A DNA stretch of 64,000 nucleotides from Membranipora membranacea. Lineage: Eukaryota; Bryozoa; Gymnolaemata; Cheilostomatida; Membraniporidae. Both the position numbers and the translations under genes were made by a program. The DNA is taken from contig OU612070.1 in assembly GCA_914767715.1 (NCBI GenBank), positions 13,905,501 to 13,969,500 on the forward strand, in the 5' to 3' direction. The notes under the pieces were generated by a model. The model saw only the letters and a list, made by a program, of their open reading frames with translations, was not told the DNA's origin and searched no databases. Shown one piece after another: positions 1-64,000 of the stretch (its first letter is position 1; the number at the start of each line of letters is the position of its first letter).

Positions 1-1596
1 AACTTTGTCTTTTCATAAAATTTTTATTATGCTATATGATCATTATCATCATTATATTATTTACATACATAATGAAGTATAAATAAATACAAACTATATT
101 CAGCAATGTTCTTCTATCTGCAAAGCAAGTTCAAAGGGTTTGAGATCACACAAAGTTATCAGGTAAATTCCTGTTTTCGAGGCACGCTAAAAATATAAAA
201 AGGAAACTGTGATAAAGCCTCATGATTTAAAAAAATGTCTACAGAGGATGATTGACCATTCAGACAGATGAGTAAGCATGGAACTCTCTAAGCAATCGTC
301 AATCTTAGCTAACATTTTACAAGTGTAGAATTCCTACATCTGGCTGTCTCACTGAACACACAAAAGATTCTTAGTTTTTGATGGAAATCCCACTCAGTAG
401 GCACATGTAACTACACGTTGGTATCGGCTTGTGTTAACTTCAATTCAACAAAAACAAGAGGGCAGCCTTACAGGGTCATACTATTGACATAGTATGAAAG
501 TTTCGATCGGCAGCTTATTACCCTTCTTTCATGTTGTGTCTCTCTCCAGTTGCTTTAGAATGGGAATTAAAGCCGCTGCATAAAGCATGGCTTTGAATAG
601 CTAGAGCCACCTCTCTTATCCTGAAGTCACAAGAACTACAGATTAAGATTTTCCACCTGTTAACAGCTATATGATACTATCTATACTTTTTATGCCCATG
701 TGACAAGGCCATATCAGAGTCTCTAAATATGATGACCAAACTGTGCTAGTGTTATGCGAAAGGAATGGAATGGGAGAAGTTCTACAGAATATGTTCTTAT
801 GGATACATATGGTTGGTATTAGCATCTCATAGTTATCCCCTCTCTCAACATGATGAGACAACCCAAAACTCTCCCGTTTACGCTATGCTATACTCGGATA
901 AACGATACAAAGTTATCACTACCCAAACTATATGATAGTTAAACTTTTATAAACTTGAGTCATTGTGTTTGCTCTATTCAAAGTTGAACAACGATAATTC
1001 ATTCTAAGACACCGACTAATCTCTATTTGATTTGACCGGAACGCTGAAGTAAAAGTTACACAACATTCTCTAGTCTCAGGAATTACCATCTTTTGAAAAT
1101 TGCACTGGAATAAAAAATAGACTTCATTTTTTTATTTTGCTTGTGTTACATTTTTTCACAAGAAGGAGAAAAAAATGAACAATGTCTTAATAATAAATGG
1201 AAAAGTTTTTTGAGGGAAAACGCCCCTATCGTTCTTACTGTCAGACATTTGACAAAAGTCATATAAAATAAACCTAATGATACAGCAGGGAGTTTGTCCC
1301 CTGGTTACAACAGTCTGGGATCATAATTACAAACACATTCAAAATTTAATTTTCTTACTTTTAATTATCAAAATAAAATAACAGCACTCAAATCCTTAAA
1401 AACACATGTGCGACCTTGGGTTTTAAGGCAAAGTTGTTATTAACGGCAATAAATTTGTAATGAGAAGCCGATCTGTTGTTGTTAGTCAGTAGTTTGAAAT
1501 GAGGTCATCCCTGTGATGTTAACGTGAGCCTGAAGTTGGGTTATATTTCTGTTGAGCCAGAGCCTAGATAGCGTACTCAGCTGCGTTTGACTAAGA
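1..1596. other. AT-rich stretch with no recognised gene
   Basis: I see no coding region here that I can support; the short open frames lack family resemblance and splice context. It lies downstream of the last proposed exon of the minus-strand chitinase-like gene, so part of it is probably that gene's 3' UTR. A minus-strand AATAAA (tttatt on the plus strand) at 1131-1136 could be its polyadenylation signal. The stretch is otherwise unremarkable. Confidence 0.5.
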
Positions 1597-4500
1597 TTAG
1601 CCCTCAGATTTGTCATAAAACGCCTCATATGCGTGTTGCTGTTCATAAATTCCGTCATCCTCTGCTCGCTAGAAATCTAGAACAAGGTAATATATGGGAT
1701 CAGGGATTGAGTCATAACCAAAGAGGCCCCCATGAGCCATAGATGCTGGACTCAGGATGCCTGTCCTACTGCAAACTCAATAATGCACACCGTTTAGAGG
1801 CAGCATGTTCGTTCAGTAACTGGTTTTTTGTTAATTGATTGCCTTAGTGGATTACGAAGAATATTTTTGCTAATTTAGAGGAGGTAACTCCTAATATTGA
1901 GTCAACTTCCTCAAACCATCAATAATGTTGTTAAATCGGATAATTAAGTAACCATTCAGCGGTAGCTTATTTACAGAGAGTATATTTACACTCATCGATA
2001 AGGCTCACCCATTGCGGGCATATGGCTTTTTATTAAACAATGTGTTGGCTCTGATTGGCTAGTTATTTATGTGCATTTGTAGGATTGCATTTATCATCCA
2101 GCTCATAATTGCAGAGCATTTTTGTCAAGCTTTTCTACTAACTACTCCATTTTTTCATTGATTTCTCGAAATTTTTCTGTAGAGGGTTTTAAAATAAAAA
2201 TTATCTTATCGTTATTTTTGATTTGGCCACCAGTTGGATGAGAATTCATATCAGTGGTTCAAACTTAATGAGCTCAGTACTCATTGTAGGAAATACTTTC
2301 CAGAGTAAAAAGCAAGAAATCAGAATCCCAGAACAAGTAAGGAATTTATACCAACTCAGACTGATGTTTATAATCTTACCAAGCTTATTGTTGATAGCGT
2401 GCTGTATTTTCCTGAAGCATTAGCGCAGAGTCCTCTATAATCTGCCTGGTCCAACGACCATATGAATGCTCCTCCCAGGTTACCATATGACATAATGTAA
2501 GAGATCTTCCTGCCGATTGTTCTCCTGGAGTCATAGCTTAGCCAGGTATTATCACCATAAGCATAGTATGATCCTGATGCCAAATCAACTCCACGCGTCC
2601 ATCCGTCTCTGCTAACCATCTCACATATCTAATAAAAATCATAACATCATATAACTATAACAATTTACTTGCCTTTCACAGTTTAACGTACCAAGTGTAT
2701 GTATACTGTTCATATGTCAAAGAAAAACAGTGAATTCACAAAACAAACAAAATTTTGAGATGATTTAACTAAATTAGGATTCTTTGGACTTTCAAAATTT
2801 TATTTTTTTCAGCACTCCTGGGGACTTACTCGTACATACCTTTGACCTACTTATTATGCCAGTTATACTGGAAGGTGCAGGACCTGAGGCAGGAAGGTTT
2901 ACTCCTTTATTAGACGGGTTTATTCTCTCTGTAGATCCAGTAGGCAGTGTCCATGCCTGACCATACAGTGCTATACCTAAACAGGTTTGATAAAAACTAT
3001 TATATTAAATGAAAAAATTAAATAAAAATTATTAAATCAAATAAAAAGTATTAAATTAAATACAAAATAAATATGAATCGCTATAATTAAATACAGATTT
3101 TTTATAAGTAATAGATAATAAAAATACAAGCACGTTACCTGTTGGTCTGAGATAAGAAATAAACAAACAGATAATACAAAACTAAACCAACCTAGGACCA
3201 GTTTACGTGATGAGCAGCCTCCCTCTATCATGGCTTGTACTGTAGTATTGATAACATTTCCAGGTCTAGTTTCTCGTGGGCCAGCAAACATCGGAGCGTT
3301 GTAGCCTGTCCTGTTGTCATACCATGCATCGTGTACATCATAAGTGATCAGATTGACGAAGTCTGCAGACCTGTGGACAAACAACGGAAGGATAAGACTC
3401 AGCATTATTTATTATCATTGTATGTCAGGTTCAAGCCGTGTTAACAGTATAGTGCTGACAGATCAAAACAAGACATAAATGTGCATGTTAAATCTCAATC
3501 TAAATCTAATGGGTTAAAAAAATCCTGTATGTTGGAAAACAGAAATACAGTCAAAGTAAAAGAGCAATTTAACCTTGAATGTAGAGTACACACGACGGGA
3601 TAATGACAGCAGATTCATTGGTACAACGCCTTAATTTATATCCAATTGTGACATCTACCAAGTGCCATGACTTTCAGGTTGTCGCAAATTGTCGAAGAGT
3701 AGCTGCAGCTGTCATGTACTTACTTGCAGATTTGAGAGGCATTGAAAGCTACATCCCGATATTCTGGCGCGGGGTTCACTGTCACAAATAATTCATAACT
3801 TCTCTCTCCGTCTGATGTTGCATTTATCAATGAGAATCTTGCTTTTAGACCCTGTTTGAATGAATGAATATACACTTTATTATTACTGATCAATGTACCA
3901 AGGTGCCACTAAAAATTTTTACATAGTGAAAAGTGTTGAAAAATAATGTGGTCAGTCAATGAGTAAAAAAGGAAAAAATTGAATACTGGTAATCACAACT
4001 GTGATACGAACAGAGATTTAGAGCCGAGATTTGTAACATAAATGTCCATACAGTTTTGTATTTCCATCAAATTTGTAAATCGATAATCCCTTTTACGCAA
4101 ATTACACACGGTCACACTGATCTGTAACGGCTCTAGCATAACCATATTAGTAACCGAAATTTTTATTGCAAAATAGTAGGCGATAAAAGTCACCGATCAT
4201 ACCTCAATGAAGAGTCCAAAGTTTCCTTTGTCGGCTGCTCCTGGATTCTGAAAGTTAATATCAACACCTTGGAACCCATACTGCTGCATCGTAGTGACGA
4301 TGGACAAGATGAAGGATAGCCTGGATGTGGCATTCTCAATGACGTTACGCCATGATGAGTGTAGTTCACCCGGGCCTCCTACCGACAACATAGCTTTAGT
4401 GGTGTGATTCACAGTGCTGCCATTATTTATCTTCTCAATAACTGTGAGTGAACAAAATAACCATCAATGCATTGAAAGGTGTTAACTAGCTAATCCCAGA

Positions 4501-6260
4501 GCCAGCCCTTTAAAGCGTTTGGGATGGCGATCGCGGCCGTAGGCGGTCGTTAAGGGGGTGGGGGGGAAGCTAGGAAACTCCGTTTTTGCAATTTATCACT
4601 TTTTTAACTTTAGCACCTGTTTACAGCACTTTTGCCTCATCTCACAGAGTTCTAACCCTGTTTTTCAGATTCCTCATACCTTAAAACATACATCTATGTT
4701 GTCACATCAATAAAATAACATAAATGTGCAGACTTATTAATGGTTGTCTTCTCCTATGTCTGGACATTCTCAGACACGGCACTTTTCGGAGACTGCTAGC
4801 TTGTTTAAAATGAATAAGACTCGTTATATTTTATTATGAGTTATCGTTTTGGTCAGATTTTAATGTCATGCCAAGACAACTATTTAATTAGTATGGGAAA
4901 ATATAGGGAAAAAAGAGGACAATCTCTTATCACAACATATAACATAGCCTAAGGACTATTTACAGCGAGCCTTAATTGACATGAATCATTTTCGAGTCTC
5001 CGAAAAGTGCCGTGTCTGAGAATGTCAAGACATAGGAGAAGACAACCATTAATAAGTTTATGTTTATGTTATTTTATTGATGTGACAACATAGATGTGGA
5101 AGGTATAGGTAGGTAGGTAGGTATAGGTAGAAGGTATGAGGAATCTGAAAAACAGGGTTAGAACTCTGTGAGATGAGGCAAAAGTGCTGTAAACATTTGC
5201 TAAAGTTAAGAAAGTGATAAATTGCAAAAAACGGAGTTTCCTAGCTTCCCACCTACCCCCTTAACGAGCGCCTACGGCCGAGATCGCCATCCCGAATGCT
5301 TTTAAGGGCTGGCTGTGGCTAATCCTTGATCCACATTGAACAGAACCCTAGTTCCAAAATTGGTTTCAGTCTTCTGTTAATCTTAGAAAATCAAGTAAAC
5401 ATCAAATGTTTTTTCAAGGTAATATATGCAAGGAGTTTTACAGGAGACAATTAAATTGGATCTTTCATCAATAAGTTCATCATCGATTGGCTGTTTATTG
5501 CCATAAACCTGATTGACATTTTTTCACAAATAATCTTGATTGTCATATTACTATAACCCATCAGTATACAGCCGTAAGTCATGTGACATAACTCTGTACT
5601 TACAGCTACCGGCCACGGATGGTTGAGATATCTGGAGACTCGATGCTGATGGGTCAATCACAGCGAATCCATAGAACACATGAGTACACAACTCCACAGG
5701 TATGTCACTAACACCATACTACAACAGTAAAATACAAGTATGAATGTAGATGCAGAGATAAGGTATTCACTGAGTATCTGTTACAGTGGAATTGAATACT
5801 GGTAGGTCAATGGTTGTTGAGAGAAGAGAGATAGCCTTAAGCCTCGAGCTCTCTGTTACAGGACGATATTGATTCCCACTTTAAGAGCAATGCCCTCCAG
5901 TCACCTTACAAATTATATCAGGGGTTTTAGATTGCCGCCCAATAACTAATAATTGATCACAGGCTAACTCACAGGCTAACCCATAGGCTAACTTGCAGAT
6001 TGTATAATAGGACTTACTGAATTATTGCCTCCACTTGGCTCTACAGATGATTCTCTGAAGTAGCAGCCTGTGATCCTCTGGTTGAAATTGCTGATCATAC
6101 CTGGTTGTGATTCAGATTCATGATTGGCGTCTGGCAAGACATTCTGCTCATGACCTTGAATAGCCACAAATTGCTGTGAATAAGCTGCTGGTGAATATGC
6201 TACCAACACGAGCAGCAATAATATGACAGATACTTGAGTATGCTGTAGAAGTGCAGCCAT
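1597..6260 (-). CDS. secreted GH18 chitinase-like protein, predicted inactive
   Basis: Eight coding exons in order on the minus strand: 6260-6018, 5718-5604, 4441-4203, 3851-3724, 3370-3192, 2976-2840, 2628-2380 and, tentatively, 1668-1597. The first seven are phase-consistent over 430 codons; with the last, 453 aa. Residues 1-28 are a signal peptide (long leucine/valine core, then SPAAYS). GH18 landmarks follow in order: the FYGFAVID strand, AMLSVGG near residue 137, the active-site strand near 175-184, YDVHDAW, LVLGIALYGQAW and the terminal GGAFIWSLD. In active family members the catalytic strand reads DGxDxDxE; here it is QGVDINFQ, so the first Asp, third Asp and catalytic Glu are all replaced. 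I therefore infer a chitin- or glycan-binding lectin-like protein, not an enzyme. A 5' UTR intron is likely, with an acceptor just before 6265. The last exon (23 residues then stop) is the weakest call. Confidence 0.85.
4497..5317. mobile_element. palindromic hAT-like MITE in an intron of the chitinase-like gene
   Basis: The two ends are inverted copies of one another for roughly 300 bp (about 4497-4797 against 4993-5317) around a unique centre. The termini read CAGAGCCAGCCC and, on the other strand, CACAGCCAGCCC. The element is flanked by a perfect 8 bp direct repeat, GCTAATCC, at 4489-4496 and 5318-5325. An 8 bp target duplication with CAG-type termini is the pattern known for hAT elements. 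There is no coding capacity. The right arm carries a short GGTA microsatellite near 5100-5140. It sits wholly in the intron between exons 2 and 3 of the chitinase-like gene. Confidence 0.85.
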
Positions 6261-6265
6261 CTTAT

Positions 6266-7851
6266 CTAAAACAAATGTTATTAAGGGATGAATGAAAATT
6301 TCAGCGTAGCAAGAAGATGGACACAATATTCTACAAAGATGTGATGCTTTCTTTACATAACTGCAATGAAAAACTGCTATAGATATCCTCTCAGATTCTA
6401 TATGATGGAAAACCAATTCGCAATCAAGATCAAGTTATGATCCAATTTGCAAGGTTGGAGTTGCCCGCCTCTGCAGACTTGATCTTAATAGCGAGTTAGT
6501 TTTAATTCAAAAGCCAACAAATTCCACCACTTGCTATATGCAAAGTTTTGTCTGTTTTTTACCAACCAGCAAAAGTCGATATCTACACAAGGACATTGCA
6601 CAGAAAAATTTAATGGCACAGCAAAAGAATTTGCATGAACAGCATGTGAACAAGACTTGGATACTTGAGATTGAAGTGAAGTGGTTGATAATGAAATACT
6701 ACTACCAGCTTTCTCGGCACATATCAAATCATGTCATATCGACGATCTAAGAGCAGATATTCTTATACCTACATGAGCCAAGTATTGATGATTCCATGAT
6801 ACTGTTACAATGTGATAAAGTATCTCAAGAAACTCTAATTATTTACTGATGATAAAACACAGATGTGCTTTTTATTTATACTAGTAGATAGCAATAAAAT
6901 TATTACAAAACTTCTGTTTTCTTTTGGCTAACAACTATATGCAATTATAAGGAAGAATTCTCTTAACTTTTTGTCAATAAAAAATTTGCCAAATGGGTGT
7001 TTGAAGGAGAGATTAGGGTGGGTAATTTATACAAAAAATTGATGATAAGTAAAAAACATTAACTGCTTGTTGTAAGGTTGTAGTGATTCATGGTCATAAG
7101 GCAGTTCAAGTGCATGTACTTTTCATTTTTTGCATTTTTCCTCTTTACAAAAAAATAGAATTTCTTAGGTGTGCAATTGAGTAACAATTGAGAAATTTAG
7201 CTGCAGAATTTATTAAATTATATGCTCGACTTCCATTGCAGAGCTAGACTGGGACAACTTCTTTCGGGTAAAACAGGAGCAACTTATGATAAGAAGGAAG
7301 GGTTGGGATGAATTTGTTTTTATTTTGAGGATCACTTCTCTTATTTACCTCCTAAATACAATCAGCCTATTAACACCACCGGACTGGAACAAGGCAATTA
7401 GAAGTCTATAATAGAAAATTTTCAATTTTTATGATAATAGTAAAGGTTTGGAGCGATGGCTAATTTTTGCCACTTCACATACCGGTTCGGAGCTCAACGA
7501 TGCATAACGTTTGCTTGTACTGTAAGCAGTGTCATCCTAGCAGAAACCTTTCTCGTTTAACAATATCACTCACTCCTCCAACATCCCTACAAATAAAAAT
7601 CTTTCGTATATGACAAGGTGGTCAGCATGTAATTTTTTTATTGTGTGATGTTGATCAACCGCCATCAATCAGGCATCCAAAGAAACACACATCCAACGTT
7701 GCGATAAAAAGTAGTTTGTTATGAAACAAACAAAAAAACCGACCACATAAAGTTGACAGAGATATTTTTGTGGTCTAATGACAGAAGCTAACCCAAACTC
7801 ACCTTGATATCACAATCACACTAAAGTGGTGTACATTGTCATTGTTAAACC
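6266..7851. other. intergenic region: promoter side of the chitinase-like gene, 3' side of YLPM1
   Basis: No coding exon is supported here. The right border is the 3' end of the minus-strand YLPM1 gene (polyadenylation signal at 7852-7857). The left part must hold the non-coding first exon and promoter of the chitinase-like gene, because a strong splice acceptor sits five bases before its start codon. I see no repeat or RNA gene. Confidence 0.5.
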
Positions 7852-7857
7852 TTTATT
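7852..7857 (-). terminator. likely polyadenylation signal of YLPM1
   Basis: AATAAA on the minus strand (tttatt on plus), about 290 bp after the YLPM1 stop codon at 8148-8150. It is the first canonical signal I found downstream of the stop. Confidence 0.5.
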
Positions 7858-8147
7858 ATGCAGTAGCAAAAGCTGGAAATGGTAAGATATGTAGTTTTAT
7901 TTTCATTCAACATCATTGAGAACAGGAAACAGTAATTCCGCCATGATTTTGTTTTTTTTATCATTCGATATAATATATAATAAAATATATACAGGTAGTG
8001 GTCGTCTGTTGTTGACATTACTATACAACAAGGCTCAAACATCAAACATTACATCAATGCATTTTGATTCCATTGTCGGTTTTACTTGGGAGCAGGCAAT
8101 TGGGGACTTTGAAATAGCTATCAATACCATCGGCTTCGCTGTTGATG

Positions 8148-11100
8148 TCAAACCTGAAAAACAAAGGAACGTCACTTACTCTACATTGTGAATAACAACA
8201 CATTCGACCTCTGTGTCTTCACAGTGAAAAAGATCGGCATGAATAGCAGAAAATGTTTTTAAGTTAATGTACCCACGAGGACTGTGAGTGTATCGTGATT
8301 ATTTATAAGCTTATAATCTGGTTTTTGAGATATTTTAATCTCACCAATCCCCAATTAAAAACAGTCCATTGCAAGATGCAATGCAATTCTATAACTGCAA
8401 AGTAAGATGATTAACTTCTGTATGTACATGTATACATGTACTGTTATACTTACGTTTCGGCTCTCAATATACTTAGTTTTATTGAGCTGCTTCTCAGCGT
8501 AGTTATCATCTAACATTCTGTTCCAGTTTGTCTGGCCAACAACAAAACCAATCTGTCGATCTCTATCCTGAAGTTTTTTCTCCTCAAGGTCGGCCCAGCG
8601 CACCTGTCAACATAACAATCACAGAATGACAGCATAAAGCACCTGCCACAATACAAACCAAAATTGACAGCCCGAGAGCCACTGTCGACGGGCTAACCAT
8701 TGCCTATCAACAAAAATAAAATTGATACCTACTTTAATAAGATTATGATGATGGTTTGTTGATGGCCTACAGTCATCTGAAGGTTGAGGACTGCATAATT
8801 GCATCCAATATAGGCTAGTCAGTTAGTAGGGAGAGGCTTCTCAATTTTAACACTGGCATCAAGACAAATACGGCTAGATAAAAAGCCGGAGTCAGTGGCT
8901 TCGGATATGTAAATGGAGGTGAGCAAAATATTGAGTGACCATGCCTCGCGTAAGACTGCAAGCTGGATCCTATAGATCTTCCATTATAAAATTATTACAC
9001 GCAATTGAATAACTACTAAGTTCTTAACATTATGGACTTTATAAATCCTTGAGTTTTACACACTGACATGTATATTTTGTACACTGAAATGTATATTCTG
9101 TACACATATCTTCGAACTATACCACTTACCTTACCACGCCCAGGGGCCAATCATGGTGCAAAGAACACGCTTAGCCTTCCAGCCATCCAACAATTTAATT
9201 CTTGTTTTTTATCACATAAATGCCATTGTTTTTGCACATTTTTATATTTTATTAGCACTTGGCTGAATGATATGATTAAAAAAATAGTTTCAAGCGCAAA
9301 TGAAAACAAACTTACATGTTTTTTGCCATCATTTGCTCGACTTTCATAATCATCAGGAAGAGTGAGAAAATCTTCCATATTTCTTAAATGATCTGCTTTC
9401 TTATGAAGCAAACCATCAAGTTTATCTGAAATTCACCAACGCAATCCAGCACATGAAAGCAATGAGTATGACTAACGAGCAATTGTGAAACCTTAAACGG
9501 GCTGAGCAAATTTCTTATAATCCTACATTAGCAGGCTTTTCATGATATATGAGCAGAATAAATATAGGTGCGGTTGTCTTAAGCCATGAAAATTTCTAAT
9601 ATCTCGTACTATATAGGCCAAAAAAATGACAAAAACAAGTAGATAATAATTTGACAGAATATTTATTAATTAATCTGTACACTGACAGTTTTTAAGACAA
9701 CAGCTAAGCAACATACCTAGCTTCTGTTCGGCTGAGTCCATCTCCCATTTACTTCTCTTGGCGACCTGTTACATGTAAAATAGAATAGTAACATAAACCT
9801 ATCAAGACAGGGGAGATAACCATCGATCCATTCATATCATCATACTTTATCACCGTCGCTCACTCAGAAAAGATAATATGAATTTGGGAATATGGGATAA
9901 AGAATTGAGTTGTGCCATGATTGAGATAATTTGATTAGTTTATCATGGGGATATCAGTATTTTTGTAAGTACCTTAAGTATATGAGAATTTGATAAAACA
10001 CACTTTTACACAACAGGTTAAATTCGACCTCCTAGAAAACTATTTCCGCATAGCAATTGCAGTTAAATTCCCTAAGATCCACTTACCGAATATCCTTACT
10101 TGAAACCTTTGGTCTAAGGTGAATGCACACTCACAAACTATCAAAGCTTATGATAAAGGACTTGAAGCATTTTTGGAGAGGCTTAACTTTATTTAACTTA
10201 AATTAATCACAATACTTGGTCACTATTTTGATTCAATCTACCTGTTGCCTCATGCATCGATTCACAGATTGATAGAATTTATGTATTGTGCCTCCATTGG
10301 CATACACCTGTGGCAGGCCTCATGGCACAAACAGGCTAAGGTCAGAACATCACTTACCATCACAGAGCAAAGAGAAGGGCAGACTGTGTTACTGAGCTCA
10401 ATTAACAGTTTATAACAAAAAACCATACTCTGGATAATTAAAACACAGGCATCGGACTCAATACTAAACAGAGAGTGCAGAAAATCTCTCTTGGGTGACA
10501 GTCTGTGTATCAAATATGTTTCATGTTGGACATATCTCTTTGGGCCCAAGATAAAAATATTGTATTGGGAAAAACAAGTAATGTCACCGTGCGCCAAACT
10601 AGCAACATAATATCATTGAATCAGAAAAAGAATGATTGCGTTTATGGCAAGGTCAATTGAAATTGATCAAGATACTCCAACAAAAAGAAACTCAAGCACA
10701 GTGAGTATGTCATTGACATCACTGGGCAGGGTATGCATGTGATATCTTGGCCTGTTGGGATTTATTTAGCCACTTAATACTTTAGCCCAGTATCATGCAT
10801 GGATGGGGCAGAGAAGTTATAAGAAATACTGTCTGGAAGTTTAGTTTGATTCTTCATAAGGTCACCAGTGAACTTGTAAAAATAGTGACATACGGAGTTT
10901 GGGCGAGAAAAAAGATTGATCTCATTTCACATATCGAATACATCGGGCAGGCCTGGCCAATAATTATGGCTGTTTGACTGTTTTGGGGTGGGGTGGGGCG
11001 GGGCGGGACAAGTATGTGACCCTCGCTCAAACTAAGAGCTGAAGACCAGCCGGGTCTGCTACCTTAGTAAAGGCAAGCAGAGACTTTATAGCTTGCCTTC

Positions 11101-12652
11101 TCTGCTCTTTATATTGATGACAGCACAATTGTCAGCATGACAATAAAAAAAATGCTCAACTCAGAGGCAGTCATGTGACAAACATGTTTTACACATCAGA
11201 TTATTTAAAGTCTATAAATTGAACTACCAAAGAAATTTATTTGCAACTTAATGCAAATAAAATGCTGTTATACAGAACAGCCATATCCATTATCAAATGA
11301 TAATTCTACTGTACACAGACAGAGACTTAAATGCACCAGGTGCGTCTATATGTACATATATATATATAAATGTGTAAATAAGTACATGTGTATGCAGGTA
11401 TGTATGTTCATGCGCCTGGACCGATGTAATATTTTAGGTGACATACCTTTATCAGACTCTGATCATCACCAGAGTCTGAATCATCAGACTCCTCCTCCTC
11501 TTCATCTTCCTTTTTATCTTCCATCTCCACCTGTAATTATCACATGTATACAAAAGTGGACTAAATTTTTATTACGTTTCATGGGGGGCACAACTTCTCT
11601 ACTCACTCATCTCACGGATTTACCTCCAAGCTTCAAAATTATTATGGCAGACAAAAAAAAGAGTAAAATTTACAGAAATAAAGAAAAAGAAAAGCAGGAA
11701 ATAGCTGAACACGAAATATAAATGACCACTCACATCATCTATAGCGTCATCCTGCAGTAAACCTCTCATATCTATCTTATTAAAGTATGACGGTGTCGGT
11801 TCCCAGTTTGCTATTATCTACAATATAATGTCATATCAGTTAGATCATTTGTAACTCAAAATATTAGTAATATAAAGTTTCAATATTGAACGTGTAATTT
11901 TGCAATTTGTCTGCCATGAGTGAAGTTATATCAGCGACTTTTTTTAATTTTCTTTTGTTTTTCAATCAATGCATAAGTTGACAAATTTAAATTAGGCCAT
12001 GTCCTCAACAAAAAAAAACAACAAATTCAATTTATTATGAATTATTATAACCATAATTAAAGGCTTAAAGTGAAGTTGTTGATTCATGTATATGTTTGTT
12101 TGATGACTGTTTCCCTTCTCATTGATAAAAGTGTTATATGTATATCAAATAAATTGTACATATATATGAAATCAAATAGGTGTACAATTCATCAGGATGA
12201 ATATCTAATCCTTCCAAACGTACACTTACATTTTCGATATCTTTAAGAGTTCGGTTGTGTGTATTTCTAGCGAAGCATGTCTGAGCGTCTGCTTTCACAT
12301 CGACAATATACACCTGGAATCCCTTAGTCCGTGCAAACTTAGCAAACTCTTCAAAATGTCGAACCTTGTAAAATAAAAAGGAAATCATTCATTGTTGTCT
12401 ACGCAGGCGCAGATCTGTTCTCATTCATCAACAAAATATATGGGCATGCAAATGGCATCAGTTATTAAATTCAAGAATGGTAAAACAAATGCAATGGGTG
12501 TCAAAAACCATTATGAGCGTGTATAATAAATAATATTCTGGCATTCTTTGTGAGAGCAAATGTGCATCATGATCAATGAGATTCTTTTTAAATGCAAGTT
12601 CCATACTCTGGTAGCAATTTATGTTTGTGATAGATAATAAATCAATCGATCG

Positions 12653-12746
<94 letters not shown>

Positions 12747-15700
12747 CAATCAAACAATCAATCAATCAATCAATCAACCACCTACCTTGTCATTGACGGC
12801 ATCTACTATAATAAAACTGAAGAAGCCTTTCTCTACTGTCTTCTTAAATGATTTGAGGAAATCAGTCCTGTAGGATTCTTCCATCTCTGGTTCGTGTTCA
12901 TACTCCAACATCTTAACAACAGAAAAGGGCAAGTTACGAAAATTCTTAACATCTTTCTTATCAATCCACAAAAGTAAAAAAGTAGTGTAGTTATTTGATT
13001 GAGTTGCATTCACTTGGTATGATATATTTCATATGTAAAACGAATAGCACCAGCTTGTGATATACTAGAGTGGAGAGCAAGATGTTCCCTAAGTTGTCTG
13101 CTGACAACATATGAGGGGACAACAAAGGATGTGTTATTCATTAAATTGTCGAAATACATTTTCATGTTAATCATTCGCCCTTATATTGTCAATTATATAC
13201 AACACAGATACCTTGCGTTTGATTTTCCTGCCCGTATCATCATCAGTAACCAGTCTCTCGACCTCAACCATGAAATAATCATCTAAGTTAAGAATTCTCG
13301 GAGCACTGCCTCCATTTGTTGATTCTTTATCCTACATATAGAGATCAGTTACTGTAAAGGCAGCCTGCATCGAAGTCATAGCAATATCAGATCTATATCA
13401 ATTGTACCAAAAAATTAGGGCAGCAACCAATGCGAAGACAAAACGAAATAAACATAATATGAACTATGACAACAAAAAATGCTGGTAAAAATAAACTTAA
13501 TTTCAAGGCTACTAATATGGAAACATACATTTAACCATCCTAAGAAATGCAGCATAATATAGGAGGTACACATACAGACACATACAGACACACGACAAAC
13601 CAGACACCACACCACACACCACAGACACACAAAGACACACACACTCTACACCACACACCACACACCACACACCACACACAAAGACATACACCACACACAA
13701 AACACTCACACCACACACACGACACCACACATACATACCCTGATGAGTTTGCTGCAGTGAGTTTTACCAGCTCCCGGAGGACCTCTCACTATGAGACAGA
13801 CGTGTCCAGGTCTGGTACTTCTCTTAGGTTTGAATATCAGATCTCTAATATCAGTTATCTCAGGTACGGATATACTGGAGTAGGCATCGTACAGATCGGC
13901 GGCTGAAATATGGTAATACAGTAATGATAAAGCAAAGTCATTGAAATGATTTTATGGCTCAGTGGTGAAATACATAGCGTGGCAATTTGTGGAGATATGC
14001 CATCAGTATAAGACTTTGTGTCAGGACCTGAAATAAAGCTAAAAACCTGGCAGCTTTTACGTTATGCATTGATTGACATCCAAGTAACAACCTTCAAAAT
14101 CTCAGGCAAGCTGCTTGACCAAAGTTTACAAGGGTCAGCTATATTACAATTCTGAACTTGTGGTCCAATCAAAGATGAGAAATGCGGTCCAGCAACCATA
14201 CATAAATAGCCATACGCTTGTTCAGGGTCAGATATGTTCCCCTCATCTACATAATATATATCAGTGGGTAAACTCTGATACTCTAGGGCTATACAAGGGC
14301 TAATACAAGGCCAACAGACATGCAGCTACAGCAGAACGTGTCATTTTAGAGACTAGTCACGACTGCTCTATAAGAAAAAATTCAGAACTCAAAATTCTTC
14401 GGTAACAGAATTTGAACATGTGTAACAATGATTGCTTGTGTACCTGGAGGACGAGATTTGGAAGGGGGCGGTGATCCTCTCCCTAATCTGACGGGGGATC
14501 TATCCCTGAAACGAGGCGGCGGAGAGTCTTGACGGCTCAGTCTACTGCTGCCGCGCTCGTTACTGTAATATAAATCACACATGTATAATATGTTAGTCTC
14601 ACATTGTCTTCAACTACATTTTATTTACCTTTACAATTAAATACGGATTTGAGAAAGCATACTGAAGAAAAACATGTCACATACTTCAGAAGAGTACAGG
14701 GCTAATTGACCTTATCACATGGTTACGATGAAACAAGGTATTATCCATAGAGTTCTTATATGGTCTAGAGAGGACAAAATGTACAAAACTATTGTCATTA
14801 ATTGAGAATATAAGAAATCGGAAATAAGAGTAATAAGATATAAAAATGTTCTTAAGAATTAAGAAATGTTATTATCAGAACACTTAGTGGCACTTATTTC
14901 AAAAAATTTCGCATGTTTTTTAAGCCTATAGATCAGTTGCGGGTATTTTCTCAAACAGCTGGTGGAAAATTTTCTATGTTCTTCCCATGTGTGATGCCAA
15001 AATCTTCCGATAACACGATTCCATTGTGTCATGGAATAATGCAATAATTAAGTAAGATATTCCAGGCACTGCATAGTCAACTCTAGTGTATATAATAACT
15101 CATGAGGGTTATAACCGCCGCAACGGATTGTAACTTTTACACAAGGTATCAACCTCAACCAAGATATTGACCTTGACCAAGTGATTGACCTTGACCGGAA
15201 TATTGACCTTGACACGGTGTACTAACCTTCTGCCTGAAGATGGAAGACTAACATTAGCCTGCCGATGTGAGTAATCTATAACCTCAGCAGGCTCAGCAGC
15301 ATAGCCCCCACCTCTAGATAATGGATCTATAGAACTCGGGTCTCGTCCCAGCAGCCCACCCCGTAACATAGGAGGTCTGTCATCGTATGGATCACGGGCT
15401 CGATATGCATCATCTAACCTTTTGTCTCTATATGGATCATTATAATAGAAAAAAAGGCTCAAATAAAGTTAACACGAGAACTCACATGTGAGACAACTCC
15501 CACATTTAACAACATACCGAAAGTGTAGTAATAAAGTAGCATGAAAAATCTCAAGTTGTGGTCTTATTTTGAATTAGCTTATGATGATGATGATAGTCCT
15601 GCTGATAATATTGCGTCAGGAATTCATCACTGATAACTGTTCCTGTTCCTTCTCAAACATAGTGAAAATCCAACGCTGAGCAAGCGTGTGATCTCTCTGA

Positions 15701-18700
15701 TGCTATATGTGAGAGCATATATCGCTCATTTTCAAGTAGGATAACACAGCTTTTGTCAGTGAGATTGTTGTTTGTTCACACCAATACTGCTTTCTCTTTT
15801 TAGGCTGATGTGCTAAACTTGCCTAACAGTTTGTCATTCCTCTTACGAGTAAGTCAGAACTTTAAGGTAGACTAGAGAGACTTTAAGAGACTATAAAAGA
15901 CTATCAGAGACTTTAAGAATCTTACTCGTAAGGATCTTCTCGGCGGCTGCGTGGTGGATACGCTTGGTCATCCATAAGGAGACCTCGACCTTTGGCTCTA
16001 TATGGTTCCTCCTGGTCAGCATATGGAGCTCGTCGGGCAGCAAACTGGTCATCATACGGATCTCTCCTGTATCGAGCTGCTTCTGGTCTATATACAACGG
16101 ATATAGGTACACATAATATAAATGTAATTTATAGACACATCATATATACGCATCATATATACGCATCATATATACGCATCATATATACGCATCATATATA
16201 TGCATAATATATACACATCATACATATGCATCATATGCGCATCATATATTATGTAAATCGTATATATGCATCATATATATGCGCATCATATGTACGCCTC
16301 ATATATACACATCATATATACACATCATATATACGCATCATATATACGTATCATAAAATGCATCATATTTACGCATCATACAATGCATTATATACATGCA
16401 TCAAACATAAGCATCATATATACGCACAACAAGACCGTGATCCAATCAAATAACATAATATTTTTGGAAGTGTGGTGCAAACAAAAAACTGCTCAAAACA
16501 GTATACAGTTTATGAAAAAGATCTAACCTTTCATACGGCTCTTGGATTACTCTTCTTTGATCGGGGTAGTCATCAAAGCCCTCATCATATCTAGGTCTGA
16601 ATGGCTGTTGTCCTCGAGCTAGGGGATCTCTCAGTAATGGCTCTCTTCCGTATTCATCTTCGCTGTAAAAATCCATATCATGACATCACATGTGAGGTGT
16701 CAAACGATTGGGGGACATACAGAGATCGCGTCGGAAATTGGTGATCAGAGATCACATAGGTGTGCCTTCCCACCTTACCATCACACATATCCAGTCATAT
16801 TGGGTTCGTCAACATTCCTGTTATCAGATAATATCATGTGTTACATGTCTTGAGGTGGTACCTCCTATCTCTTGGTTGAATCACATTTATCTTCCCTGGG
16901 CTAACTTACCTTTATCAAGGATGACTTACATATTGCTTGCTTGACTTACGCATATCTTGGTTGACTTACGTGTTCTAAGTTGACTCACATATACCAGGGT
17001 TGACTTACATATATCTGGGTTTACCTACATATATCTTGGTTGACTTACATATATCTAGGAAGACTTACATATATCTTGGTTGACGCAGCAGACCTTCCCC
17101 TCCTCTGCCGTATCTATCGTCTACTGCTGTATCCATAGAGAGAAGATTTCTCCTGTTAGGGTCCGGCCGATAGTTGCCATCCTCACTAAAAAAACAAATT
17201 CATATCCCCATGTACTTTCTTTTCCAATAAATGCAGACAAAGCAAACCGGCTGTTGGCAGGAGCTAAATTCCTTTTGTATTTCTCGTTACATAAAGTGTA
17301 GGGTACAAATGAACTCATCATCCTAAGAAACTTTAGGCTGGTCACATGAAGTAGGAGACAGCTGGCTTCCTAAACAAATCCTCATCCTAAATCCTCTTCT
17401 CACAACACAGTGAACAAAACCGTGATATTGGCAGACCCATATTGAGATTCAGTGAAACCGTTTGAATAGAGCTCTAAGAAAAGTACTGTATATCGTTTCG
17501 TTGTGCAGTCTCTCATCAGAAATAAAGATTTGGAAAGACATGCTTCACCAGATATAATTTAAAATTCCAATAAATTCCAGTTGCAATAAGCTCACTTGGA
17601 TTGGATTGGCTGATGATTGAGGGCTTCATACTCACTCATAATACGGTTCTTCTGGTCTATGTGGAAGAGGTCTATACCCGGCACCATCTCGATAACCTCT
17701 CTCACTGTCAACGGCCCCCTGCTGATAAACAATAGTAATTTCCATCATAAGCAGGACATTTCAAGACCGATACTCATAAAGCTAGACAGTAATTGTCACC
17801 TCGCTGATGAAGCTGTACTTAGTGTAAATGGATACAGGTATTGAGGCAGGATTTTGACAGTGTTCACCTGATATGGTAACACTAATAGACACAGCAAGTG
17901 TGGAAATACGACAAAAAGACATAATTTATATCCAAATGTTTTATCTAACAGCTCGCTACATAACGGTCCCATGCTTCTAATGAGTGGTCTGCTTCCATAT
18001 CGAATGAAGAATGCTTACAATTTCCATGATGAAAAAACATAAATAAAAACTACTATGGCCTCCCTCATTGAAGTCATCGTCTCCAAGCACGCTATCCGTT
18101 CATCTACGTACCTAATGAATACAGTTCCCAAACTTGAATGAACAAATGCGAACTAATGCGTACAGAAGCTGACCTAACTGCTAATTCCATGTATCGATAG
18201 GCCCTCAAATCGATGTCATAAAGACATATGGAAACATAGTGAATTTACCTCGTGATAACGAGGTAGAGCAGCTCTGCCAGCTCCGATACCTTGCAGCTCA
18301 GCTGTGGCTTTCTTCAGTATATCCATATCATGTTCTGATAGAACCTAAAATATACGGGACACATTCAAGATGATATGAGCACTATCGGTCCTACAAGATG
18401 GCATTATAATCACCGATATGAATGTGAATATAAAAAATTAGTGATAATAGTAATTGTGACAAGAAAGAGCAGCATTAATATAATTATATAATATCAGCAA
18501 TATAACGAATTAATATAGTTTGGAGATGTCCTGTTTTGTTTGCTGTGTATATCGTAAGACCTCACTAAAAAGTCACCAGACTTATAAATAAATTCCTGTT
18601 TTCAAAAATACTTTTCATCATGTTTACAAGCCACCACACACTTATAAGTCACCACACACCACTTATGAATCATTTCATCAACCTATCAACCAATCAACCA

Positions 18701-21700
18701 ATCACTTCATCACTAACAAGTCACTATTAAGGAAAACATGATTCAGATAGAAGCCGTATCTCGACTGTTACATTTTATGAGTCAACTTCATTTATACGTC
18801 CGTCCGGTGACTGTATAACAAGGTTTCAAGGTAGAAAGGATACAGGTGGTCCCAGACTTGAATTGTTGGATGGATAGTACAAATGGACAACCACAATAAT
18901 AACATGAAGTGACAATGATTTTCATCACAAACTTACTTTAACAGCCGCTGCAACAGAAGATGGATCTATATCAGGAGCCTTACTAACATGTGGGTCTGGG
19001 TCTCGATGACCTGGGTATCCAGGCGGTCCTCCAGCCCTCGGGCGGGGTGCTGGATACCTCGGTCCTGCTGAAAGGTATGGTGATGAGCCTGGGGGTCCTG
19101 GTGCTCTTTGTCTGGGATATCCATGTCTTTGACCTTCCATACCAGGATATGGAGGCCTTTGCCCCCTCCCTCCAGGATGACCTTGATATGGAGCCCTTTG
19201 TCCAGGCGCTCCAGGGTGACCCTGATATGGAGCCCTGTGCCTAGGCGCTCCAGGTGCACCAGGGTAGCGTGCCCGAGGGTCACCGGGGAATCGATGTCTT
19301 ACATCAGGTGCTCCAGGTCGGTGCTGTCCAGCATATTGCTGTCTAGGCTGTCCAGACCAGGGTTGTCTATACCTCACCCCTTCAGGAGCAGGCAGTTTAT
19401 GTTGAGTGTTGGCAGGCCTAGTTTGTAGTTTATCTGCTGCTGTAGGCTCCTGTGTTGTAGGCACGATGGTGACATTGGGTTTTTGTTGACTTGAGGCTTG
19501 ACTAGTGGCAGCAGGTAGCTGTGGAGCGACAGATGATATGAGGAATGTGTCGTCTGTCTGTCTAGCCTGTGACTGTGGTGTTTGTGCGCCGGCAGCGTTA
19601 GATGATCTTACAGTAGAGGTGGAGACAGCAGTGGAGCTTTGTGTGGTTAAAGAGGATGGTGCTTCACTAGCAGCGGTATCTATAAACAGAGTGTCACTAC
19701 GTTAGCCATGGTTACCCATTATATAATATAGGCAGACGCTAAGAGCAATACATGGGTCTCACCAGCTAATGTAATATATTAGAGAGAGAATGATATAATA
19801 ACATAAGCATTGTCAGATGTATCTCTATGGTAGATAAAGTTAAAGTTGTGACATATTTGTGACTCCCATATTCTTGTAAGGCTCATTGCCACCTCATACA
19901 AGTAATCTCTCCACACAATCATATACCCAGGCGCAGGAGGTAAAACTTGACTTTGAGCACATGCTTGAAATAGTGAAACTTATTGCAAGCTAATATTAAC
20001 TCCCTGTCTTTTTTACATTAGCTCCCACTCAAGCTAGCAATAATTTGGTGCTAGCTAATGATAAAACATTCCCTAGGTTATCTCACCTGACGAGGTTGCT
20101 GGTACTTTATTCTCTGTATTAGCCTGTGTATCATCAGTAGACTGTGTATCCTTCTCATTGTCTCCTCCCTCACCTTTAGACTCAGATCCCATGGAGGAGA
20201 GAACCATACTGAGGGTACCCTTCCTCAAAGCATCAGCTGTCATCTCAGTGACCACAGGCTTTCGGCGCTTATGTTCTGGTATTGATGTTGGATCCTAAAA
20301 AATAATGAACTGCCCTACTATAACATGCATTGGTCTTTGGGTAGTCTTTAACATTGTAAGTACTTTTCCATACACAACAAATATACATTAGCTTTTCCTC
20401 ACAAATTTTTGCTATGAAGAGTGGAACAAAAAAAAATGTGCTCACAGACCGGCAAAATCAAAACCTTAGTTCCTTCGCACGGAGCCAATCCATCGTACCC
20501 ATAAACATATAAATACATATAAATAAATAAGAGTATTTATAAGTTTATGATCGTACCATAACCTTATTGCCAATAATATTTTCACAGACCTAGGTTTTTT
20601 TTACATTGAGTTAATCATCAAATGAAGTTGAAATATAAACCTATATCATGCATAGGGAAAATCATCAAGTGATGCAACTCTTTACAAAATGTGTCTGAAA
20701 TAAGGCTATGGAATAATTGATGTGTTAAGCAAGGAGACGAAATATCATATCTAACTAGCATTAAACACATATCTAGGGCGTTAGAATTCACTCACCACTG
20801 ATGACGTGATATACTTTTGCATGTATATCTCTGATCGATAGAGAGTGAATTAATTCACATAGCATGAGTACCATCCCGAGGAATTCGGTGTGACGACCCA
20901 AGTTCAATTTCATTTACTAGGGGCAGGTGCATGATAGGTACTCGTACTAAATTGACTCTAACAATCAAAGATACACATCATCACAGCGAAGTCTCTATGT
21001 CCGTGTGAATTAACTCACCACTTTAGTCACAGCCATAGGGGTGCTTGCAGCAGATGTCCCCATCAACTGCTCTATAAGCTTCTTCTGATTACCATATATA
21101 TCACCTTCTTCCTCCTCATCTTAGAAATAGAAGCAGCAAAACTCACCATACATATGACAGTGAGAATGTCCCAAAAATGTCAAATACTGTGGTTGTATGA
21201 ATATTTGAAGTTAAATTGATACTACGAGATTATCAAGGCAATAACAGAAAAAGTTTTGATTGGTTTGAAAGTTATCCCAGATCAGTAAAATTATATGTGG
21301 ATTGAAAATTGGTTTTCTGCGATCCTTACATCGTGAGCTTTCTGATGGTATAGAAAACAATATAACTCAAAAAAAATTTGGCGTTACTATACTTTAAGAA
21401 AGAAATAGATAACATCATTAAAGAAGAGCGCGGGGAAGGGGGTGCACGGTGATATATCAGTATTAGTAATTGCTAGTGACAAGCAAGACCATTGGCTGAT
21501 CAGTGTAATTAGAGGCAGAGTATTTACTGATCCCAGTCAGCTAGACACTTGTGCAATCTTCTAGTCCTTAATTAATCTCCTCAGCCATAAGGAAAATGAA
21601 AATTAGTGTCCAAGGAGACTAATGGAAAACTAGAAGATTGCACAAGTGTCTATCTGACTTGGATCAGTAAACACTAATCTGTTCTCCACATTCCAAGTGT

Positions 21701-24700
21701 GAAAGAGTGAACCATCAGACAGAACATGAATGCTAATCAAGAATCTGGTTATTTTTTATAGTTGCCTACCTTGGAAGCTGGTTGCAGGTCTTTTCATAGG
21801 AGGTTTGTCATGGAAAGGCTGTTGACTGCCCTGTTGTTGATTGTAATTTGGCCTGTTGGGTGAGGAAGGTATAGGTTGTCTAATTCCAGCGTTCCCACCA
21901 GGTCCTTGACTACCAGGGAAAGTTGGCCATTTAGTTGGGCCGCCATCTGTTTCTAAGTTTGCATTCCCTGCAGCTCCTTTTCTCGATGATGATATGCCTA
22001 AAATGGTTAAAAATATGACAAGTATAAAACAGGGCATACTTCACTCGGGAGGGATGGCAACACAAATGCAGCCAAAACAATTTCTTCCCCACAATTTCGT
22101 GCACATGATTTATGTACGCTCTCAGATAAGAATGCATTATTTAATTTTAATCAATAAATAATCTGGTAAACTAATGATGTGTTCTATTTCAGATGTTAAA
22201 CAAATACAAAAAAACCTTAACTGATAATGTTATTAGATTTTTCATTAACAACAATGAAAACCTCACAAGGAAAAAAACGATTTTGATCTTTAATTTTTTG
22301 CACAGCTTTCTTGTTATTTTGAATTTACATTATGCCAAATTAACAGTTGAGTTCTCTTATCATTATTAGATTACAGTAAAAAAATAAAATTATGGAAAGT
22401 TAATATATTGAAAAAGGTTACCTTATTCCTTATATCCTATTTCTTATCAACAGAGTAAACTTGTGTTGCACAGTGTACACCAAACTATCCACAAAACTCT
22501 AGTTTTGTGTTCATCCACACTTCAGCTGTGTTTATGGTAAATGCATGTGTATATAAAAACCCATATCCAGTGCCTATATCACTTTTTCAATAAGTGCTTT
22601 GGGAAAAAATAGAACAAACGGCTGAATCACAGTCCTGTGTTCTAACACATTTGTGAAGCAAAACCAGATGAGGGTGTGCTAATTATATTTTTTGTCTGAT
22701 ATGTGCCATGGAAGCTTGAAATCAATTAAAAATTTAAAAACAGCTTACTTTACTCATATATTTCCAATAAAGATCATTGAAAATCTGTAAGCTTCAGGGG
22801 GTTGACGTAGCCGCAAGGAGGTGCATGGGTATAACCCATTATTTTTATATATGAATATACCTCAAATTATTTCATGCTTGTTGCGCGAGAGGACTGAGTT
22901 CAAATCCCGGTGAAGACAGGTTTTATTTCCATATCATCTCTTTTACTACTTGGTGGTTTAACTTGTTTTGTCTTGGTACCTATTTGTTACTACCTAATAT
23001 GTCACCTTGATCTGATGGTGTTATTTTTATTGTAACCCTTGATATGAAGCTGCTTGCGTTATATTAAGAGGTGCGATTTTATCAGCAACGGCATTAACAT
23101 TGACGCCAGTCATTGATTATGCAGCTTCGACCATTCCCTTTTTCCGTTTACATCAGTTTATAAGGTTAAGCTGTGCGTGTCTGCCACTTTCTGCTGTTGC
23201 TTATGTTTTCACAGCTATCAGGCACAGACATGGTACAAGCTTATAGGAGCAGTATGTTAGAAATTACATAGCACAGCTTTGGAGAAGCTCTGTCCTACAA
23301 GATATCATCATAACCTACGCTTCCTGAGGTAAGCAACACATGATGATGTTTTTATTTTGCGAAGCAGAATTTGCTTACTTAGTTATTCAAAGTTTTACTA
23401 GAGCAGATTATCGCTGTCTCTCCGCTCAAAATAAATTATCGTTCACTTGGGATATTAAAGAGACAAATTCGTTCCCTAATTGCTCACTCGGAATGAATAT
23501 AGCTCTATCGATATGTGAACAATTCGTGAGTGCAAACCTTGAAGTTAGCAAGACACTATCTGGAGAGCTAAACATTAGCCTTGTTTTGCCTACTGTTTCT
23601 ACAACTCTTCATTTTCCTAGTATAATCTTGTCTAAGTTAATCGATGTATCTGTGTCTGTGGATGAATGGAGTTTGGGGCAGGCTGTTCATATTCTGGATT
23701 CCAGTAAAGGGTACAGTTTAGGTCAACATTGATCTAGATTGTCTGCATTTAGAGTTGCTTAGCATCTACTGATAAACCGCATTTTATGGTAGCAATGAGC
23801 TTTGCAGCAAAAAAATTTAACTAAGGAACTGCCAAAATGCATACATATCACGAGTTACATCCCTCAACGTTACTGTGTATGTGATACACAGGTAAGACAA
23901 CATTTTGGGATTTAATTCTTGATCTCCATTGCCTGCAGTCTAACAAAAGAGCCAAAAGCAATTCTGAATGCGGGTAAACATAACCCAGACACAACCATGT
24001 GTACTGGGACCAGGTTGATCAATTCAATTTAATAAAAATTCAGATTCTGTATTATTATATATTTCAGTTAAGACACAACCGGGTATGAATCGCTTCAATA
24101 AAACTTCCCTATCAAATTTGGAGTTATGCCACAACAGTGTAGAGATATGTATGGGAGAAAAAAGCAGCATTACTTTACACTTATTAGTAACTACTTCCTT
24201 ACTACTGAACATCTTTCACCTCATTCTACTGGGCTCCACAAAATACCTGAGAGGGAAATCTTTCAAAAAGATTTTAGTTTTATTTTGCGTTGTGGACATC
24301 TATGGAACTATGACAAGCTATATACAATACAACTGTCCGCTGAGGATTGCTGTCATTGGAAGGCCGGTAGATGTGCTCATATACCTATTGGTTATACCAG
24401 CTGTGACAGCACCAATTGATAAAGTATACCTGATAAGCCTGGCGATGTATGATAAGTATGTGAACGTGTGTCATCATCTTTCGCATGGCAATAATCTAAT
24501 AGTCAAACACATTTACGTAACATACCTATGCATTACAATATTACTGACAGCCATAGTTGCAGTTGCAGCAAAACTGTCTAGTTCTCCCGGCTCAATGTGT
24601 GTTCACACAATTTACGGAGTATGGTCTGGAAACTTTTCAAATACAGGGATTGGAATCATGGGTGGACTGATGAACTTTCTTCCTTTTATAATTACTTTAT

Positions 24701-27700
24701 ACTTTGTAGTAAGAATTCTCATGCAGCTGAAACTGAGTCTCAGATATCTTAGTCAGACTAACAGCAGATTACAATTAGATGTGTTGATAGCTGTAAGGTA
24801 TATTTTTCTAATCACAATGCTATACTTTATATCATTGATGATACCATTCATGTGCTTAATTTCTTTTGAAATTCTGCATATTGACTCAGGTCAACTGGAT
24901 TTTTTTGTAACTATCTTGTATGAGTCGTACGGTATTATTAATGTTGTTATGTATGGTTGGGTCTCTGAACAGTATAAAATAGAAGCCAAAAGCCTCATAT
25001 CACGCTGCTGTATATTAAGACAAGGGCAGGACAAACAGGCCTCTACCGTTGGCCCACACCCATCACAAGCTCCGTTTCACCTGACAACTGTCTTATAATC
25101 CTCAGTATCCGGTTACCAGTTGTTTTCAAACTGTTTTACCAAAATTTCTCATACTTACGACGCAGCAGACTATTGCAGGCTTAAATGTAAACCATACTGT
25201 TTCCTCCGTAAAAACATTTTGTTTTTGTGCTTATCCTGTCTGTCTTGACAGAGTGATATTTGAAAAATAATAAATCTACAACAACAGCTACAGACCAAGC
25301 GCTCAAACCTGGTGTATCATACTTTTACAGCCATAGCTATGCAACAGATATGGGGTACGGTCAGTTTGATTTCCCATTTGGGGAATACAACTTATTGCTT
25401 ACCCATTTTCCAGTTTTACTATTAATTTATGTGATGTGACAATGTTTCTTGACATTAGAGCGAGGAAAACTCATGAAGGACTATCATTGGTCAATACTGA
25501 TATCTACTGGTACCCCATTGGTTCACACTGATCAGTGGTACAATCTTTATAGTGTAATCTCATAGTAAGTGGATAGGTAGTCAATTAGTCACAGCCTTAC
25601 TTGTGATGCCTCATTAGGCTGCCTGCGTATGGGAATCACCATGATTGATGGGTTTTTCTCCATTGATTATATATGAATGCTTTGTCACAGACCCAGACAT
25701 TTAAATCAAGGCAGCCTGTTAAGCAGGATCTTTGCGAGATTTAAGAGTTAAAAAATTTTATGTCCTGTTGGTAAAAAATATGGACAGTGACAGAAATTGC
25801 CTTCCTTGCTCATGTATGATGTAAACATGGGGAATGCAGTTGGCTTCAAGCCCATAAACTGCCACTTCCAAGTAATATTAACAATCACTGTTAAGAATGA
25901 GTTTTTCAAAAATTTGCTATCAAATATATTTCTATTGTCAAGAGTCTCCTGTCAGATGATTTCATTCATTAGCATATGTGGATCATTTCAGCTTTTACAC
26001 TGATATCACCTATATGGGGACCACTTTATAAATTACTTCCTAGGTATATGCCCGTCATGACGTTACTGCACCATGAAATACAGAGCTGCTTGGGGTCGAG
26101 ATTGCTTTTTACAACATCTGATACTATACTTTTTTAACTTTTACCACAGAGACCTGATTTTTCTATGTTTTTGGCTTTCACCAGCTGCCTGGCTATGAAA
26201 TGCTTTAATCTGAGTGAAGTCTTTAATAATTGATTTGCTCATGCCTCATCATCACAGAATAAGGAATTATACCCAGATCTATAATATCATTAGAAAAGGT
26301 TTGATTCTTGGTTGGCGTCGCCATAATTACAATCCTTAATTAGAACAAGCATCTGACTGGAGCGAGTTCATGCCAACAAATTTATTGGTACCGTTTGGTA
26401 GGAAAGCATATTTTGTTTGAGAATCCATTTTAAGCCGAGAATGAACCACAAGAAGGCATTAAACCTTGATCGCACCTATCAATAGCATGTGATCCAGTGT
26501 CGATCAGCTGTTGCTCTGATGTATTATCACATGCATCGATTAATTATCATTCTTACCTACTGTAATTAGTCTTGGCAAATTCAGATGGATATTTTACAGT
26601 TTGCATTCCTTAAAATTTTCACAGGTAATTTGTTTTTATGGTCTATTGTATTCCACATTTCATCTCCTACCCTGTTAAAAATTCCAGCATTCTTTCCGGT
26701 ATACCTTCTTATTAAGAGAGTTATGATCCAGGGTTATGGTTGCATAATAAATTTTTATAATACACTATGATCTGTTTGTGATAGTGTTCTACTGACAGTT
26801 TGGATAACAACACAGTTGCTCACAGAGTAAGGATATCTCTGTGACAACTTCATGAGGTATGCAAACTGCAAGAGCCGTCATGTGTTGTTAGATTTCATTA
26901 TACATGAACATCTTTTTTTTTGCTGTTGTAGAGTCATGTCCAATGCTAGAAAGGGCAATGCAGTCCCATAAGAAAACCACAAAAGCAAGTGCTATCAAAA
27001 TGTTGCCAATCGACTGGACTAGGTTGAGGGTAACCTGTCTTGACAAGCCCCACCAAAAAAAACTTGTCAAGACAGGCTAGGTTGAGTCATGTTATCCAGT
27101 TATCTGGTATGTTGCTGTACCACACTTTTTTGATTTGACCCCATCTGTTGAGTTGTAACAATGACACTAACCTGTGGGGGGTCGTGGCTGGAAACTTGGG
27201 GTTGACTGTCGGGGTTGCTGGCCTCTTGGTCCTTGCTTCTGTGGTGCTCCTGGTCGCATTTGCTGGTGAGGTGCTCCAGGTCTGGGCGGTCTCTGTCCTG
27301 GCGTTCCAGGTCTTGGTCTGTTGACTTGGGGGCCTCCCTCTCCGCGACCAAAGGGTTCAGATGGTTTGACATCCAATGACATAAGGCTGCTCATACCAGT
27401 GGACTGTGGATTCATTTGACGAGTTTGGGGCCTACCATATGAAATAAAAAAATCAATAATCAGCAGCTGCATGTGTTTTATAGTGTAAATGACAAGGCCT
27501 TTACTAGCAGGCTGTAACATTTCATACTCCTTGTCATACTCCCCAATCCAATTAGATAGTGAGAATAGAACAAAGCTAACACAACGTCTGCGGAAATAAA
27601 AACTTAAGCTTTTATTGCCAAGACAATTGTGCACATTATGTTTACATCAAGGCCAGATCGGACCAATTCACATCATTTATTCCTGGTGTTCCAAGAAAAC

Positions 27701-30700
27701 AAAGACCACCCTGAGCATATAAAAATGTTTAGGTAGTATCAACTATGACTAGCAGTACGAGTAATAACAGAAACTAAAATCCTGGTATTTGAGGCTGAGA
27801 TACAATATGTCAGTGGGTCAGAAAATCCTCAAGAATTGCAAACAATTCAATTCTACCAACCCTAGCTGCCTCAGCATGGGCCGCGTTGGACGAATTTGTG
27901 GATGCTGTGGTCTTGGCTGCCTTGAGTTGAATGGCTGTACCCCCGGTCGAGGCCTAAACTGTTGATCCTGTTCCTGCAGCAAATGAGGTCGAGATTGTGG
28001 CCTCTGTGGGCGATTCTGTTGAAAGGCAAACCGTTGCCCACCAGGACGTATATACTGCTTATCATTGTCTTTTGAAGGATAATGTTCACCGTGCCGGCCC
28101 TCAAACTCGTCAGATTGTCTACGGTTCTGATAAAATTCTTGTTGCCCGAAGTGATCAGACTCATCCTGCTGCATAAACTGATCATCAGGACCTCCTGGTC
28201 GTTTGGGATGCTGTTGATGAGGGTACCGGTCATCAGGACCATGCTGGCCACCATGTTGGCCGACATGTTGGCCGCCATGCTGACCGCCATGTTGGCCACC
28301 ATGCTGACCGCCGTGTTGGCTGCCATGTTGGCCACCATGTTGGCCACCATGTTGGCCGCTGTGTTGACCACCATGTTGCTGTTGGTTTTGAGGATATTGC
28401 TCAGCTCTGTTAGTGTATTGATTATGCTGCGGTTGCTGCTGTCTCATTAACTGGTTGCCAGGCTGGTTTGGAGAAGTCAGCTGTGACTGATACTGGTTAT
28501 GCTGCTGCTGTGGTGGTGGTTTTTGGGACGGCTGTTGTTGTTGATCATATCCCTGTTGCCACTAAATAGATAAAAGAACAAAGCTCACCTGTTAGAAGGC
28601 CTCAATCAAAAATTGTGAAATCAAATATCAGAAGTACATACATTACGTACCAAGAACATTTTATTTCAGCTTTTCCCTAGAACAGACAGCCCCACTAGTA
28701 TAACAAGCATGAATAAACCAAAGGCATCCTTGATTCACTGCGAACAGTAGTTTGGTAAATTGATCATATCGAACGCAGAGGTTGCACTAATTGGACGGAA
28801 ACCAATTGTGCAATTTTTCAGGCAGTGCCCCATAAGCAATTGTTGCCCAGTGAGCATTTATTTAACTAAGACACTTTTTCCAGCAGTAAACCAGGCGCCA
28901 TCAGGAGCCTAAAAGTCTTTCAAATCTTAATAACTACAGATATTCCCTGCACTGCTGGTAAGATATCTAACCAGGGGAAAAACTACAAAGATAACTACCT
29001 GCTGGTTGGGTTGCTGAGATGCTGTGTGATGTTGCGGTTGTTCTGACTGTTGAGACCAAGCTGTAGGAGCAGCAGACTGGATGGCTGTAGGTGCTGATGC
29101 CCCAGTGGCCAACTAAAATACATACATCATTTGCATGATATAATATGGATACTACTTCAACTCCACTGACAGCGTGGGTGGGTGGGAGGTCTACACCATT
29201 CTGCTGTGGCTGATGCAGGTAAAATATTTATTTACCCTGTCTAAATCATTACAGATATTATCCATTGCAATTGAATCAAGCTTTGGTCTTTCTGGAGTTA
29301 ATATGAGAAATCAGTTATTGTTCTTTTCCAACACATTAAATTTTTAATATAGAATGATCAGTTTATTTTCAAGTCCAAAGTTATCTTCTCTTGTGATATC
29401 TTTACAAGGAGCAAACGATTTCGAATTACTGGTGGAGTTTATAACTACACTATATATTATTTAGTGATATCTCAGCAGTACTCAATAAATGTTCCAGTCT
29501 CATTTTATCAGCACTGTGATACACCCTATGTGGCAGTAATGATCATTATATTTATTTTGTTGAAAGGACAGGCGACGCTGCCTTTTTTCATTGTGAAACA
29601 TGAAAAATAAAGCAGGATATTGACTCACCTCGCTTGCACATTTATCGAGTACTGCCTGTCTTCTCTTGGCTAACTCAGCTTTTTGAGTATCCATCTGTAC
29701 CTCATACTGCTTCCATTGCTCCTCATACTGTTTATACTGTTCTCTATCGGGATGATCTGTAACATGATTAAAGACCATGTAATATCAACGCATATCCTTT
29801 CTGCTGGGTTCCATCAGGGAGGGTCCTTGGCTCCATCCACTTTAGCCTTAGTTCAAAGGTCCCAAATAAAGAAGGTGTCTTTGGGACAATGCTAATCCAC
29901 CTCCAAACAGGTAAAAAGTCAATGGCACTCCACTCAAGATTCAAATTTTAGTTTTGCTGTTTGCCCGATCCTGGTTAGTGTAGCCATCAGGTTTAACAAA
30001 TAATTAAGGCTAAGTTCAACCCGGAAATTCATAATTGGAGCACACTGTAACGGCAGTCATTCATAATATCCTAATTATTGTCTGCTATCTGTCGACCTGT
30101 CTGCTATCTGACCTTTATTTTGTTCCTTCCAATCAGTATACTGATTCATCCATGTTGTGTACTGCTCCTCAAACTGTTTCTCCTCTGTTAGACACTGGTT
30201 AACCTCTACAAAGTAAGATCAATAAGAAGCCAAATCTAAGGCAGGGCATTGAATCTATTTGCTTCCCATTTTATTAGAAATCAATTTGTTTCTGATTTTT
30301 TAAAGAAATCAATGATATAAAATTGTGTGGCACCAGGTGGGTAGAGTGGGTTTGAGCTTTTTAATGAGCTAAACACAGATAGCAAGATCATTCTGTTGTG
30401 AAGCCACGTTGAAATCAACGAAGCTTTCCTCATTCATTGAGATGAACGTAAATCAACAGCATTAATGTACATACTCTATATTTTGTTTGATTACAGGATG
30501 TCAAAATATGCTTGTATAATGAAATTTTAAGGATAATTTGCTGGGAAAAAAGTTTGTTTTTATTTTCTACACTACTAGGCCCACCTGGATTAGTCTGCGC
30601 GAGTTGTTGCAGGTATTGCTCCTCCTGCTCTTTCCTCTGAGCCTCCTGTTGCTCAGCTAGACGTTTCTGCTCCTGCCACATTTTTGCCTGGTTCTGCAGC

Positions 30701-31703
30701 ATTGTAATCTTCTGTTGTTCCTCATCTGGAGGGGGTGGAGGCCCCGGCTACACAAATAACGATCATAACTATCAATAAAATCAACCATGGTGCTAGATTG
30801 GGTGCTTCAAGATTTTCCTATATACTCATCTCTCATTGAAAAATTCTGAGAAACTTGATGCTTTTGACAGTTAGTAATTCCAACAGTATAATTTTTGGGA
30901 TAAATTCCAGTTTTAAAACCAACATAACAAAATGCTTCACAGTCTCCTAAATCCAGAAAACCTTAATGCAGGCAGTAAACAAAGTTTCTTTTAAGAGCCT
31001 TAAGACAGGTGTCACAGACACCATGAAAGCTAATCATACTATTTCCCTAAAGTTGACCCATGAAGTATGGCAAAAGATTTGGAGAGGTAAAAATGCTAAA
31101 AGCCAGATTTCCTCTCGTGGCGACACATTTAGTATCCAGTTGGCTGTAGTGATATTGGAAATTGTGGCTTTGCAAGAGGAATGAGTCCTGGGGAAAGACC
31201 TGGTTTTAAGTATCTGATTAGAATGATAGTAATTAGGAAAATCAATAGAATATCAGCAATAGGCCTACAAGAGGGATACAAAACTTTGAACCAATGCCCA
31301 CAGCCTTACAACATTTGTCACATGCCTCCTAAACGCACGCTGACATATTCTAAAAATAGTTTTCTAAAAATGTATGCTCACACAACCAGGTAATGTAACA
31401 GCTTAAAAAATGAATTGAATGGCTACTCACAGGGGGTGGTGGCTGTACAGGTAGCAATGGTTGTACAGGTGGAGCAGCATTCACAGCAATCTGTCCAAAT
31501 GCAGCAGTGGCATACTGATTTTGTATATATGGATTCATAGCATTAGCAGCAGACTGTTGAGGTATAGCACCAGGAGGAAGATGATGAACACCACCACCAG
31601 GTGGTGGTGGAGGTGGTGGGGCAGCAGCCACTCCATATGCCATTCCCATGGCCCCCAACATGGCCTGTTGCTGGAGCTGCTGGACAGCATTGAAGTTCAT
31701 CAT
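8148..31703 (-). CDS. YLPM1: YLPM1 (ZAP3)-like nuclear protein with C-terminal P-loop kinase-like domain
   Basis: Twenty-eight phase-consistent exons (minus): 31703-31431, 30747-30585, 30205-30113, 29756-29629, 29112-28999, 28561-27861, 27431-27172, 21997-21770, 21119-21019, 20294-20087, 19679-18937, 18344-18249, 17721-17636, 17185-17069, 16662-16528, 16087-15926, 15427-15227, 14562-14444, 13902-13739, 13331-13212, 12911-12786, 12364-12230, 11817-11734, 11530-11447, 9765-9717, 9425-9316, 8603-8454, 8153-8148; 1651 aa. The N-terminus is Pro/Gln-rich with a charged helical stretch typical of YLPM1. The middle has QHGG and PGAPG-type repeats, then RDPYDD-type Arg/Asp/Tyr repeats. From residue 1310 comes the conserved part: Walker A GPPGAGKT (1350-1357), LDDYFMVEVE, EMEESYRTDFLKSFKKT, FFSFIIVDAVND, and the signature ends LPDDYESRA, VRWADLEEKK, IGFVVGQTNW and LNKTKYI. 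In mammals YLPM1 is a nuclear protein linked to PP1 binding and telomerase repression. The start is the first of two adjacent Met codons; an upstream coding exon cannot be excluded. Confidence 0.93.
10984..11007 (+). other. G-quadruplex-type G-run in a YLPM1 intron
   Basis: Five runs of three or four guanines separated by single T or C residues lie on the plus strand, giving a classical four-tract quadruplex pattern with one-base loops. It sits in the 1.7 kb intron between YLPM1 exons 24 and 25. The rest of that intron (9766-11446) holds nothing I recognise. Confidence 0.6.
12640..12778. repeat. (AATC)n microsatellite
   Basis: About 130 bp of near-perfect tetranucleotide repeat, with a few single-base variants near the right end. 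It begins about eight bases from the splice donor of YLPM1 exon 21 (exon end 12786). The repeat generates a spurious Ile/Asn/Gln/Ser open frame on the plus strand. Confidence 0.97.
13558..13737. repeat. CA-rich imperfect satellite
   Basis: About 180 bp of ACACC and CA-type repeats (GT-rich on the minus strand), running up to within two bases of YLPM1 exon 19 (exon end 13739). The GT-rich minus strand directly follows the exon 19 donor, so many GT dinucleotides lie just past the real splice site. Confidence 0.9.
14152..14250 (+). repeat. dispersed repeat family A, copy 1
   Basis: About 100 bp matching 55512-55610 at roughly 80% by eye, including the shared core CCAATCAAAGATGAGAAA and the tail GTTCCCCT. 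A shorter reverse-strand match lies at 36552-36584. It is intronic in YLPM1, with no coding capacity. Confidence 0.7.
15153..15220. repeat. short TTGACC-rich tandem repeat
   Basis: Three to four imperfect units of about 16 to 24 bp built on ATTGACCTTGACC lie directly beside the splice donor of YLPM1 exon 17 (exon end 15227). Confidence 0.65.
16137..16430. repeat. 13 bp minisatellite, consensus TATACGCATCATA
   Basis: Around twenty units of a 13 bp AT-rich repeat, with drift in the right half, lie in the YLPM1 intron between exons 15 and 16, about 50 bp upstream of the exon 16 acceptor. It produces long artefactual open frames rich in His, Ile and Tyr. Confidence 0.9.
16921..17079. repeat. tandem array of splice-donor-like units
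   Basis: About eight units of roughly 20 bp. On the minus strand each reads approximately CCAAGATATATGTAAGTCAA. The first unit on that strand supplies the actual donor of YLPM1 exon 14 (exon end 17069, then GTAAGTC). Later units keep GTAAGT or close variants (GTGAGT, GTAGGT), so the intron opens with a row of candidate 5' splice sites. Confidence 0.85.
17970..18242 (+). repeat. dispersed repeat family B, copy 1
   Basis: Its reverse complement matches 37674-37877 in several blocks, including CCATGTATCGAT, CCATGATGAAAAAACAT and CATATGGAAACATAGTGA. This copy is longer in the middle. It ends within about ten bases of the splice donor of YLPM1 exon 12 (exon end 18249). It is non-coding and its class is unknown. 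Confidence 0.75.
21523..21671. mobile_element. short hairpin MITE
   Basis: A near-perfect inverted repeat: each arm is about 45 bp, starting TTTACTGATCC and running through GACACTTGTGCAATCTTC, around a loop of about 55 bp. It lies in the large YLPM1 intron. I could not define a clear target-site duplication. Confidence 0.7.
21998..24084. other. YLPM1 intron upstream of the nested receptor gene
   Basis: This is the left part of the largest YLPM1 intron. A plus-strand open frame of 130 codons at 23340-23732 resembles nothing I know. A GTTCAAATCC box near 22898 recalls a tRNA or SINE B box, but the surrounding sequence does not fold as a tRNA. The promoter and any 5' UTR exon of the nested receptor gene should lie here. 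Confidence 0.45.
24085..25098 (+). CDS. rhodopsin-like 7TM receptor, intronless coding region, orphan
   Basis: A 337 aa open frame with seven hydrophobic segments at roughly residues 28-50, 60-82, 97-120, 140-162, 190-215, 232-260 and 268-292. The N-terminus has an N-glycosylation site (NKTS) and Cys residues suited to the usual extracellular disulfide (YNCP after TM2 and GSMCVH in loop 2). The DRY position after TM3 reads YDKY, and the TM7 NPxxY motif is degraded to NVVMY. The tail is short, with CC near residue 311 as possible palmitoylation sites. This fits the divergent orphan class A receptors that are numerous in invertebrates; no ligand can be inferred. A splice acceptor at 24061-24067 suggests a non-coding first exon upstream. 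The gene lies on the opposite strand inside a YLPM1 intron. AATAAA follows at 25269-25274. Confidence 0.75.
   Translation: MNRFNKTSLSNLELCHNSVEICMGEKSSITLHLLVTTSLLLNIFHLILLGSTKYLRGKSFKKILVLFCVVDIYGTMTSYIQYNCPLRIAVIGRPVDVLIYLLVIPAVTAPIDKVYLISLAMYDKYVNVCHHLSHGNNLIVKHIYVTYLCITILLTAIVAVAAKLSSSPGSMCVHTIYGVWSGNFSNTGIGIMGGLMNFLPFIITLYFVVRILMQLKLSLRYLSQTNSRLQLDVLIAVRYIFLITMLYFISLMIPFMCLISFEILHIDSGQLDFFVTILYESYGIINVVMYGWVSEQYKIEAKSLISRCCILRQGQDKQASTVGPHPSQAPFHLTTVL
25269..25274 (+). terminator. likely polyadenylation signal of the nested 7TM gene
   Basis: AATAAA lies about 170 bp after the receptor stop codon, a normal distance for a short 3' UTR. Confidence 0.5.
25275..27171. other. remaining part of the large YLPM1 intron
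   Basis: No exon is supported. The only structure seen is a 14 bp perfect inverted repeat, CCTGTCTTGACAAG, at about 27030-27077 enclosing an A-rich loop, probably a tiny foldback element or hairpin. Confidence 0.4.
28240..28372 (-). repeat. coding minisatellite (QHGG repeats) in YLPM1 exon 6
   Basis: A 12 bp unit repeated about eleven times encodes (Gly-Gly-Gln-His)n with a few Ser or Val variants. It is in frame with YLPM1 exon 6 and lies in the low-complexity middle of the protein. Length variation here should be in multiples of 12 bp and tolerated. Confidence 0.9.
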
Positions 31704-32242
31704 ATTCTTTTTATATATTGGTACTCCTGATTATTACAATAATGGTCATAACTGGTTCATATGACTGCAATTGTATCTTCACAGCTAAGATTTTCTTCTT
31801 TTCTCTCTCACATCTCTGTGTCCCTTACAAACAGTAGACCTATGTTGAGTGTGGTCTTGCAGAGCTGAGCCCATGAGAAAACAAAGTTAGACAACTCCCA
31901 GTTGACGAACACATCTGTACCATTTCTGAAGTTGAAGAACGCCTCTGTATTACTCCAAATTTGTTAGTATTATTTGATTCTGTGAGATAAATCTTATTCC
32001 TATCAATTTATAAATGGAATACAATATTTTACTCTCATTTATTTATCTTCTATCTCAATCAAACCTAGTAAAGACCCTATACTGTGATAAAAAGTAGGCT
32101 TATTTTTTCATGCGCACGCAGTAAAACTCAGAATCAGTGATAAGTTGTCATTGTCTTTTCAAGTAACTGACTGGAAAGCCCCACACTTGTTCTGTACCTC
32201 AAACATTTTTTTCTTCCAGGAGCAACTTAAGTCATATCAGTA
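31704..32242. promoter_or_regulatory. shared divergent promoter region of YLPM1 and RCOR
   Basis: Only about 540 bp separate the start codons of two housekeeping-type chromatin and nuclear genes transcribed away from one another. A strong polypyrimidine tract and AG at about 32200-32219 indicate that the RCOR start-codon exon follows a 5' UTR intron, so the RCOR transcription start lies further left and closer to that of YLPM1. No clear TATA box or binding site can be assigned by eye. Confidence 0.6.
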
Positions 32243-35200
32243 ATGTCAAACCAAACCAATGGAGACACAAAGAGTTCAAGAACCAGGATGAGTAATGGGG
32301 CAGTGAGACCAATGTACAATGATGATGCATTCAATAGTGATTTGGACAGCCCAGTGGAGGAAGCAAGTGGTAAGACAACTCCAAAGAATTATATTGTTTG
32401 TTGTAATTTATTACCAGAAGGGGAAAGATAATAAAAGAGAAAAAATATACAATGTATGTCGAAAGCAACACAACACTGCGTTCAAGGTGCAGGCTATTTG
32501 CTGTTGCTTGATTGTCTGGCAATATATGATAGATTTGATTACATTTTCATCGGACAGAGAGCAGGCAATTCATGAAATATTGAGATGGAACAATAATTAT
32601 CTTTAGTCACTACTGTACTGAGTAGGAGGCATTCACACAACCAACCAAATGTACAGAGAATAAGTAATGTAGTCCTGCCAACATGGTAAAGAGAGACAAC
32701 ATTATATAATATAGTCCCTCGAAGCAAGGAGTACTCTTTTACTCATTTCTCGAAGGCCTTAAATTGCGTCTTCCTAGCATCATCAAGACATTTCAATAAT
32801 CATAGTGTGTAGTGTGTTCAGGGAGAATGATCAAAACTAAAAACAGTGGAGAGGGCATTCCTTGCGAACCACAAGAACAAAACTGACTCTTGCACTGTTA
32901 TGAGGTTGAAGCTGAGATTGCATTGATCGAAGTTCTGCATTCCAACGTATGGCAATTATAATGTGAAACAATCGTATTTCCACATCAAGATGTGAGCTTA
33001 TCAACAACCATATTGATTAAGTGGAAAATAAAATTATGAAATAAATTGACCCAGAAGAGTGCCAGACCAGATTTGATTACGTTCCAGTTTTGAATTGAGA
33101 ACAGGTCACAAACCCTCATGTAGATCCCAAAGGTGACATCAGGTAATGAGCAATGCAGAACTGCGGTTAAAGTTCAATGATAAATCAATTTTGTTTCTTT
33201 CAAACCACCAAATATTCGTAGGATGTGTTGTGAACTCATCCCTTTTTTTCTCCCTTCAGAGTTTTAATTCAAATGACCCTTGTTTTAACTATTTAAGTTA
33301 TATATTCAGAAATAGGCAATCAATGCAGCAAATTTTGTTGGCATATGCTTGGATGAAATTTATGCAGCATCACATTTCAAGACACTTTTTTGCAACAAAG
33401 AATTCATAGGGGTTTCATCAACTCAGCCATTAAAATTGAAGCTTACCTTAGAGTGGTAAATAATAACTAAAATTCAGTTAAACTCAACTTGGAGTACCTC
33501 AATCTTAGCTAGCACTTGTTTAGCTAACTAGTAAGTGTAAGTTATTGTTAGCCTGCCATAAACATCACTTCTTCAAACCGGTGCGACATGGAGAACATTT
33601 CCTCCTGCGACTTCTTCACATTGGGATATGGGCATAAAATCTTTTAAAAGAAGAGAAGAGGGGTCTATGTTTTACGCCAATATCTTTGGCTACAAAAGCT
33701 CAAATATAGAAAAATATGAAATTCAGCAAAACATTGTATGGGATGTGAAAATTTTACCTGTCATTATTGAAAATTATAATGGTTTTGATAAAAGGATTCT
33801 AAAGATGATAAAATTCATGATGCATGTGGCAAAACAAGACCAATATTGATACAAAAATTAGATCATTATGGTTCTTGCACAACTTGGCTTGCATCGGTAG
33901 AGCAGAACTGGCTTACTGTTGCCCGTCATAAGCTTAAAAGCAAAAAGAAATATTTTACTGCTTCACCTCATCCATATTGGTGTTCGACTGAAGATGATCT
34001 GAAAGCACAAAATCATTGATTGGCTATAGCTTCGCAAGTCAAAACATGATTTACTTTGCTGAAGCCGCTTATGTAAGTTAAATGAATGAGATTCTGGTGT
34101 TTGTAGATGTGGTGATGAGAGTAGGTAAAGACTACCAAGCCAAAGTTCCAGAAATGTGCAGAGGTAAGTACAGTCAAGTCTGACTGTGCATTCTCTATCT
34201 AACCCATCTCTGTGGGAACGTACCTGTAACTTATTCTCTCTTAATCTGGAGTAGCTTTCCTTCAATCCTGTTCTGGTGCTTATAGGGGACAAATTTTCAG
34301 GGAAGATTGAAGCATAGGACAGGGGAGGATAATTGATAATTATGATTAAATATGCTTTTTGATGTGCAGCATACTGTCACAATGCACCATCACACCTGGG
34401 ATATCACTTCCTTGGCTTGACCGATTAGCATAGTTTGTCATTTGTTAGCTCAATCCCTTATAATTGATCTATTTTGATGGTATTATTGGGTTGAGCAACC
34501 ACGACTGACCTATCAATTTGGGTTGATGCCCTGTATTGACTACTAGGTATGACAGAAAATACAAAACCACCAGGGTGACTGCTGATGGCACCAGTAATAT
34601 GAGTTCTCTGATGCCATAGTCAGATCAGATAAGGATTAGGCTAGTAGGCCCCTATGTTGTATCTCGATGTTTGACAGTGATACATTTTAAATAATAATCA
34701 TCTTTCTTCACTTTAGATAACTATGAAGCCAAACATGAGGCTTTATTAGTTTGGCAGCCGTACACGCAGAAAATTAGCCATCTTCAAGGTAAGCTATTTA
34801 GTGGTGTAGAGTCAATGACTTGCAAGTTTTGATAGTTTGAAATAGTCGAGTTAAATAACTAAACCCTAGATATCTGAATGGAAAGGCAGTTCATGATAAA
34901 CAATAAAGATATGAATGTAGTCAGTCAAACCCAAACCCAAACTCTCTTGTCCAACTCCATGTATAGTCATATCTTGTTCTAGTGTCTTTTGCTGTAAATA
35001 CCATAGGAAAAACAGACATCAACAGCAGCGCAAGCTTCCTAAGTAAGTCTAATTGTATAGTATTGCGTGTTACAGTGACAGAGTTTTGCCGTACAGCCAA
35101 GGAGAAACACAAATACAGTGAGGAACAGGCTCTGGGCATGTTATTCTGGCACAAGCATGATATCGACAAGGCCCTTAATGAGCTGGCAAACTTTGCACCA

Positions 35201-38200
35201 TTTCCTGATGACTGGTCAACAGAAGATAAAGTTCTGTTTGAGCAGGCTTTCTCTTACCACGGGAAGAGCTTCCATAGGATCAGGGAGATGGTAAGTGACT
35301 AGCTTTCTGTATTAGTGTGATTCATCCCTACCGACTGGTACGTTGCCCAGCTACCACATTGTACTGTCATGTGGTTTTAAGACTACCCAAGACCGATGCA
35401 TGTTATAGTCTAAAAATTCAGTGCTTTTCTTGGTATGCATTATTGATGGTGGTTAGAGTGCCTCTCATAACCGAAGGTAACTCTCATTCTCTACATTATG
35501 ATGTCACCATTAACAGGATATGTAATACAAGAAACAAGCACTTCCTGTCAATAGTGACATCATTATCACAAGTAACTGCCTGCCTATAACATGCATTGCT
35601 CTTTGGGCCTGGATAGTGTGGTGCTTGTTATATGTTTTTTATTTGGGCGCAAAATATATTTTTTAATTGTGATTTCATTTTCTACGCAGTTACCTGATAA
35701 ATCTATAGCTGCACTTGTCAAATATTATTATGGATGGAAGAAGATCAGAGGGAAGACTAGCGTGATGGACAAACAAGTAAAACAAGCACCTGTCTCTGAT
35801 CTTCTAAGTGAACTTAGCGATGAATCAGATGGGTAAGTATATACATAGAATATTATGTGTATCCTCAGATGGGTTTTTTTTTCATGTTTTGATTGCTTAC
35901 TATAAAACTAGAAAAACGGTATCAAAGGTATATACAAAGTTTAAAAGCAATGGGACAGTCAGATAGCACGAAGCTAGAACAGAGACTGCCCGACTACATA
36001 TAACCTAAGAATGGTATTTGTACCCTCAGATTGGTATGTGTACCCTCAGGTAACTTAATTTCCTACTATGATTGGTATGCAATGTCTTTTGTGGGAAATA
36101 TTTTGAACATACTCCAGTTGCCAGATTCTAAGCATGACATCTTGAGCATTGTAACAGATATGCTAACTAAATAGTAGGGGAATTTACTGATATTTGACTC
36201 ACTGATTAATTGCGTCTTTCTACAGCGATATGTCGGATCACTCGGAAACTAATGGCACCGGACCTCAATGCTCTAACTGCAACTCAACATCTGGTTCTGT
36301 AAAAGATTACCCTCCCCATGGCCTGCTCTGTCTGTCATGTTATAATGTAAGTCTCACATGGCTGTATTCATTGTCTGGATCCTGCTTTCTTGATCTGTTT
36401 TATGCGCTTAATGCCACAACACCTCAAGTATGATAAACTGGTCTGAAATGTGAAATGACAAGTGCTGTTCTTGCTGATAAATATTCATGGATTAGGGGAG
36501 CATATCTGACCCTGAACAAGCATATGACAATTTCTGTAGGGTAGCTTGAATGAGTTTCTCATCTTTGATTGGTCCACAAGTTGCATGCCAACCCGCTACA
36601 GCCAATCCTTGAATTCATATCAATGGCTGTTCCTCTATTTGTAGTATGTAAAAAGAACTGGTACAGCGAGACCGTTTACCCTGTTCAAAAGAAATACAGA
36701 AAAAGGTAAAGAAGGTTTGCTAATGCCACAAAGATTCAACCCAACAAAAAATAGAAAACGTCCGCCAAAAGGTGAGTGAAAATCATCCCATGAATGGGTT
36801 AGCAATACATAGTATCATTGAGATATGATAAGACAGATAACTTTTATTGGTGAACTTTGTCGATGACAAGTTACAATAGAGTTGAGGAAGCTCTTTTGAA
36901 GTTCATACTATCTCCATTCAAAATTTGAACGCTAGTATCATTAGATCCTGAGGGTGTGTAAACCACTTGAGAGTGGCGAATCTAACTGCTGTCATGACAA
37001 CCTGCAGAATGTGAATTTCCTGTTGCTGTTACATGAGGTTAAGTTTGTACAAAGATTTTGTAGTGTTATGTAGTTGTCCGCTCGGAATTTAAGAAAGGAC
37101 AACTCTGCAAAAATCAAGAAATGGGGCAAATAATCTTGACAACCTGACTAATATAGAACAGAACAATATTAAAACATTCAATAATAATGGTTTACTGAAA
37201 TTTTAAATCGCATCAGAGTAAACTGGAGGTGTGTACTTACCCCTATTTCACTAAGTTGTTCGTTGCCAGTCTTACTAACAACTTAGTGAAAAAGGGGTAC
37301 GTAAATACCTCCAGTTTGCTCTGATATGACTTAAGTGGGGCAAATTACCTTTCTCACTAAGTTTTTAATATGACTTGCAGTTGTGTATATAGAGTATGAT
37401 TTTCGCTTGAAGGTATTTATATGGATGAAGCTGATTTAAAATTAATGGCAGCTGGAGGTGAAGAACATCAAAACGCTATGATAGAAAACGTTAAAACTGA
37501 ACTCATCATGCTCAAAAGTCAGGTGAGTCTACTCTCACTGCCACTTTTATACTGTCTCGCTCTGATGATCAGACTAGTGTTTGAAAAAAAGAGAAACTGT
37601 GAATAGTTAGAATCGCATTCATCAACAATGTTTGTATATAATATTGCTATATTATTAAGATATCTTTGAAAACAGTGAATCACTATGTTTCCATATGGCG
37701 ATGTGACATTGATTTGAGGGCCAATCGATACATGGAACTAGTATTTCGGTCGATTTCCGCTCGCATTTTTACAAATCCCGGCCGAGGCAGTTCTTTTTTT
37801 GATGTTTTTTCATCATGGAAAGCGCAAGCATTCTGCGTTCGATATTGGAGTGGACCACTCATTCAAAGCATTAGACCATAGTGTATATCTCTTGGATGAA
37901 TATGCTTACCTTGTGAGCTGAACTCTTGTTGTTCTTACATTTGAAGGTTCAAAGAAATAAGCAGCATGTGAATTTACTGAAAGGATCAGTGCAAGAAAAT
38001 ATAGATGAGTATAAGAGTAATGATGAGCTAGAACTAAGAGCCAGTAATCGCTGGAGTCAGGATGAATCGTTACTAGCAGTTCAAGGTATGAAATTATGCA
38101 GATTATGAAGTTTTATATATAATAGTGTTTTTTCATTTCTATATTTAGTTCCTTCAACTTATCTAATAGTGCAGCGGTATGGTTTTGTTGTCCGGGACTA

Positions 38201-39321
38201 ATATTATGGTCTGAGCTTGTATGAAGTACTGCAGCTAGTTATACTTGAACATTGGAGAGTGTGTAGATACTGTCATCTTCAAATGACCCTATGATTCTGT
38301 TTTCTAACTTCATTGGCATCTATATCATTTCCGAGAAAATTTTTCACAAAAGTGCCATTAAAAAAGACACTAAACAGGGTGAAACAAAAAAATATGATTT
38401 ATAGACTACTATTGTAGCATGTGATATTGAAATAATATCTTGAAAGAATGCGTTTAGAGATGCCTCGTAACATATTTTTAAACATGTATTTTTTTAAAAC
38501 CGGTCATCTAACCTCTCACAATTATACAAATATTTATGTGTGTGACGCTGTGTTGCAGGTTTGAGGTGTTTTGGTAAGGATTTTCAGACAATATCACAGA
38601 TGTTGGGGACGAAGAACACAACCCAAGTGAGAGCATTCTTCTCCTCGTACAGGAAGCGTTATAACCTGGACGGTGCTCTAGCTGAGTATGAGCTGAACAA
38701 ATCAGGAAAACAGGAGGAAGGTGAAGATATGCGGGTAAGACGGACGGAACGATTATAAGAGAGTTCATAACCAGGCTTGTTATATCCAGATGCCAAAATA
38801 GCATATCAATTAATGAAAAAAATAGGGTGTCGTTATGAATACACAGTAACTTCATAACAGATTAACCATCCTTGGATTAAGCTAACCCAACAGTGTACCT
38901 TATTTTTCTTTCATGCTGGTCTGCTTAATCATAATAACCTAGATGCAGTGGTTGCCTAGTGACTGATGTTTATGCATAATATATTGATAATGTTCGGAAA
39001 TGTTTACAACGTTTGCCATTTTTTCTTTCATTTATATGAAAGTAAAACTTGCAGTTGTCTGCTTTTGAATTGTGAAAGGCAACATCGCAGTCATAATCTT
39101 GATCTTTGTAGATGGAGGAAGATGATGATGATGACATTATACCGTTAGTACCGCCCCCTCTTATCAAAGTACCCGCCTCTCCAACACGTTCACCTTCTAC
39201 ACAGCGAGGCAGGGCTTCTCCTCATGTATTACAGAGTAAGGGAAGAGCCTCGCCTAAACCTAAACCTAATGGTGCTTCACATTACACCGCTGCCACGAAA
39301 CCTGGCAGCGTCAAGAACTAA
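32243..39321 (+). CDS. RCOR1: CoREST (REST corepressor) homologue
   Basis: Eleven coding exons: 32243-32369, 34107-34163, 34717-34788, 35076-35290, 35690-35832, 36226-36346, 36645-36771, 37413-37522, 37947-38085, 38559-38734, 39112-39321; all phases agree, giving 498 aa. CoREST scaffolds the LSD1/HDAC1/2 histone demethylase-deacetylase complex. Visible domains: ELM2 (about 43-125, [13 protein letters not shown] to [19 protein letters not shown]), SANT1 (132-180, starting [15 protein letters not shown], with [13 protein letters not shown]), the LSD1-binding linker ([17 protein letters not shown] and a following coiled coil), SANT2 (360-409, [13 protein letters not shown] to [12 protein letters not shown]) and an acidic, then Pro/Ser-rich tail. 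Unusually, the inter-SANT linker carries a C-x2-C-x16-C-x2-C motif at residues 220-243. Which vertebrate RCOR paralogue is closest cannot be decided here. Confidence 0.93.
32370..34106. other. first coding intron of RCOR
   Basis: A 1.7 kb intron with no exon I can support. A 73-codon frame at 33628-33849 is in an AT-rich context and resembles no family convincingly. Confidence 0.5.
36552..36584 (-). repeat. dispersed repeat family A, short reverse fragment
   Basis: The reverse complement contains the family A core (GGACCAATCAAAGATGAGAA) seen at 14152 and 55512. It is intronic in RCOR and probably a truncated copy. Confidence 0.5.
37212..37325. mobile_element. short hairpin MITE in an RCOR intron
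   Basis: A 114 bp near-perfect palindrome: arms of about 48 bp (ATCAGAGTAAACTGGAGG inward to ACTAAGTTGTT) around a loop of about 16 bp. No clear target duplication was seen. Confidence 0.75.
37674..37877 (-). repeat. dispersed repeat family B, copy 2
   Basis: Reverse-strand relative of 17970-18242 (see that entry). It lies in RCOR intron 8, and its end bearing CATATGGAAACATAGTGA is at the left on the plus strand. Confidence 0.75.
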
Positions 39322-40597
39322 AAGTGTATAACAGCGTGTATATATCATGTATAGATACTTACATTTTTAAGAAGTGTAGGCAATTTGGGTTTTATTTTTT
39401 ATTTCTTGATACGTCATGTAATTGTCTAACTGTAAAGGTAAATTCTATCCCAGTTCTTTGTACCCTGCTGTGATAAAAATATTATGAGATCGTTGGATCA
39501 CAGCTTTAGATTAATGTGTACATAAATATGGCCAATGCCCCAATGTTTCTGTATTCATGAATATGTCTGATAAGCGTGTTCACTTATTTGACATGAAAGT
39601 ATATTCCAAGCTTCTATATAGAGAATTTATTTGTGATTTTTCATACAAAATGTTGTCTACAGTATATTGTTAAAATGAGGCCTCCAAGAGAGAATTTCTG
39701 TTAATATGAGATAGACCTAAAAGTGAAAACCTTATAAAGGTATTGTTATTAAAGTCTATGGTCATTGAGATAGACCACTTCTCTTATGTTGAATAACCAT
39801 GCCAAGTAAGTAGGCAACAAAAAGTGGAAAATATTATTTTGTATAAATGCGAGTTAGCAAAATATAGTTTATTTTGATTAAAAAATATTATGGTTCCCCA
39901 ATATGTGTAGTATAGTAACTTATTGTACATTTCATGATCAATAAAAACGAAAATATCGAATGTTCACTAGCAAAATATTCAGTGCGATCTTCCCTTTTGA
40001 CCGATTTTTCTCAAGCATCTGTTTGCTGACCTGTCATATAGAGAAACTTGTCAGTAAACTCGGAATTATAGTGTATACTTGTAATTAGAGTCGTACATAG
40101 CTGCTGTTGCTCTTTGTATCAAATTAATTTTGTAACGTGTTCTAGGCACCAACTTTCCCACAGTCAGTTTATTTGTCTCGTTCCTGCAAAAGACTGAACT
40201 AAATGCCAATAATATTTGTCCAGAAAAAAGTGAGGAAAAGGTTATGGAATGAAACTCGCACATAAAGAAAAATTGGAGAATAATTAATTAAGCCACACTC
40301 AATCACATTAATTAATACAACACAGAGACCATCAACTCTTGGTCTGCTTGTCCTTGCTGATAAAATTCACGTCCACAATGATTCTGGAGCTCCATGCTCA
40401 TACCAATTCAAATTTATACAAAAATTTCCATAAGCAACATCATGTCATAACGATAGCAATTTAGCACATCTCAAAATAAATAAGAAAGGGAAAGGTTTGC
40501 TCTAGAGATTTCTGATAATTTTGTTGTTTGACTTTGAAAACTGTGACACGTATTTTGAATTAGTCGTTGGGTATTCGTTCGAAGAAAGGAAGTTTAG
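39322..40597. other. 3' ends of the convergent RCOR and lectin genes
   Basis: AATAAA for RCOR lies at 39940-39945, giving a 3' UTR of about 620 bp. A minus-strand AATAAA (tttatt) at 40168-40173 could serve the lectin gene. No further exon is supported. Confidence 0.5.
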
Positions 40598-43500
40598 TTA
40601 TGGAGCCGACACAATTGACTGCGCTGTTGTTGACATTGTAGTGGTTCTTGTCGTAGATATCATTTGAGTAGTTGTACTTGTTGATGATGTTGTTGTTACT
40701 AGACTACCGTAAACCTCTACTTCATTGAAGCAGTACATCCCTGTCCTAGTATTTCTGATCATTACTTTCACATAACGTCCGACGGCTTGATCCTCACAAC
40801 TGAACAGTTCAGGTCTATATGATGGTGCACCTTCTCTATGAGTGAAGTATGCTAAGTTTGAGTCTAATCCCTCTATGGTTTCAGCAACAAGGAAAATGAC
40901 CGTATTCATCTGACTTTCTGTAACAAAATTATAATATAACATTTAGTATTTTTGGTAATCTATAATACATTCAGGAAAAAGGTAAAGAATTAAAATAATA
41001 AAAAATAATTGACTAACTTACAAATATTTGTCATGTACGTGTCAAAGCTTTCACTTATAATATATAATAATATACAATGAAATTATAAAATACAATTTAT
41101 GATATAATGTATAATATATAATGAGTAAGTACTTGTATATCGTCAGATAAGATTGTGATGTAGTTAAATGTCCTGTACTAACCTAGTTTAAGTGCTCAAA
41201 CGGTGCAAGATGCTGGTAGAGGCATTTCATTATCAACCACTTTCTCCCCTCCGTTTAAGGATATAAACATAAAGTGCCGTAGTTATGGCCACCATGTAAG
41301 AGAGGATAACTCAAAACATTTCGTAAAAATTGAGATGGAGCTAGATAAAAAGACTGGTCATACAAGAGAAAAAGATAGTTATTTATAGTTATGATAGTTA
41401 TTTATAGGCAATCAAGACATATTGTTTCATATCCATCATACCAATATGCTTACAAGTTCCCAGGATTGCTTGATTTTAACTTGGAATGTCAAAATATTTT
41501 CCAGCCTAATTCCTTGAAAAATTTGGTAGGGGTGAGAAATTTACTACAGTTTACTACAGTGTACTGTTTTTTGGCAGGTGATGTCTAGCCAGCCAAAGTT
41601 TTTGTTGTGAAGTTAATAAGTCAGAGTTAAATCTGAATTTTACTTCCACATCCTTCTCTGTTTGTTGTTAAATAATATATGTTTTGAAACTAAGATGTCT
41701 TATGAACACATCAAGAAAATATCTGAGGCAGCCTTCTCATATTCACCTAAAGAACAGCAACTTCAGACTGTCAGCTCGTATTTTGCTGAGGGGAAAGATA
41801 CTATTCTTGTTGCCCCCACTGGTTTTGGTAAATCATTCGTATACCAAGTGGCTCCATTTCTTTATGACAGCAAATATACATTACCTAGTGTTAATAGGAC
41901 TAGAAGGACAAACACTATCAGAGAACAAACATTTGGCTCTAATGTCACTACTGATGTTTCTTCACTCTCTGGATTTACATCTCTGAGTGAGAGCAGGGAG
42001 AATGGTGAGAGTCAGTTATCTGAAACTGTTCAGCCTACTACAGGTGGATCTACTAGCACTTCTGCTGATACCTCTAATACCATTGAAGATGATGCTAAGC
42101 CCACTGACACAAGTACGCCAACCCGACCAGAGAGAGGAGATATCCCTAGTGACAATGTGGACAACCTTTCAGGTCTGCTGGCAGAGACCACGCTATCCGC
42201 CACCACCACATCTTCTACTATAATGCCTACAGCCTCTTGTGTAAGTGGTTAAGCTGAGTGATACTTGGTTGATGGGTGTAGGTTGTTCATTAATTTATTA
42301 TTCAGCGATCATGAAACTAGTTTGAAAGCTAATCATTTCCTGTCAGCAACATTGCTGTGACTACGTCTACTGCCTAAGCAAAGGCAGACAATTTTGTTTT
42401 ATTGTTGCAATTTAATATGTCTAAATGTAACAAATCCCATGTGTCAGTGTGGAAGCCCAGACATATATCACAATATTAGCAGCGGCTATTTTTTAACATT
42501 TACAAGCAGGAACGTCATCAACTACCTACAGGCCTTCTCATCAGCTTTCAAGAAATTACAAGAACTTGGTGTCCTGATGTTGTTGTGTCAACGGATAAAT
42601 AATATTTATAACTATTTTTTTTGTATGAATTAAGTGTATGCAAGGAGTAAACCAACTTCAAATGATTTGTTGCATTTAAGTTTGGAAATTTTTAATTTAA
42701 TCCTCTTTATGTTACAGCCTGTCATACAGATTTTGGTCATCATGCCGCTCATTGCCATGATCACTGATGGGCTAGCCAATCTCAAAAGGGTCCTACCAAT
42801 GGTCAGCGCCATCCACTTGACAGCTGCCACACTCAGTGAAGGAAAAGTAGCTTCCATTCTCTTCGCCAGTCCTGAGACATTGCTCAGCCAGTGCGGTCGA
42901 AAGTTTATCGAGGAGGTTGCCAACATTAAGGCTGTCTTTGTAGATGAATTTCACATTGTCTCCTCATGGTGAGTAAACTTACTACCTATAAAGTTGATTG
43001 TAATTGGGAATTGACAAATGTTTTGATGACTTGCTTTGGAACCAGTACCATTCTACCTGTTTCATAGTTAGCTTATGCTGATAACAGGCCTGTCACTTGT
43101 CTTAAAAAGTATCGATGGTACAACCGGGGTCAATAGGGCAAGCTTTTGCTTGAGCATCAAAAAAGGTCTAAATAGCTGGTTGAATCACAAAAAGCAAAAA
43201 TTCAATACACAATATTTATGTTCCTTGTCATATTTAGGTTGTTACCAATTACCTTACACATATTACATCTCACTTTGCAATAAATGCCAGATTGGGATAA
43301 TAGTTTTTACAGCCCGTCTAGTTATATTGTTAAACAAAACTTGCAAACATGATACAAAGGTGTGTGGTAATAATATTGCTGCTATTTGGAACTTTGATAT
43401 TGGTATTAGAAACTCCAATAAACCTAGTTCTAACATTGTGTTATGTTCACTGCTGTACCAACTTCTTCCAACGAAGAATGTTAACAAATTGCTAGGCATG

Positions 43501-46500
43501 ATAACGTCAAACTGATGAAGTGATTATAATTATGTTTTTACTGTATGAAGAGGTAGCACTACTAATATATATTTGCACATTTCTTTTTGTTTCAGGGGTC
43601 TTTCCCACAGCCAAGCTACAGCCTTTCGAGAGTGTTATGGGCAGTTGGGTCAGCTGAGAGCTTACTTACCATCTAGTGTCCCATTCGTATGTCTTTCAGC
43701 AACTGCGCCACAACTTGTAGTAGACAGCGTTGTTACGTCCTTACATTTAGTGTCTCCCAAGATCATCAAAGTACAGATAAACAAATCTAATATCAGGTAT
43801 GGTATACAGGTTATATTGCACCTAACTAAGTGGTGACTAGTTAATTGAGCAAACATCATCCCTGATATAACCCATGTGCTACTCATCGGCAGATACTTTA
43901 GACCTGATTTGATCTCCCTCTAATAATCATAATGATGGCCGACCGCTGGTGGTATAAGGCAACCCGGACAGCACTTAAGACAAGTAAATATCAGCTAGAT
44001 TTTGGCTGCTTTAGGGTGAGAGTCTGTAGAGAGTTATCAAAGCAATCTCAAATATTAAAATTTCTCGCACAAGGACATTATTGAATGATGTGAGAAAACC
44101 ACAGGTCTAGTCTAGAGCATGTTATCTCCCCTGTTACCGATTAACACTAAAATATCTTTGCCTAGGCTACCTTGGACCAATACTGCTTTGTGATAATTTG
44201 GTGTAAGTAGAGCAGCCTGTCCTAGGTAAACCAGCACAGGGCTTCCTACTATACTGTTAGTAGATCATTGTATGGGTGTTAATCTGTCTCAGGGGAGATA
44301 ACATACTCTCGACCCTTCTAGACCCTGGGTTTTTGCACTTTCAAATCGTTAAAATCATTCAATAATGTCCTAGTAATAGCCTGTATAGTACAGCCCTAGA
44401 AGTCCTTGATGAAGATTAGGTCAACTATCTAGGCTACCTGTTACTATTGACTGAACTTGGGGCAGCATTTATTATTATCAGATAGAATGAGCATGCAGCT
44501 TATCATCCGATCAGTACACAGTTAGCAAATTATTTAAATGACGTTGCTCAATGCTCCATTTCAACATTCTTCACTCTCTTTTTTCCAGCTATCACCGGAT
44601 CCAAGTCAAGGGTTCTGTAGTAGAAGATTTCCAATGGCTTGTCACTCTACTGACCACAACTGTCGAAGAGAAACTTCCCCGCATTCTGATATTCTTCAGG
44701 AATGTCAATGTGCTCTCAGATGCTTACGCATATGCGACTGTCAAGTCAGGGCGACAGTTCGGTGACATCAACTCATGTATGGGGATGTTCCACCTGAATA
44801 CCCTACCTCAGCTCAAACAGAAAATATTAGCAGACCTTGGAGAAAAGGATGGCAGGAAAAAGATTGTCTTTTGCTCCAGTAGCCTCTCCATGGGTATGAA
44901 CTTAGCACAAATAGAGTATGTTGTGCATTATGGGCCTTCATTGACAGCTGAAGCTTTCTTCCAAGAAACTGGTCGAGCAGGGCGTGAGGTGGACCTTTTG
45001 TGTCACTCGATTCTGCTGACATATCCACGTATGCTATGTGGAGTCAAACCTGATAAGGTGATGAAAGACTATGCCAAGTCAGAGGGTTGTTTACGTAATA
45101 TTCTTTTATCCAAATTTAATACCACCAAACCTGACAATCAACTGCACTGCTGCATGAGATGCCATCCTGACACTCCTTGTACCATTCTGACATTATTACA
45201 TGATTCCTTCGAATCATCATTCACCGAAACATTTAGTGACAGCGATTCTGTTGCCTCAGTTGCAAGCATTGAGTCCCTGACCGATATGTAGCTTCTTTTA
45301 GAAGTTATACAGTATACACCAATCTTTCTATGTTCTAGTAAACATCATATTGATGTAAGCAATGAATTTTCACAGGTATCACATATCACTGGCTCAGGCA
45401 TATTTGTTTTTTTTCTGTAACAGACTATCATATATAGCATTATGTATTATGGTATCATCATGTGATATAACATTGTTGCATCCACAGTCAGCGTCACATT
45501 GTTTATACAAGCATCAGCTTTATAACTCTTAGCTTGTTTGATAGTTTACATATAATACATAATTTCTCGAAAACAGTCGTATATATTCTATGTGATTTAT
45601 GCATCAGAGTGTTTTATTTATAATAATATGTATAATAATATCAAGTGATATAACATTGTTGCATCCACAGTCAGCGTCACATTGTTTATACAAGCATCAT
45701 CTTTATAACTCTTAGCTTTGTTTGATAGATTACATATAATACAGGATTTCTCGAAATCAGTCGTAAATATTCTAGGTGATTTTTGTAACAGAGCGTTTTA
45801 TATATAATAAAATGTAAAATATAATGGTGTGATATGACATTGTTTATACAACAAACATCTTTGCTCGAAATCAGTAGCAAATTTGTGCTCAGTGCAATGA
45901 AAGAATAAAAGGCATCCAAATTTTAACCCCTGAGTAAACACAGTCTCTGAATGTATATTCATATTCATTAAATTGGGCCACCATTATCACCTTTAGTATC
46001 AATATCCATAGAAACATTGAGGTTTGGGAACAGAGCTATGATTTCAGAATCATCTACATATGATTGTTCTACCTGTGAAAATTGTAGGTAATAATGCCGG
46101 CATTGCACCTGTTGGATCCTTGATATGAGAAACTCCTTGAGTGATTTGCCGCTAATGCCAGAAGCTGGGTTATCAGATATGTTCACGAGTGCTGGTGAGT
46201 GAGTCTTCGCAGAGGTGTCGGAAGGCACTAGTAATTCCTCGGCGTTATACTTCCTCACCAGTCTCATAATGTCTGATTCCGAGAGCTCGCGCTTGGATAT
46301 ATTGGAATATATCTTGTATCCCATTTCCTGGTCAACATTTTTTTCGATCTTGGACCACACACCGCGCGCCCTTGATATCTTGGAGATGTGGTCCTCAGTG
46401 TACTTGCCTCTGTACGTCTTGAGTCTTGCCTTGAAAGCTCGGTTCTCATGCTCCAGCTGTGAGGCAAAAATAGTAAATTCAATTTATTGAATGGCAAAAA

Positions 46501-49500
46501 TAATCATCTGCAGGCAACATTGTGTAACAACTTAGGAACGCTCCGTTACAGGATATCATGTCACATGCTTTTGACCAGGTTTGAGGAATTTCAGTCTTTG
46601 ACTGTCATATATATTGAATACTGAGGACACCGCATACTATTCATACATTCAATTCCCTCACTATGTTGTGTCTGTTATAATAATCCTTTAGTGTAACTAT
46701 TTTTAGCAACCTTATACCCATCCCTCTTGGCGGACTAAATGTGACTTTTGACAAGTGACATTTGGTCTGGCAGGTTGGCATTAAGCTTTATGCGTTCATC
46801 CGAACAAGTTAGAGATCGCGACTAATTAAGCCAATGCCCATGCTGGCTATCCTGACGAAGTAGAGTTTCCCGTCACAGGTAGAAATTATGGAAAACAATA
46901 ACTAGTTACTATATCTAAAATAATGTAGAGACAGACAGTTCATGAAAGTTATCAGACATCAACTCACTGCTAGATCCAGAGGAATGTTCGTGTCAGGAAG
47001 ATTGTAAGAATTAAAAAACCTGTTCCACATTAGCCGGTCTCTTATGTGCTGAGGAAGCACCCTCATCTGAATTAGGGTTTCAGCTAAACCACAGCCATAC
47101 TTGTAGCACCCATTACCTTTAAACACGACATAGAAATACCTACAACAAAAAAGAAACAAAATTGAGCAATGCATTTCACAGTTACCAATTTCAGCACACC
47201 TTTGGATTGATATATTTATGATGTCGGTCAGTCAGTTCTTTGATTTCACTAAGCTGTGGTCTTGTCGCCTTGCAATCCTGCAGAACCCTAGAGGTGATAA
47301 GTATTCGAAAGAGGAAAAGTTCATCATTTCGCACACTCTTAAAATACCTACATTAAAGACATTAAAACTAACCCACCCTCTTAACTTTCAATAGACCTTT
47401 GCCAGCCGTTTGTGCTATAACTTTGCCTTGCATTATGAGGCAATCCATTGACACTTAGTGCTTCCCTGGTAATGTGAACAATCTGTCAACTACTATATAT
47501 GCAACAATAATCCTACTTGGGAGCGCAGTTCACAATAAGTACTTACTTGTAAAGGTGTATGACCTTTTCTCCATTGCCAAGCTGTATGGCACGGTTGTGT
47601 ATACTCCTCAATAGCCCAAATGTGATGACCTGCGCTGTGTAATTGTATACCGCATCATTCTGCTCGCTCTCTTGAATTGGGATGTTGTGATGCTTTTCCT
47701 GATGGTGCTTTCTCAGGTTGCTCTTTGTGGTGAATTTTTTACCGCAAGCAGGACATCTACAATTATAATTAGCCAAGATAAAATACAGTAACAGGGATAC
47801 ATGCAACCATTCAGAGTAAAAAGGAACTCAAGGATAAGTTGTGTAGGATTTCATGATGCATTTTTTCACTCACTCAAACTCAGCAGTAGGAAGAGACGCT
47901 GCATGTAAGCAGGAAAGTGTTTGCAAAAAAGCACCAATAATCCACCAGTGTCAGTTAAAAATATTCATGATTTATGCTGTAAAGCAATGTCTACCTTATC
48001 TTGTCAGATGCCTCCAAGTCTGGCATTGATAGATGTACAAACTTCTCAACGACCCTTTGGGCTGCCTTCTCAACCTCATCTGCGGATATATCATCCTGAG
48101 ACTTTTCTAAGGAGGTCAAACTAAGCTCCTTCATAGCAGCTATAAAGATAATAAACAAAATGATCAATTCACTACAACGTGCTTGATTGTAGACTTCATG
48201 GCCGGAAGAAAATTCTACGAGGTATAACCACCTCAATACTGATGCCACTTCTTTATGGAAACAGGTCAAAGCTCTCATTGGTTACATTTACCGGATAATT
48301 ATTACCATTGGAGGGCATACTTAACTGGCTGCTGGCTGACACATTGCTTTCTCTTAACAGCAAACGAAGACAGCAGCTGGATGACATCAGTGGAACGAAT
48401 ACTGTGATTATTTACCTATGCGCATGTAGGCATGAAAGACCTTGTCGAATAGCGCAGCACAGTCATAGTATCTGGATGAGGGATCCGCCTTGACATTTCT
48501 AGCATTGAGCAGGTCTTTTGCATGACTGAGAGTACCTGCTGAAGGCTGAGAATCTCCCTGAAAAAATTTCAGATCCAAATAAACAAATTGAGCACAACTA
48601 GAGCGTAAGTTAGTTTGCAAGAAATTCGCACGCCGCAGATACCTTTGTATCCACCCAATAAGCAAAGATAACTCGTGGATAATAAAGAAAACTGATGTAT
48701 ATTTGACTTAAATTTCTGATCTAGCAGTGGTCAGCTGGGAGAAGAACATTTCAATTTAGGCGGAACAAACCTTAAACAGCAGTTTGTATATTAGCTTGAG
48801 GAGGTTGAGTTGTACATGGAAGTCAGCCATTGACATAACCAATCCTTCCAGACGGTCAATACTGGTGGTGCCATCACACTGTGAGTTAATTGCCTGAAGG
48901 CCCCTCTCAAAAGTGAGGTAATCCCCTGCAACAAAAATGAGACATTTGAAAAAAATCATCCATTAGAAATGGCTATATTTAATTACTGATAAGGTCATTT
49001 CAGAGTTTGAGCAATAGAGAATTTTTTAGGCATTTCAAGTTGCAGCTCACTTGAAAATGTCATGTGTATTTGGGGAGTTAGGAACAACAATACCAAATTA
49101 TTGAGGTATGTAGATGGACTAGGTGGGAAGGTGTCTGCAAATGTAGATCAACACATCAGAAATACCTTGGTAGTAAAACTCACAGTATGAGATATTTATG
49201 AACACCTACCAATGCAGAGTTTATGCTTCAGGTTACCATCCTCACCCTCACATAGCAGGTGGTACTGTCTCAGACAGAAGAGTAAGTCTTCTTTCACATT
49301 CTCATTTTTCATAAAAACTCCTAGATTCACCTGTAATGATGAGAAAATCACACTATGATCTTAACATTGCAGATGTCAAATACTCTCTCGCTCTCTCTCT
49401 CTCTCTCTGATTTTCAATTGTTTTATCTTGGAGGTTAGTAAGGTGGGTGATAATGAACAAAACAGCGGACAATACAGAATCCTGTCATTCTCAAAGTTGT

Positions 49501-52500
49501 AGTAAAGTAATGATAAGATAAGATGAACATGACTTACATGATTTGTTTTTTGAGCCATTTGAGGGGTGTATTGATGGGTGTCATCTGGAAGTTGAAGTTC
49601 TATACACTTCAGGGCAGGAATCTTAGACCACACCTCAAGCACCATCCTGACCATCATTTTTTGGAGTTTTACATCATCAGCTGCAGTTGGAAACACATCT
49701 GCAGGTGAGATATTTTCCACTGGAATTTCCTGCCGTAGTCTGTAGATGGGGTCCGTCTTGATTCGCTCCTCAACAGCAATAGCTTGAACCATGTGATGCA
49801 TTGTGTTGCTTACATCAGCTTTCTCCCGACGTGGCCTGGTCATGATGTCTACATTGTCGAGTACAATCCCATAGTTTGCCAGTTCGGAGTCCCACTTGTT
49901 CAGCACAACATCGTATCGCTTTGCTAGCTGCTTTAGCTTTCCACTGACAGTCTGGTGAACTACAGCATCACCCAGCCTCGCCATCCGGTCAAGACCAACA
50001 TCTGTGATTCCACAGTTGGAGATCATCAAGCCATAGTATGCCTTCATAGCAGTTAGTCGCTTGCTGTATACCCCGAGACACTTTCCAATCACAGTTGTTA
50101 TCCGTGGGGTGTGATCTTGAAGGATTTTCTTGCTGGCCTTCTCTTGATTCTTCCGTATACATGCAGCTGAGACTACACTAGTAAGTGTAGGGACAAACTC
50201 TTGAAACTCGTCCCAACATTTCTGAAAAGATTGTACATTAAATGTTTATCTTTACAAAAAAACTGGGCATGACGTGACTCAGAAGAGAAGGACACATAGC
50301 CACAATTTTCGCACTTGTAGTTTTAAGAAGGAATTAATCATATAACTTCAGTCTGTTGTGACATCCGCTAGTAGTCAAGCTAATGAAGCTTTAGCAACAA
50401 GCATACTGGCCTGCAGTGTAGTGGAAATTTAAACACTATAAGTCCCGAAACTCTAATGTATCGTGAGCATACCTGTAGACTGAACTTCTCAAGTGCAGGA
50501 GCAGATGAGTCAATCAGCTGACTATCAGTCTTCTTTGAGTAGCTCATTACCTCTGCCTTGATTACATTGCAGGTATACTCAATAGCTGCAGTATCTAGGT
50601 TGCTGTTTCCTTTCACCACCTTTCTCAGGTCTGCCGACTTTTTTCTTAGCTCTCTGATCATGAAAGCCTCCTCTAAGGTTACATCCTAGGTAATAAAAAT
50701 CATGGTTCAACAGATGCATCATGGATGATGGTATGATCTCTACAGCATATATTCCTAACATCTGCCAAGCTAGGATTAATTTTAATATTAATGGCGTTAC
50801 ACCCAAACTGAAACTCTGTGTTATACATTTTGTTATGACCATTAGCGTATGAGTACATGGTTAAGAATTGACTTGATCATGGTAAATACCTAGCTTGCAT
50901 ATCCACAACAAAATAATGTTATTTTCACAGCAAAGTGTATTCAGAACTAGAATTGTGTGTACAACAAGAATGGAATTGCAAAATTAAAAGATAGTTAGCA
51001 GCACCATGGTGAAGACCCCCCTTCCCCTCTATAGCCAACCGTATGTTGTAGAACATTACAAAAATAACATTCCATGCATTTATCTAAGACGATAACAAAT
51101 AATAGCAGGTATACCTCCTAAACTGAAAATGAATAGCAAAGTATTGTCCCAACTCACCATGGCATATTTTCCGTCTTTCAGTATAACTTGGTTTGACTTT
51201 GCCGGTGTGGATGAGGTACTAGTGATACTAAAAGTCTTCTGTTTTGAAAGCTCTGGTGTTGGTGTTGGTATTGGTGTTGGTATTGCGGATTGAGGTTGTG
51301 TTAGAAAAAATGAGCTCAAACGCGCTGTTGGCACAGTGATTGGCTTTTTTGGCTCAGCGATCGGCTTCTTTGGCTCAGCGATCGGCTTCTTTGGCTCAGC
51401 GATCGGCTTCTTTGGCTCAGTTTTGACTTTGAAATATGTCGGTGATCGTTTAAGTCTACCTGATGCGACATTCCCGCCAAATGATTGTAATTCATAATGT
51501 TTATAGCGTATTGGGATCCTGCTTGGGCGTGGTGACCCTCTACTAGGCGGCGATGTCTGCGATTTTCTGTATTTTGTCTCCGATGATGAGGGAACTGCTC
51601 TGTTTGTAGTATCTTCTGAGCTACTCAACAAACGTTTCCTTACACTCAAACTTGGAATTCTGCTTGGGCGTGGTGACCCTCTACTAGGCGGCGATGTCTG
51701 TGCTGTTGATGACTGTCCAGCAGCCGATGTTGTGGTACCCACCTCTTTGAGGTTCACATACATATCTTTCCTAATAAATATAGAAGATTTCCTGTGATAT
51801 AAGTACACCCAGAAGGTATGAATTGTTATAAGCTCTCATAACAGTGCATTTACACAAGTGATTAATGTTTAGTTTTCTGGGGTCAAATCTTAGCTAGATT
51901 ACAAAATAAAGTCTTAACCAAACAACAAACAGCAGGATTAGCAATAGCGAAAATTTAGACACCATGGTTCAGTAACCAAATCAGAGTCTACATACTAGCC
52001 ATCTATTTTTGTTTCCCAAGACCAGTGATAGCGACAGCATTTTCAATCTTCAACAGTGAAAATATGATTTGCAGCCAGAAATCAACCTAGTATTTGATCA
52101 GTGAAATCATAGGCTTATCAAACAAAAGGCTATGAAGTAACGAATTTTGTATCTGTATGAATGGACAGTCAATCATCAACTCTATTCAACAGTAGGGATC
52201 ATGTAACTTAGCAGTGAATTTCATTAGCCAAGTGTTATTGACAATAATCAAAGGGTGTCAACAAACCATCCCTCATTTAGCAAAAATTGAACTGAGGCCA
52301 CATTTACTCAAAGTTTATTAGCCTCTAATTTTTCTCTTGGTGTAAGTCAGCAAGAGCTCCACTGTTTTTTGACCATAAAACTCAGTCTGTGATCTCCCTC
52401 AGAACAAACACATGATTGATGTACAGGCAGCTGATTAAGGTGCCTTCTTGTGGATAAAATTAGAATATTTATGTCATGCTAAATTCGATCAGGGAGGATT

Positions 52501-55500
52501 CTCCCTGCTCCAATCGATAAGCACCTTGATTGTATGATGAGATAGATCATAACAAACAAAATCCACAGCCAGCCCTTAATGGTGTTTGGGATGGCAATCG
52601 CGGTCGTAGGTCAGATATCTAGATTGACTGCTTCATTCTTTTAGTAATCTGCTTGTAAACTTTCACCTAAGACACTCCTTCAAAACCCAGTCAATTCAAT
52701 TTTTAAAACCCAAAATTGCTCTCTAGGCTTTAGCTTCACACATTGACTTGAAGCCCTCGGTGTTCAGCATAGCTGCACAGGATTGTAAATGGTAGATGGC
52801 AGGGTCACAATTGAAAGCTAGAAATCCCCCCTGTCACAACCTGAAACCAATTGAGTGACTGCCAACTATTTTGCTAATGGATCACTTCTAAGGAAAATTG
52901 AAACCATTAGATGGTAAACAGTCGATATCTATTTAGCCCTACAGAACGTTATAGGCTACGTAATTTTAAATTTTCCATGAGTAGGTCAATTGCAGCAAAA
53001 ATAAAGGAAGGAAAGATTGACAGTCAGCGATGACAATAATTGCATGGTCAAAAGAACTTACATTTTAACTCCGCTCTTGTGCATGTTTTTCCCAAATGCC
53101 TTGGAAATAGCCCTCCCTATCAACGAGGCAGTAGCTCTTATATCAAACTCTGTCCTTATCACCTCCTTCACCCTGGCCTTAGTTGTGTTGATCCCCTTGA
53201 ATCGTGTGAATCTTGATCTTAAGAAGTCCTGTATAATAAAAAAAATCACTCGTCAACAGCAACATATACGCGGTTGATACCAGAACACTTATACCAAGTC
53301 ATTGCTTATACAACTTAAATTGTATTAGTTGCATTGGAAGATTTCAAAATTTGGGATTGGTAAAATTCTCTATTGAAGAGTACATAGGACCAGTGGAAAT
53401 GAAGGACAACACAATGTAATTAAAAGTAAACAATGAGTTGACTGGATGAAAAGGAATAGTTTATTAGACCATCATAACAAAAGAAACATGAAAATCACCA
53501 TCCTACTCAGATTTACTGGGCACAACACAATATGGCTATTCTTATAGAACAACCTTCGTATTATATTTTGCATCCCTGAAGCGTAGAGCGTATCCAATTG
53601 AGTGACTTGAATGCAGATGCTAGTCCAGTGGCTACTAGTGGGTACTAGCGCGATAAATACACGCTCGTCTGCAGTAAGCTTTATGTTGGTACCAGCATAG
53701 CCTACAGATTATTCCCTAAGTTGTGTTGTGACCCTAGTAGCCCTATGGCATGAGGCTGCTTACCGACATATCTTGTACTTTCTGCTGTTTAAAGTGAGGG
53801 CTGTACTCTACTGAGCATAGGTCAGTGCTGCGGGGCTGAAAACCTGAAATTCAAAATTGTTTGAGGTTGTTTAAGTTGTAGCATGCATTGCTGGATATCG
53901 TGTATGTATCGGATCAAGAAGTTTGGCAACGAATCATTTTATTTTTTTTACAGCCTTTTGGTTGTATATCAAACATGCCTCATGGTTTTGCTGGCGACCT
54001 GACCTGATGCCACAAATTTAAACAATTTGTCAAACTTTTAATTGATACTGATAAGACACTTGACAACTTACACCAGCAGGTTGTTGCATAACCACACAGG
54101 AGATAATAATAATTCGATAATTCATGAATAGGCTAATTAAATTTGCAGTTCAAGAAAACATCCCAATACAATGTAAACCTTTTTTGTTCCTCTACAGCCT
54201 GATAATGGATGACTGATAAGCCGAATGCCAACTTAAACCAAGCCAGGCTGCTTGATTATTATCGTTTTTACAAGGCAACTGTTAAATGACATAAAAATGA
54301 AATCTAGTCAGCGGGCAGACCATGCATTTGGAGTTAGGAGTACTCCTTGGTTCAAGAATTCATCTCTTTGTGATACAAAGTACTAATTGGTCAAGCCTTC
54401 CCCAACTTGCACAAACACTATCATGAAGGACTCTGCAGTTGTGTTTAAATGGTACAACTCAACTGTATGAGAACAAGGAGTTGACTCCTTGACGGAAATA
54501 CATCTACTATTTATTCAACTCAAAGTCAATTATACAGTGCAGCAATTAACTCCCTCTTCCTCGAGGGTGTTCATTGAGTGCAGTGACCAGCCAGTGAGTA
54601 AGTTCCTACTCACTCGAATCAGCTAGTCTTGCAGCCTCCTTCATCCTTGACTGTGTCATTGTAGTTTCAGACTCTGCTGTTGACTCTGCTGTTGGCTTTG
54701 CTGTTGACTCTGCCATTTTTCTTTTATCAGTTAATAAAGAAGAATGTATGTGCAGGCTGATTTCAGATTTATTCCTGACATAGATAGAAAGTTTGTCAAC
54801 TTGAATGATGGCTGGCTAAACAACACCTAATCTGTTGTACACCTCACGTGTTCACTACAGTGCTATTTAATAAAAGGTCATAAGGTCATACGGATCACCC
54901 GTATTATTAATAGTAATGACTTTAAGTCCTCAGGCTATTATTTGTAAACACATTTAATTTATTAGTTGTCTCACCACAAAGAAGGTGGCCATAACTGCGG
55001 CACTTTATGTTTATATCCTTAAACGGAGGGGAGAAAGTGGTTGATAATGAAATGCCTCTACCAGCATCTTGCACCGTTTGAGCACTTAAACTAGTACTAA
55101 CCATATTCTTGAGGTGGCCAGTATCTCATCATCTCAACAGAATATAAGTCTCCAAGATCAACAATAACATAAGGATACTCCTATAAATACAAAAGTAGTA
55201 CAATATCATCATGGTTTTCTTTTTCATATTCACAGTTCAACATGTGCAAATTAATATTCAAGTTGCAAAGACGTTGTCCCAAATATCTGTAGCATCTATC
55301 ATATGGAAGAAAGGTGTGCGAGATCAATTTTAGATATAATCTAGGCTAAATTGATTGTGACAAATTAACTTCCCTCACTTGTCACTTCATTCGAAATTTA
55401 CTGAACATAAGAAAAACCTACAACAATCTAGCGGTGTAAAAAGTAATATGGGCTAACTTACAGCTTGAGAACAGAACTTGCCGAATGTTTAGAAGGGATC

Positions 55501-58500
55501 AGCTGTAGCATTACTGAACTTTTGGACCAATCAAAGATGAGAAATTGTTCCCAGTAATCATACATAAATTGCCATAATGCTTGTCCAGGATCAGAATGTT
55601 CCCCTAATCCATGAATTTGTACAGCAATCTAGAGACGTAATATGGGTTAACTTACAGCTTGAGAACAGAACATGGATGATGTACTATCAGTACCTCCATC
55701 TATAACATTCTCCGCCGCTGTCCCATTAGAAGACATAGAATGTCCTACTACAGTTCTCCCTGAAATAGAGTTGGTATCGAATGTGAGATACAACTTGATT
55801 TTTTTTTGTTGATTTCAGAGGTCAACAAGTTACCTAAAATAGAATTCCTTTTATTATCTATACACTTTAAAGAAAACCTCTATAAATAAATATATAATAA
55901 AAGTATACAGTTTGGCTGAAGTGAATGTAGTCCCATAACCAAATATTTAGAAACATTACCTACCTCTGTTTCCGTGTAATCACATTAAGCTATTTACAAA
56001 ATTCAACTTATTTTGACTGCTGAGCCAAAGTACTTGATTTATAACACACCTCTGGCCAGATCAGATCCTAGTGATGTTGCATTATGGCTGACAGAACATC
56101 CACGCTGAGGCTCTGTTGGTCTGGGAGTGGTTGGTGTTGTTGATGGTCCAGTGTACGGTAATTCACCATAAATCTCAACCTCATTGAAGCAAAGTGACGT
56201 GGTAGTATTACTAGCCATCATAACTCGTACATAACGACCTCTCTTAGCTCGGCGACAGGAAAACACTTCTGGTCTCAACCATGGATCTCCTCGCCGGAAA
56301 TTGAATACAGAGTCCGCATTGTTGAGACTTTCCAGAGTATCAGAGATTGAGAATGCTATATTCCTTGTCTGGTGTCCTGTAGAAAAAAGCAGAAACTATA
56401 ATATGATGTATCGTTTAATGCGAAACAAGGAAATGGGGAACCAAGGTTTGGTCAATAATTGAAAATAAGCACAAATCAATAAAAATGCTAAAACAATCAA
56501 ATATATATTATAAATAAATAAATTTCAAATGTATTGCTGTCTTTTCCAAATATCTGTGAGAGATATTATTACCCTGAATCATTGAGAAATGGAAATATCT
56601 CGGCAACAAACAAATACCTTACCATAATCATGAATTGTGTCTCTTGCCCAAAATCTGATAACATTAACCATGTAGCTTTGTCCAAGATCGACAGTCACAT
56701 ATGGGAAAGTCTGAAATAAATGATGATAGGTATGAACTGAACTGTATGTATTCAATATTGCAGTCAAGCGTAACAATTATCCATTTCATACAGTATATAA
56801 CAAAGATCAGTTTTCAATGACACTATATATGATTATAACTTGATAGGAGTTAAACTACTGCTGCCACTCATGCAAATTTGTGCTTATTGAATTCTGCATA
56901 GCTCCAAGATAATTAATTGAGACTTAAATCTCATAATTGTCACCTAATGGACAAATAATTTGCACAAACTGATCTTCAAAATCAGGGCATGAAATCTACG
57001 GCGCCAGCTTATGACGTGTACAGTGTGCACTAGTAAGACGGTAACTATGTCACCTGATGCTGTAGATAATTAATTTCATACCCTAATTTTGACGATCAGT
57101 TTGTGCAAATTATTTGCTCATTAGGTGAGCTACACAGAATTTTATAAGCACACATTTGGCTGTGTGGCAGCAGTGGTTTAAGGTATTAAAGTTATTACAA
57201 CAACAGATCAAACTCACAGCAGTGGTACAGAAATAAGAGGAATCACTTTCTGTATCTCCATCAATAATATCCTCTACTGTATAACTGTACTGATAACTGA
57301 AACCTGTGTGCTCAGCAATAGTTTTACCTGTAAGTATAGTAAGTAAGTAAGTAAGTAAAATAATTCCACTTATAGTGTATGCCATGAAAGTATATCCGTC
57401 ATCACGTGCAAAAAGAATCTATCTGTAATTTTTTTAACACTGATTCCTTTTGTTATGCAAATTAAGCTATTTTTCAGCTTACTAACGCTATGAAAAAGTC
57501 ACTGAATGTCATTAAAATGATTACTCTCATAGTGTGTGCCATGTAAGAAACCCCATGTTATGTTATGTTTTTTGTTATTCGTTCTTTTTTTTGACGGGTC
57601 ATCCATACAACTGAACAAACATAGGTATGTCTTCTACAGTAGAAAACTTCAAGGGATATTAGGTAGTCTCATTTGACATACCAACAGCGAGATTATCACC
57701 ATAATTCCAGTTAGCTGAGTAGACAGTACAGCTAACATCTGGTACGGGAGCTGCAGTTACAGCACCTGTTGATGGCACTCCTGTAAAACATGTCAGATTA
57801 CAAACTTCTATGACTTTAAACAAGGAAACAGGGTGGTTCTGTTTGTCAATAAACAACTAATCAGCCAATATTTTTGTTATAAACCCTTTCCGAGTTGGTT
57901 CTATGACGCAAAGATGGGAATGCACATTAAGTCTAAATATCAGGATTTGACAGTCATGCTGAATCCTCATGTTGTTTAAGTGCCTTTGATGTCTGTGTTA
58001 TCCAATTCTGTAATGGTTTAACTGCGCACTATGAGAGAATGAGCTTTACACACCATAAACTTGTAGTTCAGCGAAACAGAAGAAGCCATCAGTATTATCT
58101 TTGACCATACGAGCCCTGATATATCTACCACGTAATGGAACATCTCTAGTAAAAACCTCCTCACAAGATGGAGGAAAATCAGGTCTATAGAAAAAAAGTG
58201 ATGGGTCTGTACCCAGCCAATCAGTAGGTTCCATAGCTCTGACATCATCAGCAACATGAATCTCAACAGACCGCGCCCGAATATCTCTATCTGTAGATTA
58301 TAAAGTAATTTGAGAGGTAATAGGAATATAGAGATATAGAGATATAGAAAAACAACTTCTCTATGTTACAGCAGAGTCTTGAAGAGTGATTCACGTCAAA
58401 AAAATCATTAGGAAGACACACACACAACCACACTTGCAGTATAAATGGGATTTTACACGACTTACCAATAGGACAGGTAGTAGTCCAAAATACTACAGTA

Positions 58501-60076
58501 CTGATGTCATAGGACTCTCCCAAATCAATAGTTACGTACGGCATCCTCTAAAAGTAGATCATTAATGGATTCATCATGATTATAAATCTACAGCCTGAAG
58601 TAATGTCAAAGCACACACTTTCATTGGTAATACATACAGCCTTACTAGTGTACTCGATGGGCGGACAGATATCTAAGGCAACTACACTTAAGTCAATTTA
58701 TCTACTACATGTTAACAGTAACTTACCTCCTGAGAGCAGAAATTAACGTAACCGTCAGCTTCTATAGTGATTCCATCAACTACATTTTCTGGTGCATACT
58801 GTATACCTGACTGGGAACTAATGTACGCTTCGCTAGCATCATAAACCGTTTTGTCTGTAATTAGGAAGAGATTAATATGATCATGAATAATTTTTAGGGT
58901 CATTTAAAATAATTAATGACGCTATATCAGAGCGCTGCGTCACAGCACCACGTCGCAGCACCACGTCGCAGCACCACGTCGCAGCACCACGTCGCAGCAC
59001 CACGTCGCAGCACCACTTCACAGCACCACTTCACAGCACTGTGTCACTAAACATTGTCACAGCTGTAAACTTATAAATATTATGTTTATGGTCACAGCAC
59101 TACAAAATGCTTGTTGCTCAGGGAGTCTCATCACTTGCCGCAATTTTGTGGTTGAGACTTGAACAACTATTACTCTAAGACAGCCTGTTTGATGAAAGTT
59201 TTTCTCGTTTCTTCAGATGGCGAGTTAGAAGAGTGATGAATGGCACAGAGTTCTTAATTTCCGTGTTTCAATCTAGAACAACTTACTCAGAGCAATATTT
59301 TCACCATATGGATTCAGTGTCGTTTCAGGTATTGTAGTATTTGTTGTAGGTGGTGTGGTTGTTATGGCTGCAGAAGCATTCACAATTTCTGCAATTTAAA
59401 CACAGTAGGTAGTAAGTCCCAATATAAACCGGCCTCAGCATGTATAGTCTGGTCCCAGACCATTCTACACCCAGAGCCTTGCAAAGACTAGGTTCTCTTT
59501 ATTTTCAAAACTATGCTCATTCCATGATTAAGACATTTTATTGTAAAAGAACATGGAATTGTATGATTCTTTAGAGAAGACAACAGTTTTGGAAAGTCAA
59601 GCTTACTTATAAATGTGGCAAATCAAAGTAACTACCATCAGACGGAACAGAGGATTCAACATACCATCGGCATCGTAGACTTCAATCTCGGTGAAACAGA
59701 AGAAGTTTGTCTCCTGCTGATACTTCATAACTTTTACATAACGACCTGATAGAGGATCAGATCTGATAAACTGTTCAGGCTGATCTCCAGTTTGACTTCC
59801 AGGTCGGTGATAGAAGAGAGAAGATTCTAAACTCAAACCTTCCAGAGTATCAGATACGTATATCCTCATATCATTTACCTGGGATGCTGAGATAGATACA
59901 GAAAACTTTAAATGATTAAATCCTATTTGGTTAGCAGTGTTTTCATGATATCAAATTATTCTAGAAGCATAGAAGTAATACTACGTCAAATCTTAATCAT
60001 TGGTTGCGCATATTTCCTCATATAATTTATTATGTTTATATTTATATATGTAAATAAGTTCATATAAATTTATGTA

Positions 60077-60113
<37 letters not shown>

Positions 60114-63100
60114 ATATTTATATGGTTCCACCAAGACATAGAACGTAAATTGACAAAGTTTGAGCACCCAACATATGGTGTTGTATCTAGTTGCTAAGAA
60201 TGATTATATACTCAGACTTACCAAAGTAGTTCCACATGACTATCGTGGTAATATTATAGGACAAGCCAAGGTCCAGAACCCAAAAAGGATCAACCTGAAA
60301 TAAGAAATACTTGCAATATGAGCTGCTCTCAACATTAAACAAACTTGTAAACCTTTCTACAGCCAAACCTACTGGAACAGTAATCTATTGAAACGTAAGG
60401 AGAAATCCAGACATCAATGGCTAAATGATAAGTCATTTTGAGTCAGAATAACATACTGTAATGGCCATACCTTTATACATGTGACGCGGCTTTTGTCTCA
60501 ATGAGAAGTTTGCAGCCTGCACAACATATGATGTCACTGATGGACTTATGGAATGAGATTGGGGTGAGTTAATGCTGCTGGGGCCAGCCATGAGAATCTT
60601 GCACTGGAGATGGCATGTGACAGTACTTGACACTGTGCATGTTGCTGAAAACATGTGTTGGGGTATGTGGATGACTGTTGGTTTTATCTATTGAGGTAAT
60701 CATCTGCCTACTCATGTTTCTCTTACTTACCGATCTTGAACAGAAGCTATCGGAGAGTGGAGCACCTTCTCCCAAACCATTCACTGCATTCTGAGGATGG
60801 TATGAACCATAAGGATCACTTGTGTTCACAACTGTCTTATCTGCATTGTAATAGAGACATACATATTAAACAGGGACAGTAAAACAAAAGTATGCAAATT
60901 TCTTACCTCAAGGATTAAACTTAAGCTTCTAAGTTTTTGTTAGCTGAGGTTGGTGGTAATGAAAAGTACAGAGTGTGAGTGAATTTTAGCTAGCTTTAAA
61001 GTTAGCTGCGAATATGTTATTTCTCATGGGTACCATAAAAACTACACCATTTATTATTATTATGTGTTTTTATTGAGGTTTTCATATATGTCAGTATGTT
61101 ATAAACAAAGATTGATTGATATATATTACGTTTTACTAAATGAAATGGTTTAAAAATCTCGATTCGCCGTATTAGGTCCTAGATTTTGGTTTAATTATTC
61201 TACCTCCTGACCAAAAGGCTCTATTGTGCATTTTGCAGGAATTGATGATTTTAGGATGAAAAATGAGGTGTTTTTGCCTATATAAACTTATAAGTAAATT
61301 GCTGTTTTCAAAAACACTAAGTAGCCTTTTATAAGTCTAGTGACAATTTTGCGAGAATTTTTGTTTGCAAGCTAATCATTGTTGATCATCATGGAAGTTA
61401 GATCACTGAAATCTATCAATTTTTACCAATTACACATAGTTTTTGATACCGACTTGAAGTCTATTTATAACCTTACCTTGAGCGATATTGTTACCGAGTA
61501 GAGGTCCAGCACGGCTTGTTGTTGTTGGAGCTTGAGTTGTGGTTCTTGTGGTCACAGCTTCCTCGCCTATGGAGATGAAATTGAAAGTCAACTCAAATGA
61601 CCAAGTGATTGTTGGAGATAAATATGACCAATAATAAAAACTGATTTAATTTTCAAACTATTAATCAAACAAAATTTATATTTGTAACTTTGAATATTCA
61701 TGTCTTTTACAATGCATTCTTTTATGACCAGCGTAAAAGTTTGTTCTCCCTTCCAACCCAAAGAGAGATGGGCCCTTATTCGAAACCAAGCCATATGCTA
61801 ACAAAATCCATCGCATGCACACAACGGGTTGTAAGAAATAAACTATCTGAACTGAGCCACTTCAAACCTTCCGTTTGGTAGACTTCAATCTCAGTGAAAC
61901 AGAAGAAGTTTGTCTCCTGCTGATACTTCATAACTTTTACATAACGACCTGATAGAGGATCAGATCTGATAAACTGTTCAGGCTGATCTCCAGTTTGACT
62001 TCCGGGTCGATGATAGAAGAGAGAAGATTCTAAACTCAAACCTTCCAGAGTATCAGATACGTATATCCTTATATCATTTACCTGGGATGCTGTAAAATAT
62101 GAGAATTCTCATAATTATGTTTCATTTTACGTACGATGAAAAGACGGGTCTACACTGGTGATTAAAAAAAGATGAAAAAAGTAGCATCTTTCTTGCTTAG
62201 GTACATTAACTTAGACTGATTGCCTACAACCTTGCCATATCATAGCTCCACAATAATTATTGACATACCTGTCTTCTCAGATCCAAAAATTTAGTAGAGT
62301 TGTTTACCCACACATGTATCGCAGTATGGAATACAGTTTATGTGCTGATCCTGATATGATTGGCTGTTGGACAGCCAATCAGTGCCAACAAATTGGTTTT
62401 ACTCAATATAGACAAAATAGGGAATAGTTGAGGTCTTACCAAAGTAGTTCCACATGACGACTGTCACAACAGGATAAGATGCTCCCAAATCGACCACCCA
62501 GAAAGGATCAACCTGAAAGAAAAGACAAAATAAATCAGTCATTAGCATGCAGATTATTGAATCTGCGTATACATTTTAGCGCACAATATAAATCAACACC
62601 AAAAAATAGACCAGGAAAAGCTAATAATCAGCCGCTAAAAAATTTGTTTATCCATAAGATAGTTTTGTTGATGTTCTGCTGTTACAATGTAAAGAAAAAG
62701 AAGCAACAAAGCAAAAGTATCATAGATAACAGATTTAAACATTTAACCAATGAACTTCAGTTCATTGATTTAACTAACCGTCTTGGAGCAAAAACTGTTT
62801 GTCAGAGGGGCATCTTGTCCCAGGCCATCCACTGGATTTTCAGGATAGTAAGATCCATACATATCACTGTTTCCCACTACTGATTTCCCTAGAGCCAGGT
62901 TGGAATTGATATCTGGTGTTGTAGCAGTCCATGTGGTTGTTGTTATGGTGCTAGATGTTGTTGTTAATGTGATACTAGATGTTGTAGCTGATGTGGGTGT
63001 TGTAGATATTGTAGCTGACGTGGGCATTGTAGATGTTGTAGCTGATGCGGGTATTGTAGATGTTGATGTTGATGTGGGTGTTGTAGATGTTGATCGCGCT

Positions 63101-63848
63101 GTACTAGCTGATATGGCTGTAGCTAAAGTTCCATATATCTCCACCTCGTTGAAACACATATGTTGAGAGGAGGAGGTACCATTATTAGCCATGATCACAC
63201 GGACATATCTTCCTCTTACTGCCTGCCTACATGAGAATATCTCAGGGCGTAGTTTAGGTGTCCCTCTCCGGAAATTAAACACTGAGTTAGGATCATCTAA
63301 GCCTTCTAGGCTGTCAGAAATGAAGAATGCTATGTTCTTCACCTGATGGCCTGAAACGTATAGATGGTTGGAAATGAAGAGCCATGGTTCCTCAAGATAA
63401 TGTCAATTTTGAAGCTCAGAGTTTTAAGAAACTCTCTCAGCTAGATTTAGCAGGTAGAGTTTGCATTTAGAAATGGCAGATAGACTTGGCAGGTATACAC
63501 AGCGGCTTGACGTAGCATGTAAAGGGACATATATATTATATATATATATATCTATCTTATCTGCTGATCAAGTCATTTGTACATATGAGACCATGCATAA
63601 CAAAAATAAATTTGTAAAATAAATCAAGTGAATTTGATAAAAAATACCATTGTCAAAAGGGCTGTTCTTTTGAATGTTTTGTTAACAGTGATTGTAACAG
63701 TTCAGTAACAGTTCATCATCATATTATTATCAATAAATGATTTTCACGCAAATCACTTACCATAATCATGTAGTGTATCTCTTGCCCATAACTTTATCAC
63801 ATTGATCATATAACTCTGCTCCAAATCAATTGTCACATGCGGGAAAAC
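40598..63848 (-). CDS. multi-domain fucolectin-type (FTP, F5/8C-like) lectin, 5' end outside window
   Basis: Nineteen phase-consistent exons (minus): 63848-63761, 63350-62779, 62512-62440, 62089-61868, 61566-61477, 60840-60731, 60294-60222, 59886-59665, 59388-59287, 58854-58727, 58547-58466, 58290-58054, 57780-57682, 57327-57218, 56710-56623, 56376-56050, 55759-55656, 55180-55102, 40917-40598; 1041 residues here. At least six domains are present, the first cut by the window edge. Each has an N-terminal exon (NLALGK-type start, then NPVDGLG and FCS), a short exon with the V-D-L-G strand (PFWVVDLG, FPYVTVDLG) and a C-terminal exon ending GRYVKVM..CFTEIEVY. These are hallmarks of eel-fucolectin/tachylectin-4/pentraxin-1 domains, secreted fucose-binding defence lectins. 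Thr/Ser/Pro linkers, likely O-glycosylated, join domains. The last intron (14.2 kb) holds the transposon at 41184-55093. The terminal exon ends in a Thr-rich tail; a missed further exon is possible. Confidence 0.88.
41175..41183. repeat. left 9 bp target-site duplication of the large transposon
   Basis: GTACTAACC, identical to 55094-55102. If the terminal repeat were taken to start two bases differently, a 7 bp duplication (TACTAAC) would result; 9 bp is the longest consistent reading. Confidence 0.85.
41184..41293 (+). repeat. left terminal inverted repeat
   Basis: Starts TAGTTTAAGTGCTCAAACGG and pairs with 55093-54984 on the opposite strand, with a single T/C mismatch in 110 bp. Similarity stops abruptly after ATGGCCACC. 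Confidence 0.93.
41695..45291 (+). CDS. RecQ-like superfamily II DNA helicase of the transposon
   Basis: Four exons: 41695-42240, 42718-42968, 43596-43796, 44589-45291; phases agree, giving 566 aa. All helicase motifs are visible: motif I APTGFGKS (residues 40-47), motif Ia region VIMPLIAMITD, motif II DEFH (258-261), motif III LSATAP (299-304), a motif IV-like ILIFFRN, motif V region KIVFCSSSLSMGMN and motif VI QETGRAGR (458-465). A Cys cluster after motif VI (GCLRNIL, then CCMRCHPDTPC) matches the RecQ zinc-binding layout. There is no winged-helix (RQC) or HRDC domain. A Ser/Thr-rich insertion of about 120 residues between motifs I and Ia is odd for RecQ. The start Met (41695) has a good context; the longer open frame upstream lacks an ATG. 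It probably unwinds element ends or aids replication-linked transposition (inference). Confidence 0.88.
44073..44370. mobile_element. foldback MITE inside the helicase gene intron
   Basis: Ends GGACATTATTGAATGAT and its inverted copy ATCATTCAATAATGTCC; internal arms also pair (TGTTATCTCCCCTG against CAGGGGAGATAACA). About 300 bp, imperfect palindrome, no coding capacity. A young MITE within a host element shows nested insertion. Confidence 0.75.
45462..45880. repeat. 183 bp tandem duplication between the two transposon genes
   Basis: The sequence starting GTGATATAACATTGTT recurs at 45462 and 45645, with a shorter, more diverged third unit at 45828 (GTGATATGACATTGTT): period 183 bp, about 2.3 copies. 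It lies between the convergent stop codons and contains polyadenylation-type hexamers in both orientations, such as AATAAA at 45806-45811 and tttatt near 45616. Confidence 0.85.
45968..54716 (-). CDS. candidate DDE transposase with internal C2H2 finger (DUF6589-like)
   Basis: Fourteen exons (minus): 54716-54614, 53843-53764, 53228-53062, 51770-51158, 50685-50473, 50221-49538, 49330-49210, 48925-48771, 48557-48416, 48139-47995, 47756-47547, 47287-47198, 47139-46968, 46456-45968; phases agree, giving 1127 aa. Residues 117-320 are low-complexity, with SPPSRGSPRPSRIP twice and four EPKKPI units. The conserved core has YGIVLDNVDI (D514), CIGDYLTFER (D662), RLEG..ADFHVQLNLLK, a classical C2H2 finger CPACGKKFTTKSNLRKHHQEKH split out of the core (C809, C812, H825, H830), and IPLDLALEHENR (E967). 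The GDxLTxER and RLEG/DFH pattern matches my memory of DUF6589 proteins; D514, D662 and E967 are my proposed catalytic triad. The exon 12 donor (after 47198) is non-consensus and was chosen by frame. The element's position between inverted repeats supports a transposase role. Confidence 0.8.
51341..51436 (-). repeat. 24 bp coding repeat in the transposase gene
   Basis: Four near-identical 24 bp units encode EPKKPIAE-type octapeptides in exon 4 of the candidate transposase. They are in frame and in a basic, disordered part of the protein. Confidence 0.85.
52566..52612. mobile_element. end fragment of the hAT-like MITE family
   Basis: About 46 bp matching the termini of the 4497-5317 MITE: CACAGCCAGCCCTTAA, then GTTTGGGATGGC and a diverged GCGGTCGTAGG. 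There is no second arm, so it is a solo end or deletion remnant, inside an intron of the transposase gene. Confidence 0.7.
54717..54983 (-). promoter_or_regulatory. probable promoter region of the candidate transposase
   Basis: This stretch of about 270 bp between the right terminal repeat and the transposase start codon should contain the promoter and 5' UTR. No box can be assigned with confidence. Confidence 0.35.
54984..55093 (-). repeat. right terminal inverted repeat
   Basis: Inverted copy of 41184-41293. On the minus strand it begins TAGTTTAAGTGC at 55093, directly abutting the duplicated target. Confidence 0.93.
55094..55102. repeat. right target-site duplication, overlapping a splice donor
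   Basis: GTACTAACC; on the minus strand this is GGTTAGTAC, that is, the last base of the lectin exon ending at 55102 followed by its donor GTTAGT. Confidence 0.85.
55455..55500 (-). pseudogene. decayed partial copy of a lectin exon end
   Basis: The minus strand shows GTTCTGTTCTCAAGCT followed by GTAAGTTAGCCC, nearly the same as the 3' end and donor of the lectin exon at 55759-55656. The exon body beyond that is missing and replaced by a family A repeat, so this looks like a duplicated and truncated exon tail. Confidence 0.6.
55512..55610 (+). repeat. dispersed repeat family A, copy 2
   Basis: Plus-strand relative of 14152-14250 (see that entry), lying next to the truncated lectin exon remnant in the intron between the exons at 55759-55656 and 55180-55102. 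Confidence 0.7.
56940..57128. mobile_element. short MITE with about 55 bp inverted ends
   Basis: The left end TCACCTAATGGACAAATAAT pairs with the inverted right end ATTATTTGCTCATTAGGTGA, and pairing continues through TTTGCACAAACTGATC. The centre of about 80 bp is unique and GC-richer. It is in a lectin gene intron; target duplication not resolved. Confidence 0.75.
58934..59045. repeat. 13 bp minisatellite, consensus AGCACCACGTCGC
   Basis: About eight direct tandem units, GC-rich in an AT-rich intron; the right-hand units shift to CACTTCAC. It is in the lectin intron between the exons at 59388-59287 and 58854-58727. Confidence 0.9.
60074..60112. repeat. (TA)n microsatellite
   Basis: About 40 bp of alternating TA with a few interruptions, in a lectin intron. 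A second short TA run lies at 63530-63551. Confidence 0.9.
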
Positions 63849-64000
63849 CTGAAAAATCAAAAAAAGTTCTTTCTACTCAGACATCAAAGTGGGAAAAATA
63901 TTGTAACCAAGTCAAACACCCATGCATTTATGATAAAGTAGCCCCTGATGATGAAAAAAATTATTGTCAAAACCTTACACCCTGTAAAGCCTTGTACCCA

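Follow-up and report, generated by a model that had tools for sequence, protein, structure and literature searches.

The stretch of DNA analysed here (hereafter the window: 64,000 nucleotides, contig 6, positions 13905501-13969500) poses the question of whether two convergent genes enclosed by inverted ends constitute a complete and recently mobile transposon and, if so, of what kind it is and which of its products would move it. The genome searched comprised 339,339,785 bases in 18 contigs, the extract of PMC10290214 used here giving the published assembly of Membranipora membranacea as eleven chromosomes, 21 scaffolds and 339,374,674 bp. The reading considered very probable is that of an AcademH-type DNA transposon, autonomous and of recent insertion, whose DUF6589 protein most likely serves as a DDE-type transposase, with a helicase as its partner.

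Borders and gene content of the chromosome 6 element

The transposon occupies window positions 41184-55093 (13,910 bp) on chromosome 6 of M. membranacea, with termini reading TAG...CTA. A first-pass annotation had described 110 bp inverted ends with one mismatch and a 9 bp target duplication, and both descriptions proved accurate: the terminal inverted repeats of the window copy were identical at 109 of 110 bases, similarity ending past 110 bp, and GTACTAACC was present on both flanks as an exact 9-bp target-site duplication. Both genes have open frames and they are convergent, a plus-strand helicase meeting a minus-strand DUF6589 protein, as the same annotation had stated; its count of four exons for the first gene was retained, and its count of 14 for the second is probably to be replaced by 13. 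The features of the element are as follows.

41175..41183, no strand: left target-site duplication GTACTAACC
41184..41293, plus: left terminal inverted repeat, 110 bp, starting TAGTTTAAGTG
41695..42240, plus: helicase exon 1 (motif I, APTGFGKS)
42718..42968, plus: helicase exon 2 (motif II, DEFH)
43596..43796, plus: helicase exon 3
44589..45291, plus: helicase exon 4 (Helicase_C; motif VI, QETGRAGR; sub-threshold RecQ zinc-binding match)
45968..46456, minus: putative transposase exon 13, the last (LEHENR motif; candidate catalytic E925)
46968..47139, minus: putative transposase exon 12
47547..47756, minus: putative transposase exon 11 (C2H2 zinc finger within the core)
47995..48139, minus: putative transposase exon 10
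48416..48557, minus: putative transposase exon 9
48771..48925, minus: putative transposase exon 8 (candidate second D: D650 or D683)
49246..49330, minus: putative transposase exon 7
49538..50221, minus: putative transposase exon 6 (LDNVD motif; candidate first D: D514 or D517)
50473..50685, minus: putative transposase exon 5
51158..51770, minus: putative transposase exon 4 (little homologue support)
53062..53228, minus: putative transposase exon 3 (no homologue support)
53764..53843, minus: putative transposase exon 2 (no homologue support)
54614..54716, minus: putative transposase exon 1, start codon at 54716 (no homologue support)
54984..55093, minus: right terminal inverted repeat, 110 bp, one mismatch against the left
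55094..55102, no strand: right target-site duplication GTACTAACC

The helicase gene, with its four exons bounded by GT/AG splice sites, encodes 566 amino acids in an open frame and gave two Pfam matches above the cut-off, DEAD (E 2e-13) and Helicase_C (E 2.3e-9). The RecQ zinc-binding family PF16124 matched below threshold (E 0.015; score 16.4 bits, cut-off 25), and the closest solved structures include WRN, bacterial RecQ, BLM and Q5. Database relatives numbered 491; in the best 120 were RecQ-like proteins of Argopecten irradians and Montipora foliosa, with 28-31% identity over 42-61% of the helicase query.

A script deploying splice signals and codon use produced the first model of the minus-strand gene, which was then extended and subsequently corrected against two homologues; for exons 1-4, where homologues give little or no support, the model depends on those signals and on codon use. 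A 14-exon version was dropped on account of a short exon (47198-47287) with no counterpart in the two aligned homologues: joining its neighbours directly leaves the frame intact and recovers the homologous sequence, and the final model therefore has 13 exons and encodes 1,085 amino acids with no internal stop.

Two minus-strand stretches, 40598-40942 and 56039-56395, bracket the element. A repeated motif, as judged by eye, is common to these and to stretches at 59603, 61776 and 62770, and four of the five were scanned against Pfam with no match at E 0.01. The element is likely to have inserted into an intron of a putative repeated-domain gene.

Sister copies, empty sites and short derivatives

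A second full-length copy, with ends as in the window copy, was located on chromosome 7 (C7:2196140-2209984). Comparison of the two revealed 57 mismatches in 13,843 aligned bases (0.4% substitutions) together with seven indels, and the chromosome 7 copy is flanked by a different 9-bp duplication, CCTTCAATA. When its flanks were joined (500 bases), they matched whole, at 99.2% in each case, at C2:37519738-37520237 and C2:2852671-2853170; both of these paralogous sites lack the element and carry one CCTTCAATA at the junction, from which it follows that the chromosome 7 copy inserted precisely, with a 9-bp duplication, into a repeat. An equivalent genome search with the flanks of the window copy returned only its own two flanks and thus no paralogous empty site. 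The earlier claim of a complete, young 13.9 kb DNA transposon with a RecQ-like helicase is sustained by the second full-length copy, its empty sites and the 9-bp duplications.

The match of a third, near-complete copy on chromosome 10 runs from element position 5 (C10:11048084) to position 13,260 of 13,910, the right end being absent; further partial copies were found on chromosome 10 at 1.20 Mb and on C8, C3 and C6. Among the three near-complete copies, both genes are open in the window copy only. The helicase exon lengths are kept in the chromosome 7 and chromosome 10 sisters, and the helicase exons show a single stop in each. The transposase gene carries a one-base frameshift in exon 6 of the chromosome 7 copy, and in that of chromosome 10 exon 1 is shortened, the last exon is lengthened and one acceptor is not AG as aligned. 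Comparison of the window helicase with its chromosome 7 equivalent gave three synonymous and three non-synonymous changes (dN/dS 0.31), and with that of chromosome 10 ten and six (dN/dS 0.18). The corresponding figures for transposase exons 2-13 were five and six (dN/dS 0.34) with chromosome 7, and 6.5 and 14.5 (dN/dS 0.64) with chromosome 10, the last ratio becoming 1.14 once the damaged exon 1 was counted. Resting as they do on few changes, these ratios constitute weak evidence for selection on both proteins.

A search of the host genome with the terminus had been suggested as a check by the first-pass annotation, and it returned further copies that share the termini, with duplications mostly of 9 bp. 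In each of the two end searches 40 candidates were scored, out of 893 and 855 first-look candidates respectively, so that totals for short copies are lower bounds. Thirty-nine short places were analysed, at least four listed places being left out (C2:20708620, C2:2874706, C6:1047851 and C6:14364626). Both ends were present at 35 of the 39 and one end at the remaining four. Lengths of 525-542 bp were recorded for 26 of the 35 two-ended copies; an exact 9-bp duplication likewise flanked 26 of the 35, with a further three having 9 bp with one or two mismatches and six lacking the duplication, two of these six with an eroded end. As a control, the right boundary was moved by 12-29 bases, and none of 630 comparisons then yielded a 9-bp duplication. 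Two of the 26 exactly duplicated short copies share both flank and duplication, and probably stem from a single insertion that was later duplicated. Copies in the 520-545 bp range, 26 in number, diverged from their own majority sequence by a median of 3.9% (range 1.5-9.2%), and on that measure their average age seems greater than that of the full-length pair.

Recurrence of the gene pair and the putative transposase

Genome searches with the DUF6589 protein gave 19 matches, which resolved into 15 loci, and those with the helicase gave 80 matches, from 77 of 159 candidates scored, which resolved into 38 loci. A helicase locus lay no more than 4.1 kb away at nine of the 15 DUF6589 loci found, and all nine pairs were convergent (tail to tail); by way of comparison, the share of the genome within 20 kb of any helicase locus is at most 0.45%. 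At the other six loci no helicase match was present within 20 kb among the 77 of 159 helicase candidates scored. The window family accounts for four of the nine pairs, the remaining five lying outside it.

A second family, represented among these five by C7:14936970 and C6:11960774, is approximately 10 kb long, with its two copies 98.9% identical over most of their length, and encodes the same gene pair. At the DNA level the 10 kb compared did not match the window element. With its ends taken as TAGACT...AGTCTA, the duplication is 10 bp on C7 and 9 bp on C6; the repeats extend a few bases beyond these duplications since the adjoining letters agree. Full-length and short copies are thus dispersed in this genome and the pairing of the two genes is recurrent. 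An array at 19.18-19.20 Mb on chromosome 7 was considered as a domesticated helicase and rejected: diverged repeats were seen in the 10 kb read of approximately 20 kb, and most matches contained stops.

The DUF6589 assignment derives from a Pfam match (E 3.2e-31) obtained before the transposase model had reached its final form. When residues 340-1010 of the 14-exon version served as the query, two proteins were matched, one of Asterias amurensis and one of Diadema setosum, with identities of 25-26%, and the A. amurensis protein used in turn gave nine matches including itself, of which eight were named, all eight from echinoderms. Pfam DUF6589 proteins of Asterias, Diadema, Strongylocentrotus and Lytechinus, those of echinoderms being named as uncharacterized, were 22-27% identical over aligned positions, and 15 D, E, H or C positions, including D514, D517, D650, D683 and E925, were invariant in ten aligned sequences. 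To judge from sequence, D514 or D517, D650 or D683, and E925 may form a DDE triad. The putative DDE transposase of the first-pass annotation stands as likely. No evidence of an RNase H-like fold came from structural comparison: prediction from nine sequences for the A. amurensis DUF6589 protein gave a poor model (mean pLDDT 50.3; pTM 0.34), and in a solved-structure search with the DUF6589 alignment the 60 matches listed of 117 all fell on the zinc-finger stretch. A 109-residue piece of the core gave no match in a phage collection.

Alternative readings and known systems

AcademH is reportedly, to judge by the title of Kojima 2020 (Mob DNA 11:15), a group of helicase-encoding DNA transposons in animals and fungi; in the literature searched outside that paper and Repbase, no bryozoan AcademH was found in print. 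A more elaborate version of the AcademH reading is offered tentatively and is itself rather unlikely: in helicase-carrying transposons DUF6589 would supply the transposase core, interrupted by the C2H2 finger, and the tail-to-tail helicase would remodel the synaptic complex, thereby set the long 9-10 bp stagger and perhaps permit replicative movement in place of simple cut-and-paste.

The best surviving rival, still improbable, would place the element in a separate, undescribed superfamily outside Academ that has converged on a helicase and on duplications of 9-10 bp. It draws on the comparison with AcademH having been made from published descriptions, and on the term DUF6589 occurring in no paper of the literature searched; against this, helicase and duplications of 9 or 10 bp both agree with AcademH as characterised in the relevant passages of PMC10045372.

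A Kolobok element with a RecQ helicase, resembling KolobokH or Kolobok-1_CCri, is a far less probable explanation. The passages on these lineages in PMC9587614 describe a RecQ helicase in KolobokH, a helicase on the complementary strand in the rhodophyte Kolobok-1_CCri, and another lineage, KolobokP, from M. membranacea itself; a RecQ helicase within a DDD/E transposon is their point of likeness to the present element, with its RecQ-like helicase and putative DDE transposase. However, the same passages give TTAA as the Kolobok duplication and fungi as the only reported source of KolobokH, whereas the 9-bp sequences duplicated here vary and are exact in 26 of 35 two-ended short copies; moreover, the core of the putative transposase matches DUF6589, Kolobok having been compared by description only. 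That two host genes lie by chance between repeats that are not a mobile unit is scarcely credible: although the helicase core resembles host RecQ/WRN helicases and many genomic helicase loci have no DUF6589 match, the whole unit with both genes recurs at an unrelated site having empty paralogues and, where conserved single-copy host genes had been named beforehand as the contrary outcome, both genes recur together at unrelated sites.

For the AcademH-type transposon, a mechanism may be proposed. The DUF6589 protein would recognise the inverted ends, cut at the TAG...CTA termini and join the ends to the target by way of a 9-bp stagger, later converted by host repair into the 9-bp duplication. 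The RecQ-like helicase would most likely act by unwinding, whether of DNA at the ends or of the joined intermediate, and the short copies, which keep little beyond the ends, were presumably moved in trans. The element is near-pristine and open in both genes, its sister is almost identical and has empty sites, and non-autonomous derivatives exist; together these render the role of a helicase in transposition testable. In addition, DUF6589 gains a probable function, and uncharacterized echinoderm members of the family may accordingly be read as transposon-derived.

The kind of transposon, the AcademH type, is already known; what is added here is a well-preserved, recently mobile member and, as the main addition, the link to DUF6589. 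In the portions of PMC10045372 concerned with the Academ superfamily, AcademH has duplications of 9 or 10 bp and its sister lineage AcademX of 3 or 4 bp, a difference there related to the helicase encoded by the former and the nuclease encoded by the latter. An AcademX reading was rejected, given the 9-bp duplications of the window element and the absence of a nuclease domain from a Pfam scan of both its proteins. Membership of AcademH, which the first-pass annotation had proposed, is probable and is supported by gene content and duplication length as described in those portions of PMC10045372: like AcademH, the window element combines a helicase, here beside a putative transposase, with a 9-bp duplication, as does the second family with its 10- and 9-bp duplications, and the window element does so between inverted ends.

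A helicase-bearing repeat on chromosome 7

Among the 38 loci listed as matching the four-exon RecQ-like helicase gene of the element (77 of 159 candidates scored), 13 were located between 18.88 and 24.98 Mb of chromosome 7 (C7), a region of about 6 Mb. The three of these that were read proved mutually 90-98% alike in pieces longer than 600 bases, and no match to the element's DUF6589 transposase was found in the 4.5-5 kb read at each. They are a repeat bearing the helicase and amplified within one region.

A degenerate array derived from exon 4 of the helicase gene (76-85% identity to the element, piecewise) was also recorded:

C7:19194001-19204000, degenerate array, source helicase exon 4

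Helicase loci on other chromosomes

Three loci shared a common pattern of match when each was compared with the window helicase:

C2:21018485, helicase locus, 48% identity to the window helicase
C3:21299589, helicase locus, 48% identity
C4:7537918, helicase locus, 48% identity

No DUF6589 match was found near any of them; they perhaps represent another family, the transposase of which is too diverged.

Surroundings of the two copies

Five similar stretches, presumably fucolectin-like, occur to either side of the element in the window, and a Pfam scan of four of them found no match:

40598-40942, minus, similar repeated stretch
56039-56395, minus, the same
59603-59950, minus, the same
61776-62108, minus, the same
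62770-63402, minus, the same

Elsewhere in the window, an open stretch (3037-3408, minus) matched glycosyl hydrolase family 18 in the Pfam scan (E 3.7e-10).

The flanks of the second full-length copy (C7:2196140-2209984) were 99.2% like each of two places of one chromosome 2 repeat (C2:37519738 and C2:2852671), and had further, more diverged matches elsewhere.
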